Source of the DNA: Kitasatospora setae KM-6054
GTDB lineage: Bacteria > Actinomycetota > Actinomycetes > Streptomycetales > Streptomycetaceae
Length of the DNA stretch: 64,000 nucleotides
Direction: 5' to 3'
Assembly (NCBI RefSeq): GCF_000269985.1
Contig: NC_016109.1
Coordinates: 1,798,001 to 1,862,000 of the forward strand
Part shown: piece by piece, positions 1 through 64,000 of the stretch
Position numbering within the stretch: the stretch's first letter is position 1
Layout of the letters: the number at the start of each line of letters is the position of its first letter
Position numbers and translations under genes: made by a program
The notes under the pieces: generated by a model
Told to the model about the DNA's origin: nothing
Seen by the model: the letters and a program-made list of their open reading frames with translations, nothing else
The model's database searches: none

Positions 1-77
1 GCTCTCCCCCGCCGTCCGCCGCCTCCCGCACCCCGCCCCGACCCCCGCCCCCGCCCCGGCTGCGGTCATCTAAGCAG

Positions 78-575
78 TCAGGAGTACCAGACCAGCAGCC
101 CGTGCCGGTAGCGCGCGGCCCGCTCCAGGTAGCGCAGCAGGTCGGCGTGGTGCGCGGCCAGGTACTCGAAGGCGAACGGGTCGTCCCACATCCGGACGGG
201 GTAGACCTCGGCGGCGGCCAGGACGGTCGGGTCGAGGCCGTCGACCAGCTCGGCGAACGGGACGGCCGCCAACCGCCGTGCGGCGTCCGCGACCTGCTCG
301 GGCGCGAGCAGCGACGGCGGCCCGTAGCCCCAGTCGTCCTCCTCGGGCAGCGGCTCGCCGCCCTCGACCACCTCGACCGGCAGCCCGCGCCGGGCGTACA
401 GGTGCGCCAGGCCCGCCCAGGCCTTCTCGGTGTCGTGGAACCGCAGCTCGGACGGGCCGCGCCCGCGCTCCAGCGCGGCCTGCTCGGCCTTGAACCCGGC
501 GACCCAGCCGGGCTCGGCGAGGACGCGGGCGATCTCGGCGGGGGCCAGCCGCAGGTAGCTGCCGATGACGCTCAT
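78..575 (-). CDS. DUF1877 (YfbM-like) family protein
   Basis: A 165-residue soluble protein matching the DUF1877/YfbM family, whose biochemical role is unknown. Family features seen are the opening MSVIGSYLRL, a central stretch DWGYGPPSLL, and the closing segment with DPFAFEYLAAHHADLLRYLE. There is no signal peptide or membrane segment, so it should be cytosolic. The ATG at 575 gives the usual family N-terminus. It lies 36 bases downstream of the YcnI-like gene on the same strand and could be read through from it, but no functional link is visible. The family call is firm; a function is not. Confidence 0.85.
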   Translation of the reverse strand: MSVIGSYLRLAPAEIARVLAEPGWVAGFKAEQAALERGRGPSELRFHDTEKAWAGLAHLYARRGLPVEVVEGGEPLPEEDDWGYGPPSLLAPEQVADAARRLAAVPFAELVDGLDPTVLAAAEVYPVRMWDDPFAFEYLAAHHADLLRYLERAARYRHGLLVWYS

Positions 576-611
576 GGACCGTGATCCTGGCAGCCTCCAC
601 CGACAACCCCC

Positions 612-1379
612 TTACGCGGGCGGCGACTTCCGCCGCCGCAGCACCAGGACCACCAGCGTGGCCAGCACCGCGACACCGGCGACGCCGCCGAGCACGATCG
701 CGGCGGTGCTGCCGCCACCGCCGCCGTCCGCGTCGTTCTGGGTGGCAGCGGTCGGGCTCGACGACGCCGAAGCCGACGCGGACGCCGAGACCGAAGCCGA
801 GACCGAGGCCGACGCGGAAACCGAAGCCGAGGCCGAAGCCGAAGCGGAGGCCGACGGGCTGCCCGCCGCCGCCAGCGGCGTCGCGCCGGGCGCGGCCGGG
901 CTCAGCGCGAGCACCGGCGCCGGGTGCTGGGGCTTGCTGCCGCCCTGCGGGAGCTCGATCCAGCGGTCGGTGTGGCCGTCGGAGTAGTCGACCAGGGTCT
1001 TGAACACCACCGACTCGGCGTCCGGCAGCTGCCGGACCTTGACCGTGTAGTCGGCGGCCGCCCCGGGGGCGAGCGCCGGACCGGCGACCGCGTAGCCGTC
1101 GGCGGTGGGGGTGAGGGTCCAGCCGCTCGGGGCCTTGACCAGGGTGATGTCGGCGGGGGCGATCCCGGCGGGCAGGGCGACCTTGACGTCGACGATGCCC
1201 GCCGTCGAGGACTCGCCCTCGGCGGAGAAGGCGACCTCGGCACCGACGGCGAGCGCCTGCGCGGTCGACGACTCGACCTCGACGTGCGCCGCCGCGGCCC
1301 CGGCCGCGCCGAGCACCAGGCCCAGCGCGAGGGCGACGGGGACGACGTACCGGCCGTGGCGGCGTGTGGGTGGCTGCAT
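612..1379 (-). CDS. YcnI-like DUF1775 copper-binding-type surface protein
   Basis: A 255-residue exported protein. Residues 1-31 form a signal peptide with an Ala-rich cleavage region; predicted cleavage leaves His32 at the mature N-terminus (HVEVES). YcnI/DUF1775 proteins bind copper through such an N-terminal His with a conserved Glu and Trp, and a candidate Trp sits in DRWIELP. Residues about 35-150 are the DUF1775 domain, about 174-210 an almost pure Ser/Ala/Val low-complexity stretch, and about 228-249 a membrane anchor followed by RRRK. It is therefore likely displayed outside the membrane with the Ser-Ala stretch as a stalk. The start is supported by a TAGGGT box 7 bases upstream, which suggests a leaderless mRNA. 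Copper binding is inferred from the family. Confidence 0.85.
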   Translation of the reverse strand: MQPPTRRHGRYVVPVALALGLVLGAAGAAAAHVEVESSTAQALAVGAEVAFSAEGESSTAGIVDVKVALPAGIAPADITLVKAPSGWTLTPTADGYAVAGPALAPGAAADYTVKVRQLPDAESVVFKTLVDYSDGHTDRWIELPQGGSKPQHPAPVLALSPAAPGATPLAAAGSPSASASASASASVSASASVSASVSASASASASSSPTAATQNDADGGGGGSTAAIVLGGVAGVAVLATLVVLVLRRRKSPPA

Positions 1380-1386
1380 GCCGCCG

Positions 1387-1392
1387 ACCCTA
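1387..1392 (-). promoter_or_regulatory. TAGGGT -10 box, probably leaderless transcript
   Basis: Read on the minus strand, TAGGGT is followed by 7 bases and then the ATG of the YcnI-like gene. This TANNNT-N6-8-start arrangement places the expected transcription start at or next to the start codon. No clear -35 box is visible. Confidence 0.5.
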
Positions 1393-1444
1393 CCGGTCCC
1401 GGCCGCCCGCCCGACCCGGACCGGTGCGGCCGGTACCGATACCC

Positions 1445-2872
1445 CTACCGGTCGCGGGCGGTCAGCCGGCCGCGGACCGCGGCGTGCACCTCGGCCTCCT
1501 CGGCCGGGTCGGCGGCGAGGCGGCGGAGCCGTTCGAGGACGCGGACGTCGCCGGTGGTGGTGACGTGCGTCGCGGCGAGTTCGCGGGTGGACTCCTCGCA
1601 GTCCCAGAGGCACTCGACGGCCGGGCCGGCCCCGAAGTTCGGGTCGGTGACGGCGAGCGCCTGGGCGGCCCGGCCGCGCAGCTCGGAGGAGGCGGCCTCG
1701 CCGTAGACGTGCCGGAGGGCGGGGACGGCGGCGGTGGCGTGCAGGCGGCCGACGCCGTCGACCAGGCTGCCGAGGGCGGCGCCGGTGACGCCGTTCAGCG
1801 AGATCCACTGGTGCAGGGCGGCGACGACCAGCGGGGCGTCGCAGGGTTCGCCGGCGTCGGCGAGCAGCCGGGCGGCGGCCTGGGCGAGGGCGCTGTCCGC
1901 GCCGCCGGTCGCCGGGTCGACCCAGCGGCGGGCGTGCGCGAGCGCCTCGGGACCCCGCATCCGGCCGAGCAGTTCCAGCGAGGCGCGGACGACCCGGTGG
2001 TCCAGGTCGGCGGCGGCGGTCTCGATGAGTCCGGCGGCGGCCGGGTCGCGCTGTTCGACGAGGTGGCGCAGTGCGGCGCAGCGGGCGCCGGCCGGGCCGT
2101 AGCCGGCGGCGTCGTGCAGCAGCGGTGCGTCCTCCGGACGGACCACGGCGGTGAGGCAGCGGGCGGCGGCGGCGGCGCGGCGGGCGAGGGCGTCGGGTGC
2201 GGTGCTCTCGCCCTGGTCGGCCCAGGCGAGCACGTCGGCGGTGGACCAGCCGGGGGTGACGCCGGGGCGGTTCAGTTGGCGTTGCCAGAGGTCGAACGGC
2301 GACTGCTCGCCGGCGGCGGCCACTCTGGGGTGGTGCGGGGCCCACAGTCGCCAGACCCGCGGTTCGTAGGCGCCGCGGATGGTCTCGCGCAGGTCGGCGT
2401 CGCCTTCCGGGCCGGCCGGGAAGCGGTCCAGGACGGCGGGGGCGAGGGCGAGCAGGGCCTCGTCGGTGTCGCGCAGGGCGAGTTCGTCGAGGGCCCAGGC
2501 CCAGTTGGTTCCGGTGGTGGTGTAGGCGCGGAGCAGGTCGAGGGCGTCGCGGCGGCCGTAGCCGGCGAGGTGTCCGAGTACGGAGAGGGCGAGGCCGGTG
2601 CGGGCCTCGTCGGTGTCGGTGCTGTCCTCCGGCGAGTGCAGGTGGAGCTCGATGCCGGTGAGGGGGGCTTCGAGCTCCATGTAGAGGCGTGCGTAGTACA
2701 GGGAGCGGTTCTCGACCTGCCAGTCGGCGCGGGGGTCGTCGGTGACGCAGGTCTCGACGGCGGCGATCGCCTCGTCGCGGTCTGCGGCCAACGCATGCAG
2801 CTGCCCGTCTCCGCGGCCTCTCTGGAGGAGGCCGAGGAGGCTGGCGCTGGGCGCTATCACTGGCTCGAACAT
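1445..2872 (-). CDS. HEAT-repeat domain protein
   Basis: A 475-residue protein of a Streptomyces-conserved family often labelled HEAT-repeat protein. The conserved N-terminal block begins MFEPVIAPSASLLGLLQ and is followed by the family motif DWQVENRSLYYARLY near residue 60. The remainder is a series of Ala-rich paired helices typical of HEAT/armadillo solenoids. No catalytic motif, signal peptide or membrane segment is seen, so a cytosolic scaffold or protein-binding role is inferred. I chose the ATG at 2872 because homologues begin at this MF(E/D)PVIAPS segment; an in-frame GTG at 2938 would add 22 residues. It is apparently monocistronic. Confidence 0.8.
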   Translation of the reverse strand: MFEPVIAPSASLLGLLQRGRGDGQLHALAADRDEAIAAVETCVTDDPRADWQVENRSLYYARLYMELEAPLTGIELHLHSPEDSTDTDEARTGLALSVLGHLAGYGRRDALDLLRAYTTTGTNWAWALDELALRDTDEALLALAPAVLDRFPAGPEGDADLRETIRGAYEPRVWRLWAPHHPRVAAAGEQSPFDLWQRQLNRPGVTPGWSTADVLAWADQGESTAPDALARRAAAAARCLTAVVRPEDAPLLHDAAGYGPAGARCAALRHLVEQRDPAAAGLIETAAADLDHRVVRASLELLGRMRGPEALAHARRWVDPATGGADSALAQAAARLLADAGEPCDAPLVVAALHQWISLNGVTGAALGSLVDGVGRLHATAAVPALRHVYGEAASSELRGRAAQALAVTDPNFGAGPAVECLWDCEESTRELAATHVTTTGDVRVLERLRRLAADPAEEAEVHAAVRGRLTARDR

Positions 2873-3138
2873 GAGGTCAGCATCCGTTGCGGCGGTCGTC
2901 GTGGCAACGGGATTTCCGTCGCCGGGGTCGGTTGGCACAGCTCAGGCGCCCGGGCGCCGGAATCACCGAAGGTTACCGCCTGGGGGGCCGATCCGCACAC
3001 AGGGCAACGGATATCCGCAGCACAGCCGCAACAAACCGGTTCCGTCCGTACCGGATCCGCCCCTTCCCCCATGCATTGTGCGTTCGGACACGAATCGGCC
3101 GGGGCGCGGCGCGGAAAGGCCGCCGCCCCGGTCCCCGG

Positions 3139-4623
3139 TCAGATCGGCCGGGCGTTCCCGGGCGCGGGCAGCGCGGCGTGGATCCGGTCGCGGAGTTCGG
3201 CGACCTCGGGCAGGCCCCGGTAGCGGGTGGAGAGCCGGTACATCTCGCGCAGCCGGTCCCAGGTGCGCTTGGAGGAGGTGTCGTTGATCGAGGCGAGGGC
3301 GAGCTTGGCCTGCACCTGGGCCTCGTCGGGTTCGCCGGAGATCCAGTGGACGGAGGCGAGGGTGATCCGGTCGAGCAGCGCGGAGCGCTCCCGGCCGGTC
3401 TTCTGGCGCAGTGCGATGGCGGCCCTGGCGTGCCGGACGGCGAGCGGGGCGGCGGCGGGGTCGTGCTCGGCCAGGGTGCGGTAGACCAGGGCCTGCATGC
3501 CGTGCAGTTCGGCCTCGTTGAAGAGCTGCATCCAGCTGGGCGGCGGTTCGGGGCTGTCCCGGACGAACAGTTCCTCGGCCTCGCCGAGGGTGCGGCGGGT
3601 GTCCTCGGAGCGGCCGAGCGCGGCCTGCGCCCAGGCTTCGACGGTGTGCAGCATGGCCCGGGTGCGCGGCTGGGTGCCGTCCCGGGGGCCGGCGCTGGCG
3701 TTGGCCAGCCGCATCAGTTCGAGGGCGTCGTCGGCCCGGCCGAGGTGGAGCATCTGGCGGGCGGCGCGGGAGATCGCCTCGCCGGCCCGGGGGCGGTCGT
3801 CGGCCTCCCGGGCGGCCTGCGCGGCGATCACGAAGTAGCGCTGGGCGGTGGGTTCGAGGCCGACGTCGTGGGACATCCAGCCGGCCAGCACGGCGAGGTT
3901 GGCGGCGACCGTCCAGAGCCGGCGCTCCAGCGCGGGCGGGTGGCCGTGGGTGAGCAGGCCGCCGACCTCGTTGAGCTGGCCGACCACGGCCTTGCGCTGG
4001 AGGCCGCCGCCGCGCGAGGCGTCCCAGGCCCGGAACACCTCGACCGCGTGTTCGAGGGCGGCGACCTCCTCGTGGCCGACCGGTCCGGGTTCGTAGACGT
4101 CGAGGACGGGGCGGGGCCCGCCCCGGGTGAGGACGTGGCGGGGGCCGGGGCGGCCGGCCGCCTCGGCGACGGCGCCGCCGGTGAGCCAGTCGTGCAGGTT
4201 GTCGGCGATGACCGCGCCGGCCGCGAGGGCGGCGGAGGCGCCGACCAGTCCGCGTCTGTTCAGCATGAGGTCCATTCCCGTGAACTCGGTGAGGACCGCG
4301 GCCGTCCGATCCGGTGCCCAGGGCTCCTTCGGCGGTGTGGCGCTGCTGCCGGACCTGGTGGGCCGGTGTCGTTCGAGACCAAGGTCCTCGGTGGTGACGA
4401 CACGGCCGAGCCGCTCCGTGAACACGGCGGCCAGCACCCTCGGCACCGGGTCGCGCGGGATCTCTCCCTGCTCGATCCAGCGCCGGACCCGGGAGGTGTC
4501 GGTGGACAGCTGCTGCTCGCCCAGCGCGGCACCCCGCCGGTTGACCAGCCGGGCCAGCTCGCCCTTGGACCATCCGGTCAGGGCGAAGTGGTCGGCCAGT
4601 CTGGTGTTCGGCCCCTTGCTCAA
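3139..4623 (-). CDS. nsdB: NsdB-like DNA-binding differentiation regulator
   Basis: A 494-residue protein of the NsdA/NsdB family, known in Streptomyces as negative regulators of sporulation and antibiotic production. The N-terminus has the family block [14 protein letters not shown] followed by [18 protein letters not shown] (roughly residues 15-60), a lambda-repressor-like helix-turn-helix. After a short linker comes [13 protein letters not shown] and then about 330 residues of TPR-like helices (for example [20 protein letters not shown]). I chose the TTG start at 4623 because GGGGG lies 6 bases upstream and a TAGGGT -10 box lies just beyond; an in-frame ATG at 4689 is the alternative. NsdB rather than NsdA is judged from the PNTRL opening and the GEIPRDP motif. 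Confidence 0.7.
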
Positions 4624-5042
4624 CTGAAGCCCCCAGGATCCTCGGCTGGTTGTCGACCCTAGTCGTTCTGTCACATGCCAAGCGACCATTCGCCAGGGTT
4701 CGCCAGGGTGCGCTACGTGGTGTGCCAGTGCCGTTCGGGTGTCAGGTAGGTATGCGCCACCCCGGCCCCGCGCCGGAACGGCCCCCGACCGGCCCGGACT
4801 CCGATCCGACGGTACGTCAGGCGGCCTTCCGGAGGTCGCGGACCGGGGGGTGGCGCACCGGGTGGCGCGGGGGCGCCGGGCAGGGCGCGGCAGGTCGGGA
4901 CGGACGCACTTCCCCAGGGTGCGGACGGTTCCGGGCGGCCGCCGACCGTGCCCGGCGCCCGCGCCCCACCCGGCCGGCCCCGACCCCAGCCAGGGGCCCC
5001 TCACAGCTTTGCCGCCGGTCAAGGAAGGACCCTCACCAGCCC
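4624..5042. other. Intergenic region between divergent nsdB-like and phosphotransferase genes
   Basis: This 419-base stretch has no convincing gene. It holds the TAGGGT box for the minus-strand regulator, a short direct repeat TTCGCCAGGG near 4689-4710, and a purine-rich AAGGAAGGA ribosome-binding site about 12 bases before the ATG at 5043. No clear promoter was found for the plus-strand gene. Confidence 0.4.
4656..4661 (-). promoter_or_regulatory. TAGGGT -10 box of the NsdB-like gene
   Basis: On the minus strand TAGGGT lies 32 bases before the chosen TTG start, giving a short leader that contains a GGGGG ribosome-binding site. Its position inside the longer reading frame (from ATG 4689) argues against that longer start. 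Confidence 0.4.
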
Positions 5043-6203
5043 ATGTACTCGACAGCCAGCACCGGTAGCCGCGCCTCCGCCCCGACCGGGGTGGACGGCA
5101 CGACCGCGCGCCCGTCGCGCCCCGCCCTGCGCCCCCCGACCGCCGGGGCGGGCCGTCCCGCGCCGCGCGCCGCCGAGCTGCGCGACCCGCGCGGGCGCAC
5201 CACCCTGGTGACCCGTCCGCTGACCGACCAGGCCGGGCGGCTGGGCCGTCCCGCCGCGGGCCGGGCGCCGGAGGCGTTCGTGGACCGGGTGGACCCGGCG
5301 GCGCTGCAGACCCCGGCGGTGCGGGCGGTGCTCGCCAACGTCGCGCGGATATGTCCGGCGTTCCTGCCGCGCCAGGTGCTGCGGGAGGGGAGCCGGCACA
5401 TCCTGATCGCGGGCACCATCGGCCGGGCCCCGGTGGTGGCGAAGTGCCTGGCGCCGGCGGCGCTGCGCGGGGAGCGGGCGGAGCAGCTGATCGAGCGGTT
5501 CCACCACGAGGTGGCGGTGTACCGGGCGTTCGTCCGGCACCGTCCGCCGGTCCGGCTGCCCCGGCTGGTGGCGGCCGACCACGACCGCTGCGTGCTGGTG
5601 CTGGAGCGGGTGCCGGGCCGTCCGGCGGCCCGCGAGCGGCACCCGGTGAACGCGCCGACGCCGGGCGAGGTGCGCGCGGTGCTCGGCTCGGTGCGCACGC
5701 TGAACCTGTGGCGGCCGCCGACGGACGTGTTCGGCAAGCCGCTGGACTACCAGACCGAGATCGCCCGGTTCCACTCGCTGGGCCTGCTGACCGACCGGGA
5801 CGCGGGCGACCTGCGCGGGCTGCTGCACGGCCTGGCCTCGATGCCGTGGCAGCTGAACCACGGCGACGCGCTGCTGGGGAACATCCTGCTGGCCCCGTCC
5901 GGCCCGGTCCTGCTGGACTGGGAGCAGGCCGGCTGGTACCTGCCGGGCTACGACCTGGCGGTGCTGTGGAGCGTGCTCTCCGGCGACACGGCGGCCCGTC
6001 GGCAGATCAGCCAGCTCGCCCAGTCCGGCGGCACGCTGGCCCGGGACGCGTTCCTGGTGAACCTGGTGCTGGTGCTGATGCGCGAGCTGCGGCTGCACGA
6101 CGTCCCGGGCGCGGGCGAGGAGCAGCGGATCATGATCCGCCGGCTGTACGACGACGCGGCGCTGGCCCGCCGCGCGGTCCGCGCGGCGGTCGGCACCCGC
6201 TGA
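5043..6203 (+). CDS. Aminoglycoside phosphotransferase-fold (APH) family kinase-like protein
   Basis: A 386-residue protein with the APH/choline-kinase fold. The catalytic loop reads [12 protein letters not shown] (HxD plus Asn), and the metal-binding Asp follows in [19 protein letters not shown] likely nucleotide-binding beta sheet precedes it ([18 protein letters not shown], with the Lys). The first 60 residues are Ala/Pro/Arg-rich and probably disordered. The substrate cannot be told from sequence; the family includes sugar, choline and antibiotic kinases as well as non-resistance members. Start ATG 5043 has AAGGAAGGA upstream. Its stop lies only 3 bases from the stop of the convergent acyl-CoA dehydrogenase-like gene, leaving no room for a terminator between them. 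Confidence 0.75.
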
Positions 6204-6206
6204 GCC

Positions 6207-7343
6207 TCAACCGGTCAGCAGGGCCTCGCCGAGGGCGTCCAGCACGGCGTCCTCGGCGGGGAGCTGGGTGCGCAGGCTGAGGGTGTCGCGCAGGTGGCGC
6301 TCCAGCGGGTGGCGCCGGTCGAGGCCGGCGCTGCCGGTGAGGGTGAGGGCCCGCTGCACGGTGTCGGCGGCGGTCCGGGCGGCCAGCAGTTGGACGGCGG
6401 GGGCGCGGTTCGCGGCCTCCGGGTCGGCGTCGGTGCGGGCGGCCAGGGCGTGGACGAGTTCCTCGGCGCCGGTCAGTGCGGCGTCGAGCTCGCCGAGCGG
6501 GCGGCGGTGGAGGGCGGCGGTGCCGCGGAGCCGTCCGGCGGACCAGTCGAGGGCGGCCCGGGCGGTGCCCAACAGGACGGCGGTGAGGGCGAGTTGCCGC
6601 CAGGCCGCGGCGACGGGGTCGGCGGCGGGGGCCGGGCCCTTGGGGAGCAGCGCGGCGTCGGTACCGATCCGGGCGTCCTCCAGCAGGACGTCGTGGCCGG
6701 CCGCGGCGCGCAGGCCGAGCTGGTCGGCGGCGGGGTCGATCTCCAGGCCGGGGCTGTCGGCGCGGACCAGGAACAGGCCGGTCCGGGGCTGGCCCTCGGC
6801 GGTGCGGGCCTCGACGACCAGCCAGGCGAGCGCCTCGGCGCCGGGGCAGTGCGCGGCGCGGCCGCTGAGCCGCCAGGCGCCGCCCTGCCAGTGCGCGGTG
6901 ACGGCGGGCGGCCGGCCGGCCGGGGCGCGCAGCGTGCCGACCAGGGCGGGGCCGCGCCGGGACTCGGTGAGCAGCCGCCGGTAGAGCGCGGCGGGCCAGG
7001 GCGCGGTGCGGGCCTGTTCGGCGTGGTGCAGCAGGGTGTTGGCGGTGAGCAGCGCGACGGAGGCGTCACCGCGGCCGAGTCTGGCCAGCACCCGGACGGT
7101 GTCGGCGAGGCCGGCGCCGGGGCCGTTGTGGCGGTGGCCGACGGTGAGGGTGAGCAGTCCGGCCTCGTGGACGGTCTCGATGCCCTGGTAGGGGAAGGTG
7201 CCGTCGCGGTCGTGCTCGGCGGCGCGGGCGGCCAGCAGGTCGACGACCCGGGGCAGCCGGGCGAGGGCGCGGTCGACGGCGCCGTCGGTCGGCTCCGCCA
7301 CGGCGGGGGTGGGGACGGTCGGCTGCGCGGCGGTGCGGGTCAT
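6207..7343 (-). CDS. Acyl-CoA dehydrogenase-family flavoprotein
   Basis: A 378-residue protein with the acyl-CoA dehydrogenase layout: N-terminal helical domain (HEAGLLTLTVG), a middle beta domain (about 130-230, including GAWRLSGRAAHCPGAEALAW) and a C-terminal four-helix domain ending with SAGLDRRHPLERHLRD, the usual FAD-contact region. Members oxidise acyl-CoAs or act as flavin-dependent monooxygenases of the DszC/SfnB type. I cannot place the catalytic Glu with certainty, so a monooxygenase or non-CoA substrate remains possible. The start ATG has GGAGG upstream. It is probably a single-gene unit. Confidence 0.8.
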   Translation of the reverse strand: MTRTAAQPTVPTPAVAEPTDGAVDRALARLPRVVDLLAARAAEHDRDGTFPYQGIETVHEAGLLTLTVGHRHNGPGAGLADTVRVLARLGRGDASVALLTANTLLHHAEQARTAPWPAALYRRLLTESRRGPALVGTLRAPAGRPPAVTAHWQGGAWRLSGRAAHCPGAEALAWLVVEARTAEGQPRTGLFLVRADSPGLEIDPAADQLGLRAAAGHDVLLEDARIGTDAALLPKGPAPAADPVAAAWRQLALTAVLLGTARAALDWSAGRLRGTAALHRRPLGELDAALTGAEELVHALAARTDADPEAANRAPAVQLLAARTAADTVQRALTLTGSAGLDRRHPLERHLRDTLSLRTQLPAEDAVLDALGEALLTG

Positions 7344-7498
7344 GGCGGGGCCTCCGGGCGGGCGGCGTGGGCTGTCGGACGTCCGTGACTTGGCTTGGGG
7401 GCGGTCAGGAAGCCGGACAGGCCGCGCCGGCGGTGCGCCGGAGGTCCACGTGCAGGCGTCGGGTCAGCAGCAGCGGCCGGGGCATGTCGGGGCCCGGC

Positions 7499-7987
7499 CT
7501 ACTGGAACATCTCGGCCGGGAGCGGCTTGAGCAGCTGGTACAGGTCGTCCGAAATCGGTCGGTCCCAGGAGGCGATGGTGACCTGCACCCCGTCGCTGCG
7601 GCCGAACTGGGAGCAGTAGAGCCGCTCCTCGCTGACCTTGACCTTGCGGACGATCAGCAGGTCGTCGCCGAGCAGGACGGGGAAGTCCTCGGCGGAGACG
7701 AAGTCGACCGGTTCCTCGTTCTCCAACGAGGCGAGCAGCTGGCGGGCTTCGAGGGGCACGCCGTCCTCGCTCTCGCGCGCGGGCGACTCCTGCGGGACGT
7801 TGCCGATCAGCATGGCCGGGCCGCGGCCGCCGAGCAGGTCGTACTGCAGGAAAATGCCTTGGCAGGACCCGTCCTGACCGGCCAGGATCATGGCCTGGTA
7901 GTCGCCGGGCCAGTCGCCCGGATCCATGGCCAGTACGTCGAAGTCCGGGCCCGCGGGCTGTCCGGAGCGACGGCGGAGAAATGACAT
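7499..7987 (-). CDS. Conserved actinobacterial protein of unknown function
   Basis: A 162-residue acidic cytosolic protein that I recognise only as the kind of conserved hypothetical common in streptomycetes. The N-terminus MSFLRRRSGQPAGPDFDVLA is followed by an alpha/beta-looking body (QAMILAGQDGSCQGIFLQY; DDLLIVRKVKVSEERLYC). No motif points to an activity. The ATG at 7987 is chosen because TACGAT lies 6 bases upstream, which fits a leaderless transcript. The reading frame stays open far upstream but loses typical codon use there. Confidence 0.7.
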   Translation of the reverse strand: MSFLRRRSGQPAGPDFDVLAMDPGDWPGDYQAMILAGQDGSCQGIFLQYDLLGGRGPAMLIGNVPQESPARESEDGVPLEARQLLASLENEEPVDFVSAEDFPVLLGDDLLIVRKVKVSEERLYCSQFGRSDGVQVTIASWDRPISDDLYQLLKPLPAEMFQ

Positions 7988-7993
7988 GGGCCC

Positions 7994-7999
7994 ATCGTA
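7994..7999 (-). promoter_or_regulatory. TACGAT -10 box, probably leaderless transcript
   Basis: On the minus strand TACGAT-N6-ATG precedes the 162-residue conserved protein, the spacing expected if transcription begins at the start codon. Confidence 0.4.
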
Positions 8000-8599
8000 C
8001 GTGTCCGGTGGGCGGGGGCCGCTGCGCGGGTCCGCGATCAGGCCGAGATCTACGCTCAGGGACCAATGTTGACTCTGAGCAACCGTCCGGGCTACGTTCG
8101 GTTCAGCACGACGGGCGCTCCGGGGCGATGTCCACAGGGAGCGGTTTGTCGCAGCGTGCCTTGCGCGCATTCCCTCACTGCGCACGCGGTCGTGTGAACT
8201 CCGAGCACCATTTGCTGATTCAATGGTCCTTGGACCGTTCCTGGAGCCTGCGGGTGATCAACCGGCGGCTCCGGGCGGTCCACGCGCCATCAGGATCGGT
8301 GCGTCTACAGCCACATAACACCATGAGCCAGGTTCGCGGGGCCCTTCGCCGTCGCACTCGCGGACCTTGCCCGGATCACCGCCGCGTGGGGGCGTGCGGG
8401 GTCCGGGCTCGGCCCAGCCGGGGAGTAGCTCTTCCCGGTCGGGTCACTCCCGCTGCGACGGCGGCCGCACCCCTGTGCGGCAGTGGGGTTGGGAGAGCCC
8501 GTCATCGGCGCCGTTGACGGGCAGCACAAGCGGGCGCCGTGCCTATACCGCGTGGGGGCGGTAGGCACGGCGTCTGCCTGCTCTTACTCTGCTGGCAGG

Positions 8600-8619
8600 C
8601 TTGTCGACCAGTCAACAAG
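8600..8619. promoter_or_regulatory. Operator-like inverted repeat CTTGTCGAC/GTCAACAAG
   Basis: Two 9-base arms, CTTGTCGAC and GTCAACAAG, separated by CA, pair with a single mismatch. The TTGT-N-ACAA layout resembles operators of GntR-type repressors. No regulator gene is adjacent, so the cognate protein is unknown. Confidence 0.4.
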
Positions 8620-8802
8620 ATTCGGTCCATCAGAACTCTTTTGTAACCTCGGCGTATGCCCACTCGTCACCTGCGCGCGGGCCCCGGGGCCGGGCCGGCG
8701 CCCCCGGAACTCCGGCCTCCGCCGCGTGACGGGCCGGTGAACGGGGGGCGAACCGGGTCATCTCCGGCACTATCGCCCGCCGTCCGTCGGATACTGCTAC
8801 CG

Positions 8803-9078
8803 CTACTGGCCCTGGCCCTGGCCCTGGCCCTGGTTCCGCAGGTCGAACTCGCCGTCCCGGGCCCCGAGCACGAAGGCCCGCCACTCGGCGGGGGTGAAGA
8901 CCAGCGCGGGCCCGTCCGGCTCCGCGCCGTTGCGCATCGCGATGTAGCCGTCGACGAAGGCGATCTGGACGCCCTGCTCGTCCCCGGCCGCGTTCTGCCA
9001 CTCGGCCCCGCTGAGGTCGAGCTCGATCTTGCGCCGCTCGTCCGCCGCCTGTGCCGCCTCTGCCGGCGTCATCGCCAT
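8803..9078 (-). CDS. DUF397 domain protein
   Basis: A 91-residue protein with the DUF397 pattern: DLSGAEWQNAA near the N-terminus and GPALVFTPAEWRAFVLGARDGEFDL near the C-terminus. In streptomycetes DUF397 proteins normally sit next to an Xre/HTH regulator of the WhiJ/BldB type and act as its partner or antitoxin-like modulator. No such regulator is adjacent here, so this copy is an orphan. The tail GQGQGQGQ is encoded by a hexanucleotide repeat. Two close in-frame ATGs exist (9078 and 9072); 9078 is used. Confidence 0.8.
   Translation of the reverse strand: MAMTPAEAAQAADERRKIELDLSGAEWQNAAGDEQGVQIAFVDGYIAMRNGAEPDGPALVFTPAEWRAFVLGARDGEFDLRNQGQGQGQGQ
8806..8833 (-). repeat. Hexanucleotide tandem repeat at the 3' end of the DUF397 gene
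   Basis: CTGGCC on the plus strand is repeated four full times plus four bases. It encodes alternating Gly-Gln at the C-terminus of the DUF397 protein and is in frame with period 6, so copy-number change would alter only tail length. Confidence 0.8.
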
Positions 9079-9322
9079 TGCGGGTGCCCTCCCCTTGCTC
9101 CTGGCCGCTTCCGGCCGTTGTCCTGGGCGTCCACCCTAGCCACTCGGGGGCGCCCGGTCCGGCGGTTCCGCCGGGGCGGCCCCGGCGGGGTGTGGAGATG
9201 GGCCGATCCGGCCGTCCGCGGCCGACACCTGTGCTAGAGGCCGCCAAAGGACGGGATCGGGCCGGGGCCGGGGTGAGGATGGGCGGGCAGGAGCCAGTCA
9301 GCGACGCACCCGGGAGCAGCCG

Positions 9323-9880
9323 ATGGACCAGCGGGACGGCAGCCGCGCCGACGTCATCCCGATCAGCACCGCGCCGTCGGCCCCGCCGGTGGGGGCGGCC
9401 ACCGGCACGGTGACCGCCCCGGCGCCGTCGGTGCCGCGCCCGGCCCGGCCGTCCGGGCTGGGCCGGGTGGGGCTGGTGCTGGTGTCGCACAGCCGGGAAC
9501 TGGCCGAGGCGGTGCGGGCGTTGGCGCTGGCCGTGGCGGAGACCGACGACCCGGCGCCGGTGGCGGCGACCGGCGGCGACCCGGCGGACGGCCCGGCGGA
9601 CGGCGGCCCGGGGGTGAGCGCGCTGCTGGTGGCCGCGGCGGCCCGCCGGGTCGACCAGGGGCACGGCGTCGCGGTGCTGTGCGACCTGGACGGTCCGGTC
9701 CGCACCGTGCTGGCGGTGCTGGCGGCCGCCGACGAGCACGGCCTGCCGTTCCCGACCCGGTTCGCGGACGCCCCGTTCGTGGAGGGCGCGGTCGCGGCGG
9801 TGGCGACCGCGACGGCCGGCGGCGACCTGGCGGCGGTGCTGGACGCGGCGGAGGAGACCGCCCGCCTCCCGAAGCGCTGA
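9323..9880 (+). CDS. dhaM: DhaM-like phosphocarrier (PTS EIIA-type, dihydroxyacetone kinase subunit)
   Basis: A 185-residue protein whose residues about 46-180 match the EIIA-mannose-type domain of DhaM, which passes phosphate from PTS HPr to the DhaL-bound nucleotide of dihydroxyacetone kinase. Key features are VGLVLVSHSRELAEAV, with the phospho-accepting His in SHS, GVAVLCDLDGPV, and the closing FADAPFVEGAVAAV. The first 45 residues are an Ala/Pro/Thr-rich extension not usual in the family. No dhaK or dhaL is visible nearby, so it would have to serve subunits encoded elsewhere. The start ATG has GGGAG seven bases upstream. Confidence 0.85.
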   Translation: MDQRDGSRADVIPISTAPSAPPVGAATGTVTAPAPSVPRPARPSGLGRVGLVLVSHSRELAEAVRALALAVAETDDPAPVAATGGDPADGPADGGPGVSALLVAAAARRVDQGHGVAVLCDLDGPVRTVLAVLAAADEHGLPFPTRFADAPFVEGAVAAVATATAGGDLAAVLDAAEETARLPKR

Positions 9881-9974
9881 CCGGCCGCGCCGCCGGTCGG
9901 GCCGGGGTGTCCGATGCGTTCCGGTGTGGCAGCGACTGTGCCGGTTTCGCGTACGCCGGGTACGGGTCCGCCGC

Positions 9975-9980
9975 TAGAGT
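9975..9980 (+). promoter_or_regulatory. TAGAGT -10 box of the epimerase gene
   Basis: TAGAGT lies 58 bases before the epimerase ATG and matches the actinobacterial TANNNT pattern; the -35 region is poorly conserved. Confidence 0.35.
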
Positions 9981-10038
9981 CGGCCCATCGGCCCGGCGGG
10001 GGGAGTCCCGGGGCCCGACCGAGGGGTGGTACGCGTCG

Positions 10039-10968
10039 ATGCGTGTGGTGATCACCGGCGGAGCGGGGTTCATCGGGGCCAATCTGGCCCGGGAGTTGAC
10101 GTCGCGCCGGGAGGTGACCGAGGTCCGCGTGGTGGACGACCTGTCCACCGGCAGCAAGGCGAACCTGGCCGGGGTGGACGCCGCCTTCTTCGAGGGCAGC
10201 ATCCTCGACCCGGCGCTGCTGGACGCGGCGTTCACCGGCGCCGACGCGGTGGTGCACCTGGCGGCGCTGCCGTCGGTGCCGCGCTCGATCGCCGCCCCGC
10301 TGGCCACCCACCGGGCGAACGCCACCGGCACCCTGGAGGTGCTGGAGGCGGCCCGCCGGGCGGGCGGCCTGTACGTGGTGGCGGCCTCCTCCTCGTCGGT
10401 GTACGGCGCCAACCGGGAGCTGCCCAAGCGGGAGTCGATGCGCACGGTGCCGATGAGCCCGTACGCGGTCTCCAAGCTCGCCGCCGAGTCCTACCTCGGC
10501 GCGTACCACCACTGCTACGGCCTGGGCGTGCTGCCGCTGCGCTTCTTCAACGTGTTCGGCCCGCTGCAGCCGGCCGGGCACGCGTACGCGGCGGTGGTGC
10601 CCGCGTTCCTGGACGCGGCGCTGGCCGGGCGGCCGGTGACGGTGCACGGGGACGGCGGGCAGAGCCGGGACTTCACCTACGTCGGCACGGTCACCCAGGT
10701 GCTGGCCGAGGCGGTGCTGCGCCGGGTGGTCTCCGCGGACCCGGTGAACCTGGCCTTCGGGACGCGGACCTCGCTGCTGGAGCTGATCGACCTGCTGGGC
10801 GGGGTGCTGGGCGGGCCGGTCGCGGCCGAGCACGTCGAGCCGCGGCCGGGGGACGTGCGGGACTCGCAGGCCGACAACTCCCGGCTGCGCGAGCTGTTCC
10901 CGGACGTGGTGCCCGTCCCGCTGGCGGAGGGCCTGCGGCGCACCGCGGACTGGTTCCGCACGCTCTGA
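10039..10968 (+). CDS. NAD-dependent sugar-nucleotide epimerase (GalE/WbpP-like)
   Basis: A 309-residue extended short-chain dehydrogenase acting on a nucleotide sugar. The Rossmann motif ITGGAGFIGANLA lies at the N-terminus, Ser residues in ASSSSVYG and the catalytic pair in SPYAVSKLAAE (YxxxK) follow. The sugar-binding region RFFNVFGPLQPAGHAYAAVVP and RDFTYV is typical of UDP-GlcNAc/UDP-Glc 4-epimerases. It probably supplies an epimerised sugar to the neighbouring glycan genes. The exact substrate, or a dehydratase rather than epimerase role, is not settled by sequence. It ends before a strong hairpin facing the convergent Nudix gene. Confidence 0.85.
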   Translation: MRVVITGGAGFIGANLARELTSRREVTEVRVVDDLSTGSKANLAGVDAAFFEGSILDPALLDAAFTGADAVVHLAALPSVPRSIAAPLATHRANATGTLEVLEAARRAGGLYVVAASSSSVYGANRELPKRESMRTVPMSPYAVSKLAAESYLGAYHHCYGLGVLPLRFFNVFGPLQPAGHAYAAVVPAFLDAALAGRPVTVHGDGGQSRDFTYVGTVTQVLAEAVLRRVVSADPVNLAFGTRTSLLELIDLLGGVLGGPVAAEHVEPRPGDVRDSQADNSRLRELFPDVVPVPLAEGLRRTADWFRTL

Positions 10969-10978
10969 GCCGCACCGG

Positions 10979-11013
10979 CCGGCGGGAGTGCGCCGGGCGC
11001 GCGCTCCCGCCGG
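10979..11013. terminator. Bidirectional hairpin between epimerase and Nudix genes
   Basis: Perfect 10-base arms CCGGCGGGAG and CTCCCGCCGG enclose a further complementary GCGC/GCGC core. It sits between two convergent stop codons, as expected of a shared terminator without a T-run in high-GC DNA. Confidence 0.65.
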
Positions 11014-11032
11014 TGCCGTGCGCCGGGCGCTG

Positions 11033-11521
11033 TCAGCCCTCCCGGCCCTCGGTCAGTTCGAAGTGGGTCGGGTCCTTGCCGGCCAGCGCGCGGGCGATGT
11101 GCTCCAGCGCGCGGGCCTCCAGCTCGGGCAGTTCGTCCGGGTGGAACCAGCCGACCTCGGTCGACTCGTCGTCGTTGACCCGGGCCTCGCCGGAGAGCGG
11201 GCGGCAGCGGAAGACCAGGTCGAGGTACTGGGTGCGGTCCCCGTTCGGGTACTCGATCATCGGCGAGACCGCGACCGAGACCAGCCGCTCGGGCAGCACC
11301 GTGACGCCGGTCTCCTCGCGGCACTCGCGCACCACGGTGTCCGCGGGCTGCTCGCCCGGGTCGATGATGCCGCCGATCAGCGCCCACCGGCCGTTGTCCA
11401 CCCGTTTGCCGAGCAGCACCCGCCCGGCCTCGTCCACCACCACCGCCGACACACCGGACAGCCACAGCGGCCGGTGCCCGACCACCTCGCGCAGTTCCGC
11501 CAGAAACGCAGGGATTCCCAT
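11033..11521 (-). CDS. NUDIX hydrolase
   Basis: A 162-residue Nudix pyrophosphatase. The Nudix box is intact and canonically spaced from GGIIDPGE to RECREETGV (GX5EX7REXXEEXG), at about residues 50-73. It should hydrolyse a nucleoside diphosphate-linked substrate; the substrate is unknown. It begins 9 bases after the acetyltransferase stop, and TAGGCT-N6-ATG overlaps that stop codon, so it may also have its own leaderless start. Confidence 0.85.
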   Translation of the reverse strand: MGIPAFLAELREVVGHRPLWLSGVSAVVVDEAGRVLLGKRVDNGRWALIGGIIDPGEQPADTVVRECREETGVTVLPERLVSVAVSPMIEYPNGDRTQYLDLVFRCRPLSGEARVNDDESTEVGWFHPDELPELEARALEHIARALAGKDPTHFELTEGREG

Positions 11522-11530
11522 GCGGGCAGC

Positions 11531-12151
11531 CTAGTGCGCCCCCTCGGCGTCCCGGCGCGGCATCGGGCGGGCCGGGGTGCCGATGACGGTGGTCCCGGCG
11601 GGGACGTCGCGGGTGACGGTGGCGGCGGCGCCGACGAACGCGGCGCGGCCGACGGTGCGGCCCTGGAGGACGACCGCGCCGGAGCCGACCGTGCTGTCGT
11701 CCTCCAGCCGGACGGCGCCGGAGACGTTGGCGCCCGGGTAGACGGTGACGCGGGCGCCGAGCCGGCTGTCGTGGCCGACCGTCGCGTTGTAGTGGACCTG
11801 GCTGTGCGGGCCGAGCCGGACGCTGCTGGAGACGTGCGCGCCGCCCATCACCAGGCAGCCGGCGGCCAGTTCGGTCTCCGGGGCGATGATCGCCCGGGGG
11901 TGCACCAGGGTGACGGGGTGCCCGCCGGCCGCGTCCAGGGCCGCGGCCAGCCGGGCGCGCACCGCCGGGTCGGCGATGCCGATCAGGTAGGGGGCGCCGG
12001 CCGGCAGCTCGGACGGCTTGCGGACGGGCAGCCCGCGCACCTCGCCGCCGGCCAGCCGGTCGTCCAGGAACCCGGCGACCCCGACGCCCGCGGCGAGCGC
12101 CACGTCGAGCGCCTCCCGGCCGACGCCGCCCGCGCCCGCGATCCACACCAT
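11531..12151 (-). CDS. NeuD/PglD-like sugar O- or N-acetyltransferase
   Basis: A 206-residue protein with an N-terminal Rossmann-like PglD_N domain (MVWIAGAGGVGREALDV) and a C-terminal left-handed beta helix of hexapeptide repeats (from about residue 90: ELAAGCLVMGGAHVSSSVRLG onward), ending VTRDVPAGTTVIGTPARPM. NeuD/PglD enzymes acetylate sialic acid or UDP-linked aminosugars using acetyl-CoA. The acceptor here is unknown. It lies between the sugar transferase and Nudix genes in a surface-glycan context. Confidence 0.8.
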   Translation of the reverse strand: MVWIAGAGGVGREALDVALAAGVGVAGFLDDRLAGGEVRGLPVRKPSELPAGAPYLIGIADPAVRARLAAALDAAGGHPVTLVHPRAIIAPETELAAGCLVMGGAHVSSSVRLGPHSQVHYNATVGHDSRLGARVTVYPGANVSGAVRLEDDSTVGSGAVVLQGRTVGRAAFVGAAATVTRDVPAGTTVIGTPARPMPRRDAEGAH

Positions 12152-12295
12152 GCGCCGTTCTCCTGTCCTTCGTGAGTGTCAGTGGGGGGCCAGTGGGGGC
12201 CAGTGGGGGGCGTGGCGAGGGTCCGTCACCGGCAACGTGCTCGGCCGGGCGGTCGCGGTCGCCCGCTGCCGCCCGGCCGAATCGTTACTCCCCGG

Positions 12296-12961
12296 TCAAC
12301 CGCGCAGTTCCTCCCGGGCCAGCCGGGGCGCGGTCGCGGTGGCCTGCCGGGGCAGGACGATCCGCGGCGCGGGGGCCTCGGCGGGGGCCGGGACGGGGAA
12401 GCCGGGGTTGACGCCGCCGGCGGCGGTGATGCCGGTGGGGCGCAGCAGCATCCTCGCGGTGAGGGCGAGGATCCGCAGGTCGAGCAGGAGGCCGCGGTGC
12501 TCGATGTACCAGAGGTCGAGTTCGATGCGTTCGGGCCAGGTGATGGAGTTGCGGCCGCGGACCTGGGCCCAGCCGGTGAGGCCGGGGCGCAGGGCGAGCC
12601 GGCCGCGCTGGCGGTCGGTGTAGTGGACGACCTGCTCGGGCAGGGTGGGGCGGGGGCCGATGACGCCCATGTCGCCGCGGACGACGTTCCACAGCTGCGG
12701 GAGTTCGTCCAGGCTGGTCTTGCGCAGCAGCGCGCCGAGGCGGGTGATGCGCGGGGCGTCGGGCTCGTCCTCGTACTGCTTGTCGCGCATGGTGCGGAAC
12801 TTGAGGATGCGGAACTCCTGGCCGTGCCGGCCGGAGCGGATCTGCCGGAAGATCACCGGTCCGCCCATGGTGGCGCGGATCAGGAGGGCGATCAGCAGGC
12901 CAAGCGGGAGTGCGATGATCCCGGCCAGCGTGGTGATCGCGAGGTCCCCCCCTCGCTTCAT
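12296..12961 (-). CDS. Initiating sugar transferase (polyprenyl-phosphate glycosyl-1-phosphate transferase)
   Basis: A 221-residue monotopic phosphoglycosyl transferase of the bacterial sugar transferase family. It has a membrane helix near the N-terminus (LAGIIALPLGLLIALLIRA), then GGPVIFRQIRSG, ILKFRTM, SLDELPQLWNV, GDMGVIGPRP and LRPGLTGWAQVRGR, all hallmarks. It transfers a sugar-1-phosphate to undecaprenyl phosphate, starting repeat-unit assembly. The C-terminal 45 residues are Pro/Ala-rich and extra. I chose ATG 12961 (GGGGGAG upstream); an in-frame GTG at 12997 with GAGG upstream is a real alternative. Confidence 0.85.
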   Translation of the reverse strand: MKRGGDLAITTLAGIIALPLGLLIALLIRATMGGPVIFRQIRSGRHGQEFRILKFRTMRDKQYEDEPDAPRITRLGALLRKTSLDELPQLWNVVRGDMGVIGPRPTLPEQVVHYTDRQRGRLALRPGLTGWAQVRGRNSITWPERIELDLWYIEHRGLLLDLRILALTARMLLRPTGITAAGGVNPGFPVPAPAEAPAPRIVLPRQATATAPRLAREELRG

Positions 12962-13098
12962 TTCTCCCCCAACTGGGTTGGTGCGTGGTGTCGTCACGGG
13001 CGCACCTCGGGCTGCTCGGCGCGCGGACGGCTGTCGTCGTGCGGACGGTGGTCGGTGCTGGGTGTGCGGGCGGTGCGCTGTGCTGGGTGTGCCGGGGC

Positions 13099-14286
13099 TC
13101 AGTCGGTGGTCCAGCGCAGCCCGCGGGCGCGGGCGACGGCGGCGTAGGTCTCCAGCGAGACCCGGGCGACCGCGCGCTGGTCGAACCGGTCGAGGGCGCG
13201 GCGGCGGGCCGCCGCGCCCAGGCGTATCCGCAGGCCCGGCTCGGTGAGGAGCCGGTCCAGGGCGGTGGTCAGGGCGGCGGCGTCGGCCGCCGGGGTGAGC
13301 AGCAGGTGCTGGTCGTGGGTGCCGATCTCGCGGCAGCCGCGGATGTCGCTGAGCAGCAGGGGCAGGCCGCTGGCGGCGGCCTCCATGCCGGAGCGGGAGA
13401 AGCCCTCCCGGTAGGAGGGGAGGACGAAGACGTCGAGGGCGGCGTACACGGCGGGCATGTCGTCGCGGGCGCCGAGGAACTCGACGCCGGCCTCGGCGGC
13501 GCGCAGCGCGTCGGGCTTGTCGGGGTCGTCGGGGCCGATCCAGACGAAGCGGGCCTTGCCGGCCAGCGCGCGGGCCGCCTCGGCGTACTCCCTGATGCCC
13601 TTCTCGGCGACCCGGCGGCCGACTCCGCCGACCAGCAACTCGTCGTCGGCGACTCCGAGTTCGGCGCGCAGTCGGGTACGCAGGGCGTCCCGGTCCGGGC
13701 CGGGGGCGGGGAACCGGTCGAGGTCGACGCCGTTGCCGACGACCCGGGCGCGCCGGGCGGGGACGCCCCAGCGGGCGAGCGTGGCGTGGTCCTCGGCGTT
13801 CTGGTAGAGCTCGGCGTGCGAGAAGCGGGCGGCGAACGCCTCGGCGCCGAGCACGGCGAGCCGCTTGGCGAGCGGGTCGTGCGCCTGCGCCCAGAGGCCG
13901 TGGCAGGTGTTGACGACGACCGGGACGCGGGCGAGCCGGCCGAGGACGCGTCCGAGCACGCCGGTCTTCGGGTTGTGGGTGTGCAGCACGTCGGGGCGGA
14001 TCTCGCGCAGCGCGGCGAGCAGTTCGCGGGCGGCGGCCAGGTCGGCGCGCGGCTGCCAGGCCCGGGTGAGCGAGGGCAGCGGCCGGTGCCGGGCGCCGGT
14101 GCGCTCGATCCGGTCGAGGTAGGGGCCGGGGGCGCTGATGCCGTAGGTGTGCAGGCCGTGCTCGACGTCGACGGTGAGTTCGGTGGCGAGCAGCAGGTGC
14201 AGCGACATGTCGACGGTGGTCAGGTGGGCGACCCGCAGCGGCCGGCCGTCCTCGCCGCGCAGGCGGAGCGGGAGCTGGTCAGGCAC
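13099..14286 (-). CDS. Glycosyltransferase family 4
   Basis: A 395-residue GT-B fold glycosyltransferase. The N-terminal acceptor domain has RVAHLTTVDMSLHLLLATEL and the segment DVLHTHNPKTGVLGR, typical of WcaK/RfaB-like GT4 enzymes. The nucleotide-sugar site is the C-terminal PSYREGFSRSGMEAAASGLPLL, a variant of the EX7E motif. It would add a sugar to a lipid-linked repeat at the inner membrane face. The GTG start at 14286 overlaps the deacetylase stop by 8 bases, implying translational coupling. Confidence 0.85.
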   Translation of the reverse strand: MPDQLPLRLRGEDGRPLRVAHLTTVDMSLHLLLATELTVDVEHGLHTYGISAPGPYLDRIERTGARHRPLPSLTRAWQPRADLAAARELLAALREIRPDVLHTHNPKTGVLGRVLGRLARVPVVVNTCHGLWAQAHDPLAKRLAVLGAEAFAARFSHAELYQNAEDHATLARWGVPARRARVVGNGVDLDRFPAPGPDRDALRTRLRAELGVADDELLVGGVGRRVAEKGIREYAEAARALAGKARFVWIGPDDPDKPDALRAAEAGVEFLGARDDMPAVYAALDVFVLPSYREGFSRSGMEAAASGLPLLLSDIRGCREIGTHDQHLLLTPAADAAALTTALDRLLTEPGLRIRLGAAARRRALDRFDQRAVARVSLETYAAVARARGLRWTTD

Positions 14287-15106
14287 CGGCGCCCACCGCC
14301 TTCGCGGTGGCGACGATCCGGGCGTAGGCGCGTTCGGGGATCAGCCGGCCGTACAGCTTGGCCCGGAAGAAGTCGATCGGGTCGGTCCGCCGGACCGGGA
14401 CGCGGTGGAACCGGACCGGGTCGAAGCCGGGCAGGTTCCGCCCGACCCGGCCGGTGGCGGAGGTGCGGAAGCGGGCCCGCAGCGCGGCGTCCATGTGCGG
14501 GACGGGGCGGCCCCAGGTGTAGGCGAAGTGCCGGGGGCGGGTGCCGAGGTGCTGCTCGACGTCGTCGCCGCAGGCGTCGAGCTCGCTGGTGGTGAGCAGT
14601 TCGGGGCGGGCGTGGCTGCGGGTGTGGTTGGCGACGGTGCACAGCCCGGAGGCGGTCATCTCGCGCAGCTGCTCCCAGCTGAGGCCGGTGGCGGGGGCGC
14701 CCTTGGCGGTGGAGCCCTCCCAGCGCATCGGGCCGCCGACCAGGCCGCTGGCCAGGTAGACGGTGAACGGCAGGCCGCGCTCCCGGAGCAGCGGCCAGGC
14801 CGTCTCGTAGGTGTCGGCGAAGCCGTCGTCGAAGCTGAGGACGGTGCTGGGGGTGCGCAGGCCGGCTTCGAGCCGGTCGGCGGCGGTGTCCAGCGAGACC
14901 ACCCGGCCGGGCGGGAGCTCGGCGAGCAGGTCGGCCTGGGCGGTGAAGTCGGCGGTGGCCAGGTCGAGTTCGTCGGGCGTGCCGCCGCCGACCCGGTGGT
15001 AGATGAGGACGGTGGCGCCTTCGCCCGGCACCCGGCCGGCCGCGCGGGCCAGCTGCTGCTTGACCTTCGACCGGATGCCACCGGCCTGGGCGGCGGTGCT
15101 CGCCAT
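14279..15106 (-). CDS. Polysaccharide deacetylase family protein
   Basis: A 275-residue NodB-fold protein. Motif 1 LSFDDGFADT supplies the catalytic and metal Asp, and motif 2 NHTRSHARPEL gives the HxxxH metal ligands. It lacks an obvious signal peptide, so it may act inside the cell or on a membrane-facing glycan. The family removes N- or O-acetyl groups from polysaccharides. It is the first gene of the coupled pair with the GT4 gene downstream, suggesting deacetylation of the same glycan. ATG 15106 is the start. Confidence 0.85.
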   Translation of the reverse strand: MASTAAQAGGIRSKVKQQLARAAGRVPGEGATVLIYHRVGGGTPDELDLATADFTAQADLLAELPPGRVVSLDTAADRLEAGLRTPSTVLSFDDGFADTYETAWPLLRERGLPFTVYLASGLVGGPMRWEGSTAKGAPATGLSWEQLREMTASGLCTVANHTRSHARPELLTTSELDACGDDVEQHLGTRPRHFAYTWGRPVPHMDAALRARFRTSATGRVGRNLPGFDPVRFHRVPVRRTDPIDFFRAKLYGRLIPERAYARIVATAKAVGAGA

Positions 15107-15376
15107 GACTCCCCCTCGCGGTGCCCCCGCACCGACCCCTGTGACTCCCCCGGCCCGCGGCTGCCGCGGGCGATGCGCTTCACAGTAGGGGGAACTGTGG
15201 GGCTGCTGCCCCGGAAACGTGAAAGAAGTGCGTAGGTAGGCCGAAAATCAGCCGGTCCGACCGGTCCTGTCCCATTGGTGGACGTTCTCCGGTCGCGAGC
15301 CGGTCACCGGGGCGTCGTCCGGCCCCGGCGGCGGCCCGGCTCAGGGCCCGGCGCAAGACCCGGCCCAGGGCCCGGC

Positions 15377-15637
15377 TCAGGGGGTCGCGCCGCCGCCGGG
15401 GCGGAGCAGGGCCAGGCCGATCCGGGCCAGCAGCAGCAGGCCCGCCGCCAGGCAGCCGACCACGGCCATCGCCCACGCGGGGCCGTCGGTCTCCGGGACG
15501 AGCACCGCGACGGCGATGCCCATCCCCACGCACGCCAGGCCGACCAGGGCCAGCAGCGGCTGGTGCCGGCGCAGCGCGCAGCCGCCGAACACGCTGGACC
15601 GGCGGGTGACGGCGCGGTCACTTCGGGTGTCTGCCAT
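15377..15637 (-). CDS. Small two-helix membrane protein
   Basis: An 86-residue protein with two predicted transmembrane helices (about 30-48 and 54-76) and a charged N-terminus (MADTRSDRAVTRR). I do not recognise a family. It sits upstream of the deacetylase gene on the same strand, 270 bases away. The ATG at 15637 is preferred over upstream in-frame codons, whose translation loses a sensible hydropathy pattern. Function is unknown. Confidence 0.55.
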   Translation of the reverse strand: MADTRSDRAVTRRSSVFGGCALRRHQPLLALVGLACVGMGIAVAVLVPETDGPAWAMAVVGCLAAGLLLLARIGLALLRPGGGATP

Positions 15638-15983
15638 GCCCTCCACGGTAACCCGGTCCCGGGGTGCGGGCCACAGACCTTGTGCCCTTGTGCACGCCGC
15701 CCGGAGGGGCTCCGTCCGCAAGCGCTTCCGGTGCCCTTCAGGGGTGCTTTCGGGCGGGTTCCGGACCGCCCGCGAAATCTCGCCGTCCGGCGTACAACCA
15801 TCCCGGGACGTCGTGGGTCTCCACTACATTGAGCGATCCAGGAGCCGTCCGACGAACGGGATCGGGAGTGCCCGCCGCGGACTAGATCACTCGGGTGCGG
15901 AGCCGCCGCGCCCGGGGTCGGAGGCCGGGCTCCGCCTGCCGACGGGACCGCCACGCCGCTTGCCGGCGACCGAGGGGGGAACC
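15638..15983. other. Intergenic region upstream of the second deacetylase gene
   Basis: This 346-base stretch has no gene. It contains a tandem CCTTGTGC duplication at 15678-15693 and a perfect 8-base palindrome AAGCGCTT at 15720-15727 resembling the core of LacI-family operators. A TACATT box lies near 15830. The GAGGGGGGA ribosome-binding site of the downstream gene is at its end. Confidence 0.4.
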
Positions 15984-16991
15984 GTGTCGTACGCCACCAC
16001 CGCCGCCGCCGTCTGCGCCCCGCCCCAGCCCGTCGTGCCGTCCGCCGCCGCCCCGCGCCGGCCCCGGGAGCGGGGGCGGGAGCGGGACCGGGGCAGTTGG
16101 CTGCGGTTCAGCCCCGCCCAGCCGCTGTTCCGGGCCCGGGCGGCGCAGCGCCTCGCCGTCCTCGCCTACCACGGGATCACCGACCCGCGGTCGTTCGGCG
16201 CCCAGCTCGACCGGCTGCGGCGGCTGGCCACCCCGGTGTCGGTGCGGGACGTGGAGCGCTCGCTGGCCGAGGGCCGGCCGCTGCCGCCGCGCTCGGTGCT
16301 GGTGACCTTCGACGACCCGGACCGCACCGTGCTGCGGCACGCCCTGCCGGAGCTGGTGGCGCGGCGGATCCCGGCGGCCGCGTTCGTGATCGCCGAGCTG
16401 GTCGGCACCGAGAAGCCGTTCTGGTGGCACGAGGCGGGGTTCCTCGCCCAGCACGGCGGCCGGGCCCGGCTGCTGCCCCGCGGCGCCGACCCGGACCGGA
16501 TGCTGGCGCTGCTGAAGGCGATGCCCGACCCGGACCGCCGGCGCAGCCTGGCCGAGCTGCGGGTCTCCGCGCACCGCCGCGCGCCGGCCCGCGAGCAGCT
16601 CCGCCCGGAGGACCTGCGCGTCCTGCGGGACGCGGACGTCACGGTCGGCAACCACACCCTGGGGCACCCCTCGCTGCGGCGCTGCGACGAGGCGACCGTG
16701 CACGCGGAGATCGCCGGCGCGCACCGGGTGCTGACCCGCTGGCTGGGCGAGGCCCCGTCCGCGTTCGCCTACCCGGACGGCGGCTACGACGAGCGGGCGG
16801 ACGCGGTGCTGCGCCGGCTCGGCTACCGGCTGGGCTTCCTCTCCGACCACCGGCTGGGCCCCCGGCTGCCGGAGCACCCGCTGCGGATCAGCCGGCTCCA
16901 GGTCGACTCGACCACCTCGACCCGGCGCTTCGACACCATCCTGTCCGGCCTGGAGCCGGCCGTGCGGCGGCTGCTCGGCGCGCAGGGCTGA
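15984..16991 (+). CDS. Polysaccharide deacetylase family protein (variant motif 1)
   Basis: A 335-residue NodB-fold protein. After an Ala/Pro/Arg-rich N-terminal 50 residues comes LAVLAYHGI, then motif 1 as VTFDDPDRTVL, with Pro in place of the usual Gly after the two Asp residues. NHTLGHPSLRR supplies HxxxH. FAYPDGGYDERA matches the later NodB motif. Catalytic Asp and metal ligands are thus present, and deacetylase activity on a glycan is plausible. The GTG at 15984 is preceded by GAGGGGGGA. A strong hairpin follows the stop. It is the second deacetylase within 2 kb, on the opposite strand. Confidence 0.8.
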   Translation: MSYATTAAAVCAPPQPVVPSAAAPRRPRERGRERDRGSWLRFSPAQPLFRARAAQRLAVLAYHGITDPRSFGAQLDRLRRLATPVSVRDVERSLAEGRPLPPRSVLVTFDDPDRTVLRHALPELVARRIPAAAFVIAELVGTEKPFWWHEAGFLAQHGGRARLLPRGADPDRMLALLKAMPDPDRRRSLAELRVSAHRRAPAREQLRPEDLRVLRDADVTVGNHTLGHPSLRRCDEATVHAEIAGAHRVLTRWLGEAPSAFAYPDGGYDERADAVLRRLGYRLGFLSDHRLGPRLPEHPLRISRLQVDSTTSTRRFDTILSGLEPAVRRLLGAQG

Positions 16992-17007
16992 GGCTCCGGT
17001 ACGCGAG

Positions 17008-17051
17008 GAGCGGCCCGCACCCCCTCGGCTCTCCGGGGGCGCGGGCCGCTC
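17008..17051. terminator. Strong hairpin between deacetylase and NarK-type genes
   Basis: Eleven-base perfect arms, GAGCGGCCCGC and GCGGGCCGCTC, with an additional CCCC/GGGG inner stem, lie between two convergent genes. Confidence 0.7.
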
Positions 17052-17069
17052 GGCCGGGCGGGCGCGGGC

Positions 17070-18293
17070 TCAGTCGGCGGCGGTGGGGCGGATGCCGCGC
17101 ATCCGGCCGATCGCGTAGACGGCGCCCGCCAGCGCCAGGTCGGAGAGCAGCATGAAGCCGATCGAGTAGCTGCTCTTGGCGCTGTAGATGGCGCCCATCA
17201 CCAGCGGCGGGACGAAGCCGCCGAGGCCGCCGATCGCGCCGACGATGCCGGTCACCGAGCCGACCTGGGCGACCGGCGTGACCTGCGCGACCAGGGCGAA
17301 GACGGAGCCGCTGGTGGTGCCGAGGCCGGCCGCCATCACCAGGAACGCGATGGTGCCGACCGGGCTGAGGTCCGGGTCGAACGCCTGGACGATCGCGAAC
17401 AGCGCGGTGACCGACAGCGCCCAGCAGGTCACCACGGCCGGGTGGATCCGGTCCGACAGCCAGCCGCCGAACGGCCGGAAGACCACCGTGACCAGCGCGA
17501 ACCCGGCCGCCTTGGTGCCGGCGTCGGTGGCCGACAGCTCGTACCAGGTCTTCAGGTACGTCGGCAGGTACACGCCGAACGCGACGATGCCGCCGAACCC
17601 GATCGCGTACAGCGCGGACAGCTCCCACGTCACCCGCAGCCGGCCCGCCCGGCCGAGCCGGGAAGCCAGCGAGGCGGTCGGGACCACCCGGTCGGGGCGG
17701 TCGCGCAGCAGGAGGAACGAGACCACGGTGTACACCGCCAGGGCGACCGCCATCACCAGGAACGGCAGGTCGTGGCCGTGCTTCCACAGCCGCGGCGTGA
17801 AGTACCCGGACAGCGCGACGCCGCCCATGCCCATCCCGAACACGCCGACGCCCAGCCCGCGCTTGTGCGGCGGGAACCAGGAGTTCACCAGCGGCACCCC
17901 GATCGCGAAGGTGGTGCCGCCCAGCCCCAGGAAGAACCCGACGGCCAGCAGCGCCCCGTACGAGTCACGGGCCGGGATCAGCAGCAGCACCGGGACGATC
18001 GTCAGCGCCGACATCAGCGGGAACATCAGCTTCGCCCCGAAGCGGTCGGTCAGCGCCCCGACCGGGACCCGGCCCAGCGAGCCGACGATCACCGGCACCG
18101 CGACCAGGAAGGACTGCGCGAACGACGACATGTGCAGGGTCTTGTCGAACTCGCCCGCGAGCGGGGCGATCAGGTTCCACGCCCAGAAGGTCAGCGCGAA
18201 GCCGATGGTGGCCACCACCAGGTTGGTGCAAGCGGTGCCCGACACCCGGTCGTCGGCCGGTTTCCGCTCGTTGGATGCTGTCAGCTGTCCCAT
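17070..18293 (-). CDS. narK: NarK-type nitrate/nitrite (NNP family) MFS transporter
   Basis: A 407-residue major facilitator with 12 predicted membrane helices. The NNP-type signature is visible: GLGGTTFAIGVPLVNSWFPP followed by the Gly-rich helix GVGVFGMGMGGVAL, plus PVGALTDRFGAK in the loop after helix 2. NNP transporters take up nitrate or export nitrite. No nitrate or nitrite reductase genes are visible beside it. I chose ATG 18293 (MGQLTASNERK); a longer in-frame start exists at 18335. Substrate assignment is by family. Confidence 0.75.
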   Translation of the reverse strand: MGQLTASNERKPADDRVSGTACTNLVVATIGFALTFWAWNLIAPLAGEFDKTLHMSSFAQSFLVAVPVIVGSLGRVPVGALTDRFGAKLMFPLMSALTIVPVLLLIPARDSYGALLAVGFFLGLGGTTFAIGVPLVNSWFPPHKRGLGVGVFGMGMGGVALSGYFTPRLWKHGHDLPFLVMAVALAVYTVVSFLLLRDRPDRVVPTASLASRLGRAGRLRVTWELSALYAIGFGGIVAFGVYLPTYLKTWYELSATDAGTKAAGFALVTVVFRPFGGWLSDRIHPAVVTCWALSVTALFAIVQAFDPDLSPVGTIAFLVMAAGLGTTSGSVFALVAQVTPVAQVGSVTGIVGAIGGLGGFVPPLVMGAIYSAKSSYSIGFMLLSDLALAGAVYAIGRMRGIRPTAAD

Positions 18294-18473
18294 GGGACCC
18301 AACCCTGGGCGGCCGCACCGCGATCCGCCGGTCACGGACCGGGACCTGCCTGCAAACCGGTCATACCGTCAGCCGGACGGCGTAGGCCACGCCCGCCCCG
18401 CGCCCGCCGCGCGCCCGCCCCGGGCCGGCGCCGGGCGGCCCACCGGGGGCCGTCGCTCCCCGCACCCCCGGGG

Positions 18474-18479
18474 TAGAGT
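18474..18479 (+). promoter_or_regulatory. TAGAGT -10 box, probably leaderless transcript
   Basis: TAGAGT is followed by 8 bases and then GTG 18488, the racemase-like start. The spacing favours GTG 18488 over GTG 18482, which is only 2 bases away. Confidence 0.45.
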
Positions 18480-18487
18480 CGGTGCTC

Positions 18488-19246
18488 GTGAAGATCGCCC
18501 TCGTGGACTCCGGAATCGGACTGCTCGCCGCCGCCGCCGCGATCCGCCGGTTGCGGCCCGACGCGGACCTGGTCGTCTCCTGCGACCCCGACGGCATGCC
18601 CTGGGGTCCGCGCACCCCCGAGGACATCACCGCGCACGCGCTGGCGTGCGCCCGGGCCGCGGTCGCGCACCGGCCGGACGCGCTCGTGGTCGCCTGCAAC
18701 ACCGCCTCGGTGCACGCGCTGGCGCACCTGCGCGCCGAGTTCGAGCCGGCGCTGCCGGTGATCGGCACCGTCCCCGCGATCAAACCGGCCGCCGCGGCCG
18801 GCGGCGTGGTCGCCATCTGGGCCACCTCGCGGACCACCGGCAGCGCGTACCAGCGCGGACTGATCGAGGAGTTCGGCGGGGCCGCGCGGGTCCACGAGGT
18901 CGCCTGCCACGGCCTGGCCGAAGCCGTCGAACGGGCCGACCGGGCCGCGATCGCCGCCGCCGTCGCCTCCGCCGCCGCCCGCACCCCCGCCGACACCACC
19001 GACGTGGTCCTCGGCTGCACCCACTACGAACTGATCGACGACCTGATCGCCGCCGCCCTCCCCGGCCCGGCCCGGCTGCACGGCTCCGCCGACGCCATCG
19101 CCGCCCAGACCCTCCGCCGCCTCACCCCCGCCACCCCGCCCGGCGACGCCACCCTCACCGTCCTGCACACCGGCCGCCCCGCCACCCTCCAGCCCGAAGC
19201 CCTCACCTACCCGCAGGGCGAACTCCTGACCGCCGCCCGCGTCTGA
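18488..19246 (+). CDS. Aspartate/glutamate racemase family protein (MurI-like)
   Basis: A 252-residue protein of the cofactor-independent racemase family. It opens MKIALVDSGIG, the substrate-binding DSG motif of MurI. Both catalytic cysteines are in place, Cys70 in VACNTAS and Cys177 in LGCTHYEL. MurI makes D-Glu for peptidoglycan, but this protein diverges elsewhere from typical MurI and may be a paralogue with another amino-acid substrate. It is divergent from the NarK-type gene and probably monocistronic with a leaderless mRNA. Confidence 0.75.
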   Translation: MKIALVDSGIGLLAAAAAIRRLRPDADLVVSCDPDGMPWGPRTPEDITAHALACARAAVAHRPDALVVACNTASVHALAHLRAEFEPALPVIGTVPAIKPAAAAGGVVAIWATSRTTGSAYQRGLIEEFGGAARVHEVACHGLAEAVERADRAAIAAAVASAAARTPADTTDVVLGCTHYELIDDLIAAALPGPARLHGSADAIAAQTLRRLTPATPPGDATLTVLHTGRPATLQPEALTYPQGELLTAARV

Positions 19247-19367
19247 CCCCCGGCCCGGGCCCCCGCCACCGCGAGCACCCGCCGCGTCCGCAACCCGTCG
19301 CCCTCCCGGCAGCCCCGCGCCGTCGCGCCTCGGGGGTCGGCGGCGGCGGATCGGGCAGACTGCCCGG

Positions 19368-20594
19368 GTGACGGTCCTGTGGTGGGTCTCGGTGGTGTCG
19401 CTGGTGGTGTGGGTGGGGCTGGCGTGGGGGCACGGGGGGTTCTGGCGGACGGATCAGCGGCTGCCCGCGGTGGACGGGGAGCCGGCGGTGTGGCCGGCGG
19501 TGGTGGTGCTGGTGCCGGCCCGGGACGAGGCGGAGGTGTTGCCGTCCTCGTTGCCGAGCGTGCTCGGGCAGGAGTATCCGGGGCGGGCCCGGGTGGTGCT
19601 GGTGGACGACCACAGCACGGACGGCACCGGGGCGCTGGCCCGGGAGCTGGCGGCGCGGACCGGGGGGCTGGAGCTGACGGTGACCACTCCCCCGCCGCTG
19701 CCGGAGGGCTGGACGGGCAAGCTGTGGGCGCTGCGGCACGGCGTCGGGCAGGCCGGGGACGGGGAGTGGCTGCTGCTGACGGACGCCGACATCGCGCACC
19801 GTCCGGGTTCGCTGCGGGCGCTGGTCGCGGCGGGTGAGGGCGCCGGGCTCGACCTGGTCTCGCAGATGGCCCGGCTGCGGGTGGCGAGCCGGTGGGAGCG
19901 GCTGATCGTCCCGGCGTTCGTGTACTTCTTCGCCCAGCTGTACCCGTTCCGGCGCGCCAACCGGCCGGGCTCCCGGACGGCCGCGGCGGCGGGCGGCTGC
20001 TCGCTGGTGCGGCGGGCGGCGCTGGAGCGGGCGGGCGGGGTCGCGGCGATCCGCGGCGCCGTCATCGATGACGTGTCACTGGCCCGGGCGGTCAAGCGCA
20101 CCGGCGGCCGGACCTGGCTGGGCCTCGCCGACCGGGTCGACTCGGTCCGCCCCTACCCCGGCCTGGGCCCGCTGTGGCGGATGGTCTCGCGCAGCGCGTA
20201 CGCCCAGCTCCGGTACTCGCCGCTGCTGCTGGCCGGGACGGTCGCGGGCCTGGCGCTGGTCTACCTGGTGCCGCCGGTGGCGGCGGTCGCCGGGGCCGCG
20301 GCCGGCTCGTGGCGGACCGCCGGGGCGGGCCTGGCCGCGTGGGCGGTGATGGCCGGGACGTACGCGCCGATGCTCCGCTACTACCGGCAGCGCGTCACGG
20401 CCGCCCCGCTGCTGCCGTTCACCGCGCTGCTGTACCTGCTGATGACGGTCGACTCGGCCGTCCAGCACTGGCGCGGCCGCGGCGCCGCCTGGAAGGGCCG
20501 CACCTACCCGCGGCCGCAGCCGCACGCGCAGCCGCAGCCGCACTCGCCCGCGCCCGCGCACACCGAGCAACCGGCCGAGCCGTCCGCCGAGTAG
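19368..20594 (+). CDS. Family 2 glycosyltransferase, HpnB-like
   Basis: A 408-residue membrane glycosyltransferase of the HpnB (hopene-associated) GT2 group. An N-terminal helix precedes HGGFWRTDQRLP, a group hallmark. The GT2 core shows VVVLVPARDEA, VVLVDDHSTDGT and LLLTDADIAH (DxD-type). Two or three C-terminal helices and a Pro/His-rich tail of about 30 residues follow. No hopanoid cyclase genes are visible nearby, so the hopanoid link rests only on the family name. The GTG start at 19368 also fits the TGCCCGGGTG context. The next gene begins 29 bases downstream and may be co-transcribed. Confidence 0.8.
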   Translation: MTVLWWVSVVSLVVWVGLAWGHGGFWRTDQRLPAVDGEPAVWPAVVVLVPARDEAEVLPSSLPSVLGQEYPGRARVVLVDDHSTDGTGALARELAARTGGLELTVTTPPPLPEGWTGKLWALRHGVGQAGDGEWLLLTDADIAHRPGSLRALVAAGEGAGLDLVSQMARLRVASRWERLIVPAFVYFFAQLYPFRRANRPGSRTAAAAGGCSLVRRAALERAGGVAAIRGAVIDDVSLARAVKRTGGRTWLGLADRVDSVRPYPGLGPLWRMVSRSAYAQLRYSPLLLAGTVAGLALVYLVPPVAAVAGAAAGSWRTAGAGLAAWAVMAGTYAPMLRYYRQRVTAAPLLPFTALLYLLMTVDSAVQHWRGRGAAWKGRTYPRPQPHAQPQPHSPAPAHTEQPAEPSAE

Positions 20595-20623
20595 CGGGGC
20601 GGCGCGGCGGGCAGGATCCGACG

Positions 20624-21355
20624 ATGGAGCGTCAGGAGATCTCCCGGATCGCGCACCGCGACCACCCGATCGCCGCCCCGCTGTCCGACGAGGCGGTCCG
20701 CACCCTGCTCGACCGCCTGCTGCGGGACCGCCCGGCCGGCCGGCTGCTCGACCTCGGCTGCGGCGAGGCCCCGTGGCTGCTGCGGGCGCTGGCCGCCCGT
20801 CCCGCCCTGCGGGGTGTCGGCGCCGATCCCGACCCGGAGGCGCTGCGCGCCGCCCAGCGCGCCGCCCGGCTGCTCGGCGTCGACCGGCGGATCGGCCTGC
20901 ACCACGGCGGCGTACGGGAGTTCACCGCGTCCGAGCCCTTCGACGCCGTCCTGTGCGTGGGCCCGACGCCCGCCCTCGGCGGCCCCGGACCGGCCCTCGC
21001 CGCGATCGGCCCGCTGCTCGCCCCGGGCGGCACGGCGCTGCTCGGCACGGCCTACCGGGAGGGCGGCGGCCCGCCGGGGCCGTCCGACGGCGGGCTGCCG
21101 GACCTGGCCGGGACGCTCGCCGCCGTCCGGGCCGCCGGCTGGCTGCCGGTGGCCGGCCACACCTCCAGCCGCGCCGAGCTCGACGCCTACGCCTGGGCCC
21201 GGACCGGCGCGCTCGCCGACTGGGCCCTCGACCAGCCGCCGGGCCCCGACCGCGAGCAGGCCCTCCGGGTGGCGGACGGCTGGCGCGAGCGGTGGCCGGG
21301 CAGCCGTGGCGGCGGCGCCGGTTTCGTCACGATGGTGCTGCGGCAAGGGAGTTGA
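20624..21355 (+). CDS. SAM-dependent methyltransferase
   Basis: A 243-residue class I methyltransferase. Motif I is LLDLGCGEAPWLL (residues about 41-53), followed by GVGADPDPEALRAAQRAA as the acidic loop that binds the ribose of SAM. Further strand motifs appear in FDAVLCVGPTPAL and LLAPGGTALLG. The acceptor is unknown. It follows the HpnB-like glycosyltransferase by 29 bases on the same strand. Confidence 0.8.
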   Translation: MERQEISRIAHRDHPIAAPLSDEAVRTLLDRLLRDRPAGRLLDLGCGEAPWLLRALAARPALRGVGADPDPEALRAAQRAARLLGVDRRIGLHHGGVREFTASEPFDAVLCVGPTPALGGPGPALAAIGPLLAPGGTALLGTAYREGGGPPGPSDGGLPDLAGTLAAVRAAGWLPVAGHTSSRAELDAYAWARTGALADWALDQPPGPDREQALRVADGWRERWPGSRGGGAGFVTMVLRQGS

Positions 21356-21375
21356 GGGCCGCCACCGGAACGGGT

Positions 21376-22581
21376 TCAGCGGCCCAGCAGGCGGCGGGCG
21401 GTGGGCTTCACGAACTCGTAGCGGGACATCTGTTCCAGGTCGCGGAGCCAGGCGGTGCGGCCGGGGGGCTGGCGGAGGAGTTCGCGGTAGATCTCCTCGA
21501 AGGCGGTGGAGACGTGGTCGAGGGAGAAGCGGCCGACCACCCAGTCGCGGCCCCAGGCGCCGAGTTCGGCGCGGCGGGCGGGGGCGTCGGCGAGGGCGCG
21601 GATCTGGGCGGCGAGGGCCTTGGCGTCGGCGGGGTGGTCGCCGTGGCCGTACATGCAGCGGGAGGCGTGCGGTTCGACCAGCGGGCCGGGTTCGTGGATG
21701 GCGGTGTAGCCGCTCGCGCCGTGGACGATGACGGGTTTGCCGAAGGCCAGGCCGCGCAGGGCGGAGCCGCCCATGCCGAGGACGAGGTCGGCGGCCTGGT
21801 AGGCGGGGCGGGGGTCGGGGCGCTGGCCGGTGAGGACGATCGCCTCGCGGCCGAGTTCCTCGTTGAGGCGGGCGGCCTCGGCGCGCAGGCGTTCCTCGCT
21901 GGGGCCGCCGCCGACGACGGCGAGGACCAGGCCCGGGTCGTCGAGGAGGCGGACGGCGGCCATCGTGCGGGAGACGCCGGCGTCCTTCTCCAGGCCGGAG
22001 ACCAGCCGGGTGACGATGCAGAGCAGGAGCTGGTCGGGGGCGGCGCCGACCTCGGCGCGGAAGGCGGTGGCGGCGTCGGTGGCGGTGCCGGGCGCGTCGG
22101 CGTCGGTGTCGACCGGGGGTTCGATCAGCCGCAGGTCGCGGTGGCCGAAGGCGCGGCCGTCCGGCATCAGGGCGCCGAGGCCGAGGACCAGCGGCTGGTA
22201 GCGGGGCATGCCGCGGAGCATCCGGATGCCGTAGAAGGTGGTGACGATCGGGAGGCGGCCCTGGCGGCCGGGGCCGAAGTAGGCGTTGCGGGCGGCCCGG
22301 ACCTCCCAGGCGTGGACCAGCTGGGAGCCGTGCTCCTCGGCGAGCTTGGTGAGCCGGGCCCGGATCACGGCGTGCGGGGTGCCCGGGTCGCCGGCCACCA
22401 CCAGGTCGAGGTCGTGCTCGGCGGCGAGTTCGACCAGCGGGGCCGGGCCGTCGACGCCCTGGGCGAAGAGGACGGGCTGGTGGCCGCGGTCGCGCAGGGT
22501 GCGGGCGATGTCGACGGCGTTGAGCTGGGCGCCGCCGAGGGCGAGGTTGTTGAGGTGGACCAGGACCCGGACGGAGCGCAC
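21376..22581 (-). CDS. Glycosyltransferase, GT4-like
   Basis: A 401-residue GT-B glycosyltransferase. The N-terminal VLVHLNNLALGGAQLNAVD is the Gly-rich loop of GT4 enzymes; the donor half includes TRLVSGLEKDAG and VLAVVGGGPSEERL. The usual EX7E site is degenerate (MGGSALRGLAFGKPVIVHG). I chose GTG 22581 because GGGAGGA lies 6 bases upstream, inside the end of the preceding ABC ATPase gene, whose stop is 2 bases away. It is the last of three coupled genes with the Wzm/Wzt exporter, so it probably acts on the exported glycan. Confidence 0.8.
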   Translation of the reverse strand: MRSVRVLVHLNNLALGGAQLNAVDIARTLRDRGHQPVLFAQGVDGPAPLVELAAEHDLDLVVAGDPGTPHAVIRARLTKLAEEHGSQLVHAWEVRAARNAYFGPGRQGRLPIVTTFYGIRMLRGMPRYQPLVLGLGALMPDGRAFGHRDLRLIEPPVDTDADAPGTATDAATAFRAEVGAAPDQLLLCIVTRLVSGLEKDAGVSRTMAAVRLLDDPGLVLAVVGGGPSEERLRAEAARLNEELGREAIVLTGQRPDPRPAYQAADLVLGMGGSALRGLAFGKPVIVHGASGYTAIHEPGPLVEPHASRCMYGHGDHPADAKALAAQIRALADAPARRAELGAWGRDWVVGRFSLDHVSTAFEEIYRELLRQPPGRTAWLRDLEQMSRYEFVKPTARRLLGR

Positions 22582-22583
22582 GG

Positions 22584-23783
22584 TCAGTCCTCCCACTGGT
22601 GCGGGACGAAGACCGGCGCGGCCATCACGACGGCGCGCGGCGGGGTGTCGAGCATCGGGCCGAAGACGTCGAACTGGCCGGCCGAGTGCCAGCTCATCAG
22701 GGTGCCGCCGTCGGTCTTGCCGATCGAGTAGACGCCGGTCCAGAGCGTGTAGCGGCCGCGCGGCAGCGGCAGCCGGGGGATGACGCAGGCGACCTTGTGG
22801 TCGCCGCCGGTCATCCGGATCTCGTGGCTGATCTGGAAGATCGGGCTGGAGGTGCCCTCGCTGACGCCCAGGTGCAGGGTGGCGTCGCCGCGGTAGTCGC
22901 CGGCCAGGGTGAGCTCGACGGTGACGGGCTCGTCGGTGTGCAGGGTGGCGGCGTCGTCGTCCTCGCCGCGCACCTCGTACTTGAGCAGTTGGAGGGGCTC
23001 GCCGGTGCGGGCGGACGCCTCGGACTGGGCCTCGATCGAGTCCCGGTAGCCGGCCAGCGCGTCCTTGATGCCCGCGTCGACCCGGACGGTGCCCTGCTCC
23101 AGCCAGACGCCGCGGCGGCAGATCGACTGGACGGCGGGCAGGTCGTGCGAGACGAAGACGATCGTGGTGCCCTGCTCGGCGACCTCGCGCATCCGGTCCA
23201 GGCAGCGCTGCTGGAAGACCGCGTCGCCGACCGCCAGCACCTCGTCGACCAGCAGGACGTGCGGCTCCAGGTAGGCGGCGACCGCGAAGCCCAGCCGCAT
23301 CTGCATGCCGGACGAGTAGAACTTGACCTGCCGGTCGATCGCGCCGCCGAGCCGGGCGAACTCGACGATGTCGTCGAACCGGCCGGCGACCTCGCGGCGC
23401 TTGAGGCCGAGCAGCGCGCCGAACAGGTAGATGTTCTCCCGGCCGGTCAGGTCGGGGTGGATGCCGGCCCGGATCTCGATCAGGGCGCCGATCCGGCCGC
23501 GCACGTCGATCACGCCCGCGTACGGGTACATCACCCGGGTCAGCATCTTCAGCAGCGTCGACTTGCCGGAGCCGTTGGAGCCGATCAGGCCGACCGACTC
23601 GCCGGGCTCGATGTGCAGGTTGATGTCGCGCAGCGCCCAGCGCCAGTCCTCGCCGCGGTCGCCGCGCAGGCGGCGGGCGACCTGGTCGACCCGGTCGCGC
23701 AGCAGCATCCGCTGCTGGTCGGCGCGGAAGCGCTTCCAGACCTGGTCGGTGCGGATGGTGCCCAGAGGGTAGTCACGCGACAT
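22584..23783 (-). CDS. ABC-transporter ATPase, Wzt-like polysaccharide exporter
   Basis: A 399-residue protein. Residues 1-250 are an ABC ATPase: Walker A GSNGSGKST, signature YSSGMQMRL, Walker B VLLVDEVLAVGD and the switch His in VSHD. Residues about 260-399 form an extra beta-rich domain resembling the Wzt C-terminal glycan-recognition domain, which in ABC-exported O-antigens binds the capped polymer end. With the adjacent permease it should export a lipid-linked polysaccharide or teichoic-acid-type polymer. Its start overlaps the permease stop by 11 bases. Confidence 0.88.
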   Translation of the reverse strand: MSRDYPLGTIRTDQVWKRFRADQQRMLLRDRVDQVARRLRGDRGEDWRWALRDINLHIEPGESVGLIGSNGSGKSTLLKMLTRVMYPYAGVIDVRGRIGALIEIRAGIHPDLTGRENIYLFGALLGLKRREVAGRFDDIVEFARLGGAIDRQVKFYSSGMQMRLGFAVAAYLEPHVLLVDEVLAVGDAVFQQRCLDRMREVAEQGTTIVFVSHDLPAVQSICRRGVWLEQGTVRVDAGIKDALAGYRDSIEAQSEASARTGEPLQLLKYEVRGEDDDAATLHTDEPVTVELTLAGDYRGDATLHLGVSEGTSSPIFQISHEIRMTGGDHKVACVIPRLPLPRGRYTLWTGVYSIGKTDGGTLMSWHSAGQFDVFGPMLDTPPRAVVMAAPVFVPHQWED

Positions 23784-24672
23784 CGGCGATCCCCGTTTCC
23801 AGCTTCTTGAAGACCAGGTACCCGCCGACCAGGAAGACCAGCGAACTGGCCGCGGCGATCATCGTCATCCGGGCGTCGGGCGCCTCGCCGTACAGCAGGG
23901 CCTTCCGGTAGCCCTCGATGACCGCGCCGAGCGGGTTGACGCCGACGTAGATCTCCTGGAGCCGCTGCGGGATCTTGGCCAGCGGGTAGGCGACCGGGGT
24001 GGCGAAGACGCCCATCTGCGTGATGATCGGCAGCAGGTGGCGCACGTCGCGCAGGTAGACCACGGCGACCGAGAGGATCAGCGCGATGCCGTAGGTGAAG
24101 GCGAACTGGATCACCAGCAGCGGCAGCACCCAGAGGAAGGTCGCGGCCGGGGCCGTCCAGAACACCAGGAACATCAGGCCCAGCACGCCGACGCCGATCA
24201 CCATGTCGACGGTCGCGACCAGCATGGTGGCGAGCGGGAACACCTCGCGCGGGCAGTACACCTTGTTCAGCAGGCTCAGGTTGTTCGCCAGGCTGAGCGC
24301 GCCCTGGTTCATCGTGTTCGAGAAGAACTGCCAGACGATCAGGCCCAGGTACGCGAACAGGGTGTACGGGACGGCACCGGTCTCGATCTTGACGGCCCGG
24401 TGGAACACCAGGGTGAAGATCGCGCACAGCGCCAGCGGGGTGAGCACCGCCCAGGCGAAGCCGAGCACCGCCTGCTTGTACCGGGCCCGCAGGTCGCGCT
24501 CGGCCAGCGCCCGCACCAACTCCCGGGCCGCCCACAGCTCGCGGGCCACCTGGACGGGGCGCAGCCGGCGTGTGAAGACCAGCTCGGGCGGCGGCCCGGC
24601 CGGGACCGGGGCGCCCGGCGGGGCGGCCCGCCCCTGCCGCTCGTCGATGACCTGCGCGCGCTGTCCCCCCAC
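23773..24672 (-). CDS. ABC-transporter permease, Wzm-like polysaccharide exporter
   Basis: A 299-residue ABC-2 type permease with six predicted membrane helices between residues about 70 and 290. RDLRARYKQAVLGFAWAVLTP marks the cytosolic-to-first-helix boundary of Wzm/TagG proteins, and the conserved SLLNKVYCPREVFPLA follows helix 2. The first 40 residues are Pro/Ala/Gly-rich. It pairs with the overlapping Wzt-like ATPase. The GTG start has GGGAG upstream. Confidence 0.87.
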   Translation of the reverse strand: MGGQRAQVIDERQGRAAPPGAPVPAGPPPELVFTRRLRPVQVARELWAARELVRALAERDLRARYKQAVLGFAWAVLTPLALCAIFTLVFHRAVKIETGAVPYTLFAYLGLIVWQFFSNTMNQGALSLANNLSLLNKVYCPREVFPLATMLVATVDMVIGVGVLGLMFLVFWTAPAATFLWVLPLLVIQFAFTYGIALILSVAVVYLRDVRHLLPIITQMGVFATPVAYPLAKIPQRLQEIYVGVNPLGAVIEGYRKALLYGEAPDARMTMIAAASSLVFLVGGYLVFKKLETGIADVA

Positions 24673-25037
24673 GGACTCCCGCCCTCCCCGGAGGCTGTGC
24701 TCGCCCCTGGTGCCTGTGCCGTCCGGCGTGCCTGCGCCGCCCGGCTGCCGTCTCCGGCCCGCCCGGCCGATCCCCCCGGCCGGGCCCGGCCGCGCCCCGC
24801 GCGCGGGACGCGGCCGGGGGAACCGGACGCACCGCTGCCGTCGGGGCCGGGCCGCCGGTGCTGCCCGGCCGACCCGCGGACCACAATGACACAGAGTGTG
24901 CGGGCCGGGGGCGGGTTCGGTGAAGATTGCGGCAGCTCAGCCCGGTACGGGACGGTTCCGGACCGAACCGTCCTTTCCGGCCAGGGAGTTGGGGCCGAGC
25001 GGGCCCGGCGGGACGGGACTCGGCGACCGGACGGGAC
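24673..25037. other. Intergenic region upstream of the ABC exporter operon
   Basis: The 365 bases between the exporter start and the DsbA-like stop hold no supported gene. Most of it is GC-rich with short complementary tracts such as GGGGGAACCGG. A less GC-rich patch around 24880-24900 (CACAATGACACAGAGTGTG) is the likeliest promoter location for the exporter operon, but no box is convincing. Confidence 0.3.
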
Positions 25038-25826
25038 TCAGCGGGCGGGCTGTTCGGCGACCAGCTGGTCGAGCGCGGCGGGCATCGCGTCGACGCCGCC
25101 CGCCTTGCTCGGCGAGGTGCGGCCGGCGCCGTCGACCACCACGGTGGGCAGCTCGGCGACCCGGTTCTGCGCGAACAGCTTCGGGGCCTCCTCGACCGCC
25201 CGGTCGACCTCCGCGGAGCCGTACGCGGCCCGGAACTTCGCGGCGTCCACGCCCTGCTTGGCGGCCCAGTCGGCAGCGGCCCGCTCGGTGGTCAGGTCGG
25301 TGCGCTGCTCGCGGACGGCGCGGAACACCGCGGCCTGCAGCCGGTCGACCTCGCCGAGCCGGTCCAGCGCGTAGAACAGCCGGGCGTGGGCGCGCTGCGC
25401 GGCCTCGTCGGGGCTGCCGGTCCAGATCGCCGGGACGCGGCGCAGCGTGACGTCCTGCTGGTGCCGGGCGGCCCAGCGGGTCAGCGGCTGTTCGAGCAGC
25501 GCGGAGTGCGAGCAGTCGTACCAGAAGAACTCGACGGCCTGGTGGACGCGTTCGGACTTCACGGCGGTGCTCGCGGGCGCGGTGCTCGCGGGCGCGGCGG
25601 GCTCCAGCGGGCGGTCGGCGGGCACCGGCGGGTGCTGCTGGGTGGGGCCGGACGGCCGGAAGGCGGCGGGGAGTTGCGCGCCGGACAGGCCGTTCGGAGC
25701 GGAGAGGCCGTTCGGGCCGAGCAGCGGCTTCGGGGCGGCGGACACGGCCTCGGCGGCGGTGGCCGGGGCGGCCAGCAGGCCCCCGGCGACGGCGAGCAGG
25801 ACAGTGGTTCGGAGCAGCGACTTCAC
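25038..25826 (-). CDS. Secreted DsbA-like thioredoxin-fold protein, single-Cys active site
   Basis: A 262-residue exported protein. Residues 1-25 are a signal peptide (MKSLLRTTVLLAVAGG then APATAAEA). From about residue 92 the sequence follows DsbA: VEFFWYDCSHSALLE aligns with the CPHC active-site helix but reads C-S-H-S, so only the first cysteine (Cys105) remains. The helical insert and the closing ELPTVVVDGAGR (the cis-Pro region) are kept. DsbA normally oxidises paired cysteines outside the membrane; with one Cys this copy cannot form an internal disulfide, so an isomerase-like, trapping or non-redox role is inferred. The GTG start at 25826 is chosen for the signal peptide. Confidence 0.75.
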   Translation of the reverse strand: MKSLLRTTVLLAVAGGLLAAPATAAEAVSAAPKPLLGPNGLSAPNGLSGAQLPAAFRPSGPTQQHPPVPADRPLEPAAPASTAPASTAVKSERVHQAVEFFWYDCSHSALLEQPLTRWAARHQQDVTLRRVPAIWTGSPDEAAQRAHARLFYALDRLGEVDRLQAAVFRAVREQRTDLTTERAAADWAAKQGVDAAKFRAAYGSAEVDRAVEEAPKLFAQNRVAELPTVVVDGAGRTSPSKAGGVDAMPAALDQLVAEQPAR

Positions 25827-26091
25827 CCGGGCAGCCTGGCAGGCCGGGTGTGCGGCGTTCCAGGCCGGCGGGGCCCGGACGGCGGAATTCGCCGGATCGG
25901 AGCAGCGCGGCGGCGGTGCGGCGACGGCGCGGTTCGAACGTTCGTCGGGCGTTCGAGGCTCCGTCTGCTCCCCTGGCGCCGCCGTCCTTGCGCCGCAAGG
26001 GGGTTGGGCGGCCGGTGGGTGTTCCCCGGCCGGTCCGGTGGGCGGGCGCGCCCCCGCTCCGGCGCCCACCTGGTGTCGGGGAGGAGCGGTG

Positions 26092-26802
26092 CTACTTGGC
26101 GTCGTGCTTCCACTGGGCGCGGGCCTCGGCCTCGCTGGTCTTCGGGACGCCGATCTGGATCTGGTCGGTGCCCTCGGCGGCGACCGGGCAGTAACGGCCG
26201 TCCTTGACCTGCATGTCCAGCGAGAGCACGTCGCCGTTGCGGACCAGTTGCAGCACGTCGCCGGTGGTGCAGGTGGCGTTGGCGGCGACCGGCGGCGACG
26301 CCAGCCAGCTGACGGCCTGGTAGACCGGGACGCCGTTGTGCAGGACGGTGCCGTGCGCCTTGTCGGTGGCGAAGCTGCCGCCGCCCAGGACGCCGCTCCT
26401 GAGCTTCGTGAACTCGGTGGGCACGTGGTTGGTGCGCAGGTCGGCGGGGCCGTAGACGACGCAGTCGTGGCCGCTGGTGTTGGTCAGCTTGATCACGCCG
26501 TTGATCCGCGGGTTGGCGCTCCTGTCGAGTGTCAGTTCGACCTTGACGTCGCTCTCCTTCTCGGAGTTGCCGCAGATCGGCAGGTCGGCGGACGCGGCCG
26601 GGCCGGTGCCGCTGCCGCCGGTGGAGGCGGTGGCCTGGGCGGGCGGGGCGGCGACCGGGGTGCCCGCCGCGCCGGACGCCGCGCCGGACGCGGTGGCGGA
26701 CGCGGCGCCGGAGGGGCCGGCCGGCTCCGGGTCGCAGGCGGTCAGGGCCAGCACGGCGCAGGCGGCGAGGGTGGCGAGGACGGCGGGCTTGCGGACGTTC
26801 AT
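26092..26802 (-). CDS. DUF4232 lipoprotein
   Basis: A 236-residue lipoprotein. The N-terminus MNVRKPAVLATLAACAVLALTAC ends in a lipobox (LTAC), so the Cys at residue 23 should be lipidated. A Ser/Ala/Gly/Pro-rich linker to about residue 75 precedes a DUF4232 domain (LTNTSGHDCVVYGPADL and the rest), which has a beta-sandwich look and paired cysteines. Many actinomycete lipoproteins of this type are of unknown function. The ATG at 26802 has CGGAG upstream; a longer in-frame start at 26865 would hide the signal peptide. Confidence 0.8.
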   Translation of the reverse strand: MNVRKPAVLATLAACAVLALTACDPEPAGPSGAASATASGAASGAAGTPVAAPPAQATASTGGSGTGPAASADLPICGNSEKESDVKVELTLDRSANPRINGVIKLTNTSGHDCVVYGPADLRTNHVPTEFTKLRSGVLGGGSFATDKAHGTVLHNGVPVYQAVSWLASPPVAANATCTTGDVLQLVRNGDVLSLDMQVKDGRYCPVAAEGTDQIQIGVPKTSEAEARAQWKHDAK

Positions 26803-27012
26803 CTGGTGCTCCGGGTGGGGTGATGCTGGTGCGGTGGGCCGCCGGTCGGCGGCATGCGTCATCACGGTGTCCGGCTGCCGGACGGTTGCGGCCCGGGGCG
26901 TCCGGTACAGCCCTGTGACGGACGCTGTGCCACGGGTCCGCCGGACGGAGCGTCAACGACCTTCCGTACAAGGCCGGTTCGTACACCTGAAGGTTTTCCG
27001 TCGTAACAGGAC

Positions 27013-28083
27013 CTACCGGGCGCGGGCGGTCTCGCGCAGCAGTTCCTGCCAGGCGGTGGCGACCGGGGCGAGGTCGAACCGGTCGAGGGCGTGCGCGCGG
27101 GCGGCGGCCGCGTAGCGGGCGCGGTCGGCGGCCAGCAGGGTGCGCAGGGCCGCGGCGAGGGCGGCGGGGTCGCCGGGCGGGACGAGCAGGCCGCTGACGC
27201 CGGGGCGGACCACGTCGGAGACCCAGCCGACGTCGGTGGCCACCGCCGGGACGCCCGCCAGCGCGGCCTCGATCAGCACGCCGGGGACGCCCTCGGAGTC
27301 GCTGGTGAGCAGCAGCAGGTCGGCGGCCCGGTAGAGCGCGGCCGGGTCGTCGAGCGGGCCGAGCAGGTGGGTGCGCGGGCCGGCGGCGAGGGTGGCGCGC
27401 AGCGGGCCCCCGCCGGCCAGCGCGAGGTGGACGTCGGCGGGGAGCAGGGCGTGCGCGGCGAGCGCGAGGTCGGGCCGCTTCTCGGGGCTGAGCGCGCCGA
27501 CCCAGGCGATCAGCGGGCCGTCGGCGGGCAGGCCGAGCCCGGCCCGGGCGGCCGCGCGGTCGGCGGGGGTGGCGGCGGGCGGGAAGCGGTCGGCGGGGCG
27601 GGCGTTCGGGATGGTCCGCAGTCGGCGGGCCGGGAGCCGGAAGCGGGTCCGCAGGACTTCGGCGGCCTGCGGGGAGATCGCGGCGACGGCGGCGGCCCGG
27701 TGCAGGAACGCGCCGACCCGCAGGCGGCGCAGCGGGTCGGCGGTCCAGTGCCGGGGGTCGCCGATGTTGACGTACACGAAGGGGGTGCGGGAGGCGAACA
27801 GGCCGAGGGCGCACGCCTGGAGGGTCGACGAGCCGTGCGCCACCACCACGTCCGCCCGGGCGGCGGCCCGGCGCAGTGCGCGCAGTGTCGCGGGGTGGTG
27901 CCGGGACGGGCCGAGCACGGGGGTGTCGGCGGCGTCGGGGCCGGCGTCGGGGTGCGGGTGCAGTGCGGCGAGGGCGGAGTGCTGGCCGCGCCGGGAGAGT
28001 TCCCGGTGCAGGTCGCGGGCGAGGCGCTGCGCGCCGCGGGCCCTGGGGTCGGTGATGACGTGGAGTACCCGCGGCTCGGCCAT
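27013..28083 (-). CDS. Glycosyltransferase family 4
   Basis: A 356-residue GT-B glycosyltransferase. RVLHVITDPRARGAQRLARD marks the acceptor domain, PLIAWVGALSPEKRPDLALA the donor domain, and SDSEGVPGVLIEAALAGVP the EX7E catalytic/nucleotide-sugar motif. It is divergent from another glycosyltransferase 159 bases away, and both probably build the same surface glycan. The ATG lies 7 bases after a TAGGGT box, suggesting a leaderless transcript. Confidence 0.85.
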   Translation of the reverse strand: MAEPRVLHVITDPRARGAQRLARDLHRELSRRGQHSALAALHPHPDAGPDAADTPVLGPSRHHPATLRALRRAAARADVVVAHGSSTLQACALGLFASRTPFVYVNIGDPRHWTADPLRRLRVGAFLHRAAAVAAISPQAAEVLRTRFRLPARRLRTIPNARPADRFPPAATPADRAAARAGLGLPADGPLIAWVGALSPEKRPDLALAAHALLPADVHLALAGGGPLRATLAAGPRTHLLGPLDDPAALYRAADLLLLTSDSEGVPGVLIEAALAGVPAVATDVGWVSDVVRPGVSGLLVPPGDPAALAAALRTLLAADRARYAAAARAHALDRFDLAPVATAWQELLRETARAR

Positions 28084-28090
28084 GGCGCCG

Positions 28091-28096
28091 ACCCTA
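28091..28096 (-). promoter_or_regulatory. TAGGGT -10 box, probably leaderless transcript
   Basis: Minus-strand TAGGGT-N7-ATG immediately precedes the GT4 gene ending at 27013. Confidence 0.45.
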
Positions 28097-28242
28097 TGCG
28101 AGCGGGCGGGGGCGGGGCGGGGGTTCGGCGCAGAACGGCGGCCCGGCGGGCGGGCAGTTCCGGGCTTCGGCGGACGCGGGGCGGGTCGGGCTGGGATGCT
28201 GAGCGGCGGTCAGGGGGTGGCCTGGGCGAGGGGGTTGGCACG

Positions 28243-29379
28243 GTGCGCGTGGTGTACGTCATCGACAGCGTGAGTCGGGTGGGCGGGGCGGAGCAGGGGC
28301 TGGTGGCGATGGCCCCGTTACTGGTGCGGGCCGGGGTGGAGTTGCACGTCGCGTTCCTGAAGGAGTCGCCGGGCGGGTTCCAGGAGGAGCTGCGGGCGGC
28401 GGGGGCCGGGGTGCTGCCGGTGCTGCGGGGTTCGCGGGGGGCGCGGGTGTCGGCGCTGCGGGGCGAGTTCGCCCGGCTGCGGCCGGACCTGGTGCACACG
28501 ACGCTGTACGAGTCGGACGTGCTGGGCCGGGCGGCGGCGTTCGCGGCCCGGGTGCCGGTGGTGTCGAGCCTGGTGAACTCGGCGTACGGGCCGGAGCACC
28601 TGCGCGCGCGGGGGCTGAGCCCGTGGAAGGTGCGGGCGGCTCAGGCGGTGGACGCGGCGACGGCGCAGGGGGTGCGGCGGTTCCACGCGCTGACGGAGCA
28701 CGTGGCGGACGTGATGGCGCGCCGGCTGCGGGTGTCGCGGCGGCGGATCGACGTGGTGCCGCGCGGCCGGGACCCGCTGCTGCTGGGGCGGGTGACGGCG
28801 GAGCGGCGGGCGGCGGTGCGGGCCGGGCTGGGGCTGGACGAGGGCGTGCCGGTGGTGCTGGCGGCGGCCCGGCAGCAGTACCAGAAGGGCCTGGACGTGC
28901 TGGTGTCGGCGTGGCCCCGGGTGCGGGAGGCGCGGCCGGACGCGGTGCTGCTGCTGGCGGGCAGCCGGGGGGCGGAGACGCCGCGGCTGGAGGAGCTGGC
29001 GGCCCGGACGGCGGGGGTGCGGTTCCTGGGGCCGCGGGACGACGTGTTCGACCTGATGGCGGCGGCGGAGGCGTTCGCGGTGCCGTCGCGCTGGGAGGGG
29101 CTGGGCAGCGCGGCGATGGAGGCGATGGGGGTGGGGGTGCCGCTGGTGTGCGCGGACGTGGCGGCGCTGCGGGAGACGGTGGGCGGTTCGGAGGAGTGCG
29201 CGCTGCTGGTGCCGCCGGAGCGGCCGGAGGAGCTGGCGGGGGCGCTGGCCCGGGTGCTGGCGGAGCGCGAGGAGGCGCTGGTGCGGGCGAAGGCGGCGCG
29301 GGCGCGCTTCCTGGCGGGGTACACGCTGGAGCGGGTGTCGGCGCGGATGGTGGAGTTCTACGGGCGCGCACTGGCCTGA
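28243..29379 (+). CDS. Glycosyltransferase family 4 with a TTA codon
   Basis: A 378-residue GT-B glycosyltransferase: VVYVIDSVSRVGGAEQGLV (Gly-rich acceptor loop), PVVLAAARQQYQKGLDVLV (donor domain) and SRWEGLGSAAMEAMGVGVPL (EX7E). Codon 26 (28318-28320) is TTA, the leucine codon read in streptomycetes only by the developmentally controlled bldA tRNA. I found no other in-frame TTA in the genes of this window. Production of this enzyme, and so of the glycan, may therefore depend on developmental stage. The GTG start at 28243 has GAGGGGG upstream. Confidence 0.85.
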   Translation: MRVVYVIDSVSRVGGAEQGLVAMAPLLVRAGVELHVAFLKESPGGFQEELRAAGAGVLPVLRGSRGARVSALRGEFARLRPDLVHTTLYESDVLGRAAAFAARVPVVSSLVNSAYGPEHLRARGLSPWKVRAAQAVDAATAQGVRRFHALTEHVADVMARRLRVSRRRIDVVPRGRDPLLLGRVTAERRAAVRAGLGLDEGVPVVLAAARQQYQKGLDVLVSAWPRVREARPDAVLLLAGSRGAETPRLEELAARTAGVRFLGPRDDVFDLMAAAEAFAVPSRWEGLGSAAMEAMGVGVPLVCADVAALRETVGGSEECALLVPPERPEELAGALARVLAEREEALVRAKAARARFLAGYTLERVSARMVEFYGRALA

Positions 29380-29786
29380 CGGCGGCGGGGCGGTTCGGCC
29401 ACGGACCGGACCGCCCGGCCGGACACCCGCCGCGCCGCTCGTCCGATCGGCCCTCGGACGCGGATTTGATGACGTCACGTCAGTTCGTCTGCGGGCGTCC
29501 GGATTCCGACCAAACCCAGGTGTCAGTATGGCCAAAGTGCTTGCGCCGCAGGTCCGGGGCGGGAAGCATCGGGCGCAGGGGAGGGCCGTTGGGGGGCGGC
29601 CTCTGGCGTCTCATTTTTCTTCTCTGGCCGCAGCCGGGGCGCGCGGGGCCCGGGCCCGGTGCCGCTCCCGAGGGGGATTCCGTGGTCCGGCGTGTCCGGG
29701 CCGGCCGTACCGATGCGCGTCGCCCTGGTGGGCGGGGGGCGGCCGTGGGCGCGTGTGCACCGTGACGAGGCGAGGGGAACCAACCG
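29380..29786. other. Intergenic region upstream of the Wzz-like operon
   Basis: This 407-base stretch lacks a convincing gene. It has a comparatively AT-richer core with a perfect palindrome TGACGTCA at 29470-29477, directly followed by a second CGTCA, then a pyrimidine run (CATTTTTCTTCTC) near 29612. GAGGGGA near the end is the ribosome-binding site for the GTG at 29787. It is the likely promoter and control region for the five-gene operon downstream. Confidence 0.4.
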
Positions 29787-31721
29787 GTGGAACCGGCAAA
29801 TCTGTTCACCGTTCTGCGGCGGTACTGGCGGCTGTTGGCGGCCTGTACGGCCGCCGCGCTGGTCGTGGGCTTCCTGCTGACGCCGGCCGGTGACACCGTC
29901 GACAACGGCAAGTGGCAGTGCAAGGTGGCGATAACGCCGGTGGCGGGTGCGGCGGACACGGTGCGCGCGGACCAGGTGCTGTCGTACGCGCAGGGTTCGG
30001 CGGTGACCACGGCGGCGGCGCAGAAGCTGCACCTGACGGACGTCGCGGGGCTGACCGCGCGCCGGACGGTGGTGGCGGAGTCGCCGCAGATGCTGCTGTT
30101 CACCACGACGGGTCCGACCCAGCCGTCCTGCCTGGAGCTGGCGGCGGCGCTGTCGGAGGCGACGATCATCGGCTACGCGCAGGAGTCGAAGAAGAGCGCG
30201 GACGAGTCGATCAAACGCCTGCAGAACCAGGCGGACGCCCAGCAGAAGCAGTTGGACGACCTGCAGAAGTCGTTCAGCAAGGCGAACGCGTCCGATCAGG
30301 CCAAGCTGCAGCCGCAGCTGTCGACCGCGACGGCGGCGCTGACCAAGACCCTCGGGGCCATCGCCGACCTGCAGAACTACAGCCAGACGGACGCGATCCA
30401 GCAGTGGGGCTCGATCGACGCGAAGGAGCTGGGCGGCAGCCTGCTGTCCTCGCCCTCGCGCGGGGTGCGGCTGACCCTGGCGGTGGTGCTGGGCCTGGCG
30501 CTGGGCGTGGTGGCGGCGCTGATGCTGTCCCGGATGGACACCCGGCTGCGGACCAGGGACGGCACCGAGGAGGCGTTCAACCTGCCGGTGATCGGCGAGA
30601 TCCCGAGCCTGTCGCGCCGGCTGCGGCGGCTGCGCGAGCCGCTGGTGACGGCCCGTCCGGCGGATCCGGCCACCGAGGCGTACCGCTCGCTGCGCTCGAC
30701 GCTGCTGCTGACCGGCCCGGAGGCGCTGTCGGGGCAGCTCGGCCAGGGCGGCCTGGACCCGGACGACCGGCGGGTGCGGCGGGCGGTGGAGCCGGCGCCG
30801 GTGGTGCTGGTGATGTCCGGCCGCTCGGGCGACGGGCGGACCAGCACGGTGGCGAACCTGGCGGCGGCGCTCGGCGAGACCGGCCGCCAGGTGCTGGTGC
30901 TGGACTGCGACTTCCGGCAGCCGGAGCTGAACGAGCAGTTCGGGATGGACGAGGGCCCGGGCATGGCGGAGCTGCTCTCCGGCGAGCAGCGGACCGACCT
31001 GGTGGAGCTGATCCGGCCGACCCGGGTGCCGAACGTGGCGATGATCTCGGGCGGCCACGCGACGGCGTACCCGGCGGCGCTGGTGCTGCGCGCCGGGGAG
31101 GTGCTGGCGCTGGCCCGGCGGCACGCGGACGTGGTGCTGATCGACTCCTCGCCGCTGCTGAACGCGAACGACGCGTACGACCTGGTGCAGCACGCGGACA
31201 CCGTGCTGGTGACGCTGATGGCGGGCAACGTCCGCCCGGAGGAGGCCGACCGGGTCTCCGAGCTGCTGGCCCGCACCGGGGTGCCGGTGGCGGGCGTGGC
31301 GCTGCTCGGGGCGGAGGTCGCCACCGGGCGGCGCCACCGGGGGCTGCGACTGCCGGGCCGCCTCGGCGGCGGCCGCGGCGAGCCGGGCGCGGAGCCGGGC
31401 CGGCCGGCCCTGCCGGGCGGTCCGGCGGCGGCGGAGCGGGTGGTGGAGCAGCACCGCCCGGAGCCGCACCGCGCGGAGCCGCACCGGCCCGAGTCGGCCC
31501 GGCCGGAGCAGCGGCGGCCGGAGCCGCGGCGGCCCGAGCCGCGCCGCGCGGAGCACCAGCGGGCGGCGGACGGCCGCCGGGGCGAGCCGGTGTACGGCGC
31601 GGCGGGCGAGGGCGCGGCGCGGCGGGACGGCACGACGAGTTGGGGCCGCCGCCCGGCGGAGCTGCCGCCGGAGGAGCCGGTGGAGACCACCCTGCAGCTG
31701 CGGCTGGGCGAGGAGCGGTGA
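29787..31721 (+). CDS. Wzz/BY-kinase-like polysaccharide co-polymerase with altered Walker A
   Basis: A 644-residue membrane protein. Membrane helices lie at about 16-32 and 228-247, bracketing an extracytoplasmic region with coiled coil (about 133-165), the Wzz layout. The cytosolic half resembles a bacterial tyrosine kinase ATPase: Walker A position SGRSGDGRTST with Arg351 where the catalytic Lys is expected, Walker A' VLVLDCDFRQPEL (Asp373) and Walker B VVLIDSSPLL (Asp453). The tail from about 520 is a disordered Glu/Pro/Arg repeat region with no tyrosine cluster. It probably controls chain length and export; kinase activity is doubtful. It is the first of five coupled genes. Confidence 0.82.
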   Translation: MEPANLFTVLRRYWRLLAACTAAALVVGFLLTPAGDTVDNGKWQCKVAITPVAGAADTVRADQVLSYAQGSAVTTAAAQKLHLTDVAGLTARRTVVAESPQMLLFTTTGPTQPSCLELAAALSEATIIGYAQESKKSADESIKRLQNQADAQQKQLDDLQKSFSKANASDQAKLQPQLSTATAALTKTLGAIADLQNYSQTDAIQQWGSIDAKELGGSLLSSPSRGVRLTLAVVLGLALGVVAALMLSRMDTRLRTRDGTEEAFNLPVIGEIPSLSRRLRRLREPLVTARPADPATEAYRSLRSTLLLTGPEALSGQLGQGGLDPDDRRVRRAVEPAPVVLVMSGRSGDGRTSTVANLAAALGETGRQVLVLDCDFRQPELNEQFGMDEGPGMAELLSGEQRTDLVELIRPTRVPNVAMISGGHATAYPAALVLRAGEVLALARRHADVVLIDSSPLLNANDAYDLVQHADTVLVTLMAGNVRPEEADRVSELLARTGVPVAGVALLGAEVATGRRHRGLRLPGRLGGGRGEPGAEPGRPALPGGPAAAERVVEQHRPEPHRAEPHRPESARPEQRRPEPRRPEPRRAEHQRAADGRRGEPVYGAAGEGAARRDGTTSWGRRPAELPPEEPVETTLQLRLGEER

Positions 31722-32827
31722 GCGGCGGCCGGGTGAAGGTGCTCTGGCTGGCGAAGGGCCTGGGCCGGGGCGGGGCGGAGCAGTTGCTGCTGAACTGCGT
31801 GCGGCACGCGGACCGTTCGCGCTACGACATCGAGGTGGCGTACGTGCTGCCGCACAAGGACGCGCTGGTGCCGGCGCTGGCGGCGGCGGGCGTCGAGGCG
31901 CACTGCCTGGGCGGGGCGCCGGGGTGGCGCTGGCCGCTGCGGCTGCGGGCGCTGCTGGCGGAGCGCCGCTACGACCTGGTGCACACGCACATGCCGGTGC
32001 CGGCGGTCGCGGCCCGGCTGCTGACGGCGGGCCGGGGCGGGGCACGGCTGGTGCACACCGAGCACAACCTGTGGGAGCGCTACCGGCGGCCGACCCGGTG
32101 GGCGAACGCGCTGACGTACCGGCGCAACGACGCGGTGATCGCGGTGTCGCACGCGGTGGCGGCGGGGGTGTCCCGGCGGCGGGCGGGCGAGTGGCTGAGC
32201 GTGGTGCACCACGGCCCGGACCTGGACGGCGCGCCGTCGGGGCCGGCGGCGCGCCGGGCGGCCCGGGCCGAGCTGGGGCTGCCGCCGGACGCGCTGGTGG
32301 TCGGCTCGGTCGGCAACCTGACGGCGAAGAAGGACCAGGCGACGATGCTGGCGGCGTTCGCCCGGCTGCGCGAGCGGGAGCCGGACGCCCGGCTGGTGCT
32401 GGTCGGTTCGGGGCCGCTGGAGGCCGAGTTGCGGGCCCGGGCGGGCGAGGGGGTGCTGTTCGCGGGCACGCGGGCGGACGTCCCGGCGCTGCTGCCCGGC
32501 TGGGACGTGTTCTGCCTGAGCTCGCGGCAGGAGGGCCTGCCGGTGGCGCTGATGGAGGCGATGACCTCGGGCCTGCCGTCGGTGGTGACCCGGGTCGGCG
32601 GCATGCCGGAGGTGCTGGACGACGGCGTGCAGGGCCGGCTGGTGCCGCCGGGCGATCCGGCGGCGCTGGCGGCGGCGCTGGGCGAGCTGGCCGATCCGGG
32701 CCTGCGGGAGCGGATGGGCGCGGCGGCCCGGGAGCGGTCGAGGTCCTTCGACGTGGCGGGCGCGCAGCGGGCGATCGAGCGGGTGTACGCCCGGGTCCTG
32801 GCGGACGCGAACCGACCGGCGAACTGA
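31718..32827 (+). CDS. Glycosyltransferase family 4
   Basis: A 369-residue GT-B glycosyltransferase. VLWLAKGLGRGGAEQLLLN is the acceptor loop, VVGSVGNLTAKKDQATMLAA begins the donor domain, and SSRQEGLPVALMEAMTSGLP is the EX7E motif. GTG 31718 overlaps the stop of the Wzz-like gene (GTGA), and GAGGAG precedes it, so translation is coupled. It belongs to the same operon as the Wzz-like, GNAT, Wzy-like and DegT genes. Confidence 0.87.
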   Translation: MSGGRVKVLWLAKGLGRGGAEQLLLNCVRHADRSRYDIEVAYVLPHKDALVPALAAAGVEAHCLGGAPGWRWPLRLRALLAERRYDLVHTHMPVPAVAARLLTAGRGGARLVHTEHNLWERYRRPTRWANALTYRRNDAVIAVSHAVAAGVSRRRAGEWLSVVHHGPDLDGAPSGPAARRAARAELGLPPDALVVGSVGNLTAKKDQATMLAAFARLREREPDARLVLVGSGPLEAELRARAGEGVLFAGTRADVPALLPGWDVFCLSSRQEGLPVALMEAMTSGLPSVVTRVGGMPEVLDDGVQGRLVPPGDPAALAAALGELADPGLRERMGAAARERSRSFDVAGAQRAIERVYARVLADANRPAN

Positions 32828-32872
32828 CCGGCGGACTGGACGGCGAACCGAACGGGTGGGGCGGAGCACGAC

Positions 32873-33907
32873 GTGGGTGACGGACTGACGTACCGCGGGC
32901 TGGAGCCGGCGGACGTGCCGGCGGTGCTGGAGCTGTTGACGGCCTCGCTGGCGGGCGGCCCGACCGGGCGGCGCAGCGCGGAGTTCTTCGACTGGAAGCA
33001 CCGGGCGAACCCGTTCGGGTCGAGCCCGGGCCTGGTCGCGGTGGCGGACGGCGGCCGGGTGGTGGGGGTGCGGCTGTTCCTGCGCTGGGAGTGGCGGGAC
33101 GGCGCGGGGCGGACGGTGCGGGCGGTCCGCCCGGTGGACACCGCGACGCACCCGGACTTCCGGGGCCGGGGGATCTTCCGCCGGCTGACCACCGAGCTGC
33201 TCGAACAGGTCTCCGGTGACACCGAGCTGGTGTTCAACACGCCGAACGGGAACAGCCTGCCGGGCTACCTGAAGATGGGCTGGCGGGAGCTGGGCCGGGT
33301 GCCGGTGGCGCTGCGGGTGGCCCGGCCGGTGTCGTTCGCCCGGGGGGCCCGGGCGGCGCTGACCCGGCGGCCGGGCCCGTCCGGGCCGCCGCGCTGCGAA
33401 CTGCCGTCCGCCGCCGACTGGCTGGCCGGCCCGGACCCGCGGCTGGCCGGGCTGCTGGCGGAGCGCGCGCGGGCGGACGCGGCCGATCCGCGGCTGCACA
33501 CCGTCCGCACCGCCGGGTACCTGGCCTGGCGGTACGGGGCGGCGCCGGGCCTGGACTACCGGGTGGCGACGGTCGAGCGGGGCGGCGAGCTGGTCGGGGT
33601 GGCGTTCGGGCGGCCGCGCCGGCGCGGCCCGCTGGCCGAGTTCACGCTGGCCGAGCTGATCGTCCGCCCGGGCGACCGGGAGACGGCGGGCCGGCTGCTG
33701 CGGGCGGCGGCGGCCTCCGGCTGCGACCACGCGGCGACCCACCTGGCGCCGGGCACCGAGGCGGCCGCGGCGGGCCTGCGGGCGGGCTGCCTGCGGGCGC
33801 CGCGCACCGGCATGGTGCTGGCGGCCCGCACCCCGGCCGGCCCGCTGCCCGCCGGACGGGCGCTGGCCGACTGGCGGTTCAGCCTCGGCGACCTGGAGGT
33901 CTTCTGA
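32873..33907 (+). CDS. GNAT family N-acetyltransferase
   Basis: A 344-residue protein whose first half is a GNAT domain: LTYRGLEPADVPAVLEL, then VDTATHPDFRGRGIFRRLT, which carries the acetyl-CoA-binding R-G-R-G-I/F motif. The second half repeats GNAT-like strands with weaker motifs, so it may be a tandem GNAT or a FemAB-like architecture. It probably acetylates an aminosugar or amino group on the repeat unit, fitting the DegT aminotransferase two genes down. Its stop TGA shares one base with the next ATG. Confidence 0.75.
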   Translation: MGDGLTYRGLEPADVPAVLELLTASLAGGPTGRRSAEFFDWKHRANPFGSSPGLVAVADGGRVVGVRLFLRWEWRDGAGRTVRAVRPVDTATHPDFRGRGIFRRLTTELLEQVSGDTELVFNTPNGNSLPGYLKMGWRELGRVPVALRVARPVSFARGARAALTRRPGPSGPPRCELPSAADWLAGPDPRLAGLLAERARADAADPRLHTVRTAGYLAWRYGAAPGLDYRVATVERGGELVGVAFGRPRRRGPLAEFTLAELIVRPGDRETAGRLLRAAAASGCDHAATHLAPGTEAAAAGLRAGCLRAPRTGMVLAARTPAGPLPAGRALADWRFSLGDLEVF

Positions 33908-35427
33908 TGGCGGTGCTGGTCGCGGCCCGCTCCGCCACGTCCGGGCTGCGCGGCGTGCTGCGCCGGGGCCGGCTGACGCTGCTGGCCTGGGCGGTGGTGC
34001 TGGCCTACGTGACGGTGTTCGTGCTGGCGATGGTGCACACCACGTACGACACCTGGGGGGCGCTGCTGGTGGCGCCCGCGCTGATGGCGATCGGCACGCC
34101 GATCCTGGCGCGGGTGGCGGGGGCGAACCCGGAGCGCGGGGTGTTCAAGCTGCTGATGGTGGCGATGGCGGCGAAGCTGGCCTGCGCGTTCCCCCGCTAC
34201 CTGATGGCGTTCGTGCTGTACGGCGGCGCGGCGGACGCCAAGATGTACCACCAGAAGGGCTCCGAGCTGGCCCGCTACCTGACCACGGCGGACTTCTCGG
34301 CGGGCCTGCACTACGACCTGGGGATGAAGGTCGCGGGCACCGGTTTCGTCATCATCGTGACCGGCGTGGTGTACGCGGTGACCGGGCCGACCCTGGTCGG
34401 CGGGTTCCTGGTGTTCTCCTGGATGGGCTTCTGGGGGCTGCTGTTCTTCTGGCGGGCGCTCCAGATCGCCTTCCCGGAGGCGGACTCGCGGCGCTACGCG
34501 AAGCTGGTGTTCTTCCTGCCGTCGCTGCTGTTCTGGCCGTCCAGCATCGGCAAGGACGCCTGGATGATGTTCTGCCTGGGCCTGACCACGTACGGGGTGG
34601 CCCGGCTGCTGGACCGGCGGTTCGGCGCGTTCGCGTGCATCGCGCTGGGCTCGCTGGGCACCGCGATGGTGCGGCCGCACGTGACGGTGCTGGCGGGCGC
34701 GGGCCTGAGCGTGGCGTACCTGCTGCGCAAGCGGCCGCAGCAGGTGTCGGCGCTGGGGCCGCTGCGGACGGTGCTGACGGCGGCGGTGCTGGGCGTGGGC
34801 GTGATGCTGATGCTCCAGCAGGTGTCGACGTTCTTCGGCACCGCGGGCACCGGCGGGGACGCGGTCAACCAGGTGCTGTCGGAGACCTCGCGGCGCACCT
34901 CGCAGGGCGACTCGGTGATCAACGCGGCGACCGCGGACGAGCCGGCGCCCGCGTTCAGCCTGAACCCGGTGAAACTGCCGATGTCGGTGGTGAGCGTGCT
35001 GTTCCGGCCGTTCCCGTTCGAGGCGTCGAACATCCAGAACCTGATCCAGTCGGTGGAGTGCTTCGCGCTGCTGGTGATGTTCGTCCGGGCCTGGCCGCAG
35101 CTGGCGCGGATCCCGAAGCTGTTCGTCCAGCGCTCGTACGTGGCCTTCACCGTGGTGTACACGCTGCTGTTCTGCTGGGCGTTCTCGACCATCAACAACA
35201 TGGGCATCCTGTCCCGCGAGCGGGTGCAGGTGCTGCCGCTGGTGCTGGTGCTGCTGGCGATCCCGAAGCCGGCCGCGGACCGGCCGGCCCGCCGGGGCCG
35301 GCGGCGGCCGCCGCGCTGGCGCGCGCAGCCCGGCCAGTGGGGCGCCGCCCGGCCGCCAGGCCCCGAACTCCCGGCCGCCGTCGGCGCGCCGGGTCCGTCT
35401 CGAACCCAGGGGGGCTCGACCTCATGA
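33907..35427 (+). CDS. Polytopic membrane protein, Wzy-like polymerase candidate
   Basis: A 506-residue protein with about 11 predicted membrane helices, a long loop near residues 310-365, and a basic Pro-rich cytosolic tail of about 50 residues. The segment FFLPSLLFWPSSIGKDAW is characteristic of a family of actinomycete surface-polysaccharide membrane proteins whose biochemistry I cannot name. Position between a co-polymerase, a glycosyltransferase and an aminotransferase suggests a Wzy-type repeat-unit polymerase. A flippase is possible but the large loop favours a polymerase. It overlaps both neighbours (TGATG before, ATGA after). Confidence 0.65.
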   Translation: MAVLVAARSATSGLRGVLRRGRLTLLAWAVVLAYVTVFVLAMVHTTYDTWGALLVAPALMAIGTPILARVAGANPERGVFKLLMVAMAAKLACAFPRYLMAFVLYGGAADAKMYHQKGSELARYLTTADFSAGLHYDLGMKVAGTGFVIIVTGVVYAVTGPTLVGGFLVFSWMGFWGLLFFWRALQIAFPEADSRRYAKLVFFLPSLLFWPSSIGKDAWMMFCLGLTTYGVARLLDRRFGAFACIALGSLGTAMVRPHVTVLAGAGLSVAYLLRKRPQQVSALGPLRTVLTAAVLGVGVMLMLQQVSTFFGTAGTGGDAVNQVLSETSRRTSQGDSVINAATADEPAPAFSLNPVKLPMSVVSVLFRPFPFEASNIQNLIQSVECFALLVMFVRAWPQLARIPKLFVQRSYVAFTVVYTLLFCWAFSTINNMGILSRERVQVLPLVLVLLAIPKPAADRPARRGRRRPPRWRAQPGQWGAARPPGPELPAAVGAPGPSRTQGGSTS

Positions 35428-36641
35428 CGACCGACCGCACGGCCCACGACCTCGACCGCCCGGCCGTCCTCGGCGGGGCTCCGGCCTTCCCCGAGGGCCT
35501 GCCGCTGACCCGGGTGCGGGTGCCCGACCGGGAGGGGCTGCTGGAGCGGCTGGCCGGGGTGCTCGACTCCGGGATGCTCACCAACGGGCCGACCGTGCGC
35601 GAACTGGAGGAGCGGGCGGCCGAGTTGCTGGAGGTGCCGCACGTGGTGGCGGTCTCCAACTGCACGGCCGGCCTGATGCTGGTGCTGCAGGCGGCCGGGG
35701 TCGGCGGGGGGCGGCCGGTGCTGATGCCGGGCTTCAGCTTCTCGGCGACCGCGCACGCCGCGCACTGGGCGGGCGGCACCCCGCTGTTCGCCGAGGCCCG
35801 GGAGCAGGACATCACGCTCGACCCGGTGGACGCCGAGGCCCGGCTGAAGACGGCCGACTCCCCCGCCGCGATCATGGCCACCCACGTGTACGGCACGCCC
35901 TGCCAGACCGAGGAGCTGCGGCGGATCGCCGACGCGGCCGGGCTGCCGCTGGTGTACGACGCGGCGCACGGCCTGGGCTCGAAGCGGCGCGGCGTGCCGG
36001 TCGGCGGCTTCGGCCTGGCCGAGGTGTTCTCGATGAGCCCGACCAAGGTCGCGGTGGCGGGCGAGGGCGGCCTGGTCGCCACCCGGGACGCCGCGCTGGC
36101 CCGGACCATCCGCACCGCCCGCGACTACGGCAACCCGGGCGACTACGACACGCTGTTCCCCGGCCTGAACGCCCGGATGAGCGAGCTGCACGCGGCCGTC
36201 GGCCTGACCTGGCTGGCCGGCCTGCCCGAGCGGGTCGCCCACCGCGGCGCGCTGGTCGCCGAGTTCGCCCGCGCCACGGCCGGCCTGCCCGGCCTGCGGC
36301 TGGCCCTGCCGGAGGAGGGCGACACGTCGACCTTCAAGGACCTGACGCTGATCCTGGACGCCGAGGCGTTCGGCCTGGACAACCGGCAGCTGGCCGACGC
36401 ACTGAAGGCCGAGGGCATCGACACCCGCCGGTACTTCTACCCGCCCGTCAACCGGCAGAAGGCGTACGCCCACCTGGGGCAGGCGGAGGAGCTGCCGCGC
36501 ACCGACCGGCTGGCGGCCTCGGTACTGACCGTCCCGCTGTGGTCGCACATGGACGCGGCGGCGGTCCGCCGGGTCGCCGACGCGGTGGTGCGTGTCCAGC
36601 CCTTCGCGGCGGAGGTCCGGGAGGCGCTCGGGCGCGCCTGA
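35424..36641 (+). CDS. DegT/DnrJ/EryC1/StrS family aminotransferase
   Basis: A 405-residue PLP enzyme of the sugar aminotransferase family. FSMSPTKVAVAGEGG contains the PLP lysine, VYDAAHGLGSKRRG has the Asp that binds the pyridine nitrogen, and LNARMSELHAAVGL is a family signature. It should aminate a keto-sugar nucleotide, giving an aminosugar for the neighbouring GNAT. No 4,6-dehydratase is visible here to make the keto-sugar. The ATG overlaps the upstream stop (ATGA); it is the last gene of the operon. Confidence 0.88.
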   Translation: MTTDRTAHDLDRPAVLGGAPAFPEGLPLTRVRVPDREGLLERLAGVLDSGMLTNGPTVRELEERAAELLEVPHVVAVSNCTAGLMLVLQAAGVGGGRPVLMPGFSFSATAHAAHWAGGTPLFAEAREQDITLDPVDAEARLKTADSPAAIMATHVYGTPCQTEELRRIADAAGLPLVYDAAHGLGSKRRGVPVGGFGLAEVFSMSPTKVAVAGEGGLVATRDAALARTIRTARDYGNPGDYDTLFPGLNARMSELHAAVGLTWLAGLPERVAHRGALVAEFARATAGLPGLRLALPEEGDTSTFKDLTLILDAEAFGLDNRQLADALKAEGIDTRRYFYPPVNRQKAYAHLGQAEELPRTDRLAASVLTVPLWSHMDAAAVRRVADAVVRVQPFAAEVREALGRA

Positions 36642-36719
36642 GCGAGCCTCGCAAGGCGGTTCGGCCGTTAGTCGGATCAGGTGAACTCGGTTGGACCGAA
36701 GGGAGGTTGGGGGGCCAGG

Positions 36720-37181
36720 ATGGCCGTCATGTTCAAGGGATTCCGCAGCTTCCTGCTGCGCGGCAACGTCGTCGACCTCGCGGTCGGCATCGTCATCGGC
36801 GCGGCCTTCACGGCCGTCGTCACCGGTTTCGTCGCGGCCTTCCTGACCCCGCTGATCGGCATCGCCTCCGGTGCGGTCGGCGACTTCAGCAAGGAGGCGT
36901 TCACGGTCACCGGGGTGACCTTCCCGTACGGCGCGTTCCTGCAGGCCCTGATCAGCTTCGTGCTGGTCGCCGCGGTGATCTACTTCGCCGTGGTGATGCC
37001 GGTCGGCAAGCTGCAGAACCGCTTCAACCCGGTCAAGGACACCCCGGTGGCCAAGGCCGACTGCCCCGAGTGCCTCAGCACCGTGCCCGCCGCGGCGACC
37101 CGCTGCGCGCACTGCACCAGCGAGCTCGCCGGCCGCCCGGGCTTCCCGGCCCAGGCCGCCGCGGCCGCGGCCGCCCGCTGA
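36720..37181 (+). CDS. mscL: Large-conductance mechanosensitive channel MscL
   Basis: A 153-residue MscL, the osmotic safety valve of the cell membrane. The N-terminal helix FKGFRSFLLRGNVVDLAVG and pore helix IGAAFTAVVTGFVAAFLTPL are followed by a second membrane helix (LISFVLVAAVIYFAVVMP). The C-terminus carries two CxxC pairs (CPEC and CAHC), a zinc-ribbon-like extension after the usual end of the channel. The ATG at 36720 has GGGGGG nearby; ATG 36729 (MFKGF) is equally possible. A 12-base hairpin follows. Confidence 0.92.
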   Translation: MAVMFKGFRSFLLRGNVVDLAVGIVIGAAFTAVVTGFVAAFLTPLIGIASGAVGDFSKEAFTVTGVTFPYGAFLQALISFVLVAAVIYFAVVMPVGKLQNRFNPVKDTPVAKADCPECLSTVPAAATRCAHCTSELAGRPGFPAQAAAAAAAR

Positions 37182-37218
37182 CGCGCCCGCACCCCGCGCG
37201 CCGCACCGGCGCACCCCC

Positions 37219-37246
37219 GGCCCGGACGGCTCCCGCCGTCCGGGCC
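37219..37246. terminator. Hairpin after mscL
   Basis: Perfect 12-base arms GGCCCGGACGGC and GCCGTCCGGGCC around a TCCC loop, 37 bases after the mscL stop. Confidence 0.7.
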
Positions 37247-37304
37247 GGGCCCGTTCCGGGCGGGAGCGCGGGCGGGGTCGGGGGCGCGCCGCCCGAAGTG
37301 GATC

Positions 37305-37320
37305 ACCGGTCTGGACCACT
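37305..37320. promoter_or_regulatory. DasR-like dre site
   Basis: ACCGGTCTGGACCACT matches the DasR consensus ACTGGTCTAGACCAGT at 13 of 16 positions. DasR is the GntR repressor that responds to glucosamine-6-phosphate in streptomycetes. The site lies 227 bases before the DUF6643 gene and 124 bases after mscL, so its target is uncertain. Confidence 0.45.
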
Positions 37321-37533
37321 GGTGGTTTAACGGAACCTTACGACGAGCCGATCGGGGGCTTTTGTCCCACCCCGGATGAGCGGGTGGTGCACGGACGATG
37401 GATCCCGGATGACCGAAACGAGACGTCATTTCGCCCGACCATGCCCGCAAATGCCCGATTTAAGCGAGCGAAGAGTCTGTAAACAGTTGAACTCCAGGCC
37501 GTTCCGCTCTCCTCAGCGGGCGTGTTGTGGGCT

Positions 37534-37539
37534 TACGGT
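37534..37539 (+). promoter_or_regulatory. TACGGT -10 box, probably leaderless transcript
   Basis: TACGGT-N7-ATG precedes the DUF6643 gene, and no ribosome-binding site is seen, which fits leaderless transcription. Confidence 0.4.
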
Positions 37540-37546
37540 ATGCCCC

Positions 37547-38167
37547 ATGACCTCGCCCCGCTCCTACGACGGAGTCGGCTACCCCTCTCCGTCCTTCTCC
37601 TCCGGCACGCCCATCTACGACAGCCTGGTCGCAGAGCGCGGCATTCCGCAGATCGCACCCATCAACGTGCCCCCGGCCCTCCCGGCCTCCTCCTGGTCCT
37701 CCGCCTACGGCAGCGGTTTCGGCACCGGCTTCGACGCCCCCCAGTCGAACCTGCCCGCGCTGCCCCCGGCCCGCCTCGCGCTCGGCCCCGGCCCCAGCAG
37801 CACCCCGGCCCCGGCGCCGTACATCCCGGCCCAGCCGGGCGGCTACGCGGCCGCGCCGATGCCGCAGCAGGGCGGCTACGCGAGCGCCCCGCAGGGCTTC
37901 CCGAACCAGCGCCCGGCCGCGCCGTTCCCGCCGCAGCCCGCGCCGGGCTACCCGGCGCCGCAGGCTCCGGGCAGCGGCTTCGCGAACGCCCCGCAGAGCT
38001 TCACGCCGACCTTCAACTCGCAGCAGTTCGGGGCCCAGCCGGCCCCGCAGCAGCAGCAGTTCGGCGACCAGTCGTTCGGCGGCAACTCCTTCGGCGGCAA
38101 CGGCCTGCGCCCGGCCGCGGCCCCGCAGCAGTACCCGCAGTACCGGCAGTACCCGCAGGCCGGCTGA
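37547..38167 (+). CDS. DUF6643 family protein
   Basis: A 206-residue protein conserved in streptomycetes and classed as DUF6643. The conserved part is the first 50 residues (MTSPRSYDGVGYPSPSF, then TPIYDSLVAERGIPQIAPI). The rest is a low-complexity Pro/Gln/Gly/Ala region with recurring QGGYA, QQFG and FGGN units, likely disordered. Cytosolic by sequence; function unknown. ATG 37547 gives the conserved N-terminus. Confidence 0.85.
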   Translation: MTSPRSYDGVGYPSPSFSSGTPIYDSLVAERGIPQIAPINVPPALPASSWSSAYGSGFGTGFDAPQSNLPALPPARLALGPGPSSTPAPAPYIPAQPGGYAAAPMPQQGGYASAPQGFPNQRPAAPFPPQPAPGYPAPQAPGSGFANAPQSFTPTFNSQQFGAQPAPQQQQFGDQSFGGNSFGGNGLRPAAAPQQYPQYRQYPQAG

Positions 38168-38342
38168 GAACCCCTCGGGGGGCAAGGTCACCACGCGACG
38201 ACGCGTTTCATCCCCCACACCCGCCGGCCCCGGGCCGGCCCCCGGGCCCTGTCCCAAGGACCCCTCCGGTTCCCCGCACCCCGTTCCCCGGGTGCGGGGA
38301 ACCGCTCGTACCGGGGTGCGGGCGCCTGGCAGGATAGGCGGC

Positions 38343-39245
38343 ATGCCGCGCCTCGCCTCCCTGCACCTGTACCCGGTCAAGTCGATGTACCGCCTCAGCC
38401 CGCCGTCCGCGACGGTGCAGCCCTGGGGCCTGGCGGGTGACCGCCGCTGGATGCTGGTGGACGCCGCCGGCACCGCGGTCACCCAGCGCGACGAGCCCTC
38501 GATCGGGCAGTTCCGGGCCGTCCCGTCCGCCGACGGCGGCTCGCTCACCCTGACCGGCCCGGACGGCGCCGTCCACACGCTGGCCGCGCCGACCCTGGCC
38601 GCCGGCGCCCCCGAGACCGAGGTCTCCGTCTTCGGGACGCGCTTCTCCGCCGCCGAGGCGCCGAAGGAGACCTCCGGCTGGCTGGCCGAGCGGCTGCCCG
38701 CCGGCCTCGGCGAGGTCCGCCTGGTGCACCTGGACCGCCCCGCCACCAGCCGCCCGATCGACCCGGCGTACGCGGACCCGGGCGAGACCGTCTCGCTGGC
38801 CGACGGCTACCCGCTGCTGGTCACCACCACCGCCTCGCTGACCGAGCTGAACGCCCGGATCGCCGACGACCACCCCGACGACCCGCGCAAGGGCGCCGCG
38901 CTGCCGATGGAGCGCTTCCGGCCGAACCTGGTGGTCGACGGCACCGCGCCCTGGGCCGAGGACGGCTGGCGGCGGATCCGGGTCGGCGCCGTCGAGTTCC
39001 GGGTCGTCAAGCCGTGCGGCCGCTGCCTGGTCACCACCACCGACCAGGAGACCGGCGAGCGGCGCGGCCCCGAGCCGCTGCGCGCGCTGGGGCGCCACCA
39101 CCGGTTCGACCAGAAGCTGGTGTTCGGCCAGAACCTGGTGCCGGTGCGCGGCCCGCGGGGCGCCGACGTCCTCGGGACGCTGGAGGTCGGCGCCGAGGTG
39201 GAGGTGCTGGAGAGCGGCCCGGCGCCGGAGCCCGAGCGGCGCTGA
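38343..39245 (+). CDS. MOSC domain protein (MOSC_N plus MOSC)
   Basis: A 300-residue protein with an N-terminal MOSC_N beta-barrel domain (LASLHLYPVKSMYRL, GLAGDRRWMLVD) and a C-terminal MOSC domain (about 150-300). The Cys ligand for molybdenum cofactor lies in VVKPCGRCLVTTTD, and MERFRPNLVVDG is also typical. Relatives include the mitochondrial amidoxime-reducing component and YcbX, which reduce N-hydroxylated compounds using molybdenum cofactor. The physiological substrate is unknown. The ATG is preceded by CAGGAT-N7, a possible leaderless start. Confidence 0.88.
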   Translation: MPRLASLHLYPVKSMYRLSPPSATVQPWGLAGDRRWMLVDAAGTAVTQRDEPSIGQFRAVPSADGGSLTLTGPDGAVHTLAAPTLAAGAPETEVSVFGTRFSAAEAPKETSGWLAERLPAGLGEVRLVHLDRPATSRPIDPAYADPGETVSLADGYPLLVTTTASLTELNARIADDHPDDPRKGAALPMERFRPNLVVDGTAPWAEDGWRRIRVGAVEFRVVKPCGRCLVTTTDQETGERRGPEPLRALGRHHRFDQKLVFGQNLVPVRGPRGADVLGTLEVGAEVEVLESGPAPEPERR

Positions 39246-39401
39246 GCCCCGGCCGCCGTCCCGCGCACCGCCCCGACCGGCGTCAGCTTCGCGCCACCGG
39301 AACCACCCCCGGCCTCGTTCGTTGAACCGGGCGCCGGGCCCGGACGGCGGCCCGCCGGGTCCGCCCCGCGCGCTACGGTGGGGCCGACCGCACCGCGCCC
39401 C

Positions 39402-39500
39402 GGCGCGACCGGCGCGACCGGTTCGACCGGCGCGACAGCCCAAGCTGCCGCGACCGAGGCAACCGCCGCAACCGACGCAACTGCCGCAACCGACTCAACA
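39402..39500 (+). repeat. Two adjoining tandem repeats in the leader of the beta-helix/AAA gene
   Basis: Four 9-base units of GGCGCGACC type (39402-39437) are followed after nine bases by three 18-base units of GCCGCAACCGAC type (39447-39500). They lie upstream of the ATG at 39527 in a different frame from the gene; a stop at 39515-39517 excludes an N-terminal extension in the gene's own frame. If read in the frame starting at 39378 they would give a Thr/Ala/Gly repeat. Confidence 0.7.
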
Positions 39501-39526
39501 GACGAAGGCGGGGATGACAGATCGCC

Positions 39527-41950
39527 ATGGGTGAGCTCAGGGTCCGGGTCACGCAGGACAGCGCCTCGCGCTGGCGCCGGCGCGGTGGCGAGTACGCGAC
39601 GCTCCGCGAAGCCCTGGAGGTCGCCGAACCCGGCGACACCCTGACCCTGCGCGCGGGCACCTTCCGCGAGGCGGTGCTGATCGACAAGCCGGTGTCGCTG
39701 GTCGCCGAGCAGGGCGCGGGCAGCGTGCGGATCGCGCCGCCGGCCAGCGCGGTGCGCGGCGGCCCGGCGCTGACCGTGACGGCGGCGGCGACCGTCCGGG
39801 GCCTGGTGCTGGAGGGCTCCGACCGGTCCGCCCCGGCGGTGCTGCTGGCGGACGGCGCGGACGGCGCGGTGCTGGCGGACTGCCGGGTGGAGGCCGCGTC
39901 CTCGGTGGGCGTGGAGCTGGCCGACGGCGCCCGCGGGCAGCTGCTGAACTGCGTGGTGGAGAACCCGGCCGGCCTCGGGGTGCGGCTGCGCGCCCGCTCC
40001 CGGGCCGAGCTGGTGGACTGCGAGCTGGCGGCGGCCGGGCAGAGCGGCCTGGCGGTGCTGGGCGGTTCGCGGCTGCGCGCGGAGCGGGTGAAGGTCCGCC
40101 GGGCGGGCGGCGCGGGCGTGCTGCTGGCCGATCCGGGGACGGAGGCGGAGCTGGTCGGCTGCGAGGTCTCCGAGGTGCGCGGCTCGGGCGTGCAGGCGGA
40201 GGCGCAGGCGGTCGGCCGGCTGTTCGACTGCGCGGTGCACCGGGTGTCCGGCAACGGCCTGAGCCTGGACAGCGGCGCCGAACTGGAGCTGTCCTCCTGC
40301 CGGGTGCACGACGTCCCGGAGAACGCGGCCGACCTGCGCGGCGGCGCGAAGCTGACGCTGCGCCAGACCACCGTGCACGGCTTCGGCCGGGGCGCGCTCT
40401 CGGTCTGGGACGGCGGCACCCGGGTGCTGGCCGAGGGCTGCCGGTTCCACTCCGCGCAGGGCGACTACCCGGCGCTCTGGGTGAGCGACGGCGCGGCCGT
40501 GGAGCTGGCCGACTGCGCGCTGGACGACCTGCCGGACGCGCTGTTCGTCCTCGACCAGGGCTCGACCGCGACCGCCCGGGACTGCTCGTTCAGCGCGATC
40601 CGCTCGTCCGCCGTCTCGGTCAGCGGCGGCGCCAGCGCCGACCTGGCGAGCTGCCGGATCCAGGGCGCGGGCACCGGCCTGTGGTTCCGCGACCACGGCT
40701 CGGGCGGCCTGCTGACCGACTGCGAGATCTCGGACGTGGCGACCGGCGTGATCGTCACCAAGGGCGCCGACCCGGTGCTGCGCGAGTGCACGGTGCGCGG
40801 CGCGAGCGAGGCCGGGGTGTACGTGTCGGCGCAGGGGCGCGGCGAGTTCGACACCGTACGGGTCTCGCAGGGCGGCGGCTTCGGCTTCCACGTGATCGAC
40901 GGCTGCCGGACCAGGCTGATCCGCTGCCGGGCCGAGCGCAACGCCCGGGCCGGGTTCGAGTTCTCCGAGCCGGGCCCGGTCGCCGAGGGCTGCACCTCGG
41001 ACGACGCCGCGCCCGCCGTACCGTCCGCCGTACCGTCCGCCGTCCCGGGGCCCGCCGCGCCGGCCGCTCCCCCGCTGGCCACCCTCGTCCAGCACTCCTC
41101 GTCCGCTCCGGCCGGGGCCGCCGCGATCGCGCCGATCCCGGACTGCCGGCCCGCCGAGGTGGCGCTGGCCGAGCTCGACTCGCTGGTCGGGCTGGCGACG
41201 GTCAAGCAGGAGGTCCGCACCCTGATCGACCTGATCTCGGTCGGCCGGGCCCGGCAGCGGGCCGGCCTGAAGGCGCCCTCGCCCCGCCGCCACCTGGTCT
41301 TCACCGGCGCCCCCGGCACCGGCAAGACCACGGTCGCCCGGCTCTACGGCGAGATCCTCGCCTCGCTGGGCGTGCTGCAGCGCGGCCACCTGGTCGAGGT
41401 CGCCCGGCTCGACCTGGTCGGCGAGCACGTCGGCTCCACCGCGATCCGCACCGCCGGCGCCTTCGACCGGGCCCGCGGCGGCGTGCTGTTCATCGACGAG
41501 GCGTACGCGCTCGCCCCCGAGGACGGCGGCCGGGACTTCGGCCGGGAGGCGATCGACACCCTGGTCAAGCTGATGGAGGACCACCGCGACGAGGTGGTCG
41601 TCATCGTGGCCGGCTACACCGCCGAGATGGAGCGCTTCCTGGCCGCCAACCCCGGCCTCTCCTCGCGCTTCTCCCGCACCGTCACCTTCCCCGACTACAG
41701 CGCCGCCGAGCTGCTCGACATCGCCCGCGCCCAGGCCGCCGAACACGAGTACCGGCTGTCCGAGGACACCGAGGCCGCCCTGCTCGGCCACTTCACCGCC
41801 ATCGACCGCTCGGCCGGCTTCGGCAACGGCCGCACCGCCCGCCAGGTCTTCGAGACCATGGTCGAACGCCACGCCTCCCGGGTCGCCCACCTCCCCTCCC
41901 CCACCACCGAGGACCTCCAACTCCTCGTCCCCACCGACCTCCCGGCCTGA
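39527..41950 (+). CDS. Right-handed beta-helix / AAA+ (CbxX-type) fusion ATPase
   Basis: An 807-residue cytosolic fusion. Residues about 20-490 form a right-handed parallel beta helix: more than 15 turns of about 22 residues with recurring L-x-x-C and G-x-G-V-x-L patterns (for example GAVLADCRVEAASSVGVEL). A Pro/Ala linker (about 495-525) leads to an AAA+ domain of the CbxX/CfqX/EccA group: Walker A GAPGTGKTT (Lys600), Walker B GVLFIDEAYAL (Asp657-Glu658), and an arginine-finger region FSRTVTFPDY. Related AAA+ proteins remodel Rubisco or serve type VII secretion; the helix could bind a polymer or protein substrate. No partner gene is adjacent. Fusion homologues of this kind occur in streptomycetes with no known function. 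Confidence 0.85.
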   Translation: MGELRVRVTQDSASRWRRRGGEYATLREALEVAEPGDTLTLRAGTFREAVLIDKPVSLVAEQGAGSVRIAPPASAVRGGPALTVTAAATVRGLVLEGSDRSAPAVLLADGADGAVLADCRVEAASSVGVELADGARGQLLNCVVENPAGLGVRLRARSRAELVDCELAAAGQSGLAVLGGSRLRAERVKVRRAGGAGVLLADPGTEAELVGCEVSEVRGSGVQAEAQAVGRLFDCAVHRVSGNGLSLDSGAELELSSCRVHDVPENAADLRGGAKLTLRQTTVHGFGRGALSVWDGGTRVLAEGCRFHSAQGDYPALWVSDGAAVELADCALDDLPDALFVLDQGSTATARDCSFSAIRSSAVSVSGGASADLASCRIQGAGTGLWFRDHGSGGLLTDCEISDVATGVIVTKGADPVLRECTVRGASEAGVYVSAQGRGEFDTVRVSQGGGFGFHVIDGCRTRLIRCRAERNARAGFEFSEPGPVAEGCTSDDAAPAVPSAVPSAVPGPAAPAAPPLATLVQHSSSAPAGAAAIAPIPDCRPAEVALAELDSLVGLATVKQEVRTLIDLISVGRARQRAGLKAPSPRRHLVFTGAPGTGKTTVARLYGEILASLGVLQRGHLVEVARLDLVGEHVGSTAIRTAGAFDRARGGVLFIDEAYALAPEDGGRDFGREAIDTLVKLMEDHRDEVVVIVAGYTAEMERFLAANPGLSSRFSRTVTFPDYSAAELLDIARAQAAEHEYRLSEDTEAALLGHFTAIDRSAGFGNGRTARQVFETMVERHASRVAHLPSPTTEDLQLLVPTDLPA

Positions 41951-41996
41951 CCGGCCCCGCCCATGTCCGTTCGCGGCCCCGCTCGTTGAACCCCCC

Positions 41997-42311
41997 GTGG
42001 GCAAGAGAGCGCCGTGGCTGGTCTCCGACGAGTCGTGGGGGCGGATCGAACCCCTGCTGCCCGCCCGGCGGCAGGGGACCGGCCGCCCTTCGCTGAACGA
42101 CCGCCGCTGCCTCCAGGGGATCCTGTTCGTGCTGCTGACCGGCATCCAGTGGGAGTGGCTGCCGCAGGAGCTGGGCTTCGGCTCGGGCATGACCTGCTGG
42201 CGCCGGCTGCGGGACTGGCAGGAGTCGGGCGTCTGGGACCGGCTGCAACGGGTGCTGCTGGACGAGGTGCACCGGGCGGACGAGTGGGACTGGTCCCGGG
42301 CCCGGCGCTGA
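41997..42311 (+). pseudogene. Truncated IS5-family transposase (N-terminal part only)
   Basis: A 104-residue frame matching the N-terminal DUF4096 domain of IS5-type DDE transposases: LVSDESWGRIEPLLPAR, GRPSLNDRRCLQGILFVL, TGIQWEWLPQELGFGSGMT and CWRRLRDWQESGVWDRL. In complete elements the protein continues beyond DEWDWSRA to the DDE catalytic domain; here it ends in RARR and stops, and no downstream transposase sequence is found. The element is thus a non-functional remnant. No clear terminal inverted repeats were seen on either side. Confidence 0.85.
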
Positions 42312-42334
42312 GCCGCCGGGGCCGGTGGGCCGCG

Positions 42335-42685
42335 TCAGGGCCGGTGGGCGGCCAGCGCGGCGGCGAGGCGGTCGCGCAGGGCGGTCTGTTCGGCGATCCG
42401 GCGGTCGAGGACGGCCAGCCGGTCGCGGGCCACCGCGAGGGTGCGGTCGGTGGGCCGGTGGCCGGTGACGTCGCCGTCCAGGCAGGGCAGGAAGGCGCGG
42501 ACGTCGTCGAGGGTGAGGCCGACGGCGAGCAGCGCCCGGATGTTGCGGACCCGGACGACCGCCTCCTCGCCGTAGACCCGGTAGCCGTTGTCGGCGCGCC
42601 GGGCGTCGATCAGCCCCGCCTGCTCGTAGTGCCGCACGGCCCGGGCGGTGGTGCCGGTCCGGGCGGCCAGTTGACCGATCCTCAC
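42335..42685 (-). CDS. MerR family transcriptional regulator
   Basis: A 116-residue MerR-type regulator. The winged helix-turn-helix occupies residues 1-70 (VRIGQLAARTGTTARAVRHY, then EQAGLIDARRADNGYRVY). A dimerisation coiled coil follows (about 80-112). There is a single Cys in FLPCLDGD, so a thiol or metal effector is not evident. The GTG at 42685 has GGGAGG 9 bases upstream. Such small MerR proteins often sit beside a short-chain dehydrogenase; here the adjacent dehydrogenase survives only as a tail fragment, so this regulator may have lost its target. Confidence 0.82.
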   Translation of the reverse strand: MRIGQLAARTGTTARAVRHYEQAGLIDARRADNGYRVYGEEAVVRVRNIRALLAVGLTLDDVRAFLPCLDGDVTGHRPTDRTLAVARDRLAVLDRRIAEQTALRDRLAAALAAHRP

Positions 42686-42720
42686 CCGGCCGATCCTCCC
42701 ACCCGCCCGGACCGCCGCGC

Positions 42721-42792
42721 TCATCCGACGACCGCGCCGCCGTCCACCGGCAGGACCACGCGGGTGACGAACCCTGCCGCCTGCGTCAGGGT
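42721..42792 (-). pseudogene. C-terminal remnant of a short-chain dehydrogenase
   Basis: Read on the minus strand, the last 23 codons before the TGA at 42721 encode LTQAAGFVTRVVLPVDGG followed by AVVG. This is the standard SDR C-terminus (VTG-V-L-PVDGG). No upstream SDR sequence in frame continues it; 25 bases away lies the end of a different, complete SDR gene. It is a deletion scar of an SDR probably once paired with the MerR gene. Confidence 0.7.
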
Positions 42793-42817
42793 CAAGCCGC
42801 CGGCGGCGTCCGGGGGT

Positions 42818-43537
42818 TCAGACCAGCCGGGCGCCGCCGTCGACGTGCAGGACGGTGCCGGTGACGTACGGGTTGTCGATGGCGTGCAGGACGGCCTTGA
42901 CCAGGTCGTCGGTGGTGCCGACCCGGCGGGCCGGGTTGCGGGCGGCGACCGAGGCGAGGAAGGCGGCCTTGTCGGCGCCGAGGCCGTCCCAGGAGCCGGT
43001 GTCGACGATGCCGGGGGAGACCGCGTTGACCCGGACCGGGGCGATCTCGACGGCGAGGGCCCGGACCAGGAAGGCGAGGGCGCCGTTGGTGGTGGCCATC
43101 ACGGTGCGGCCGGGGACGGGGCGCCAGGCGGCGACGCCGGAGAAGAAGGTGAGCGAGCCGTCGGCGGCGATCTGCCCGGCGAGGTGCTTGGCGAGCAGCA
43201 GCGGGCCGATCACCTTGGCGTCGAACGCCCGTCGCACGGCGGCGGGTTCGAGCTCGGCGAGCGGCCCGTTGGCGGGCACCGCGGCGGTGGAGACCAGGTG
43301 GTCGAAGCGGCCGAGCCGGGCGGCCAGCGCCTCGATCGAGGCTTCCTCGGTGAGGTCGACGGGCAGCACGGTGGCCGGTCCGGCCAGTTCGCCGGCGGTC
43401 CACTCCAGCTTGCGCGGGTCGGGGCCGGCCAGCACGAGTTCGGCGCCGGCGGCGGAGGCGGTGCGGGCGAGCCGGCGGCCGGTGCGGGAGCCGGCGCCGA
43501 TGACGACCAGGCGGCGGCCGGACAGGTCTGCGGACAT
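42818..43537 (-). CDS. Short-chain dehydrogenase-fold protein lacking the catalytic Tyr and Lys
   Basis: A 239-residue SDR. The nucleotide-binding part is VVIGAGSRTGRRLA, with DL at 61-62 and STAAV in the NAG position. The expected YxxxK motif reads MATTN (Met147, Asn151) before GALAFLVRALAVE and VRVNAVSPG, so both catalytic residues are replaced, although Ser133 is kept. It ends VTGTVLHVDGG. Either it acts by another mechanism, binds NAD(P) as a regulator, or is inactive. It is divergent from a LysR gene 129 bases away, which probably controls it. Confidence 0.8.
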   Translation of the reverse strand: MSADLSGRRLVVIGAGSRTGRRLARTASAAGAELVLAGPDPRKLEWTAGELAGPATVLPVDLTEEASIEALAARLGRFDHLVSTAAVPANGPLAELEPAAVRRAFDAKVIGPLLLAKHLAGQIAADGSLTFFSGVAAWRPVPGRTVMATTNGALAFLVRALAVEIAPVRVNAVSPGIVDTGSWDGLGADKAAFLASVAARNPARRVGTTDDLVKAVLHAIDNPYVTGTVLHVDGGARLV

Positions 43538-43654
43538 GGCGGGTTCTCCTCGGGGGTGCGGGGATCGGGCGGCCGGTGGGGTTCCTCCCGGCCCGGTCTC
43601 CAGCCTGCTGCGTGCCGCCCTGATAGGTCCAAGGCTTGTTTTCGACCGTTCCCA

Positions 43655-43660
43655 TAGACT
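43655..43660 (+). promoter_or_regulatory. TAGACT -10 box, probably leaderless LysR transcript
   Basis: TAGACT-N6-ATG directly precedes the LysR gene. The surrounding 129-base divergent region with the SDR gene would hold the LysR operator; no unambiguous T-N11-A box was picked. Confidence 0.45.
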
Positions 43661-43666
43661 CCGTGC

Positions 43667-44545
43667 ATGGCAACGCTTCGCCAGTTGGCGTACCTGGCCG
43701 CCGTGGTCGACACCGGCTCGTTCACCCGGGCCGCCGAGCTGCTGCACGTCACCCAGCCCGCGCTCTCGCACCAGGTACGGGCGCTGGAGGGCTCGTTGGG
43801 CGGCCCGCTGCTGGAGCGGCTGCCGCGCGCGGTCCGGCTGACGCCGCTCGGCCGGGCCGTCCTCCCGCACGCCCGGGCGGTCCTCGCCGACGCCGAGCGG
43901 CTGCACGCGGCGGCCCGCCGGGCGGGCGGCCTGGTGGAGGCCGAACTGGAGGTCGCGGCCGTCCACTCGGTGGCGCTCGGCCTCCTGCCGCCGGTACTGC
44001 GGGCCTGGCGGGCCCGGTACCCGGGGGTCAGGATCCGGCTGCGCGAGTACCCGCACGCGGAGCTGCTGCGGGCCGCGACGGCGGCCGGCCGGGCGGACCT
44101 CGCGGTCGGGCCGCTGCCGGACGACTGGGACGGCCCCGTACGGGAGTTGGGCGTCGAGGAGTTCGCCCTGGTGCTGCCGCCGGACGACCCGCTGGCCGGG
44201 ACGCCCGGCGGGGTCCTGCCGCTGGCCGCGCTCGCCGACCGGGACTGGGTGCACTACGCGCCCGGGCACGGCCTGGCCGAGGTGCTGGACGCCGCCTGCG
44301 CCCGGGCCGGCTTCACCCCGCGCCCGGCCGTCCGCACCGAGCAGACCTCCGCCGCCCCGGCCCTGGCCGCCGCCGGCCTCGGCCCGACCCTGGTGCCCGC
44401 CTCCGTCCTCCCCGCCGGGCTGGACGCCGCCGTCCTGCGCCCCGACCCGCCGGTGCGCCGCGCCCTGGCCGCCTACACCCGCACCCGCCCGGACCGGCTG
44501 ACCACCGCGTTCACCGACCTGCTCGCCGAGGTCTCGACGCGCTGA
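43667..44545 (+). CDS. LysR family transcriptional regulator
   Basis: A 292-residue LysR regulator. The N-terminal winged helix-turn-helix runs LRQLAYLAAVVDTGSFTRAA, ELLHVTQPALSHQVRALE, SLGGPLLERLPRAVRLT. The effector domain begins at about residue 90 (ELEVAAVHSVALGLLPPVL). Divergent pairing with the SDR gene is the classic LysR/target arrangement, so control of that gene and of itself is inferred. Effector unknown. Confidence 0.9.
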   Translation: MATLRQLAYLAAVVDTGSFTRAAELLHVTQPALSHQVRALEGSLGGPLLERLPRAVRLTPLGRAVLPHARAVLADAERLHAAARRAGGLVEAELEVAAVHSVALGLLPPVLRAWRARYPGVRIRLREYPHAELLRAATAAGRADLAVGPLPDDWDGPVRELGVEEFALVLPPDDPLAGTPGGVLPLAALADRDWVHYAPGHGLAEVLDAACARAGFTPRPAVRTEQTSAAPALAAAGLGPTLVPASVLPAGLDAAVLRPDPPVRRALAAYTRTRPDRLTTAFTDLLAEVSTR

Positions 44546-44590
44546 GCCGGCCCGGCCCGGCCCGTCGGGCACCTGGTCTGCGCACGACGG

Positions 44591-44635
44591 GTCAGAAGAC
44601 GGCAGGTCAGAAGACGGTGGGTCAGAAGACGGCGG
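44591..44635 (-). repeat. Three 15-base tandem repeats spanning the tetR stop codon
   Basis: Units of GTCAGAAGACGGNNG type start at 44591, 44606 and 44621. On the minus strand each encodes (A/T)-V-F-stop in the same frame, so the TetR gene terminus is present three times in tandem and only the first stop is used. Confidence 0.8.
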
Positions 44636-45194
44636 TGAAGGCGTCGATGCGGGGCTGGTCGAGGTCGGGGCGGAGGCGGCCGGTGCGGGCGAGGGTGACC
44701 ATGCCGTGCAGGGCGGACCAGGCGAGTTCGGTGTAGCCGCCGGGGTCGTGGCCGGCGGCGTTGGCGCTGCGGGTGGCGGGTTCGGCGATGGCGGCGAAGG
44801 CGGCGTGCAGGGGGGCGGGGGCTTCGGGGGTGCCGAAGGGGAGGGTGCTGGGGAGGGTGAAGATCGCGTCGTAGAGGGCGGGGTTGGCCTCGGCGAAGGC
44901 GAGGTAGGCGCGGGCGACGGCGGCGAAGGCCGCCCGGGGGTCGGGGACGTCGGCGGCGGCGGCCCGGAGCAGGGTGGCGAGTTCGGCGCAGCCTTCGACG
45001 GCGACGGCGGCGACGATCGCGTCCTTGCCGGCGAAGTGGCTGTAGAGGACGGGCTGGCTGTACTCGATGCGTTCGGCGAGGCGGCGGGTGGTGACGGCGT
45101 CCCAGCCCTCGGCCTCGGCGAGTTCGCGGGCGGTGCGGACGATCAGCTGTTCCCGTTCGGCGCGTTCGCGCGCCCGGCGTTCCTTGATAGCCAT
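44622..45194 (-). CDS. TetR family transcriptional regulator
   Basis: A 190-residue TetR-type repressor. The helix-turn-helix lies at about 15-60 (LIVRTARELAEAEGWDAV, TTRRLAERIEYSQPVLYSHF). The C-terminal domain (AYLAFAEANPALYDAIFTLP) is of the WHG type. It is divergent from the DUF4267 gene, and two dyads of the form CTAGC-N3-GCTA lie between them, indicating auto- and cross-control. The ATG at 45194 lies 7 bases after a TAGGAT box, so the mRNA is probably leaderless. Confidence 0.88.
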   Translation of the reverse strand: MAIKERRARERAEREQLIVRTARELAEAEGWDAVTTRRLAERIEYSQPVLYSHFAGKDAIVAAVAVEGCAELATLLRAAAADVPDPRAAFAAVARAYLAFAEANPALYDAIFTLPSTLPFGTPEAPAPLHAAFAAIAEPATRSANAAGHDPGGYTELAWSALHGMVTLARTGRLRPDLDQPRIDAFTAVF

Positions 45195-45201
45195 GAATGG
45201 A

Positions 45202-45207
45202 ATCCTA
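45202..45207 (-). promoter_or_regulatory. TAGGAT -10 box of tetR
   Basis: Minus-strand TAGGAT-N7-ATG; it overlaps the first operator dyad at 45205-45217, so repressor binding would block its own promoter. Confidence 0.45.
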
Positions 45208-45217
45208 GCATCGCTAG
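45205..45217. promoter_or_regulatory. TetR-type operator 1 (CTAGC-ATC-GCTAG)
   Basis: A perfect dyad with 5-base arms and a 3-base centre, overlapping the tetR -10 box. Confidence 0.5.
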
Positions 45218-45244
45218 ACATCCGGCCGCCGGCCGGTCTAGCAT
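45215..45244 (+). promoter_or_regulatory. Promoter of the DUF4267 gene
   Basis: TAGACA (45215-45220) and TAGCAT (45239-45244) are separated by 18 bases, reading toward the DUF4267 gene. The -35 overlaps operator 1. Confidence 0.4.
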
Positions 45245-45256
45245 CATTCTTGTCGC

Positions 45257-45267
45257 TAGCGCCGCTA
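45257..45267. promoter_or_regulatory. TetR-type operator 2 (TAGC-GCC-GCTA)
   Basis: A second dyad of the same form, with CTAGC-GCC-GCTAA context, just downstream of the DUF4267 -10 box near the expected transcription start. Confidence 0.45.
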
Positions 45268-45322
45268 ACCAACCGGCGGCGCACCGCACTTCACGCCGCG
45301 TCAGAGACCAGGGGGAACCACC

Positions 45323-45784
45323 ATGTCCGCACTCACCAGCACCACGACCAGCACCGGCACCGCCGTCCGCGAGCCCAGCGGCCGCCTGCGCGTCAACCTC
45401 GCCACCGTGTTCACGGTCCTGGTCGCGCTCGGCATCGGCTACGTCGGCGTCAGCTACCTGTTCGCCCCGGAGCAGACCGCCTCCGGCTTCGGGATGCCGG
45501 TCTGGCCGCGGGGCGAGGCCGCCGACTTCCTGACCGTGAAGGGCGTCCGGGACGTCGTCTCCGGCCTCGTCCCGCTGGCCCTGCTGCTGACCGGCCACCG
45601 CCGGGCGCTCGGCTGGGCGCTGCTCGCCGAGTCGGTGACGCCGTTCGGCGACGCCACCACCATCCTGCTGCACCACGGCAGCACCGCGACGGCCTTCGGC
45701 GTGCACGCCGCCACCGCCGTCTTCGTGGTGGTCACGGCCGCCCTGCTGCTCACCGAGCGCCGGGCGGGGAACGGCAGGAACTGA
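45323..45784 (+). CDS. DUF4267 small membrane protein
   Basis: A 153-residue protein with four predicted membrane helices and the DUF4267 pattern: VALGIGYVGVSYLFAPE near residue 35, FLTVKGVRDVVSGLVPLAL in the middle, and GWALLAESVTPFGDATTIL. The family is of unknown function and commonly sits next to a TetR repressor, as here. AGGGGGAACCACC precedes the ATG. It is likely derepressed by the TetR ligand. Confidence 0.85.
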   Translation: MSALTSTTTSTGTAVREPSGRLRVNLATVFTVLVALGIGYVGVSYLFAPEQTASGFGMPVWPRGEAADFLTVKGVRDVVSGLVPLALLLTGHRRALGWALLAESVTPFGDATTILLHHGSTATAFGVHAATAVFVVVTAALLLTERRAGNGRN

Positions 45785-45823
45785 CTCTCGGCCCCGGGCC
45801 GACCCTCGGCCCTCGGCCGGCCC

Positions 45824-46930
45824 TCAGCCCTCCGCCCAGTCGCCACCCGCGAGGAACCCCTCCAGGGCGGCGCGGTGCGGGCAGGGGTCGATCCGTTCGG
45901 CGGCGAGCCACTCGTCCGCGTAGTACTTGTCGAGGTACCGGTCGCCGGGGTCGCAGATCAGCGTGACGACGCTGCCGCTGCGGCCCTCGCGGCGCATCTC
46001 GGCGACGATCCGCAGCGCGCTCCACAGGCCGGTGCCGGTGGAGGCGCCGGCCTTCTTGCCGAGGACGTCGGCGAGCAGGTGGGCGGCGGCGATCGAGGCC
46101 GCGTCGGGGACCTTCATCATCCGGTCGATCGCGCCGGGCACGAAGGAGGGTTCCATCCGGGGGCGGCCGATGCCCTCGATCCGGGAGCCGGTGGGGCAGT
46201 GGGCGTCGGGGTCGTGGTGCACCCAGCCGTCGAAGAAGCAGGAGTTCTCGGGGTCGGCGACGCAGATCCGGGTGTCGTACTGCATGTAGTGGACGTACCG
46301 GGCGATGGTCGCGGAGGTGCCGCCGGTGCCGGCGGTGGCGACGATCCAGGCGGGTTCGGGGTGGGGCTCCAGCCTGAGCTGGGCGAAGACCGACTCGGCG
46401 ATGTTGTTGTTGCCGCGCCAGTCGGTGGCCCGCTCGGCGTAGGTGAACTGGTCCATGTAGTGGCCGCCGGTCTCGGCGGCGAGTTCGGCGGCGGCGGCGT
46501 AGACCTCGCCCGCGTTGTCGACGAGGTGACATCGGCCGCCGTGGAACTCGATCAGCTCGATCTTGGCGCGGCTGGTGCTGCGGGCCATCACGGCGACGAA
46601 CGGGACGCCGATCAGCTGCGCGAAGTACGCCTCGGAGACGGCGGTGGAGCCGCTGGACGCCTCGATGACCGGGGCGCCGGGCCGGATCCAGCCGTTGCAC
46701 AGGCCGTACAGGAACAGCGAGCGGGCCAGCCGGTGCTTCAGGCTGCCGGTGGGGTGGGTGGACTCGTCCTTGAGGTACAGGTCGATGCCCCACTCGGCGG
46801 GCAGCGGGAAGCGCAGCAGGTGGGTGTCGGCGGAGCGGTTGGCGTCGGCCTGGACGCGGCGGACCGCCTCCTTCAGCCAGGCCCGGTACTCGGGGTCGGT
46901 CCGGTCCACGTCCTGGGTGTGGTCGCTCAT
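45824..46930 (-). CDS. PLP-dependent cysteine synthase-family enzyme (Cds1-like)
   Basis: A 368-residue fold type II PLP enzyme. The PLP lysine is in [12 protein letters not shown], the substrate loop is [15 protein letters not shown], and the phosphate-binding glycines are in [14 protein letters not shown]. It resembles mycobacterial Cds1 (Rv3684), an L-cysteine desulfhydrase, more than CysK. It probably splits cysteine to H2S, pyruvate and ammonia, though cysteine synthesis cannot be excluded. GAGGAGAG precedes the ATG, and a TACACT box lies at 47010-47015 on the minus strand. Confidence 0.8.
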
Positions 46931-47061
46931 CGCACGCTCTCCTCGCCGCCCGCCGGCTCCCCGGCCGGGCCCGCACGGTCCCCCGGCCGGGTCCCCGAAT
47001 GCCCCACCCAGTGTAACAGTCGACTACGATAAGTGACGATTACCGAGGCCCCAGCTTCCCC

Positions 47062-48018
47062 TTATGCGTACGGGTGCGCCCGCGGGGACGCGAGGGGCAT
47101 CCGGACCGCCCGCCCGGTCACCCGGACGCGCGCGTCGCCGGCCGCGAGGTCGACGGTCAGCAGGCCGGGCCGGCCGAGGTACTCGCCCTGGTGGAGGGTG
47201 AGCCGGGTGGTGCCGAGGCCGCGCAGTTCGCGAAGGTAGCCGCCGAGGGCGGCGGCGGCCGCGCCGGTGGCGGGGTCCTCGACGACGCCGCCGACCGGGA
47301 AGGGGTCGCGGACGTGGTAGGTGGTGGCGTCCCGCTCCCAGACCAGCTGGACGGTGGTGAGGTCGAGCCGGCGCATCAGCGCGGCGAGCGCGTCGAAGTC
47401 GTAGTCGAGGTCGGCGAGCCGCTCCCGGGTGGCGGCGGCCAGGACGAGGTGGCGGGCGCCGGCGTAGGCGATCCGGGGCGGGATGCGGGGGTCGAGTTCC
47501 GCGGCCCGCCAGCGCAGCGCGTCGAGGGCGGCGGCGACGTCCTCGGGCGCGGCGTCGGCGGTGCTCGCGGGGACGCTGGTGAGGGTGGCCCGGTAGCCGC
47601 CGCCGGGGTCGGCGGCGACGGTGACGGGGACGGGCCCGGCCTTGGTGGTGAAGTGGTACTCGCCGGGGCCGTGCCGTTCGCCGAGGGCGACCGCGGCGGC
47701 GATGGTGGCGTGGCCGCAGAACGGCACCTCGGCGAGCGGGCTGAAGTAGCGGACGGCGTAGCGGCGTTCCCGGCCGGGAGCGCCTCCGCCGTCGCCCTCC
47801 GGGCCGGGAGCACCTTCGCCGTCGCCCTCCGGGCCGGGGTCGGCGGTGAGGAAGGCGGTCTCGGAGTGGCCGAGCCGGGCCGCGAGCGCGAGTTGCGCCG
47901 GGTCGTCGAGGGCGGCGGCGTCCAGGACCACTCCGGCGGGGTTGCCGCCGGCCGGGTCGGCGGTGAAGGCCGCGTACTGGAGGGGTTCGGCGGTGGTGTC
48001 CGGGGAGGGCTGCGTCAT
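47062..48018 (-). CDS. PhzF family isomerase-like protein
   Basis: A 318-residue PhzF-fold protein. The N-terminus has AFTADPAGGNPAGVV, the catalytic Glu lies in LGHSETAFLT, and later landmarks include VPFCGHATIAAAVAL and DPATGAAAAALGGYL. PhzF enzymes isomerise a phenazine precursor, but most family members are of unknown substrate. An in-frame 30-base duplication adds a Gly/Pro/Glu/Asp loop at residues about 63-83. The ATG at 48018 is used; ATG 48030 is also possible. Confidence 0.85.
   Translation of the reverse strand: MTQPSPDTTAEPLQYAAFTADPAGGNPAGVVLDAAALDDPAQLALAARLGHSETAFLTADPGPEGDGEGAPGPEGDGGGAPGRERRYAVRYFSPLAEVPFCGHATIAAAVALGERHGPGEYHFTTKAGPVPVTVAADPGGGYRATLTSVPASTADAAPEDVAAALDALRWRAAELDPRIPPRIAYAGARHLVLAAATRERLADLDYDFDALAALMRRLDLTTVQLVWERDATTYHVRDPFPVGGVVEDPATGAAAAALGGYLRELRGLGTTRLTLHQGEYLGRPGLLTVDLAAGDARVRVTGRAVRMPLASPRAHPYA
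47771..47830 (-). repeat. 30-base tandem duplication within the PhzF gene
   Basis: Two adjacent 30-base units, differing at a few positions, encode GPEGDGEGAP and GPEGDGGGAP. The insertion is in frame in what should be a surface loop before strand YAVRYFSPL. Confidence 0.8.
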
Positions 48019-48136
48019 ACCCGCGATCATCCCCCGGGCCGGGCCGGCGGGGGTCAGCGGGCCCGGGGGCGCGGCGAACTTCTAGACTGCCGCATCCGAT
48101 TGGTCACGCAGTTCTCTACACCGAGGGTAATGAAAC

Positions 48137-48877
48137 ATGGTTGAGGCCCATCCGAAGATCGTCGTGGTCGTGCCGACCTACAACGAACGGGAGAACCTGC
48201 CGATCCTGGTCGGCCGGCTGGCCGAGCTGGGCATGCCGAACCTGCACGTGCTGGTGGTCGACGACAACTCCCCGGACGGCACCGGCGAGGTCGCGGACAA
48301 GCTGGCGGCGGAGTCGGACGGCCGGATCTCGGTGCTGCACCGCACCGAGAAGGACGGCCTGGGCCGGGCGTACGTGGCGGGCATGACGCGGGCGCTGGAC
48401 GAGGGCGCGGACGTCGTGGTGCAGATGGACGCCGACCTGTCGCACCCGCACACGGCCGTCCCGGTGATGGTCGAGCAGCTGCTGACCACGGACGCCTCGG
48501 TGGTGCTGGGTTCGCGGTACGTGCCGGGCGGGTCGACCGCCTCGGAGTGGCCGTGGCACCGCAAGGCGCTGTCGGCGTGGGCGAACTTCTACGTGAACGC
48601 GATCCTGGAGCTGGGCGTGAAGGACGCGACGGCGGGCTTCAAGGCGTGGGAGGCCGGGGCGCTGCGCGGCGTCGACCTGGAGTCGGTGCACTCGAACGGG
48701 TACTCGTTCCAGGTCGAGATGAACTACCGGGTGGTCAAGCAGGGCCTGCGGATCAGCGAGGTGCCGATCCGGTTCGAGGAGCGGGTCGAGGGCATGTCGA
48801 AGATGAGCCTGGACGTGCAGCTGGAGTCCGCGCTGGCGCCGTGGAAGCTCCGTTTCGGCAAGGACAAGGAGCAGTGA
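48137..48877 (+). CDS. ppm1: Polyprenol-phosphate mannose synthase (Ppm1/DPM1-like GT2)
   Basis: A 246-residue soluble GT2 enzyme without the C-terminal membrane domain of some relatives. VVVPTYNERENLP opens the GT2 fold, VVDDNSPDGTGEVAD is the nucleotide-binding part, and VQMDADLSHPH holds the DxD. GSRYVPGGS and VEMNYRVVKQGLRISEVPI are DPM1 hallmarks. It transfers mannose from GDP-mannose to polyprenyl phosphate for protein O-mannosylation and cell-envelope mannosides. A TAGACT box at 48083-48088 and GAGGG before the ATG support the start. Confidence 0.9.
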   Translation: MVEAHPKIVVVVPTYNERENLPILVGRLAELGMPNLHVLVVDDNSPDGTGEVADKLAAESDGRISVLHRTEKDGLGRAYVAGMTRALDEGADVVVQMDADLSHPHTAVPVMVEQLLTTDASVVLGSRYVPGGSTASEWPWHRKALSAWANFYVNAILELGVKDATAGFKAWEAGALRGVDLESVHSNGYSFQVEMNYRVVKQGLRISEVPIRFEERVEGMSKMSLDVQLESALAPWKLRFGKDKEQ

Positions 48878-48881
48878 CGGC

Positions 48882-48906
48882 GCGGGTGGTCCCCCTCGCC
48901 ACCCGC
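48882..48906. terminator. Hairpin between ppm1 and the ROK gene
   Basis: GCGGGTGG and CCACCCGC, perfect 8-base arms around a 9-base loop, between convergent stop codons. Confidence 0.55.
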
Positions 48907-48925
48907 ACCGCCTCCTGACGTCCCG

Positions 48926-50257
48926 TCAGTTCACCGCGACGGCCTGCGGGTCGTCCAGGTAGGGCTCCCAGGCGAGTTCCGCCGCGCCGACCAGGCCGGC
49001 GTGCGCCACCTGCGCGGGGACGATCGGGATGCGGCCGCTGCGGCCCCACAGGCAGCGGTCGGCGACGACCGCGGCGAGCCGGTCGGGGGCGGCGGCGAGC
49101 AGGTCGAGGTGCAGGCCGCTGAGCACGATCCGGTCCGGGTTGAGGATGTTGGCCAGCCCGGCGAGACCGAGTCCGAGCCGGTCGACGACCCGGGCGACGG
49201 CGTCCGCGGCGTGCGGGTCGCGGGCCAGCGCGCGGGCCTGCGGGAGCAGCGGGCGGTCCGGGTCGGGGCGGCGGCCGGCCGCGGCGAACAGCGCGTCGGT
49301 GTCGGTCTCGGCGTTGAGGCAGCCCCGGTTGCCGCAGGCGCAGGGGCGGCCGAGCGGGTCGACGGTCAGGTGGCCGACCTCCAGGGCCAGGCCGGAACTG
49401 CCGGTGTGCAGCCGCCCGTCGACGACCAGGGCGCCGCCGACGCCGCGGTGCCCGGAGGTGACGAGCAGCAGGTGGCGGGCGCCGCGGCCGGCGCCGTGCC
49501 GGTGCTCGGCGAGCGCGGCGAGGTTGGCGTCGTTGGCGACGGCGGTGGGCAGCGGGGCGCGGGCCCGCGGCCCGGGGTCGGCGCGGGCGGTCTCGGCGGC
49601 GTACAGCGCGTCGACCGGGGTGCCGGGCGGCCAGGCGAAGTGCAGGGACGAGGGCACCGTGCCGTCGGGTTCGGTGACGGGGTTGGGCAGGGCGAGCGCG
49701 GCGCCGAGGACCCGGCGGCGGCCGGCCCGGGCGAGCCGGGCGCCGGCCTCGGCGGCGGTGCGCAGCAGCGCGGCGGGCCCGGTGTCGGCGGGCAGCGGCA
49801 GGTGCACGGGGTCGTGCAGGCGGCCGCCGAGGCCGGCCAGCGCGACCGAGACGCCGTCGGCGTGCAGTTGGGCGGCGATCACGGCGGGGCCGGGGTCGGC
49901 GAGGGCGAGGCGGTGCGAGGGCCGGCCGCGGCCGCCGCCGGCCGGGCGGGAGTCGACGGTGATCAGGCCGAGCGCCTCGAGTTCGCCGGTGACGGCGCCG
50001 GCGGTGGCGCGGGTGACGTCGAGGGCGCCGGTGAGCGCGGAGCGGGTGGGGGCCTGGCCGGTGTGGATCAGGCGCAGGGCCGGCCCGAGCAGGGTCCGGC
50101 CGCGGTCGGGCGCGGCCCGGCGGTGCGACGGCTTGAACGGGCCTGTCGGCGGGGCCGGGTGCTGGCCCAGACTCGAACCGGGGCTCTGGTCCGGGCTCTG
50201 CTCCGGCCCCGCTCCCCGGCTCTGACTCGTCATCGGGCTTGAAGGTGTGTGCGGCAC
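48926..50257 (-). CDS. ROK family transcriptional regulator
   Basis: A 443-residue ROK protein with an N-terminal winged helix-turn-helix (about 75-130: RSALTGALDVTRATAGAV, TGELEALGLITV) and a glucokinase-like C-terminal domain. The ROK zinc site is CACGNRGCL in EVGHLTVDPLGRPCACG, and phosphate-binding segments are present. Such proteins are usually sugar-responsive repressors or activators. It is divergent from an MFS transporter with overlapping promoters, so it probably controls that gene. The GTG at 50257 (GAGGA adjacent) is used; an ATG at 50233 without a ribosome-binding site is the alternative. Confidence 0.85.
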   Translation of the reverse strand: MPHTPSSPMTSQSRGAGPEQSPDQSPGSSLGQHPAPPTGPFKPSHRRAAPDRGRTLLGPALRLIHTGQAPTRSALTGALDVTRATAGAVTGELEALGLITVDSRPAGGGRGRPSHRLALADPGPAVIAAQLHADGVSVALAGLGGRLHDPVHLPLPADTGPAALLRTAAEAGARLARAGRRRVLGAALALPNPVTEPDGTVPSSLHFAWPPGTPVDALYAAETARADPGPRARAPLPTAVANDANLAALAEHRHGAGRGARHLLLVTSGHRGVGGALVVDGRLHTGSSGLALEVGHLTVDPLGRPCACGNRGCLNAETDTDALFAAAGRRPDPDRPLLPQARALARDPHAADAVARVVDRLGLGLAGLANILNPDRIVLSGLHLDLLAAAPDRLAAVVADRCLWGRSGRIPIVPAQVAHAGLVGAAELAWEPYLDDPQAVAVN

Positions 50258-50268
50258 TCCTCTATTCT
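50239..50268 (+). promoter_or_regulatory. Promoter of the MFS gene (TTGAAG-N18-TATTCT)
   Basis: TTGAAG at 50239-50244 and TATTCT at 50263-50268 are separated by 18 bases. The GTG of the MFS gene follows 6 bases later, so the transcript is probably leaderless. Confidence 0.6.
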
Positions 50269-50291
50269 GACTTTGTGCCGCTACTGAACAA
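50263..50291 (-). promoter_or_regulatory. Overlapping divergent promoter of the ROK gene
   Basis: On the minus strand TTGTTC (50291-50286) and AGAATA (50268-50263) are separated by 17 bases. Its -10 is the exact complement of the MFS gene -10, so polymerase could occupy only one at a time. Confidence 0.4.
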
Positions 50292-51516
50292 AACAGAAGC
50301 CCGCTCCTCCCTCCCTTCCCCCGCCGCCGCCACCGAGACCCCGTCCGGCCGCAGCTCCTCCTGGTCGGCGGCACGCCTCGCCCTCACCGCCTTCTTCACC
50401 GTCGACGGCTTCCTGTTCGCCTCCTGGGTGGTCCGGATCCCGGACGTCCGCGCCCAGGTCGCCGCCTCGCACAGCGCGCTGGGCCTGGCCCTGCTGTGCG
50501 TCTCGGTCGGCGCGGTCGCCACCATGGCCCTGATCGGGCGGCTCTGCCTGCGCTACGGCTCGCGCCGGGTCACCGCCGCCTCGCTCGCCGTCCTCTCGCT
50601 CGCCACCGCACTGCCCGCGCACACCCACTCGGTGCTCTCGCTCGGCGCGGTGCTGCTGCTGTTCGGCGCGGGCTACGGCGCCGCCAACGTGGCGATGAAC
50701 AGCGCCGCGGTCGACCTGGTCACCGAACTCCGGCGGCCCGTCATGCCGAGCTTCCACGCGGGCTACAGCCTCGGCGGCCTGCTCGGCGCCGCGGTCGGCG
50801 GCCTGCTCGCCAGCCGGATCAGCGCCGCCTGGGCGCTCGCCGCGGCCGCCGCGCTCGGCCTGGCCGTGACCGCGCTGGCCGGCGCCGTCCTGCTGCGCAC
50901 CCCGGCCGCCGCCCCCCGCGCCACCACCCCGTCCGCCACCCGCCCGTCCGCCACCCGCCCGTCCGCCGGGCAGGCCCGGCTGCTGGTCGTACTGCTCGGC
51001 CTGGTCGCGCTGTGCACCGCGTACGGCGAGGGCGCGCTCGCGGACTGGGCGACCCTGCACCTGACCGACGACGTGCACGCGAGCGCCGCGCTGGCCGCCA
51101 CCGGCTACGCGTCCTTCGCCTTCGCGATGACGGCCGGGCGGCTCTCCGGCACCTGGCTGACCGAACGGCTGGGCCAGACCCGGCTGATGCTGCTGGGCGG
51201 CCTGGCCGCCTGCGCGGGCATGGCGACCGCCGCGCTGGCGCCGTCCGTCCCGGTGGCGCTGGCGGGCTTCGTCCTGGTCGGCATCGGCCTGGCCAACGTC
51301 TTCCCGCTGGCGATCGGCCAGGCGGGCGAGGCCGCCGGGCCGCAGGGCGTGGCCACCGCCTCCACCCTCGGCTACGCGGGCATGCTGGTCGGCCCCCCGG
51401 TGATCGGGTTCCTCGCCGACGCCCTCTCGCTGCCCGCCGCGCTGCTCACGGTCGCCGCCAGCTCCGCCCTGGCCGGGCTGCTCGCCCTCGCCGTCCGCCG
51501 CCACCGCGCGGCCTGA
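50275..51516 (+). CDS. MFS transporter (YbjJ-like)
   Basis: A 413-residue major facilitator with 12 predicted membrane helices. FFTVDGFLFASWVVRIPDVR is the family N-terminal motif, GAGYGAANVAMNSAAVDL and MPSFHAGYSLGGLLGA follow, all typical of the YbjJ/FucP-like group. The central loop carries a TRPSATRPSA repeat of 12-base units. The substrate is unknown; pairing with a ROK regulator suggests a sugar or sugar derivative. The leaderless GTG at 50275 is preferred to an in-frame GTG-type start at 50239 lying in the promoter. Confidence 0.82.
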   Translation: MPLLNKTEARSSLPSPAAATETPSGRSSSWSAARLALTAFFTVDGFLFASWVVRIPDVRAQVAASHSALGLALLCVSVGAVATMALIGRLCLRYGSRRVTAASLAVLSLATALPAHTHSVLSLGAVLLLFGAGYGAANVAMNSAAVDLVTELRRPVMPSFHAGYSLGGLLGAAVGGLLASRISAAWALAAAAALGLAVTALAGAVLLRTPAAAPRATTPSATRPSATRPSAGQARLLVVLLGLVALCTAYGEGALADWATLHLTDDVHASAALAATGYASFAFAMTAGRLSGTWLTERLGQTRLMLLGGLAACAGMATAALAPSVPVALAGFVLVGIGLANVFPLAIGQAGEAAGPQGVATASTLGYAGMLVGPPVIGFLADALSLPAALLTVAASSALAGLLALAVRRHRAA

Positions 51517-51559
51517 CCCGCCCGCCCGCCGCCGCCGTCGTCGTTCCGCCGCCGTTCCG

Positions 51560-52147
51560 CTACGGGTGGTACAGCTGGGTGATGCTGACGATCTTGTTCT
51601 GGGCGCCGCCGACCTTGATCTCGTACTGGTTGCCGAAGCAGCGGTAGGGCGCGGCCGGCTCGGCGTTCTTCAGGCAGGCCTCCTGGGCCTTCATGAAGAC
51701 GAACAGGTCGACGCTCTTGGCCTGCAGCTTGTCGTCCAGCAGCATGGTCTTCACGTCGTTGTCGAACTCGTAGAGCCGCGCGGCGCCCTGCGCCTCCCAG
51801 TAGCCGTCGTTCGGCACGTCGGGGCCGCAGACGAACTTCGCCGACTTGGCCCGCATCCAGACGTGCACCGCGTACGCGTTCTCGGTGGCCTCGACCACGG
51901 TCCGGCCGGCCGCGTCGGCCGTGCAGTCAGCGGCCGGCTTCGAGGCCTTTCCGGTGGCCGCGGCGGTGGACTTTCCCGTGCCGCCGGCGGCCGGCTTCGA
52001 CGCGGCGGCGGGCGAGGTGGCGGCAGCCGGCACGCCGGTGGTCGCGGCGGCGGTGGCCGCCGGGGCGGAGCCGTCCGGCTCGCAGGCGGTGAGCGCGAGG
52101 GCGGAGGCAGCCAGAACGGCGGCCACGGCAAGACGGTTGAGACGCAT
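51560..52147 (-). CDS. Putative lipoprotein of unknown function
   Basis: A 195-residue lipoprotein: MRLNRLAVAAVLAASALALTAC ends in a lipobox. An Ala/Thr/Ser/Lys/Gly-rich linker runs to about residue 75, followed by a compact domain with several cysteines (SAKFVCGPDVPNDGYWEAQG, AQEACLKNAEPAAPYRCFG). I do not recognise the domain. The architecture parallels the DUF4232 lipoprotein at 26 kb but the domain differs. GGGGGGA precedes the ATG. Confidence 0.75.
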   Translation of the reverse strand: MRLNRLAVAAVLAASALALTACEPDGSAPAATAAATTGVPAAATSPAAASKPAAGGTGKSTAAATGKASKPAADCTADAAGRTVVEATENAYAVHVWMRAKSAKFVCGPDVPNDGYWEAQGAARLYEFDNDVKTMLLDDKLQAKSVDLFVFMKAQEACLKNAEPAAPYRCFGNQYEIKVGGAQNKIVSITQLYHP

Positions 52148-52711
52148 CGTGCGAGTCCCCCCAGATGAGCAATGACAGGTGAATAGCGCGAATCCGGCCG
52201 TGTTTCCGTCGACGCCCCCGCGGCCCGACCTGCACTTCCAAGATCCATCGGACGGACATCCTGCCCGACCCGACAGACCCCACCACGCCGATCCGCCCCT
52301 CCCGGTTTCCCCTGTTGCGAAGCTGTGACAGTCATTGCACCCAGTGCCACACCCGGCGAATCCCCCCATTCCACCCGCCGATCAGAACCGACGGACAGCC
52401 AGGTCCCCTTGTATCCGAGCAAGTTCGGGCAAGTTGGAGGCGCCCGCCCGGTCGGATGCGGAAAGCTCTGGCACAACGATCGGCCACCGCACTCCGAGGA
52501 GGCTCTGCTCTCGTACAGCTGCCGCCACCGGACAAGTAGCTCTGCACAACCTTCTGGCAACGGAGTGGATCTTCGGGTCTGGTGTCCTGCTCCCGGTCAC
52601 CATGAGGTGGTGACCACGTCAGACCGCTGAAGGTGTTGCTGGAAATCGAGGTGCGGGGCGCGTCGGGCGTGGAAGGCTGGAAGCCGCGTTTCGGGCTCTG
52701 GGAGGCAGTTC
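52148..52711. other. 564-base intergenic region at the left edge of the accessory cluster
   Basis: No supported gene. It holds the upstream region of the lipoprotein gene and of the NUDIX gene, is less GC-rich than average, and contains an 8-base-arm dyad at 52595-52615 and a repeated GCAAGTT (near 52419 and 52430). The GGGAGG ribosome-binding site for GTG 52712 is at its end. Confidence 0.4.
52595..52615. promoter_or_regulatory. Operator-like dyad GGTCACCA/TGGTGACC
   Basis: Perfect 8-base arms around a 5-base TGAGG centre, 97 bases before the NUDIX GTG. It may be a regulator site for the NUDIX gene. Confidence 0.4.
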
Positions 52712-53212
52712 GTGTTCACGGTCGAATGGGTGGAGCAGTGGCCGCCGCCGCAGGAGTTGCCGGTCCGGCAGGTGTACGGGGTGGTGTTCGACGCTGCCAG
52801 CGGCGCTGTGGTGGTCCAGGACGATGCTGGGCGGTACAACCTGCCCGGCGGGACTCCCGAGGAGGAGGACGTCGATCTGGTCGCCACGCTGCAGCGTGAG
52901 TGCTACGAGGAGAGCCGGCTCGTCCTGAAAGACTGGGCGCCGGTGGGCTACCAGGTGGTACGAGAGGCGAAGCGCGCTCCCTACGCGCAGGTGCGGTACG
53001 CGGCGCTGCTGGAGCGCGCCGACCCCGTTGCGGCGGACCCGTGCACGGGCCGGGCGTACGGGCGGGCACTGGTGTCACCCTCCGACGCCGCCGACCTGCT
53101 CGGCTGGGGTGAGCGGGGCGCCGCCCAACTGGAGGCCGCCGCCCGCATCGCGGTGGAGCGGTGGAGTCTGGTGGTCGCGGTCGCGGGCACGGAGCGCCGC
53201 GAGCTGGTGTAG
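52712..53212 (+). CDS. NUDIX hydrolase with lengthened Nudix loop
   Basis: A 166-residue Nudix-fold protein. The box reads GGTPEEED, then nine rather than seven residues before RECYEESRLVL, so the loop is two residues longer than the GX5EX7REXXEE consensus while the metal-binding Glu residues remain. Strands VYGVVFDAASGAVVVQD and YAQVRYAALLE fit the fold. The substrate would be a nucleoside diphosphate derivative, plausible beside nucleotide-kinase-like and glycosyltransferase genes. GTG 52712 has GGGAGG upstream. Its 3' end overlaps the convergent GT2 gene by 138 bases. Confidence 0.75.
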   Translation: MFTVEWVEQWPPPQELPVRQVYGVVFDAASGAVVVQDDAGRYNLPGGTPEEEDVDLVATLQRECYEESRLVLKDWAPVGYQVVREAKRAPYAQVRYAALLERADPVAADPCTGRAYGRALVSPSDAADLLGWGERGAAQLEAAARIAVERWSLVVAVAGTERRELV

Positions 53213-54130
53213 GCGGGCGGCCGTGTACGCGGCCGCGACGGTCGCGGCGCGGACCAGCGTCAACAGCCTCAAGGAATAAGGGAGTTCGTGGGCGCCGTAG
53301 GCTGACCGGCAGGTGCGCAGCAGGGTGCGGCAGGGCCGCCACCGCGACAGGTTCCACAGGCGGGCGCCGTGGAGGGTGCGGCAGCGGGCCAGGCCCTGGC
53401 CGGACAGGGCGCTCTTGTACAGCAGCGCGCGGGCACCGAGGTGGTCGTGGTGGTCGGTGGCCATCCGCGGGTCGAAGCGGATCCGGTCCGCGAATCCGGC
53501 CTCGGCGAGCCGGAGTTGGTAGTCGACGTCCTCGAAGGCCCCGCAGGCGAAGGCGGGCGCCGTGATTCCGTGGGCGTGGGCGACGCGGAGGTCGACGAGC
53601 ATGTTCCCGCCGGCGACCATCATCGAGGGCGCGTGCCGCACGAGGGTGGGCGCGGTGCGCGCGGCGGTGACCTTGGCGGAGGATTCGGCTTCCCAGGCGC
53701 GGATCCGGCCTCCGGCGCCCTGCGGGCGGGCCGGATGGCGTGGGCCGAAGGCCAGCACGGCTCCGCCGTCGGCGGCAGCCAGGGCGGCCATCCACCAGCC
53801 GGGGCGGGGCGGGCAGTCGTCGTCGAGGAACGCGACGTGGGTGAGGTGCGGCGCCGTGGCGGCGAGGTGGGTGAGGTGCCAGGCGCGGGCGGCTCCGATC
53901 CGCAGGGGAGTCCCGGTCTCGTCCACGCACGCGCCGACCGCGGCGGCAGCCCGGTGGGCCCGGGTGTGGGCGGTGCTGCCGGGAGCGCCGGTGAACAGGA
54001 CGGTGACCGCGCCGAACGGGGCCTGGGTGGCGAGGGCGGACAGCACCAGGGGCAGGGTGGCGGGCGCGGTGTGGGTGACGACCGCGACCGCCACGGCCGG
54101 GGCAGTCGCGGGGGCGGGGGTTACCGGCAT
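53075..54130 (-). CDS. Family 2 glycosyltransferase
   Basis: A 351-residue GT2 enzyme. VAVAVVTHTAPATLPLVLSA opens the fold, VAFLDDDCPPRPGWW holds the DDD metal site, and VAGGNMLVDLRVAH plus ACGAFEDVDYQLRLAE are the acceptor/ED catalytic region. The C-terminus (about 250-351) is basic and lacks clear membrane helices. It is the last of five overlapping genes and its start overlaps the GT4 stop by 10 bases. It should glycosylate a product of this operon; donor and acceptor unknown. The final 45 codons overlap the opposite-strand NUDIX gene. Confidence 0.8.
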   Translation of the reverse strand: MPVTPAPATAPAVAVAVVTHTAPATLPLVLSALATQAPFGAVTVLFTGAPGSTAHTRAHRAAAAVGACVDETGTPLRIGAARAWHLTHLAATAPHLTHVAFLDDDCPPRPGWWMAALAAADGGAVLAFGPRHPARPQGAGGRIRAWEAESSAKVTAARTAPTLVRHAPSMMVAGGNMLVDLRVAHAHGITAPAFACGAFEDVDYQLRLAEAGFADRIRFDPRMATDHHDHLGARALLYKSALSGQGLARCRTLHGARLWNLSRWRPCRTLLRTCRSAYGAHELPYSLRLLTLVRAATVAAAYTAARLHQLAALRARDRDHQTPPLHRDAGGGLQLGGAPLTPAEQVGGVGG

Positions 54131-55194
54131 CGTCGGATCACCTCCAGCAGGTGGTCGATCACGCGGGCGGTGGTGTGCCGGGCGGCGTGCGCGTACGCCG
54201 CGCCGCGCAGCCGGTTCAGGCGCTGCTGGTCGTTGAGCAGCGCGGCGGCCCGGTCGGCGAACGCGGCCTGCACGTCGGGGTGGGCGGCGGGGCCGGGGAC
54301 GAGGAGGCCGGCGGTGCCGGCGGCGGCGCGCTCGCGCAGGGCGGCCCGGTCGGAGAGGACCGGGACGGTGCCGCAGGCGGACGCCTCCAGGGCGGCGATG
54401 CAGCACATCTCGTCGTAGTCGGTGGGGTAGAGCATGAGCTCGCTGGAGGCGAGGGTGCGCAGGTAGGTGGTGCGGTCGACCTCACCGAGGTGGGTGACGC
54501 CGTCGGGGAGCCGGGTCAGCGCCGGGACCTGGTGGTGGGCGAGCGAGCGGGCCTGGTCGGGACTGTAGCCCCACAGCCGGTAGCCGCCCATCACGGTCAG
54601 CGTTGCTTCGGGGATCTGTTCGCGCAGGCGCGGCCACAGGGTGAGGAGCGGATCGAGGCCGCGTTCGGGGACGCTGGCGTGCACGCAGTGGAAGCGGCGG
54701 CGCGGCACGTCGGCGAGCGGGGCGGGGTCGATGTCGTGGCCGCAGGAGTGGACGACGTAGCCGTGACGGGGAGTCAGCAGTGGGGCGTACAGGGCGTGGG
54801 CTGCCTTCGAGCCGACGAAGGCGAGGTCGCAGGCGGGGGTGGTGCCGGCGATGCCGGGGGTGGAGCGGTCCCCGATGTACAGCACCCTGGTGGCGCCGGC
54901 GGGGACGTCGGCGAGGAGGTTCGCGTTGCGCCAGGCGATGACGGCCTGGGTGGGGCGGCCGGGTGCGGGGGCGGTGGCGGGGGTGCACCAGCCGTCCGCG
55001 GCGAGGCTGGCGTCTGGGCGGGGCCGGTCGGCGGCGGGCTCGCCGAGCAGGACGCGCACGGCGACGCCGCGCACGCGAAGGTGGCGCCACCAGGCGAGGA
55101 GGGTGGCCTCGTTGCCGCCGAGGCCGCTGTCCAGCCGTTCGGGCGGGAAGTAGCGGGTGCCGGGGGCGAGGATGTCGAGGGCGAGGTCGTTCAT
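54121..55194 (-). CDS. GT-B glycosyltransferase (GT4-like)
   Basis: A 357-residue glycosyltransferase. RLDSGLGGNEATLLAWWRHL is the Gly-rich acceptor loop, FHCVHASVPERGLDPLLTLW begins the donor domain, and PTDYDEMCCIAALEASACGT is the EX7E region in variant form with two adjacent cysteines. The final residues bind as in GT4. ATG 55194 overlaps the phosphatase stop by 4 bases. The protein is shorter at the N-terminus than many GT4 enzymes. Substrate unknown; it acts with the GT2 gene downstream. Confidence 0.8.
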   Translation of the reverse strand: MNDLALDILAPGTRYFPPERLDSGLGGNEATLLAWWRHLRVRGVAVRVLLGEPAADRPRPDASLAADGWCTPATAPAPGRPTQAVIAWRNANLLADVPAGATRVLYIGDRSTPGIAGTTPACDLAFVGSKAAHALYAPLLTPRHGYVVHSCGHDIDPAPLADVPRRRFHCVHASVPERGLDPLLTLWPRLREQIPEATLTVMGGYRLWGYSPDQARSLAHHQVPALTRLPDGVTHLGEVDRTTYLRTLASSELMLYPTDYDEMCCIAALEASACGTVPVLSDRAALRERAAAGTAGLLVPGPAAHPDVQAAFADRAAALLNDQQRLNRLRGAAYAHAARHTTARVIDHLLEVIRRCR

Positions 55195-55658
55195 CGGCGC
55201 TCCTTCAGGGTTCGGGTGTAGCGGGTCAGGAGGTCCATGGCCTGGCCGTCGGGCAGGCGCACGCCGCGCTCCGCGTACCGGGTGAGGGCCTGGGCGGGGG
55301 TGTCGCCGCTCGCGGTGAGGATGGCCAGGGCGAGGAGTCCGGCGCGGTCCAGGCCGAGCAGGCAGTGGGCGAGGAGCGGGCGCCGGCTGTGCTGGACGGC
55401 GTGCACGGCCCGGCGCAGTCGTGGCAGTGCCGTCTCGTCCCAGTAGGTCAGGGGCAGGTGGCGGACCAGGGTGGTCGGCGGCGCCCAGGCGGGCGGGTAG
55501 TCGCCGCGCTCGGGTGGGCGGCGGCGCAGGCACAGGACGGTGGCGGGCTGGTGCGAGAGGGTGTGGGCGGTGGCGGCGGAGGCGATGTGGAAGCCGGGCA
55601 GCACCTGCCACGGCCGGACGGGCTCCGGGTCGGCCGCTGTCGTGGTGCGGGCCGTCAC
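55191..55658 (-). CDS. Dual-specificity/tyrosine phosphatase-fold protein (HCX5R)
   Basis: A 155-residue cysteine phosphatase. The P-loop signature is AHCLLGLDRAG, with nucleophile Cys99 and Arg105 (HCX5R), and a likely general acid Asp74 lies in TYWDET. Preceding strand ATVLCLRRRPP and the helical tail fit small DSP-like enzymes. Within a kinase/glycosyltransferase operon the substrate may be a phosphorylated small molecule or sugar rather than a protein. Its GTG start overlaps the kinase stop (GTGA), and its stop overlaps the next ATG. Confidence 0.75.
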   Translation of the reverse strand: MTARTTTAADPEPVRPWQVLPGFHIASAATAHTLSHQPATVLCLRRRPPERGDYPPAWAPPTTLVRHLPLTYWDETALPRLRRAVHAVQHSRRPLLAHCLLGLDRAGLLALAILTASGDTPAQALTRYAERGVRLPDGQAMDLLTRYTRTLKERR

Positions 55659-56290
55659 GGGTGCCTCGGGGCGAGTTCGGCGAGCAGCGCGGCGATCTGC
55701 GCCGCACTCTCGTGGGGCGGCTGCTCGGAGGTGCCGATCAGGTGGTAGCCGAAGCCCTGCGCGAGGCGGGTCAGGTGCTCCTCAACGCGCCGATGGTGGT
55801 CGGCGTCGGGGCCAAACCGTCGGTCGTCTCGCAGGTTGGGTGCGCCGGTGCGCAGGTAGCGGTCATGCCGTACCTCGTGGGGGCTGTGCAGCAGGACGGC
55901 CAGGTCGACGCGGCGGTGCAGCGTCGGGGCGAGGCGCGCGGCGAACCGTGCGAGCACGGTTTGCCGGCGGGCGAGGTCGTGCGCCCAGACCCGGCACACG
56001 TACGACTCCTGGAGCCAGACCTGCTGACCGGCGGGGTTGTGGCCGCCCGGCGGCGTGGGGCGGGCGGCGAGGTCCGGCAGGTAGGCGAGGTGGAACAGCG
56101 CGGAGCGCACTGGGTCGGGCAGGTGCGGGATGCGGTAGGCGGCCTCGATCAGGGCGGGTATGGGGCCGCCGGTCAGGGAGGTGGTCGAGCGCACAACCGT
56201 CGTGCCCTGCTGGTCCAGGTACTCGGCGAGGTGGCGGCAGACGGTGGTCTTGCCGGTGAAGTCCATGCCCTCCACGACGATCCTGATCAT
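55655..56290 (-). CDS. Thymidylate-kinase-like P-loop kinase 2
   Basis: A 211-residue P-loop kinase. The N-terminus IRIVVEGMDFTGKTTVCRHL is the Walker A of the TMPK family. Instead of the TMPK DR(Y/F) motif it has LQESYVCRVWA, shared with the neighbouring kinase. A lid-like basic region (HEVRHDRYLRTGAPNLRDDR) follows. It probably phosphorylates a nucleotide, nucleoside or related small molecule; a housekeeping dTMP kinase role is unlikely given the motif change and context. It overlaps both neighbours by 4 bases. Confidence 0.75.
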   Translation of the reverse strand: MIRIVVEGMDFTGKTTVCRHLAEYLDQQGTTVVRSTTSLTGGPIPALIEAAYRIPHLPDPVRSALFHLAYLPDLAARPTPPGGHNPAGQQVWLQESYVCRVWAHDLARRQTVLARFAARLAPTLHRRVDLAVLLHSPHEVRHDRYLRTGAPNLRDDRRFGPDADHHRRVEEHLTRLAQGFGYHLIGTSEQPPHESAAQIAALLAELAPRHP

Positions 56291-57048
56291 CGCCCGCTCC
56301 CTCGCTCGGCACCGATCTGCTCGGCGGCGCGCGCGGCGGCCAGTCGGCGGACCAGGTCGGCGGCGGCGCGGGCGGCCTGTTCGGAGGCGGTGGCCGCAGT
56401 GTCGATGTGCCGCACGCGCCGGTGGCGCCGGGCGACCTGGTGAAGGGCCCGGCAGAAGCGGCCCTCGAAGGCGGCGTCCGCGACGGTGACCGCGTCCACC
56501 CCGTCCGCGCGGTCGCGCCCGGCCAAGCGCTCCAGGCGCACGACGTGGCCGGCGCGGGTGATCAGCGCGAGGTCGAAGCGCGGGAAAGCGCCCGGGTGGC
56601 GGGCGGCCCATCGGGCGGCGGGCCAGTTCCCCGCCGCGACGCCGTAGGCGACGGCCCGATCCACATAGGACTCCTGGACGACCACGTCGACCAGCACGTC
56701 GTCCAGCACGCCGGGCAGCACGCGGTCGAGCATGGCGGAAGCGATGAACGCCGCGTTGAGGCGACTGCTGGCCGGGCGCTCCCCCGGCACGGTGCGCTCC
56801 AACGAGCGGCGCAGCGGGTGGCGTTCGGCGAGGGCGCCGCGGTGGTGGAACACGCGCAGGCCCGAGTCCTGCAGTTGCTCGGCGAGCAGGCGCGCCAGGG
56901 TGGTTTTGCCGGTGAGGTCCATGCCGTCGACCAGCACCCCGACCGGCCGCCGGGCGCGGCCCGGGCGGCGGTCCGCGGTGGTGGCGCGGTGCGGACGGCG
57001 GGTGCGGGCGGTGGAAATGGCGGGGGTGAGCGGGTCGGCGGTGGCCAT
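56287..57048 (-). CDS. Thymidylate-kinase-like P-loop kinase 1
   Basis: A 253-residue P-loop kinase. A 35-residue Arg/Thr/Ala-rich extension precedes VGVLVDGMDLTGKTTLARLL (Walker A Lys48). VQESYVDRAVAYG occupies the place of the TMPK DR(Y/F) motif, and an Arg-rich lid region follows (HVVRLERLAGRDRADG). It is paralogous to the adjacent kinase, and the two may act in sequence on one substrate or form a heterodimer. First gene of the five-gene overlapping operon; GAGGAG precedes the ATG. Confidence 0.75.
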   Translation of the reverse strand: MATADPLTPAISTARTRRPHRATTADRRPGRARRPVGVLVDGMDLTGKTTLARLLAEQLQDSGLRVFHHRGALAERHPLRRSLERTVPGERPASSRLNAAFIASAMLDRVLPGVLDDVLVDVVVQESYVDRAVAYGVAAGNWPAARWAARHPGAFPRFDLALITRAGHVVRLERLAGRDRADGVDAVTVADAAFEGRFCRALHQVARRHRRVRHIDTAATASEQAARAAADLVRRLAAARAAEQIGAERGSGR

Positions 57049-57169
57049 GGAGGGCTCCTCGTCTGCACAGAACGGGACGATGACTCCATGGCACCGTGCC
57101 TCAACTCTCCTTCCCAGAGACGAAGTTGGGACGAGAATAGGATCCGGCTGGAAGAAATCCGGGACACGG
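57049..57169 (-). promoter_or_regulatory. Likely promoter region of the five-gene operon
   Basis: The 121 bases between the M20 gene and kinase 1 contain a minus-strand TATTCT box (complement of AGAATA at 57135-57140), an 11-base dyad GGCAC-C-GTGCC at 57090-57100, and the GAGGAG ribosome-binding site. Read-through from the M20 gene is also possible. Confidence 0.35.
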
Positions 57170-58387
57170 CTAGGACACCGGCCGCTCCGGGACCGAATCC
57201 GGTGCGGACAGCAGGCTCAGCACGGCCTGCCGGTAGACGGCGTACACCTCGGGCAGCGCCGCCAGGTCCGCCCGTTCGTCGGTGCCGTGCAGCCCCTCGT
57301 ACGGCACTCCGAAGCCGGCGGTCGCCGCGATCCCCTCTCCGGCGAGCAGGTTGCCGATATTGGACGGGCCGGCGACCTTCGCGCGCACATCGAGGCCCTG
57401 AGCCGCGGCCGCGGCGAACAGGGCGGCGGCGGGCTGCTCGCCGGCCCCCAGACGGAACGGCGGCCAACTCGCTTGCGGCGCAACCTCGCTCGGCCGCGCG
57501 GAGGGCATCTCCGCGTCCAGCTCGGCGACCGCCCCCCGGATCAGCTTCTCGGCATCATGGGCGTCGAAGCCGGGGACGGTGCGCACGTCCACGTTCAGCT
57601 CGCACAGATCCGGCACGGTCGAGAAGCCCGCCCCGCCGTGGAAGGCGGTGACCGTCAGCTTCGGCCCCAGTGGAAACCCTGAGGTGCCGTCCGCCGCGGG
57701 CAGGCCCGCCCCGTCCAGGAGGCGGACCAGGTGCGCGGCACGGGATACGGCACCGACCTGGGTGCGGCTCGATCCGGAGTGCCCCGACGGGCCGTACACG
57801 GAGATCACCGCCCGCCACAGGCCGCGACCACCGACCACCACCTCCTCCAGCCCCGGGTAGCCGATCATCACGCCCGCCGGGCGCACCGCGCGCTCGTCGG
57901 CGAGGTAGGCGCGCGCCCCGCCGAAGCCGCCGGTGTGCTCGTCGACGTCGAGCAGCACCGCGAGCCCGCCGTACAGGTCGCCGGCACGCGGCCACAGGTC
58001 GGCCGCGATGTGGCAGAACAAGGAGGCGGCGAGCTTCGAGTCGGCGCTGCCCCGCCCGAGCAGCCAGCCCGATACGACGTCACCGCAGGCCGGGGGGAAC
58101 GACCATGTGCCTTCGTCGCCGAACGGGGCGGTGTCCACGCAGGCGTCCAGCGCCCACCAGCGGCCCGGCCGGCCTCCGGGGATCTCCACCAGCAGCCCCG
58201 CCGGCGCGTCCCGGTGGTGCAGCCGCCGGTGCGGCAGGCCCCGGGCACCGAGCCAGTCCTCCAGCGCCCCGAGCACCGGCCCGTAGTCGTCGATGCCGGC
58301 CCTGCTCGGCCGGCGGATCAGCGCCTGCGCCAGCTCGACGACCGACGCCGCCCGCTCTCCGACCCGGACGTCCGCACTGCTGCTCAC
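57170..58387 (-). CDS. M20 family metallohydrolase with altered metal ligands
   Basis: A 405-residue M20/ArgE/DapE-type hydrolase. The di-zinc site is only partly canonical: the first HxD reads CVD (Cys83, Asp85), GRGSADSK keeps Asp116, the catalytic DEE reads DEH (Glu150, His151), and the EP position is YPG. The dimer-domain SGHSGSS and the C-terminal GLHGTDE histidine are present. It may cleave or form an amide or peptide bond with a changed metal, or have lost activity. The GTG start lies 17 bases after the regulator stop, so the two genes are probably co-transcribed. Confidence 0.75.
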   Translation of the reverse strand: MSSSADVRVGERAASVVELAQALIRRPSRAGIDDYGPVLGALEDWLGARGLPHRRLHHRDAPAGLLVEIPGGRPGRWWALDACVDTAPFGDEGTWSFPPACGDVVSGWLLGRGSADSKLAASLFCHIAADLWPRAGDLYGGLAVLLDVDEHTGGFGGARAYLADERAVRPAGVMIGYPGLEEVVVGGRGLWRAVISVYGPSGHSGSSRTQVGAVSRAAHLVRLLDGAGLPAADGTSGFPLGPKLTVTAFHGGAGFSTVPDLCELNVDVRTVPGFDAHDAEKLIRGAVAELDAEMPSARPSEVAPQASWPPFRLGAGEQPAAALFAAAAAQGLDVRAKVAGPSNIGNLLAGEGIAATAGFGVPYEGLHGTDERADLAALPEVYAVYRQAVLSLLSAPDSVPERPVS

Positions 58388-58404
58388 TTCCCGCTCCCCA
58401 CTGG

Positions 58405-59175
58405 TCAGCCGTGCCGCACCGGCAGCGCGCGCACCGTCTCGAACGTCTCCACCGCGCGCGCCCCGGCAGCCGCTTCCCGTCCATGGTGGACCAGGCCCTG
58501 CGCCGCCTCGCGCCCCAGCAGCACCCCGCAGTCGAACCCGTCGGAGCCGTGCAGCGACGGCAGCGGCACGACCGCCTGGGTCTCCGAAGCCACGAAGAAC
58601 CGCTCCAGCGCCGGCCCCTCGACGACGCCGATGTGCAGCGTCTTGACGCCGTGACGGCGCTCACCCGGATCACGCAGCTCCAGCAGCCGCACCAGGTGGT
58701 CCGCGAGCTCGCGGTGACGCGGCGGCCCGTACAGCACCCGGTAGTGCACCAGACCCGGATCCCGCGCCACCGCCGTCTCGATCGCCGCCAGATACGCCTT
58801 CTCCCGTGACCGGCTGCCGGTGACGACCAACTGCTCGCGTGCGCCTGCCACCACGCCGACCATCGCCTCCACCAGATCCGTCCACCGCGTGAGCACCTTC
58901 AGCACCACGCCCGTCCCCGAAGACTCCAGCGTGCTGACGGCCTCACCGTCCTGATGGGCGAACAGCACCTCCGGCTTCTCCCCGAACAGCCTGCACAGCC
59001 CCTGACGATTGCGTTGCCCCGTACGCCGCCGGCCCGACTCCCAGGCGCTCACCAGACTTCCGTCCGCCGACAGGTTCGTGATCAGGTTCAATGCCTCGGC
59101 GACGTCCTCCTGCGTCATGTTCCGAGCCAGCCTCGCCCGCCGCAGCGCCGAATCCCCACCATCCGCCGCAACCAC
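58405..59175 (-). CDS. HTH (Xre-type) regulator with PLD-like C-terminal domain
   Basis: A 256-residue regulator. Residues about 10-70 form an Xre-type helix-turn-helix (ALRRARLARNMTQEDVAEAL, SLVSAWESGRR). Residues about 85-256 resemble the phospholipase-D-like fold used as a sensor in some actinomycete regulators (LVVTGSRSREKAYLAAIE, VVPLPSLHGSDGFDCGVLL) without an HKD catalytic motif. GTG 59175 has GGGGAGGGGG upstream. It heads the M20 gene and the five-gene operon and likely controls them. A CTTG-N5-CAAG dyad lies at 59255-59267 upstream. Confidence 0.75.
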   Translation of the reverse strand: MVAADGGDSALRRARLARNMTQEDVAEALNLITNLSADGSLVSAWESGRRRTGQRNRQGLCRLFGEKPEVLFAHQDGEAVSTLESSGTGVVLKVLTRWTDLVEAMVGVVAGAREQLVVTGSRSREKAYLAAIETAVARDPGLVHYRVLYGPPRHRELADHLVRLLELRDPGERRHGVKTLHIGVVEGPALERFFVASETQAVVPLPSLHGSDGFDCGVLLGREAAQGLVHHGREAAAGARAVETFETVRALPVRHG

Positions 59176-59254
59176 GCCCGCTACCCCCTCCCCACCACCG
59201 GAAATATCCCAAGCCTTCCCCGCCCGGCCACAGTTCACCGCAACCGCCCGACAG

Positions 59255-59267
59255 CTTGAACTCCAAG
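59255..59267. promoter_or_regulatory. Dyad CTTG-AACTC-CAAG upstream of the regulator
   Basis: Four-base arms with a 5-base centre, 80 bases before the regulator start; a possible autoregulatory site, weak on its own. Confidence 0.25.
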
Positions 59268-59310
59268 ACGTCGACCATCGGTCCGGGCCGGCGAATTCGA
59301 GCGGGGGGAG

Positions 59311-59724
59311 GTGCGGTCGGCGGACCCGTCCGAGCGGGCCCGGCGGGTGCTCGCCCAGTTCGAGACCCCGGGAGCCGTCAAGGTCGTCCTCGACGCCCCG
59401 GCGCTGATCAGGTGGATGTACCCCGGCAGCGGCGAGGGCTGGGACGTGCTGGACGAGGTGATGCCGCGGTGCGTGACGACGTCCGCGGTGGTCGCCGAAG
59501 CGCTCGGCCTGGCGGTCGCACACCACTACACCGGCACCCCGCAGCAGCTCGCGGACGACCTGGTGGCCGTCGGCCTGCGAGTGGAGGAACAGCTCCTGCT
59601 GCGCGACAGCACGCGGGCGCTGGAACTGCTCGCGGCGGCGAAGGCTGCGGGCGGCGAAGGCTGCGCCGGGCGCGCGTCGTCTCGGAGCCGCTGTCGGAGT
59701 ACACGCGCTTCGAGCACGATGTGA
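59311..59724 (+). pseudogene. Truncated PIN-domain protein fused out of frame to DUF6879 sequence
   Basis: The first 115 codons read as a PIN-like toxin domain: VKVVLDAPALIRWMYPG (first acidic residue), then VTTSAVVAEALGLAV (conserved Glu), then STRALELLAAAK. The PIN C-terminal acidic cluster is absent: at about 59665 the frame runs into DUF6879 sequence in the wrong frame and ends in an Arg/Ser-rich tail. The GTG at 59311 sits directly against GGGGGGAG. Probably a remnant of a toxin gene; no antitoxin is visible. Confidence 0.6.
59635..59665 (+). repeat. 15-base direct repeat at the PIN/DUF6879 junction
   Basis: GCGGCGAAGGCTGCG occurs at 59635-59649 and again at 59651-59665 with one base between. 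It marks where PIN homology ends and DUF6879 homology begins, consistent with a deletion or slippage joint. Confidence 0.7.
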
Positions 59725-59975
59725 CGTTCCGAAACATCGCTGCCGGTGAGGAGGTCCGCTGGCTCGCACGTCGTCGGGCCGGCGGCCTGGCACTGCCGCC
59801 GAACGACTTCTGGCTGGTCGACGACGGCGTCCTGCTCGTCCACCACTTCAGCGGCGAGGGCGACTTCGTCGACGACGAGATCGTCACGGCGCCCGGCACC
59901 GTCGAGCTCTGCCGCTCGGCGTTCGAGGCGGTGTGGCGCCTCGCCGTCCCCCACCCGGAGTACGAGCCGAGCTGA
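59666..59975 (+). pseudogene. C-terminal fragment of a DUF6879 protein
   Basis: In a frame different from the PIN segment, the sequence reads RRARVVSEPLSEYTRFEHDV and continues through GEEVRWLARRRAGG, LPPNDFWLVDDGVLLVHHFS to AVPHPEYEPS, the conserved C-terminal half of DUF6879. The N-terminal half is missing. An internal GTG at 59721 could start an 84-residue product but has no good ribosome-binding site. Full-length DUF6879 proteins occur beside Xre-type regulators in streptomycetes. Confidence 0.65.
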
Positions 59976-60041
59976 GACCGTGCCCGCTTCCTCCCCGTCG
60001 ACGGTCCGAGCAGCCCGCCTCGCGCTCGGCCGGCGCCGGCC

Positions 60042-60827
60042 CTACGGGGCGGGTGGCGGTGGGCTGCTGTCGGCGGGGGTTTCGCCGGGGAGGCGGAGGT
60101 CCCAGCCGACCAGGGCGCGGAGTTGGGCGGCGGTGAGGCCGTCGGGGACGGGGCGGGGCGGGTCGTGGCGGATGGGGGGCTGCCAGCCGTCCTCGGGGTT
60201 CCAGGTGCGGACCTGGCGGGCGGGGGCGCCGGCCACGACGGCGTAGTCGGGGACCTCGCCGGCGACGACGGAGTTGGCGGCGACGACGACGTTGCGGCCG
60301 ATCCGGGCGCCGGGGAGGATGACGGCGCCGGTGCCGATCCAGGAGCCGGCGCCGATCGAGACGGGCTCGTTGCGGGGCCACTGCTTGCCGATCGGCACTT
60401 CGGTGTCGCGGTACTCGTGGGCCTGGTCGGTGATGTAGACGTCGGGTCCGGTCCACACGTCGTCGCCGAGTTCGATCCGCTGGTGGCCGACGATGTGGCT
60501 GCCGCGGCCGATCACGCAGCCGCCGCCGATCCGGACGATCGGCTCGGGGCCGAGGTCGAGCCCGGGCAGGAACCCGGCCGACAGGGTGACCTGTTCGCCG
60601 ATGATGGAGAACGGGCCGATGGTGATCCAGCGCTCGTTGAAGACGGTGCCGAGCGGGAACGCGAGCGTGGTGCCGTCGCCGAGTTCGCCGAACCGGTACG
60701 GGCCGGGGTTGCGGTTGCTGACGGCGCCCGCGTCCCGCAGCCACCGCCAGCCGCGGTGCACGGCGTGCCCGGCCGCCCGGCGCGACCTCTCGCGGACGGG
60801 TCCGAGCAGCCTGCGGACGATCGACAT
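60042..60827 (-). CDS. Hexapeptide-repeat acyltransferase
   Basis: A 261-residue left-handed beta-helix acyltransferase. Repeats run from about residue 55 to 190 (FSIIGEQVTLSAGFLPGLDLG, IGRGSHIVGHQRIELGDDVW, SIGAGSWIGTGAVILPGARIG). A catalytic His candidate lies in ITDQAHEYRD, the loop typical of xenobiotic/sugar acetyltransferases, and the end of the helix is DYAVVAGAPARQVRTWNP. It would transfer an acyl group from acyl-CoA to a sugar or similar hydroxyl. No direct partner is visible; linkage to the glycan genes is only a possibility. Confidence 0.82.
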   Translation of the reverse strand: MSIVRRLLGPVRERSRRAAGHAVHRGWRWLRDAGAVSNRNPGPYRFGELGDGTTLAFPLGTVFNERWITIGPFSIIGEQVTLSAGFLPGLDLGPEPIVRIGGGCVIGRGSHIVGHQRIELGDDVWTGPDVYITDQAHEYRDTEVPIGKQWPRNEPVSIGAGSWIGTGAVILPGARIGRNVVVAANSVVAGEVPDYAVVAGAPARQVRTWNPEDGWQPPIRHDPPRPVPDGLTAAQLRALVGWDLRLPGETPADSSPPPPAP

Positions 60828-60925
60828 GCGCTCACCGTAGCGGCCGGTGCGCCCGCTGGGCCCGCAACGGGACCAAACTCACACCGGCCGGTAACTTCGG
60901 TCCGCGCGGCCCCGGAAGGCCGAGG

Positions 60926-61690
60926 TCAGCGCACCCAGCGGGCGGGCCGCTTCTCCAGGAAGGCGCGCATGCCCTCCTGCGCCTCCTCGGAGCCGAACAG
61001 CTTCGCCGAGAGCGCGACCAGTTCCTCGGTGTGCCGTTCGAAGGACTCCCGGACGGCCGCGTTGGCGAGCAGTTTGGACTCGGCGAGGCCCTGCGGCGAG
61101 CAGAGCCGGATCGCGTCCAGGACGGTGCGCAGTTCGGCGGCGGAGTCGTCGGCGGCCTCGGTGACCAGGCCGATCCGGGCCGCCTCGGCGGAGTCGAAGG
61201 TCTCGCCGGTCAGGTAGTAGCGGGCGGCGGCGCGCGGGTCGAGCTTGGGGCGCAGCGGCAGCGAGATGACGGCGGGGGCGAGGCCGAGCCGGGACTCGGT
61301 GAAGGCGAAGGTGGCGTCGGGGCCGGCCACCGCGAGGTCGCAGGCGCCGACCAGGCCGAGGCCGCCGGCCCGGACGTGGCCGTCGACCAGGGCGATGACG
61401 GGCTTGGGGCAGTCGACGAGGGCGCGCTGCAGGGCGACCAGGCCGCGCGGGCCGACGGTGGGGTCGTCGCCGGTGGCCTCGGAGAGGTCGGCGCCGGCGC
61501 AGAACACCCGGCCGGTGTGGCCGAGGACGACGGCGCGGACCTCGGGGTCGGCGGCGGCCGCGGCGAGTCCGGCGGTGAGTTCGGCCATCAGCCGGGTGGA
61601 GAGGGCGTTGCGGTTGTGCGGGGAGTCGAGCTGGAGGGTGGTGACGGCGTCGGCGGTGGTGCGGCGGACGAGTGGCGCTTCGCTGGTCAT
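60926..61690 (-). CDS. Enoyl-CoA hydratase/isomerase family protein
   Basis: A 254-residue crotonase-fold enzyme. The oxyanion-hole segments are GRVFCAGADLSEA and HVRAGGLGLVGACDLAVA, and ESRLGLAPAVISLPL covers the third conserved block. It most likely hydrates an enoyl-CoA in fatty-acid or amino-acid breakdown, but the crotonase family is broad and the catalytic Glu pair is not clearly placed. The end FLEKRPARW is family-typical. ATG 61690 gives the expected length; AAAGGCAGG lies upstream. Confidence 0.85.
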   Translation of the reverse strand: MTSEAPLVRRTTADAVTTLQLDSPHNRNALSTRLMAELTAGLAAAAADPEVRAVVLGHTGRVFCAGADLSEATGDDPTVGPRGLVALQRALVDCPKPVIALVDGHVRAGGLGLVGACDLAVAGPDATFAFTESRLGLAPAVISLPLRPKLDPRAAARYYLTGETFDSAEAARIGLVTEAADDSAAELRTVLDAIRLCSPQGLAESKLLANAAVRESFERHTEELVALSAKLFGSEEAQEGMRAFLEKRPARWVR

Positions 61691-61850
61691 CGGTGGCCTG
61701 CCTTTCCGGCTGAGGGTGGGTCGGAGGGGCGTCGTGTGCACCCTGGCACACCCCGGCCCTACTGACCAGTACCCGATCTTCCGGGCGCCCGGGGCCGGGC
61801 CGGCCGCCGCCACGCCGGGCGGAGTTCCGTACACGTCCCCAACTTCCTTA

Positions 61851-61862
61851 AGGTCTAGACCT
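61851..61862. promoter_or_regulatory. DasR-like dre site upstream of the chitinase
   Basis: AGGTCTAGACCT is a perfect 12-base palindrome containing the GGTCTAGACC core of DasR sites. It ends one base before the -35 box of the chitinase promoter. DasR control of chitinase genes is established in Streptomyces. Confidence 0.7.
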
Positions 61863-61863
61863 A

Positions 61864-61893
61864 TTGACAGTCGATGGACAACCTCGCTTGAGT
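61864..61893 (+). promoter_or_regulatory. Chitinase promoter (TTGACA-N18-TTGAGT)
   Basis: A consensus TTGACA at 61864-61869 is followed after 18 bases by TTGAGT (61888-61893), giving a leader of about 32 bases with AAGGAG near its end. Confidence 0.5.
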
Positions 61894-61932
61894 GCTGGGT
61901 ACACCGCTCGTTCCCCCACAAGGAGTGGCCGC

Positions 61933-63126
61933 ATGTCCCACACCCGCAACACCCGTACCACGAGCCGTCCGGCGCACCGGGCCGGCTCCCGCCGCGGCAA
62001 GGTGGCCGCGCTGCTGACCGGCGCGCTCGCCGCGACCGGCCTGGCCGTGATGGTGCCCACCACCTCGACCGCCGCGACCGCCTGCACCACCCCGTACTCG
62101 GCGACCCAGGTGTACACCGGCGGCATGTCCGCCTCGTACAACGGGCACAACTGGAACGCCAAGTGGTGGACCCAGGGCGAGACCCCGACCACCGGCGGCT
62201 CCGGCGTCTGGGCCGACCAGGGCGCCTGCGGCGGCGGCACCACCACCAGCCCGACCCCCAGCACCTCGGTCAGCACCAACCCGAGCCCGAGCTCCACCCC
62301 GAAGGCGTGCGAGCTGTCGATCTGGGTGGCCGGCACGCAGTACACCACCGGCACCGTCGTGAAGTACGTGCCGAACGGCCAGTTCTACGTGGCGACCCAC
62401 GACAACCCGGGCTACGACCCGACCATCTCCACCTGGTACTGGAGCCCGACCACCTGCAGCACCGACACCCCGACCCCCAGCCCGTCGGTCACCACCCCCA
62501 ACCCGGGCGGCTTCGTGGTCTCCGAGGCCCAGTTCAACCAGATGTTCCCGAACCGGAACCCGTTCTACACGTACTCCGGCCTGGTCAACGCGCTGAGCGC
62601 CTACCCGGCGTTCGCGGGCACCGGCTCGGACACCGTGAAGAAGCAGGAAGCCGCGGCGTTCCTCGCCAACATCAACCACGAGACCGGTGGCCTGGTGTAC
62701 GTGGTCGAGCAGAACACCGCGAACTACCCGCACTACTGCGACACCACCCAGCCCTACGGCTGCCCGGCCGGCCAGGCCGCGTACTACGGCCGCGGGCCGA
62801 TCCAGCTCAGCTGGAACTTCAACTACAAGGCGGCCGGCGACGCCCTCGGCATCGACCTGCTGAACAACCCCAACCTGGTGCAGACCGACGCGGCCGTCGC
62901 CTGGAAGACCGGCATCTGGTACTGGATGACCCAGAACGGCCCCGGCACCATGACCGCGCACAACGCCATGGTCAACGGCAAGGGCTTCGGCGAGACCATC
63001 CGCTCCATCAACGGCTCGCTGGAGTGCAACGGCGGCAACCCCGCCCAGGTGCAGAGCCGGGTCAACGCGTACACCAGCTTCACCGCGATCCTGGGCGTGC
63101 CCACCGGCAGCAACCTCAGCTGCTGA
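61933..63126 (+). CDS. Secreted family 19 chitinase with two chitin-binding modules
   Basis: A 397-residue extracellular enzyme. Residues 1-50 are a long, Arg-rich signal peptide (RRGKVAALLTGALAATGLA). Residues about 51-99 are a CBM5/12-type module (NWNAKWWTQGETP); a Thr/Ser/Pro linker leads to a second module (about 126-175: YDPTISTWYWSP); another linker leads to the GH19 domain (194-397). Catalytic residues are Glu250 in NHETGG and Glu259, nine residues apart as in streptomycete ChiC; YYGRGPIQLSWNFNY is the GH19 signature. It degrades chitin with inversion. AAGGAG precedes the ATG. DasR and a TTGACA promoter sit upstream, a terminator downstream. Confidence 0.93.
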   Translation: MSHTRNTRTTSRPAHRAGSRRGKVAALLTGALAATGLAVMVPTTSTAATACTTPYSATQVYTGGMSASYNGHNWNAKWWTQGETPTTGGSGVWADQGACGGGTTTSPTPSTSVSTNPSPSSTPKACELSIWVAGTQYTTGTVVKYVPNGQFYVATHDNPGYDPTISTWYWSPTTCSTDTPTPSPSVTTPNPGGFVVSEAQFNQMFPNRNPFYTYSGLVNALSAYPAFAGTGSDTVKKQEAAAFLANINHETGGLVYVVEQNTANYPHYCDTTQPYGCPAGQAAYYGRGPIQLSWNFNYKAAGDALGIDLLNNPNLVQTDAAVAWKTGIWYWMTQNGPGTMTAHNAMVNGKGFGETIRSINGSLECNGGNPAQVQSRVNAYTSFTAILGVPTGSNLSC

Positions 63127-63168
63127 CCGGCGGACCGACGTCCTGACGCGCCGGCATGACGGCGTACG

Positions 63169-63201
63169 GGCCCCCGGCCGACACTGCGTCGGCCGGGGGC
63201 C
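63169..63201. terminator. Strong hairpin between chitinase and N-acetyltransferase genes
   Basis: Perfect 14-base arms GGCCCCCGGCCGAC and GTCGGCCGGGGGCC with a 5-base loop, between convergent stops. Confidence 0.85.
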
Positions 63202-63218
63202 TGCCCGTTCCCGCCCGG

Positions 63219-64000
63219 CTAGCCGGGGAGGTCCACCTCCAGGCCGAAGCGCTCGGCGAGCACGGCGCGCACCGCTCCGGCGTCCGCGAGCTCCCGCTGG
63301 ACGGTCCGGCCGTCCGGGAGGTCCTCGACCAGGTTCCGGCCGCGCAGGGCGATCCGTGCGGCGGCGCCCGGGAGTTGGACCAGCACGTCCCGGACGAACA
63401 CCGAGTCGGGGTGCCCGGCGCTGAAGTGGTTCGCCACCCGGTAGTCCACCAGGTGGTGCGCCTGGAGGGTGAAGGAGTAGAGGCCGAACCAGGAGTCGCC
63501 GCGGCGGATCTGCAGCGCCAGTTCCCCGCCCGGGCCGCCCGTCCCGGCGATCCGGTAGGTCCAGCCGTCCTGGTCGACCGTCCGGCCGGGGTCCAGCGGC
63601 AGCGGCTCCAGCGGCCCGAGGCTGCCGCAGCCGACGTCGGCCAGCCACTCCCCGCCGTCGGGACCGGCGCCGTCGGGGCCCGCGCCGAGGCCGACCCGCA
63701 GCAGCATGTGGGTGCGCGGCCGGGGGACCGCGGAGCCCAGCAGCGTCCGGCCCATCAGCCCGGACACCCGGTAGCCCAGCCGGAGCAGGACCGCCGCGAA
63801 GAGCAGGTTCTGCTCGTAGCAGTAGCCCCCGCGCCGGGCGCCGACCAGCTTCGCCTCGATGTCGGGCAGCGCCAGCGAGACGCCGAGCCCCCGGACCAGG
63901 TCCAGGTTCTCGAACGGGACCGCCAGCCGGTGCGCCCGGTGCAGGCGCCGCAGGGTGGCCGCGTCCGCGACCGGGCCGGCGAGCGCGTCCGCGCCCGGGG
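63219..64000 (-). CDS. Arylamine N-acetyltransferase (partial at window end)
   Basis: A NAT-family acetyltransferase whose 5' end lies beyond the window. The catalytic Cys is in RRGGYCYEQN (around 63820), the His in RTHMLLRV and the Asp in LADVGCGSLGPLEP, giving the Cys-His-Asp triad. The C-terminal NHFSAGHPDSVF matches the family. It acetylates arylamines or arylhydrazines, or in actinomycetes can take part in secondary metabolism (amide synthases of the RifF type). About 260 residues are present, close to the family length of 270-280, so little is missing. Upstream context is not visible. Confidence 0.85.
   Translation of the reverse strand, partial: PGADALAGPVADAATLRRLHRAHRLAVPFENLDLVRGLGVSLALPDIEAKLVGARRGGYCYEQNLLFAAVLLRLGYRVSGLMGRTLLGSAVPRPRTHMLLRVGLGAGPDGAGPDGGEWLADVGCGSLGPLEPLPLDPGRTVDQDGWTYRIAGTGGPGGELALQIRRGDSWFGLYSFTLQAHHLVDYRVANHFSAGHPDSVFVRDVLVQLPGAAARIALRGRNLVEDLPDGRTVQRELADAGAVRAVLAERFGLEVDLPG

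Follow-up and report, generated by a model that had tools for sequence, protein, structure and literature searches.

A candidate natural-product pathway behind a putative reusable HTH-M20 control module in Kitasatospora setae

Closest described systems and gene content

Lasso clusters, SAV_5884-type graspetide clusters (TIGR04187) and FxLD/LanB clusters are among the described systems closest to a locus that we analyzed in Kitasatospora setae KM-6054, within a 64,000-nt stretch of DNA referred to here as the window. At six lasso loci, a module of an HTH gene, an M20 gene and a DNA element lies directly upstream, and the same upstream module precedes graspetide and FxLD/LanB genes, which have other maturation enzymes. 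In the window, by comparison, no cyclase, B1/B2 protein, recognized precursor or ABC gene follows the element, and lasso membership was rejected because these required parts are missing. Pfam and NCBIfam gave no lasso cyclase or B2, MvdD-type ATP-grasp or LanB match for the eight proteins of the locus. Eight ORFs of 12 to 80 aa with a ribosome-binding-like string lie between 51401 and 61000; by position and base usage, we judged none of them a plausible precursor.

Three enzyme families also invite comparison. MftF, which is reported to glycosylate a peptide-derived cofactor (PMC7491314), is the best curated match for our GT2 protein. The score, however, is 46.9 bits against a TIGR03965 cut-off of 280, so GT2 was not identified as MftF, and the eight proteins match no other mycofactocin family. 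Thymidylate kinase (TIGR00041, PF02223) shares the P-loop with K1 and K2 and is their nearest family. Their scores against TIGR00041, 15.0 bits for K1 and 23.4 for K2, are far under the equivalog cut-off of 83.25, which rejects dTMP kinase identity; unlike thymidylate kinase, they are two paralogues in a natural-product-like operon. Finally, the window M20 protein has the fold family, dimerization domain and length of the ArgE/DapE deacylases (M20), but its subfamily invariantly carries Cys, His and Tyr at three metal-site positions.

The genes are collected in Table 1. As a preliminary description of this DNA had reported, five minus-strand genes from 57048 to 53075 overlap their neighbors, by 4 nt (K1/K2, K2/PTP, PTP/GT4) or 10 nt (GT4/GT2). 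Its assignment of two kinases, an HCX5R phosphatase, a GT4 and a GT2 agrees with Pfam and NCBIfam matches and motifs, with K1 (19.9 bits for Thymidylate_kin, cut-off 27) and GT2 (12.7 bits, cut-off 23.3) under the Pfam cut-offs and K2 over. The NUDIX gene does converge on the operon end; it overlaps GT2 tail to tail, leaving the final 138 nt of GT2 antisense to it.

Table 1. Features of the locus (window coordinates)
Feature	Position	Strand	Evidence
HTH regulator, module gene 1	58405..59175	-	Pfam HTH_3 26.7 bits
M20-fold hydrolase, module gene 2	57170..58387	-	Pfam Peptidase_M20 + M20_dimer, above cut-off
Putative promoter/operator-like element	57080..57176	-	held-out nhmmer model E=4e-13
K1, thymidylate-kinase-like P-loop kinase	56287..57048	-	GMDLTGKT P-loop; first cargo gene
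K2, thymidylate-kinase-like P-loop kinase	55655..56290	-	Thymidylate_kin 31 bits
PTP, small HCX5R phosphatase	55191..55658	-	Y_phosphatase3 27 bits; HCLLGLDRAG
GT4-type glycosyltransferase	54121..55194	-	Glycos_transf_1 56.1 bits; EX7E
GT2-type glycosyltransferase, weakly MftF-like	53075..54130	-	DDD + FEDVD motifs
NUDIX hydrolase	52712..53212	+	Pfam NUDIX 28.6 bits, above cut-off; convergent

The HTH-M20 pair and its phased element

The M20 motifs LDACxDT, DEHTG and IGYPG are invariant in all 22 aligned full-length sequences (22 of 27; the short L063, L100, L103 and L104 and the broken L102 were excluded). When aligned to ArgE 7rsf, the window protein has Cys for the His ligand, His for the second Glu of DEE and Tyr for the Glu of GEP, positions that we take to form the metal site. 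By the 7rsf and subfamily alignments, the canonical dinuclear-site ligands of M20 metallopeptidases are absent from the window protein, in agreement with the altered ligands first proposed for it. This predicted alteration of the metal site is a conserved family trait. The adjoining gene had been called an HTH/PLD-like regulator. Its HTH part stands, with the HTH_3 match; the PLD-like part gains no support, having no Pfam hit of that kind and a poor structural model (AlphaFold models of HTH and K2, run with no alignment, reached pLDDT 37). The C-terminal domain of the regulator is strongly conserved and belongs to no known family.

HTH matches 47 to 78% identical adjoin M20 at 17 other loci, three of which (L063, L086 and L103) have a fragmentary or broken copy. 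M20 occurs in 20 of 249 family genomes, an approximate prevalence with soft absences, since each large genome draw scored 4 to 7 candidates and the family draws overlap. It is also found on Streptomyces plasmids: nine records among the best 15 of 233 matching records reach at least 50% identity. We analyzed six of the nine, leaving out NBC_01237 and two of three S. clavuligerus plasmid copies. The pair is present without the cassette in genome G036 and on plasmids. HTH and M20 are thus a second, separate unit that travels as a pair. The preliminary description had put them in one enzyme set with the cassette. We rejected that role for them because the pair moves independently, has its own element, and elsewhere has other genes behind it.

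The element consists of TCCCA-type direct repeats, one each 11 bp or roughly one per helical turn (in the window TCCTA, TCCCG, TTCCA, TCCTA, TCCCA, TCTCT), then ACGGTGCCATGGAG. Most of it occupies the 121 nt that separate M20 from K1, and the K1 ATG follows about 30 nt beyond it with a ribosome-binding-like GAGGAG. The window has an HTH gene directly upstream of an M20 gene with the three motifs, and the element after the M20 stop. M20 stops were set by hand for several loci, among them L059, L060, L064 and L090. Our first model was trained on 10 of the 12 element loci, with the window and L099 held out. It found the element once in the window at E=4e-13, with the next best hit there at E=7.8, and in L099 at E=9e-6. 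The claim for the element rests on this held-out test. Among M20 loci, 12 of the 18 with an HTH gene carry the element (six lack it), versus 0 of the 9 without HTH (hypergeometric, 0.001).

Whole-genome searches, which scored 150 or 37 of several thousand first-look candidates, yielded no new element. The seven strong hits of the second model, trained on all 12 loci, belong to its own training set; the one informative outcome here is that further sites are absent. For the window's own genome, one site was reported, by a model that includes that site and with the same 150 and 37 candidates scored. Weak hits came from G015 and G960; the one in G015 lies inside what looks by eye like an oxidoreductase gene, and we judged it a chance match.

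What follows the element differs from locus to locus. Eight of the 12 loci carry RiPP-type genes (six lasso-type, one graspetide, one FxLD/LanB), one has a dehydroquinate-synthase/flavoprotein set, and the window has K1 to GT2. At the remaining two, L039 and L099, no biosynthetic cargo was recognized, L099 being judged from its gene map and short-ORF list. The six lasso-type loci have asparagine-synthase-type cyclases with precursor-like ORFs of 44 to 60 aa adjacent. The cyclase of L064, the one scored against NF033561 (albusnodin/ikarugamycin), has this as its nearest curated family, at 218.9 bits versus a cut-off of 300. At L088 and L091, where the module lies upstream of graspetide and FxLD/LanB genes, the TIGR04187 graspetide maturase and the TIGR04364 FxLD methyltransferase score above their cut-offs, the latter accompanied by LanB, and precursor-like ORFs adjoin these enzymes too. 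In a tree of 20 of the 27 M20 sequences, L060 clusters with L061/L062 at 100/97, yet their cargo differs. The module accepts different cargo among close M20 relatives.

We considered whether M20 is a leader peptidase and rejected it. Three lasso loci (L059, L061 and L062) are annotated with their own B2, and M20 accompanies three RiPP types. A review devoted to the leader proteases of RiPPs (PMC10885120) does not use the word M20 in its main text, as far as accessible. Such a role is made less likely. The open-licence literature within reach of our search showed no link of M20-HTH to RiPP cargo.

Recurrence of the cassette

K1, K2, NUDIX, PTP, GT4 and GT2 are collinear in one other sampled genome, G143, of the same genus. 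Identities are 46% for K1, 43 to 44% for K2, 41% for PTP, 52% for GT4, 43% for GT2 and 49 to 50% for NUDIX. There NUDIX lies within the operon, between K2 and PTP, which bears out its earlier inclusion in the set; K1 lacks the 35-aa N-terminal extension seen in the window. The cassette is a real but rare unit. Its collinear recurrence upholds the original idea of a kinase-kinase-phosphatase-glycosyltransferase system. The co-occurrence across distant genera suggested as a check did not appear; under shallow sampling, the set was found in just two genomes of the same genus. A search of the open-licence literature, in the portion accessible, found no description of the cassette, in line with the earlier statement that no pathway with this gene set was known.

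The surroundings in G143 are different: there the cassette is part of a peptide-linked cluster with a 20-aa ORF, an M16 peptidase and a nucleotidyltransferase. The flanking genes, in the order peptide, M16, a 280-aa protein and NTP_transf_5, also occur on plasmids without the cassette. The protein of about 280 aa, which precedes K1, has no family match and looks GNAT-like by eye only. Neither HTH nor M20 lies beside the G143 cassette, and no element was found (best 150 of several thousand candidates scored). With two genomes known, each of the two host modules is tied to the cassette by a single case. Some of our gene maps were drawn with a simple caller based on base usage and contain errors.

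A single 23-residue MAG match, from one of two scans of genome contigs, was judged spurious. Around the window island, a tRNA search found none and repeats gave no border. A phage or defense origin was rejected as well: K2 has no phage match at E<=1e-5, the one kinase on a viral contig is a K1-type gene within another operon, and in PADLOC, a search for anti-phage defense, the window proteins give just weak P-loop or HTH fragments and no match over most of a protein.

A proposed pathway and its alternatives

Since the conserved element precedes quite different peptide-natural-product genes in relatives, the locus is probably an undescribed natural-product pathway placed on a reusable control module. 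On balance we favor, with moderate confidence, a union of two evolutionary units: an HTH-M20-element control module and a K1-GT2/NUDIX cargo, with a product that is probably peptide-derived. HTH, or an oligomer of it, would bind the phased repeats and turn on the following gene. M20, with its rebuilt metal site, may make or destroy a small acyl-amide signal, or act on the product; we propose this because it co-transfers with HTH regardless of cargo. In an order that we can only suggest, K1 and K2 would place phosphate on an intermediate, by one step or two, GT4 and GT2 would add sugars, and PTP and NUDIX would take off phosphate and pyrophosphate groups.

Context makes a peptide origin of the intermediate the most likely: at other loci the module lies ahead of RiPP genes, and in G143 a cluster with a 20-aa peptide and an M16 peptidase surrounds the cassette. 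K1-type kinases are also present in a plasmid cluster annotated with NRPS, which makes a ribosomal origin of the peptide uncertain. More tentatively, and with some doubt, we suggest that the product of the cassette is a phospho-glycosylated natural product or cofactor, derived from a peptide and of an undescribed class, and that the cassette has been traded between at least two chassis, the HTH-M20/phased-repeat promoter and the 20-aa peptide/M16 peptidase/nucleotidyltransferase cluster.

If the two-unit reading holds, streptomycete-type natural-product pathways use interchangeable parts, in which a two-gene module of regulator and hydrolase brings its own promoter and serves unrelated cargo. 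The phased element behind HTH-M20 would become a sequence handle for clusters, RiPP or not, that may escape searches based on enzymes. The M20 subfamily, with its rebuilt metal site, would be singled out, and the kinase/phosphatase/glycosyltransferase cassette would be a candidate for new chemistry.

A nucleoside or sugar-nucleotide pathway would read the same genes differently: the kinases convert a nucleoside or a sugar to its diphosphate for use by the glycosyltransferases, phosphates are stripped by PTP and NUDIX, and HTH-M20 is no more than a local regulator. NUDIX and two glycosyltransferases in a single cassette would suit this, as would the lack of a recognized precursor ORF. A K1/K2 profile matched thymidylate kinases in 21 of 23 PDB hits, though weakly (E=2e-5 for the strongest of the 21), and a hypothetical protein ranks first. 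Against this, both kinases miss the dTMP kinase cut-off by far, and the module and the G143 surroundings are peptide-linked. Pfam and NCBIfam, which cover such genes incompletely, name no nucleoside-forming gene product among the eight proteins and no nucleoside-forming or -modifying gene in the operon. We consider this pathway unlikely; the nucleoside-derived product first suggested gains no specific support, and the contexts favor peptide-based natural products.

An operon for the assembly of surface or lipid glycans, placed beside HTH-M20 by chance, is an improbable reading of the cassette. The two glycosyltransferases are side by side, and the structures closest to GT4 include some of the PimA type. 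Membrane-attached GT2s have a hydrophobic C-terminal stretch, and the G143 GT2 carries one. The operon proteins, however, include no flippase, polymerase or lipid-carrier gene product, the K1 ATG with its GAGGAG lies closely behind the element, and chance adjacency to the sole reported genomic element is unlikely. A recently acquired, decaying island whose pathway no longer functions is just as improbable: the cassette is in two genomes only, NUDIX is inverted with a 138-nt overlap, and the corresponding slot in six relatives has none of the eight genes, but all eight genes (HTH, M20, K1, K2, PTP, GT4, GT2 and NUDIX) are open, and the motifs of the six cassette proteins are retained in both the window and G143 at 41 to 52% identity.

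The cassette and its second copy

The five genes that the preliminary description had read as one undescribed small-molecule system lie on the minus strand where it placed them, and overlap their neighbors by 4, 4, 4, and 10 nt. As proposed there, K1 and K2 are P-loop proteins resembling thymidylate kinase, and the phosphatase PTP carries HCX5R; by motif inspection, the glycosyltransferase GT4 carries EX7E, and GT2 carries DDD and FEDVD. The component proteins are members of known superfamilies. All eight proteins, NUDIX, M20, and the regulator HTH included, stayed below the cut-off of every NCBIfam family shown, which for the hydrolase M20 means the best 25 of 33 matches. NUDIX does converge on the operon end, meeting GT2 tail to tail and covering its last 138 nt. 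The tail of GT2 runs antisense to NUDIX and is without a hydrophobic stretch present in the GT2 of G143, a genome of the same genus, which suggests an inversion that brought NUDIX onto the end of the operon.

Coordinates of the features in the window and at related loci
Feature	Location	Coordinates	Strand
MFS gene (flank)	window	50239-51516	
Variable slot	window	51516-60042	
NUDIX	window	52712-53212	plus
GT2/NUDIX overlap	window	53075-53212	
K1, K2, PTP, GT4, GT2	window	57048-53075	minus
Element	window	57176-57080	minus
M20	window	57170-58387	minus
HTH	window	58405-59175	minus
Hexapeptide-transferase gene (flank)	window	60042-60827	
20-aa ORF	L013 (G143)	6208-6270	
NsdA-family regulator	L039 (G036)	3273-4667	
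K1-type kinase	L058 (plasmid)	9019-9678	
15-aa ORF	L060	8412-8459	

The expectation that the gene order would recur held for G143, where an 18-kb region carries K1-K2-NUDIX-PTP-GT4-GT2 in this order on a single strand (41-52% identity), but no third copy appeared in the genus, family, class, or phylum draws. Among 200 family genomes, G143 alone has a true K2 beyond the window's own genome; the remaining six matches are K1-type kinases by score, or fragments. In draws that overlap one another and with few candidates scored per genome, strong K2-profile matches occurred in 2 of 394 family genomes and GT4 in 2 of 70 genus genomes; GT4 was not found beyond its own genome among 394 class genomes, and the GT2 profile matched only its own among 396 phylum genomes. 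Plasmids gave no K2, GT2, or PTP match at E ≤ 1e-5 and partial GT4 matches on three plasmids. The cassette is genuine but rare, and the G143 order together with the further draws makes NUDIX part of it, M20 and HTH not necessarily.

The hexapeptide-transferase gene flanking the island is present in 29 of the 31 genomes searched, its own counted. Both flanking genes occur in the six relatives examined, 0.9-4.9 kb apart, with none of the eight genes matched between them at E ≤ 1e-5. The island genes range from 0.87 to 0.955 in GC3, compared with a median of 0.96 over 43 genes predicted within the first 52 kb. The slot without these genes in six relatives and the GC3 difference point to acquisition. 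There is no tRNA in the window. The slot is variable, and the six relatives carry other predicted genes there.

The HTH-M20 module and its repeat element

Including M20 and HTH in the same system did not survive, as the pair occurs without the cassette and with other genes behind it. Among 70 genomes of the genus, only G036 also has both, adjacent to each other, and it has no match to the cassette. At least nine plasmid records among the matches listed carry M20 at 52-77% identity. All six examined have an HTH match upstream, annotated immediately before M20 in four and recognized by tblastn in two; in one of the latter (L063) it is divergent and broken up. M20 is present in 20 of 249 family genomes. 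The HTH match is absent at nine M20 loci: five (L093, L094, L096-L098) form one branch (support, 100/98), and the others are short or were left out of the tree. These five and L100 have an M20 of the same subfamily with neither HTH match nor element; that of L096 adjoins an old-yellow-enzyme/mycofactocin-OYE-like oxidoreductase that scores below curated cut-offs.

Directly 3′ of the M20 stop codon, loci with the HTH-M20 pair share an element of about 100 nt, found at 12 of the 18 M20 loci with HTH versus none of the nine without. It consists of TCCCA-type direct repeats in 11-bp steps (one step is 12 bp in most loci), followed by a block like GCGGTGACATAGAGG. The window has six repeat copies in 11-bp phase, the first overlying the M20 stop codon. 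A model trained on ten of the 12 element loci, with the window and L099 held out, recovered the window site at E = 4e-13 (runner-up in the window, E = 7.8) and L099 at E = 9e-6. This is a better test than a degenerate repeat pattern, which matched once in the window versus never in 100 shuffles, because the pattern was composed after the site was known. A second model, built from all 12 loci, gave one strong match (E of about 1e-14 or better) in each of seven genomes out of 15 chosen; every one of these lies at the M20 end and had been used for training. We judged two weak matches elsewhere to be chance. In 106 family genomes, seven had a match at E ≤ 0.001, comprising six training sequences and a weak site in G015. 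Among the limited set of candidates that were scored, no genome had a second site and no new element locus emerged. The HTH-linked loci lacking the element are L063, L086, L089 (with a transposase gene directly after M20), L095, L101, and L103. In the window, the K1 ATG, preceded by GAGGAG, lies about 30 nt beyond the element. HTH likely controls the element.

Cargo behind the module

Cassette and module are two separable units, and close relatives of the module, with its conserved element, have differing cargo behind them. Six loci (L059, L061, L062, L064, L087, and L090) carry lasso-type cargo, a 44-60-aa precursor-like ORF with an asparagine-synthase-type lasso cyclase; the cyclase of L064, the only one compared with NCBIfam, fits NF033561 best, at 218.9 bits versus a cut-off of 300. 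L088 has graspetide cargo (TIGR04187 ATP-grasp maturase, methyltransferase, and 88-aa ORF), L091 FxLD cargo (TIGR04364 FxLD methyltransferase, 43-aa ORF, and LanB), and L060 a dehydroquinate synthase and a flavoprotein. A phylogeny of 20 M20 proteins joins L060 to the lasso loci L061 and L062 (support, 100/97). Lasso cargo requires three changes, at least two of them forced by supported branches, and cargo labels cluster no more than shuffled ones.

In L088, we read a lasso-precursor-like start, ATGGCCGAGCA, 3′ of the element and ahead of the graspetide genes, as if the cargo had been exchanged at its first codons. K1 in the window starts with ATGGCC and has a 35-aa extension absent from G143 K1; we speculate that this marks the joint of module and cargo. 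In L060, a 15-aa ORF with a C-terminal Cys lies between element and cargo and may, as a guess, be a very short precursor for Cys decarboxylation. In G036, an NsdA-family regulator directly follows HTH-M20-element in place of biosynthetic cargo.

Peptide-linked setting and possible product

In G143, an M16 peptidase and a protein of about 280 aa of no known family lie 5′ of K1, and a PF14907 nucleotidyltransferase is the downstream neighbor of the cassette. The M16 gene is preceded by a 20-aa ORF that has a good ribosome-binding site and, behind it, a strong 63-nt hairpin (−43.4 kcal/mol; z, −2.9). Searching with this peptide retrieved eight plasmid records (78-89% identity over 18 residues, at weak E values of 0.008-0.07), and the M16 protein retrieved the same eight. 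Seven (five S. goshikiensis, ADI95-16, and Mg1) share an identical peptide match, which leaves the number of independent cases small. Three records examined also match the 280-aa protein and the nucleotidyltransferase, with no K cassette within 9 kb; in HUAS 15-9, some 6.4 kb separate the peptide from M16, and the two are on opposite strands. The 20-21-aa peptide, MxRNHxVGxRPRLDKxK..., is conserved in G143 and plasmid loci L116-L118, linked to all three genes, and may represent an undescribed family of carrier peptides or RiPPs. Since these genes co-occur on plasmids, the context of the cassette is a peptide-linked cluster in G143, and the HTH-M20 element in the window.

A peptide-derived product, phosphorylated and glycosylated, is plausible, if tentative. 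That the thymidylate-kinase-like kinases and their neighbors serve a nucleoside or sugar-nucleotide pathway is doubtful, and that the glycosyltransferases belong to a glycan operon is improbable. We would place the locus among mobile biosynthetic gene clusters; in the parts of the open-licence literature searched, we found neither the cassette nor the HTH-M20-element module nor its use with several RiPP classes.

Alignment to ArgE 7rsf bore out the altered metal site of M20: Cys replaces the His of GHxD, His the second Glu of DEE, and Tyr the Glu of GEP, at positions we take to be metal ligands. LDACxDT, DEHTG, and IGYPG are invariant in all 22 full-length members aligned. That three motifs are kept at 51-78% identity implies that M20 is functional rather than decaying. 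A decaying island is improbable. As M20 accompanies HTH whatever the cargo, we consider it more likely to act in control or in turning over a signal than in maturation.

K1-type kinases also head other operons. L014, L015, L016, L034, and L115 seemingly form a second recurring type, in which the kinase is followed by proteins of about 500 aa (weakly ATP-grasp-like in L014, L016, and L034) and about 550 aa (judged by eye to be radical-SAM-like, with CxxxCxxC, in L016 and L115); those of L014 and L016 include a Pfam NUDIX. On a plasmid of Streptomyces sp. NBC_01244 (L058), a K1-type kinase heads a run annotated as aminotransferase, TauD, and NRPS, and in G202 (L033) a TauD gene lies further along from the K1-type gene.
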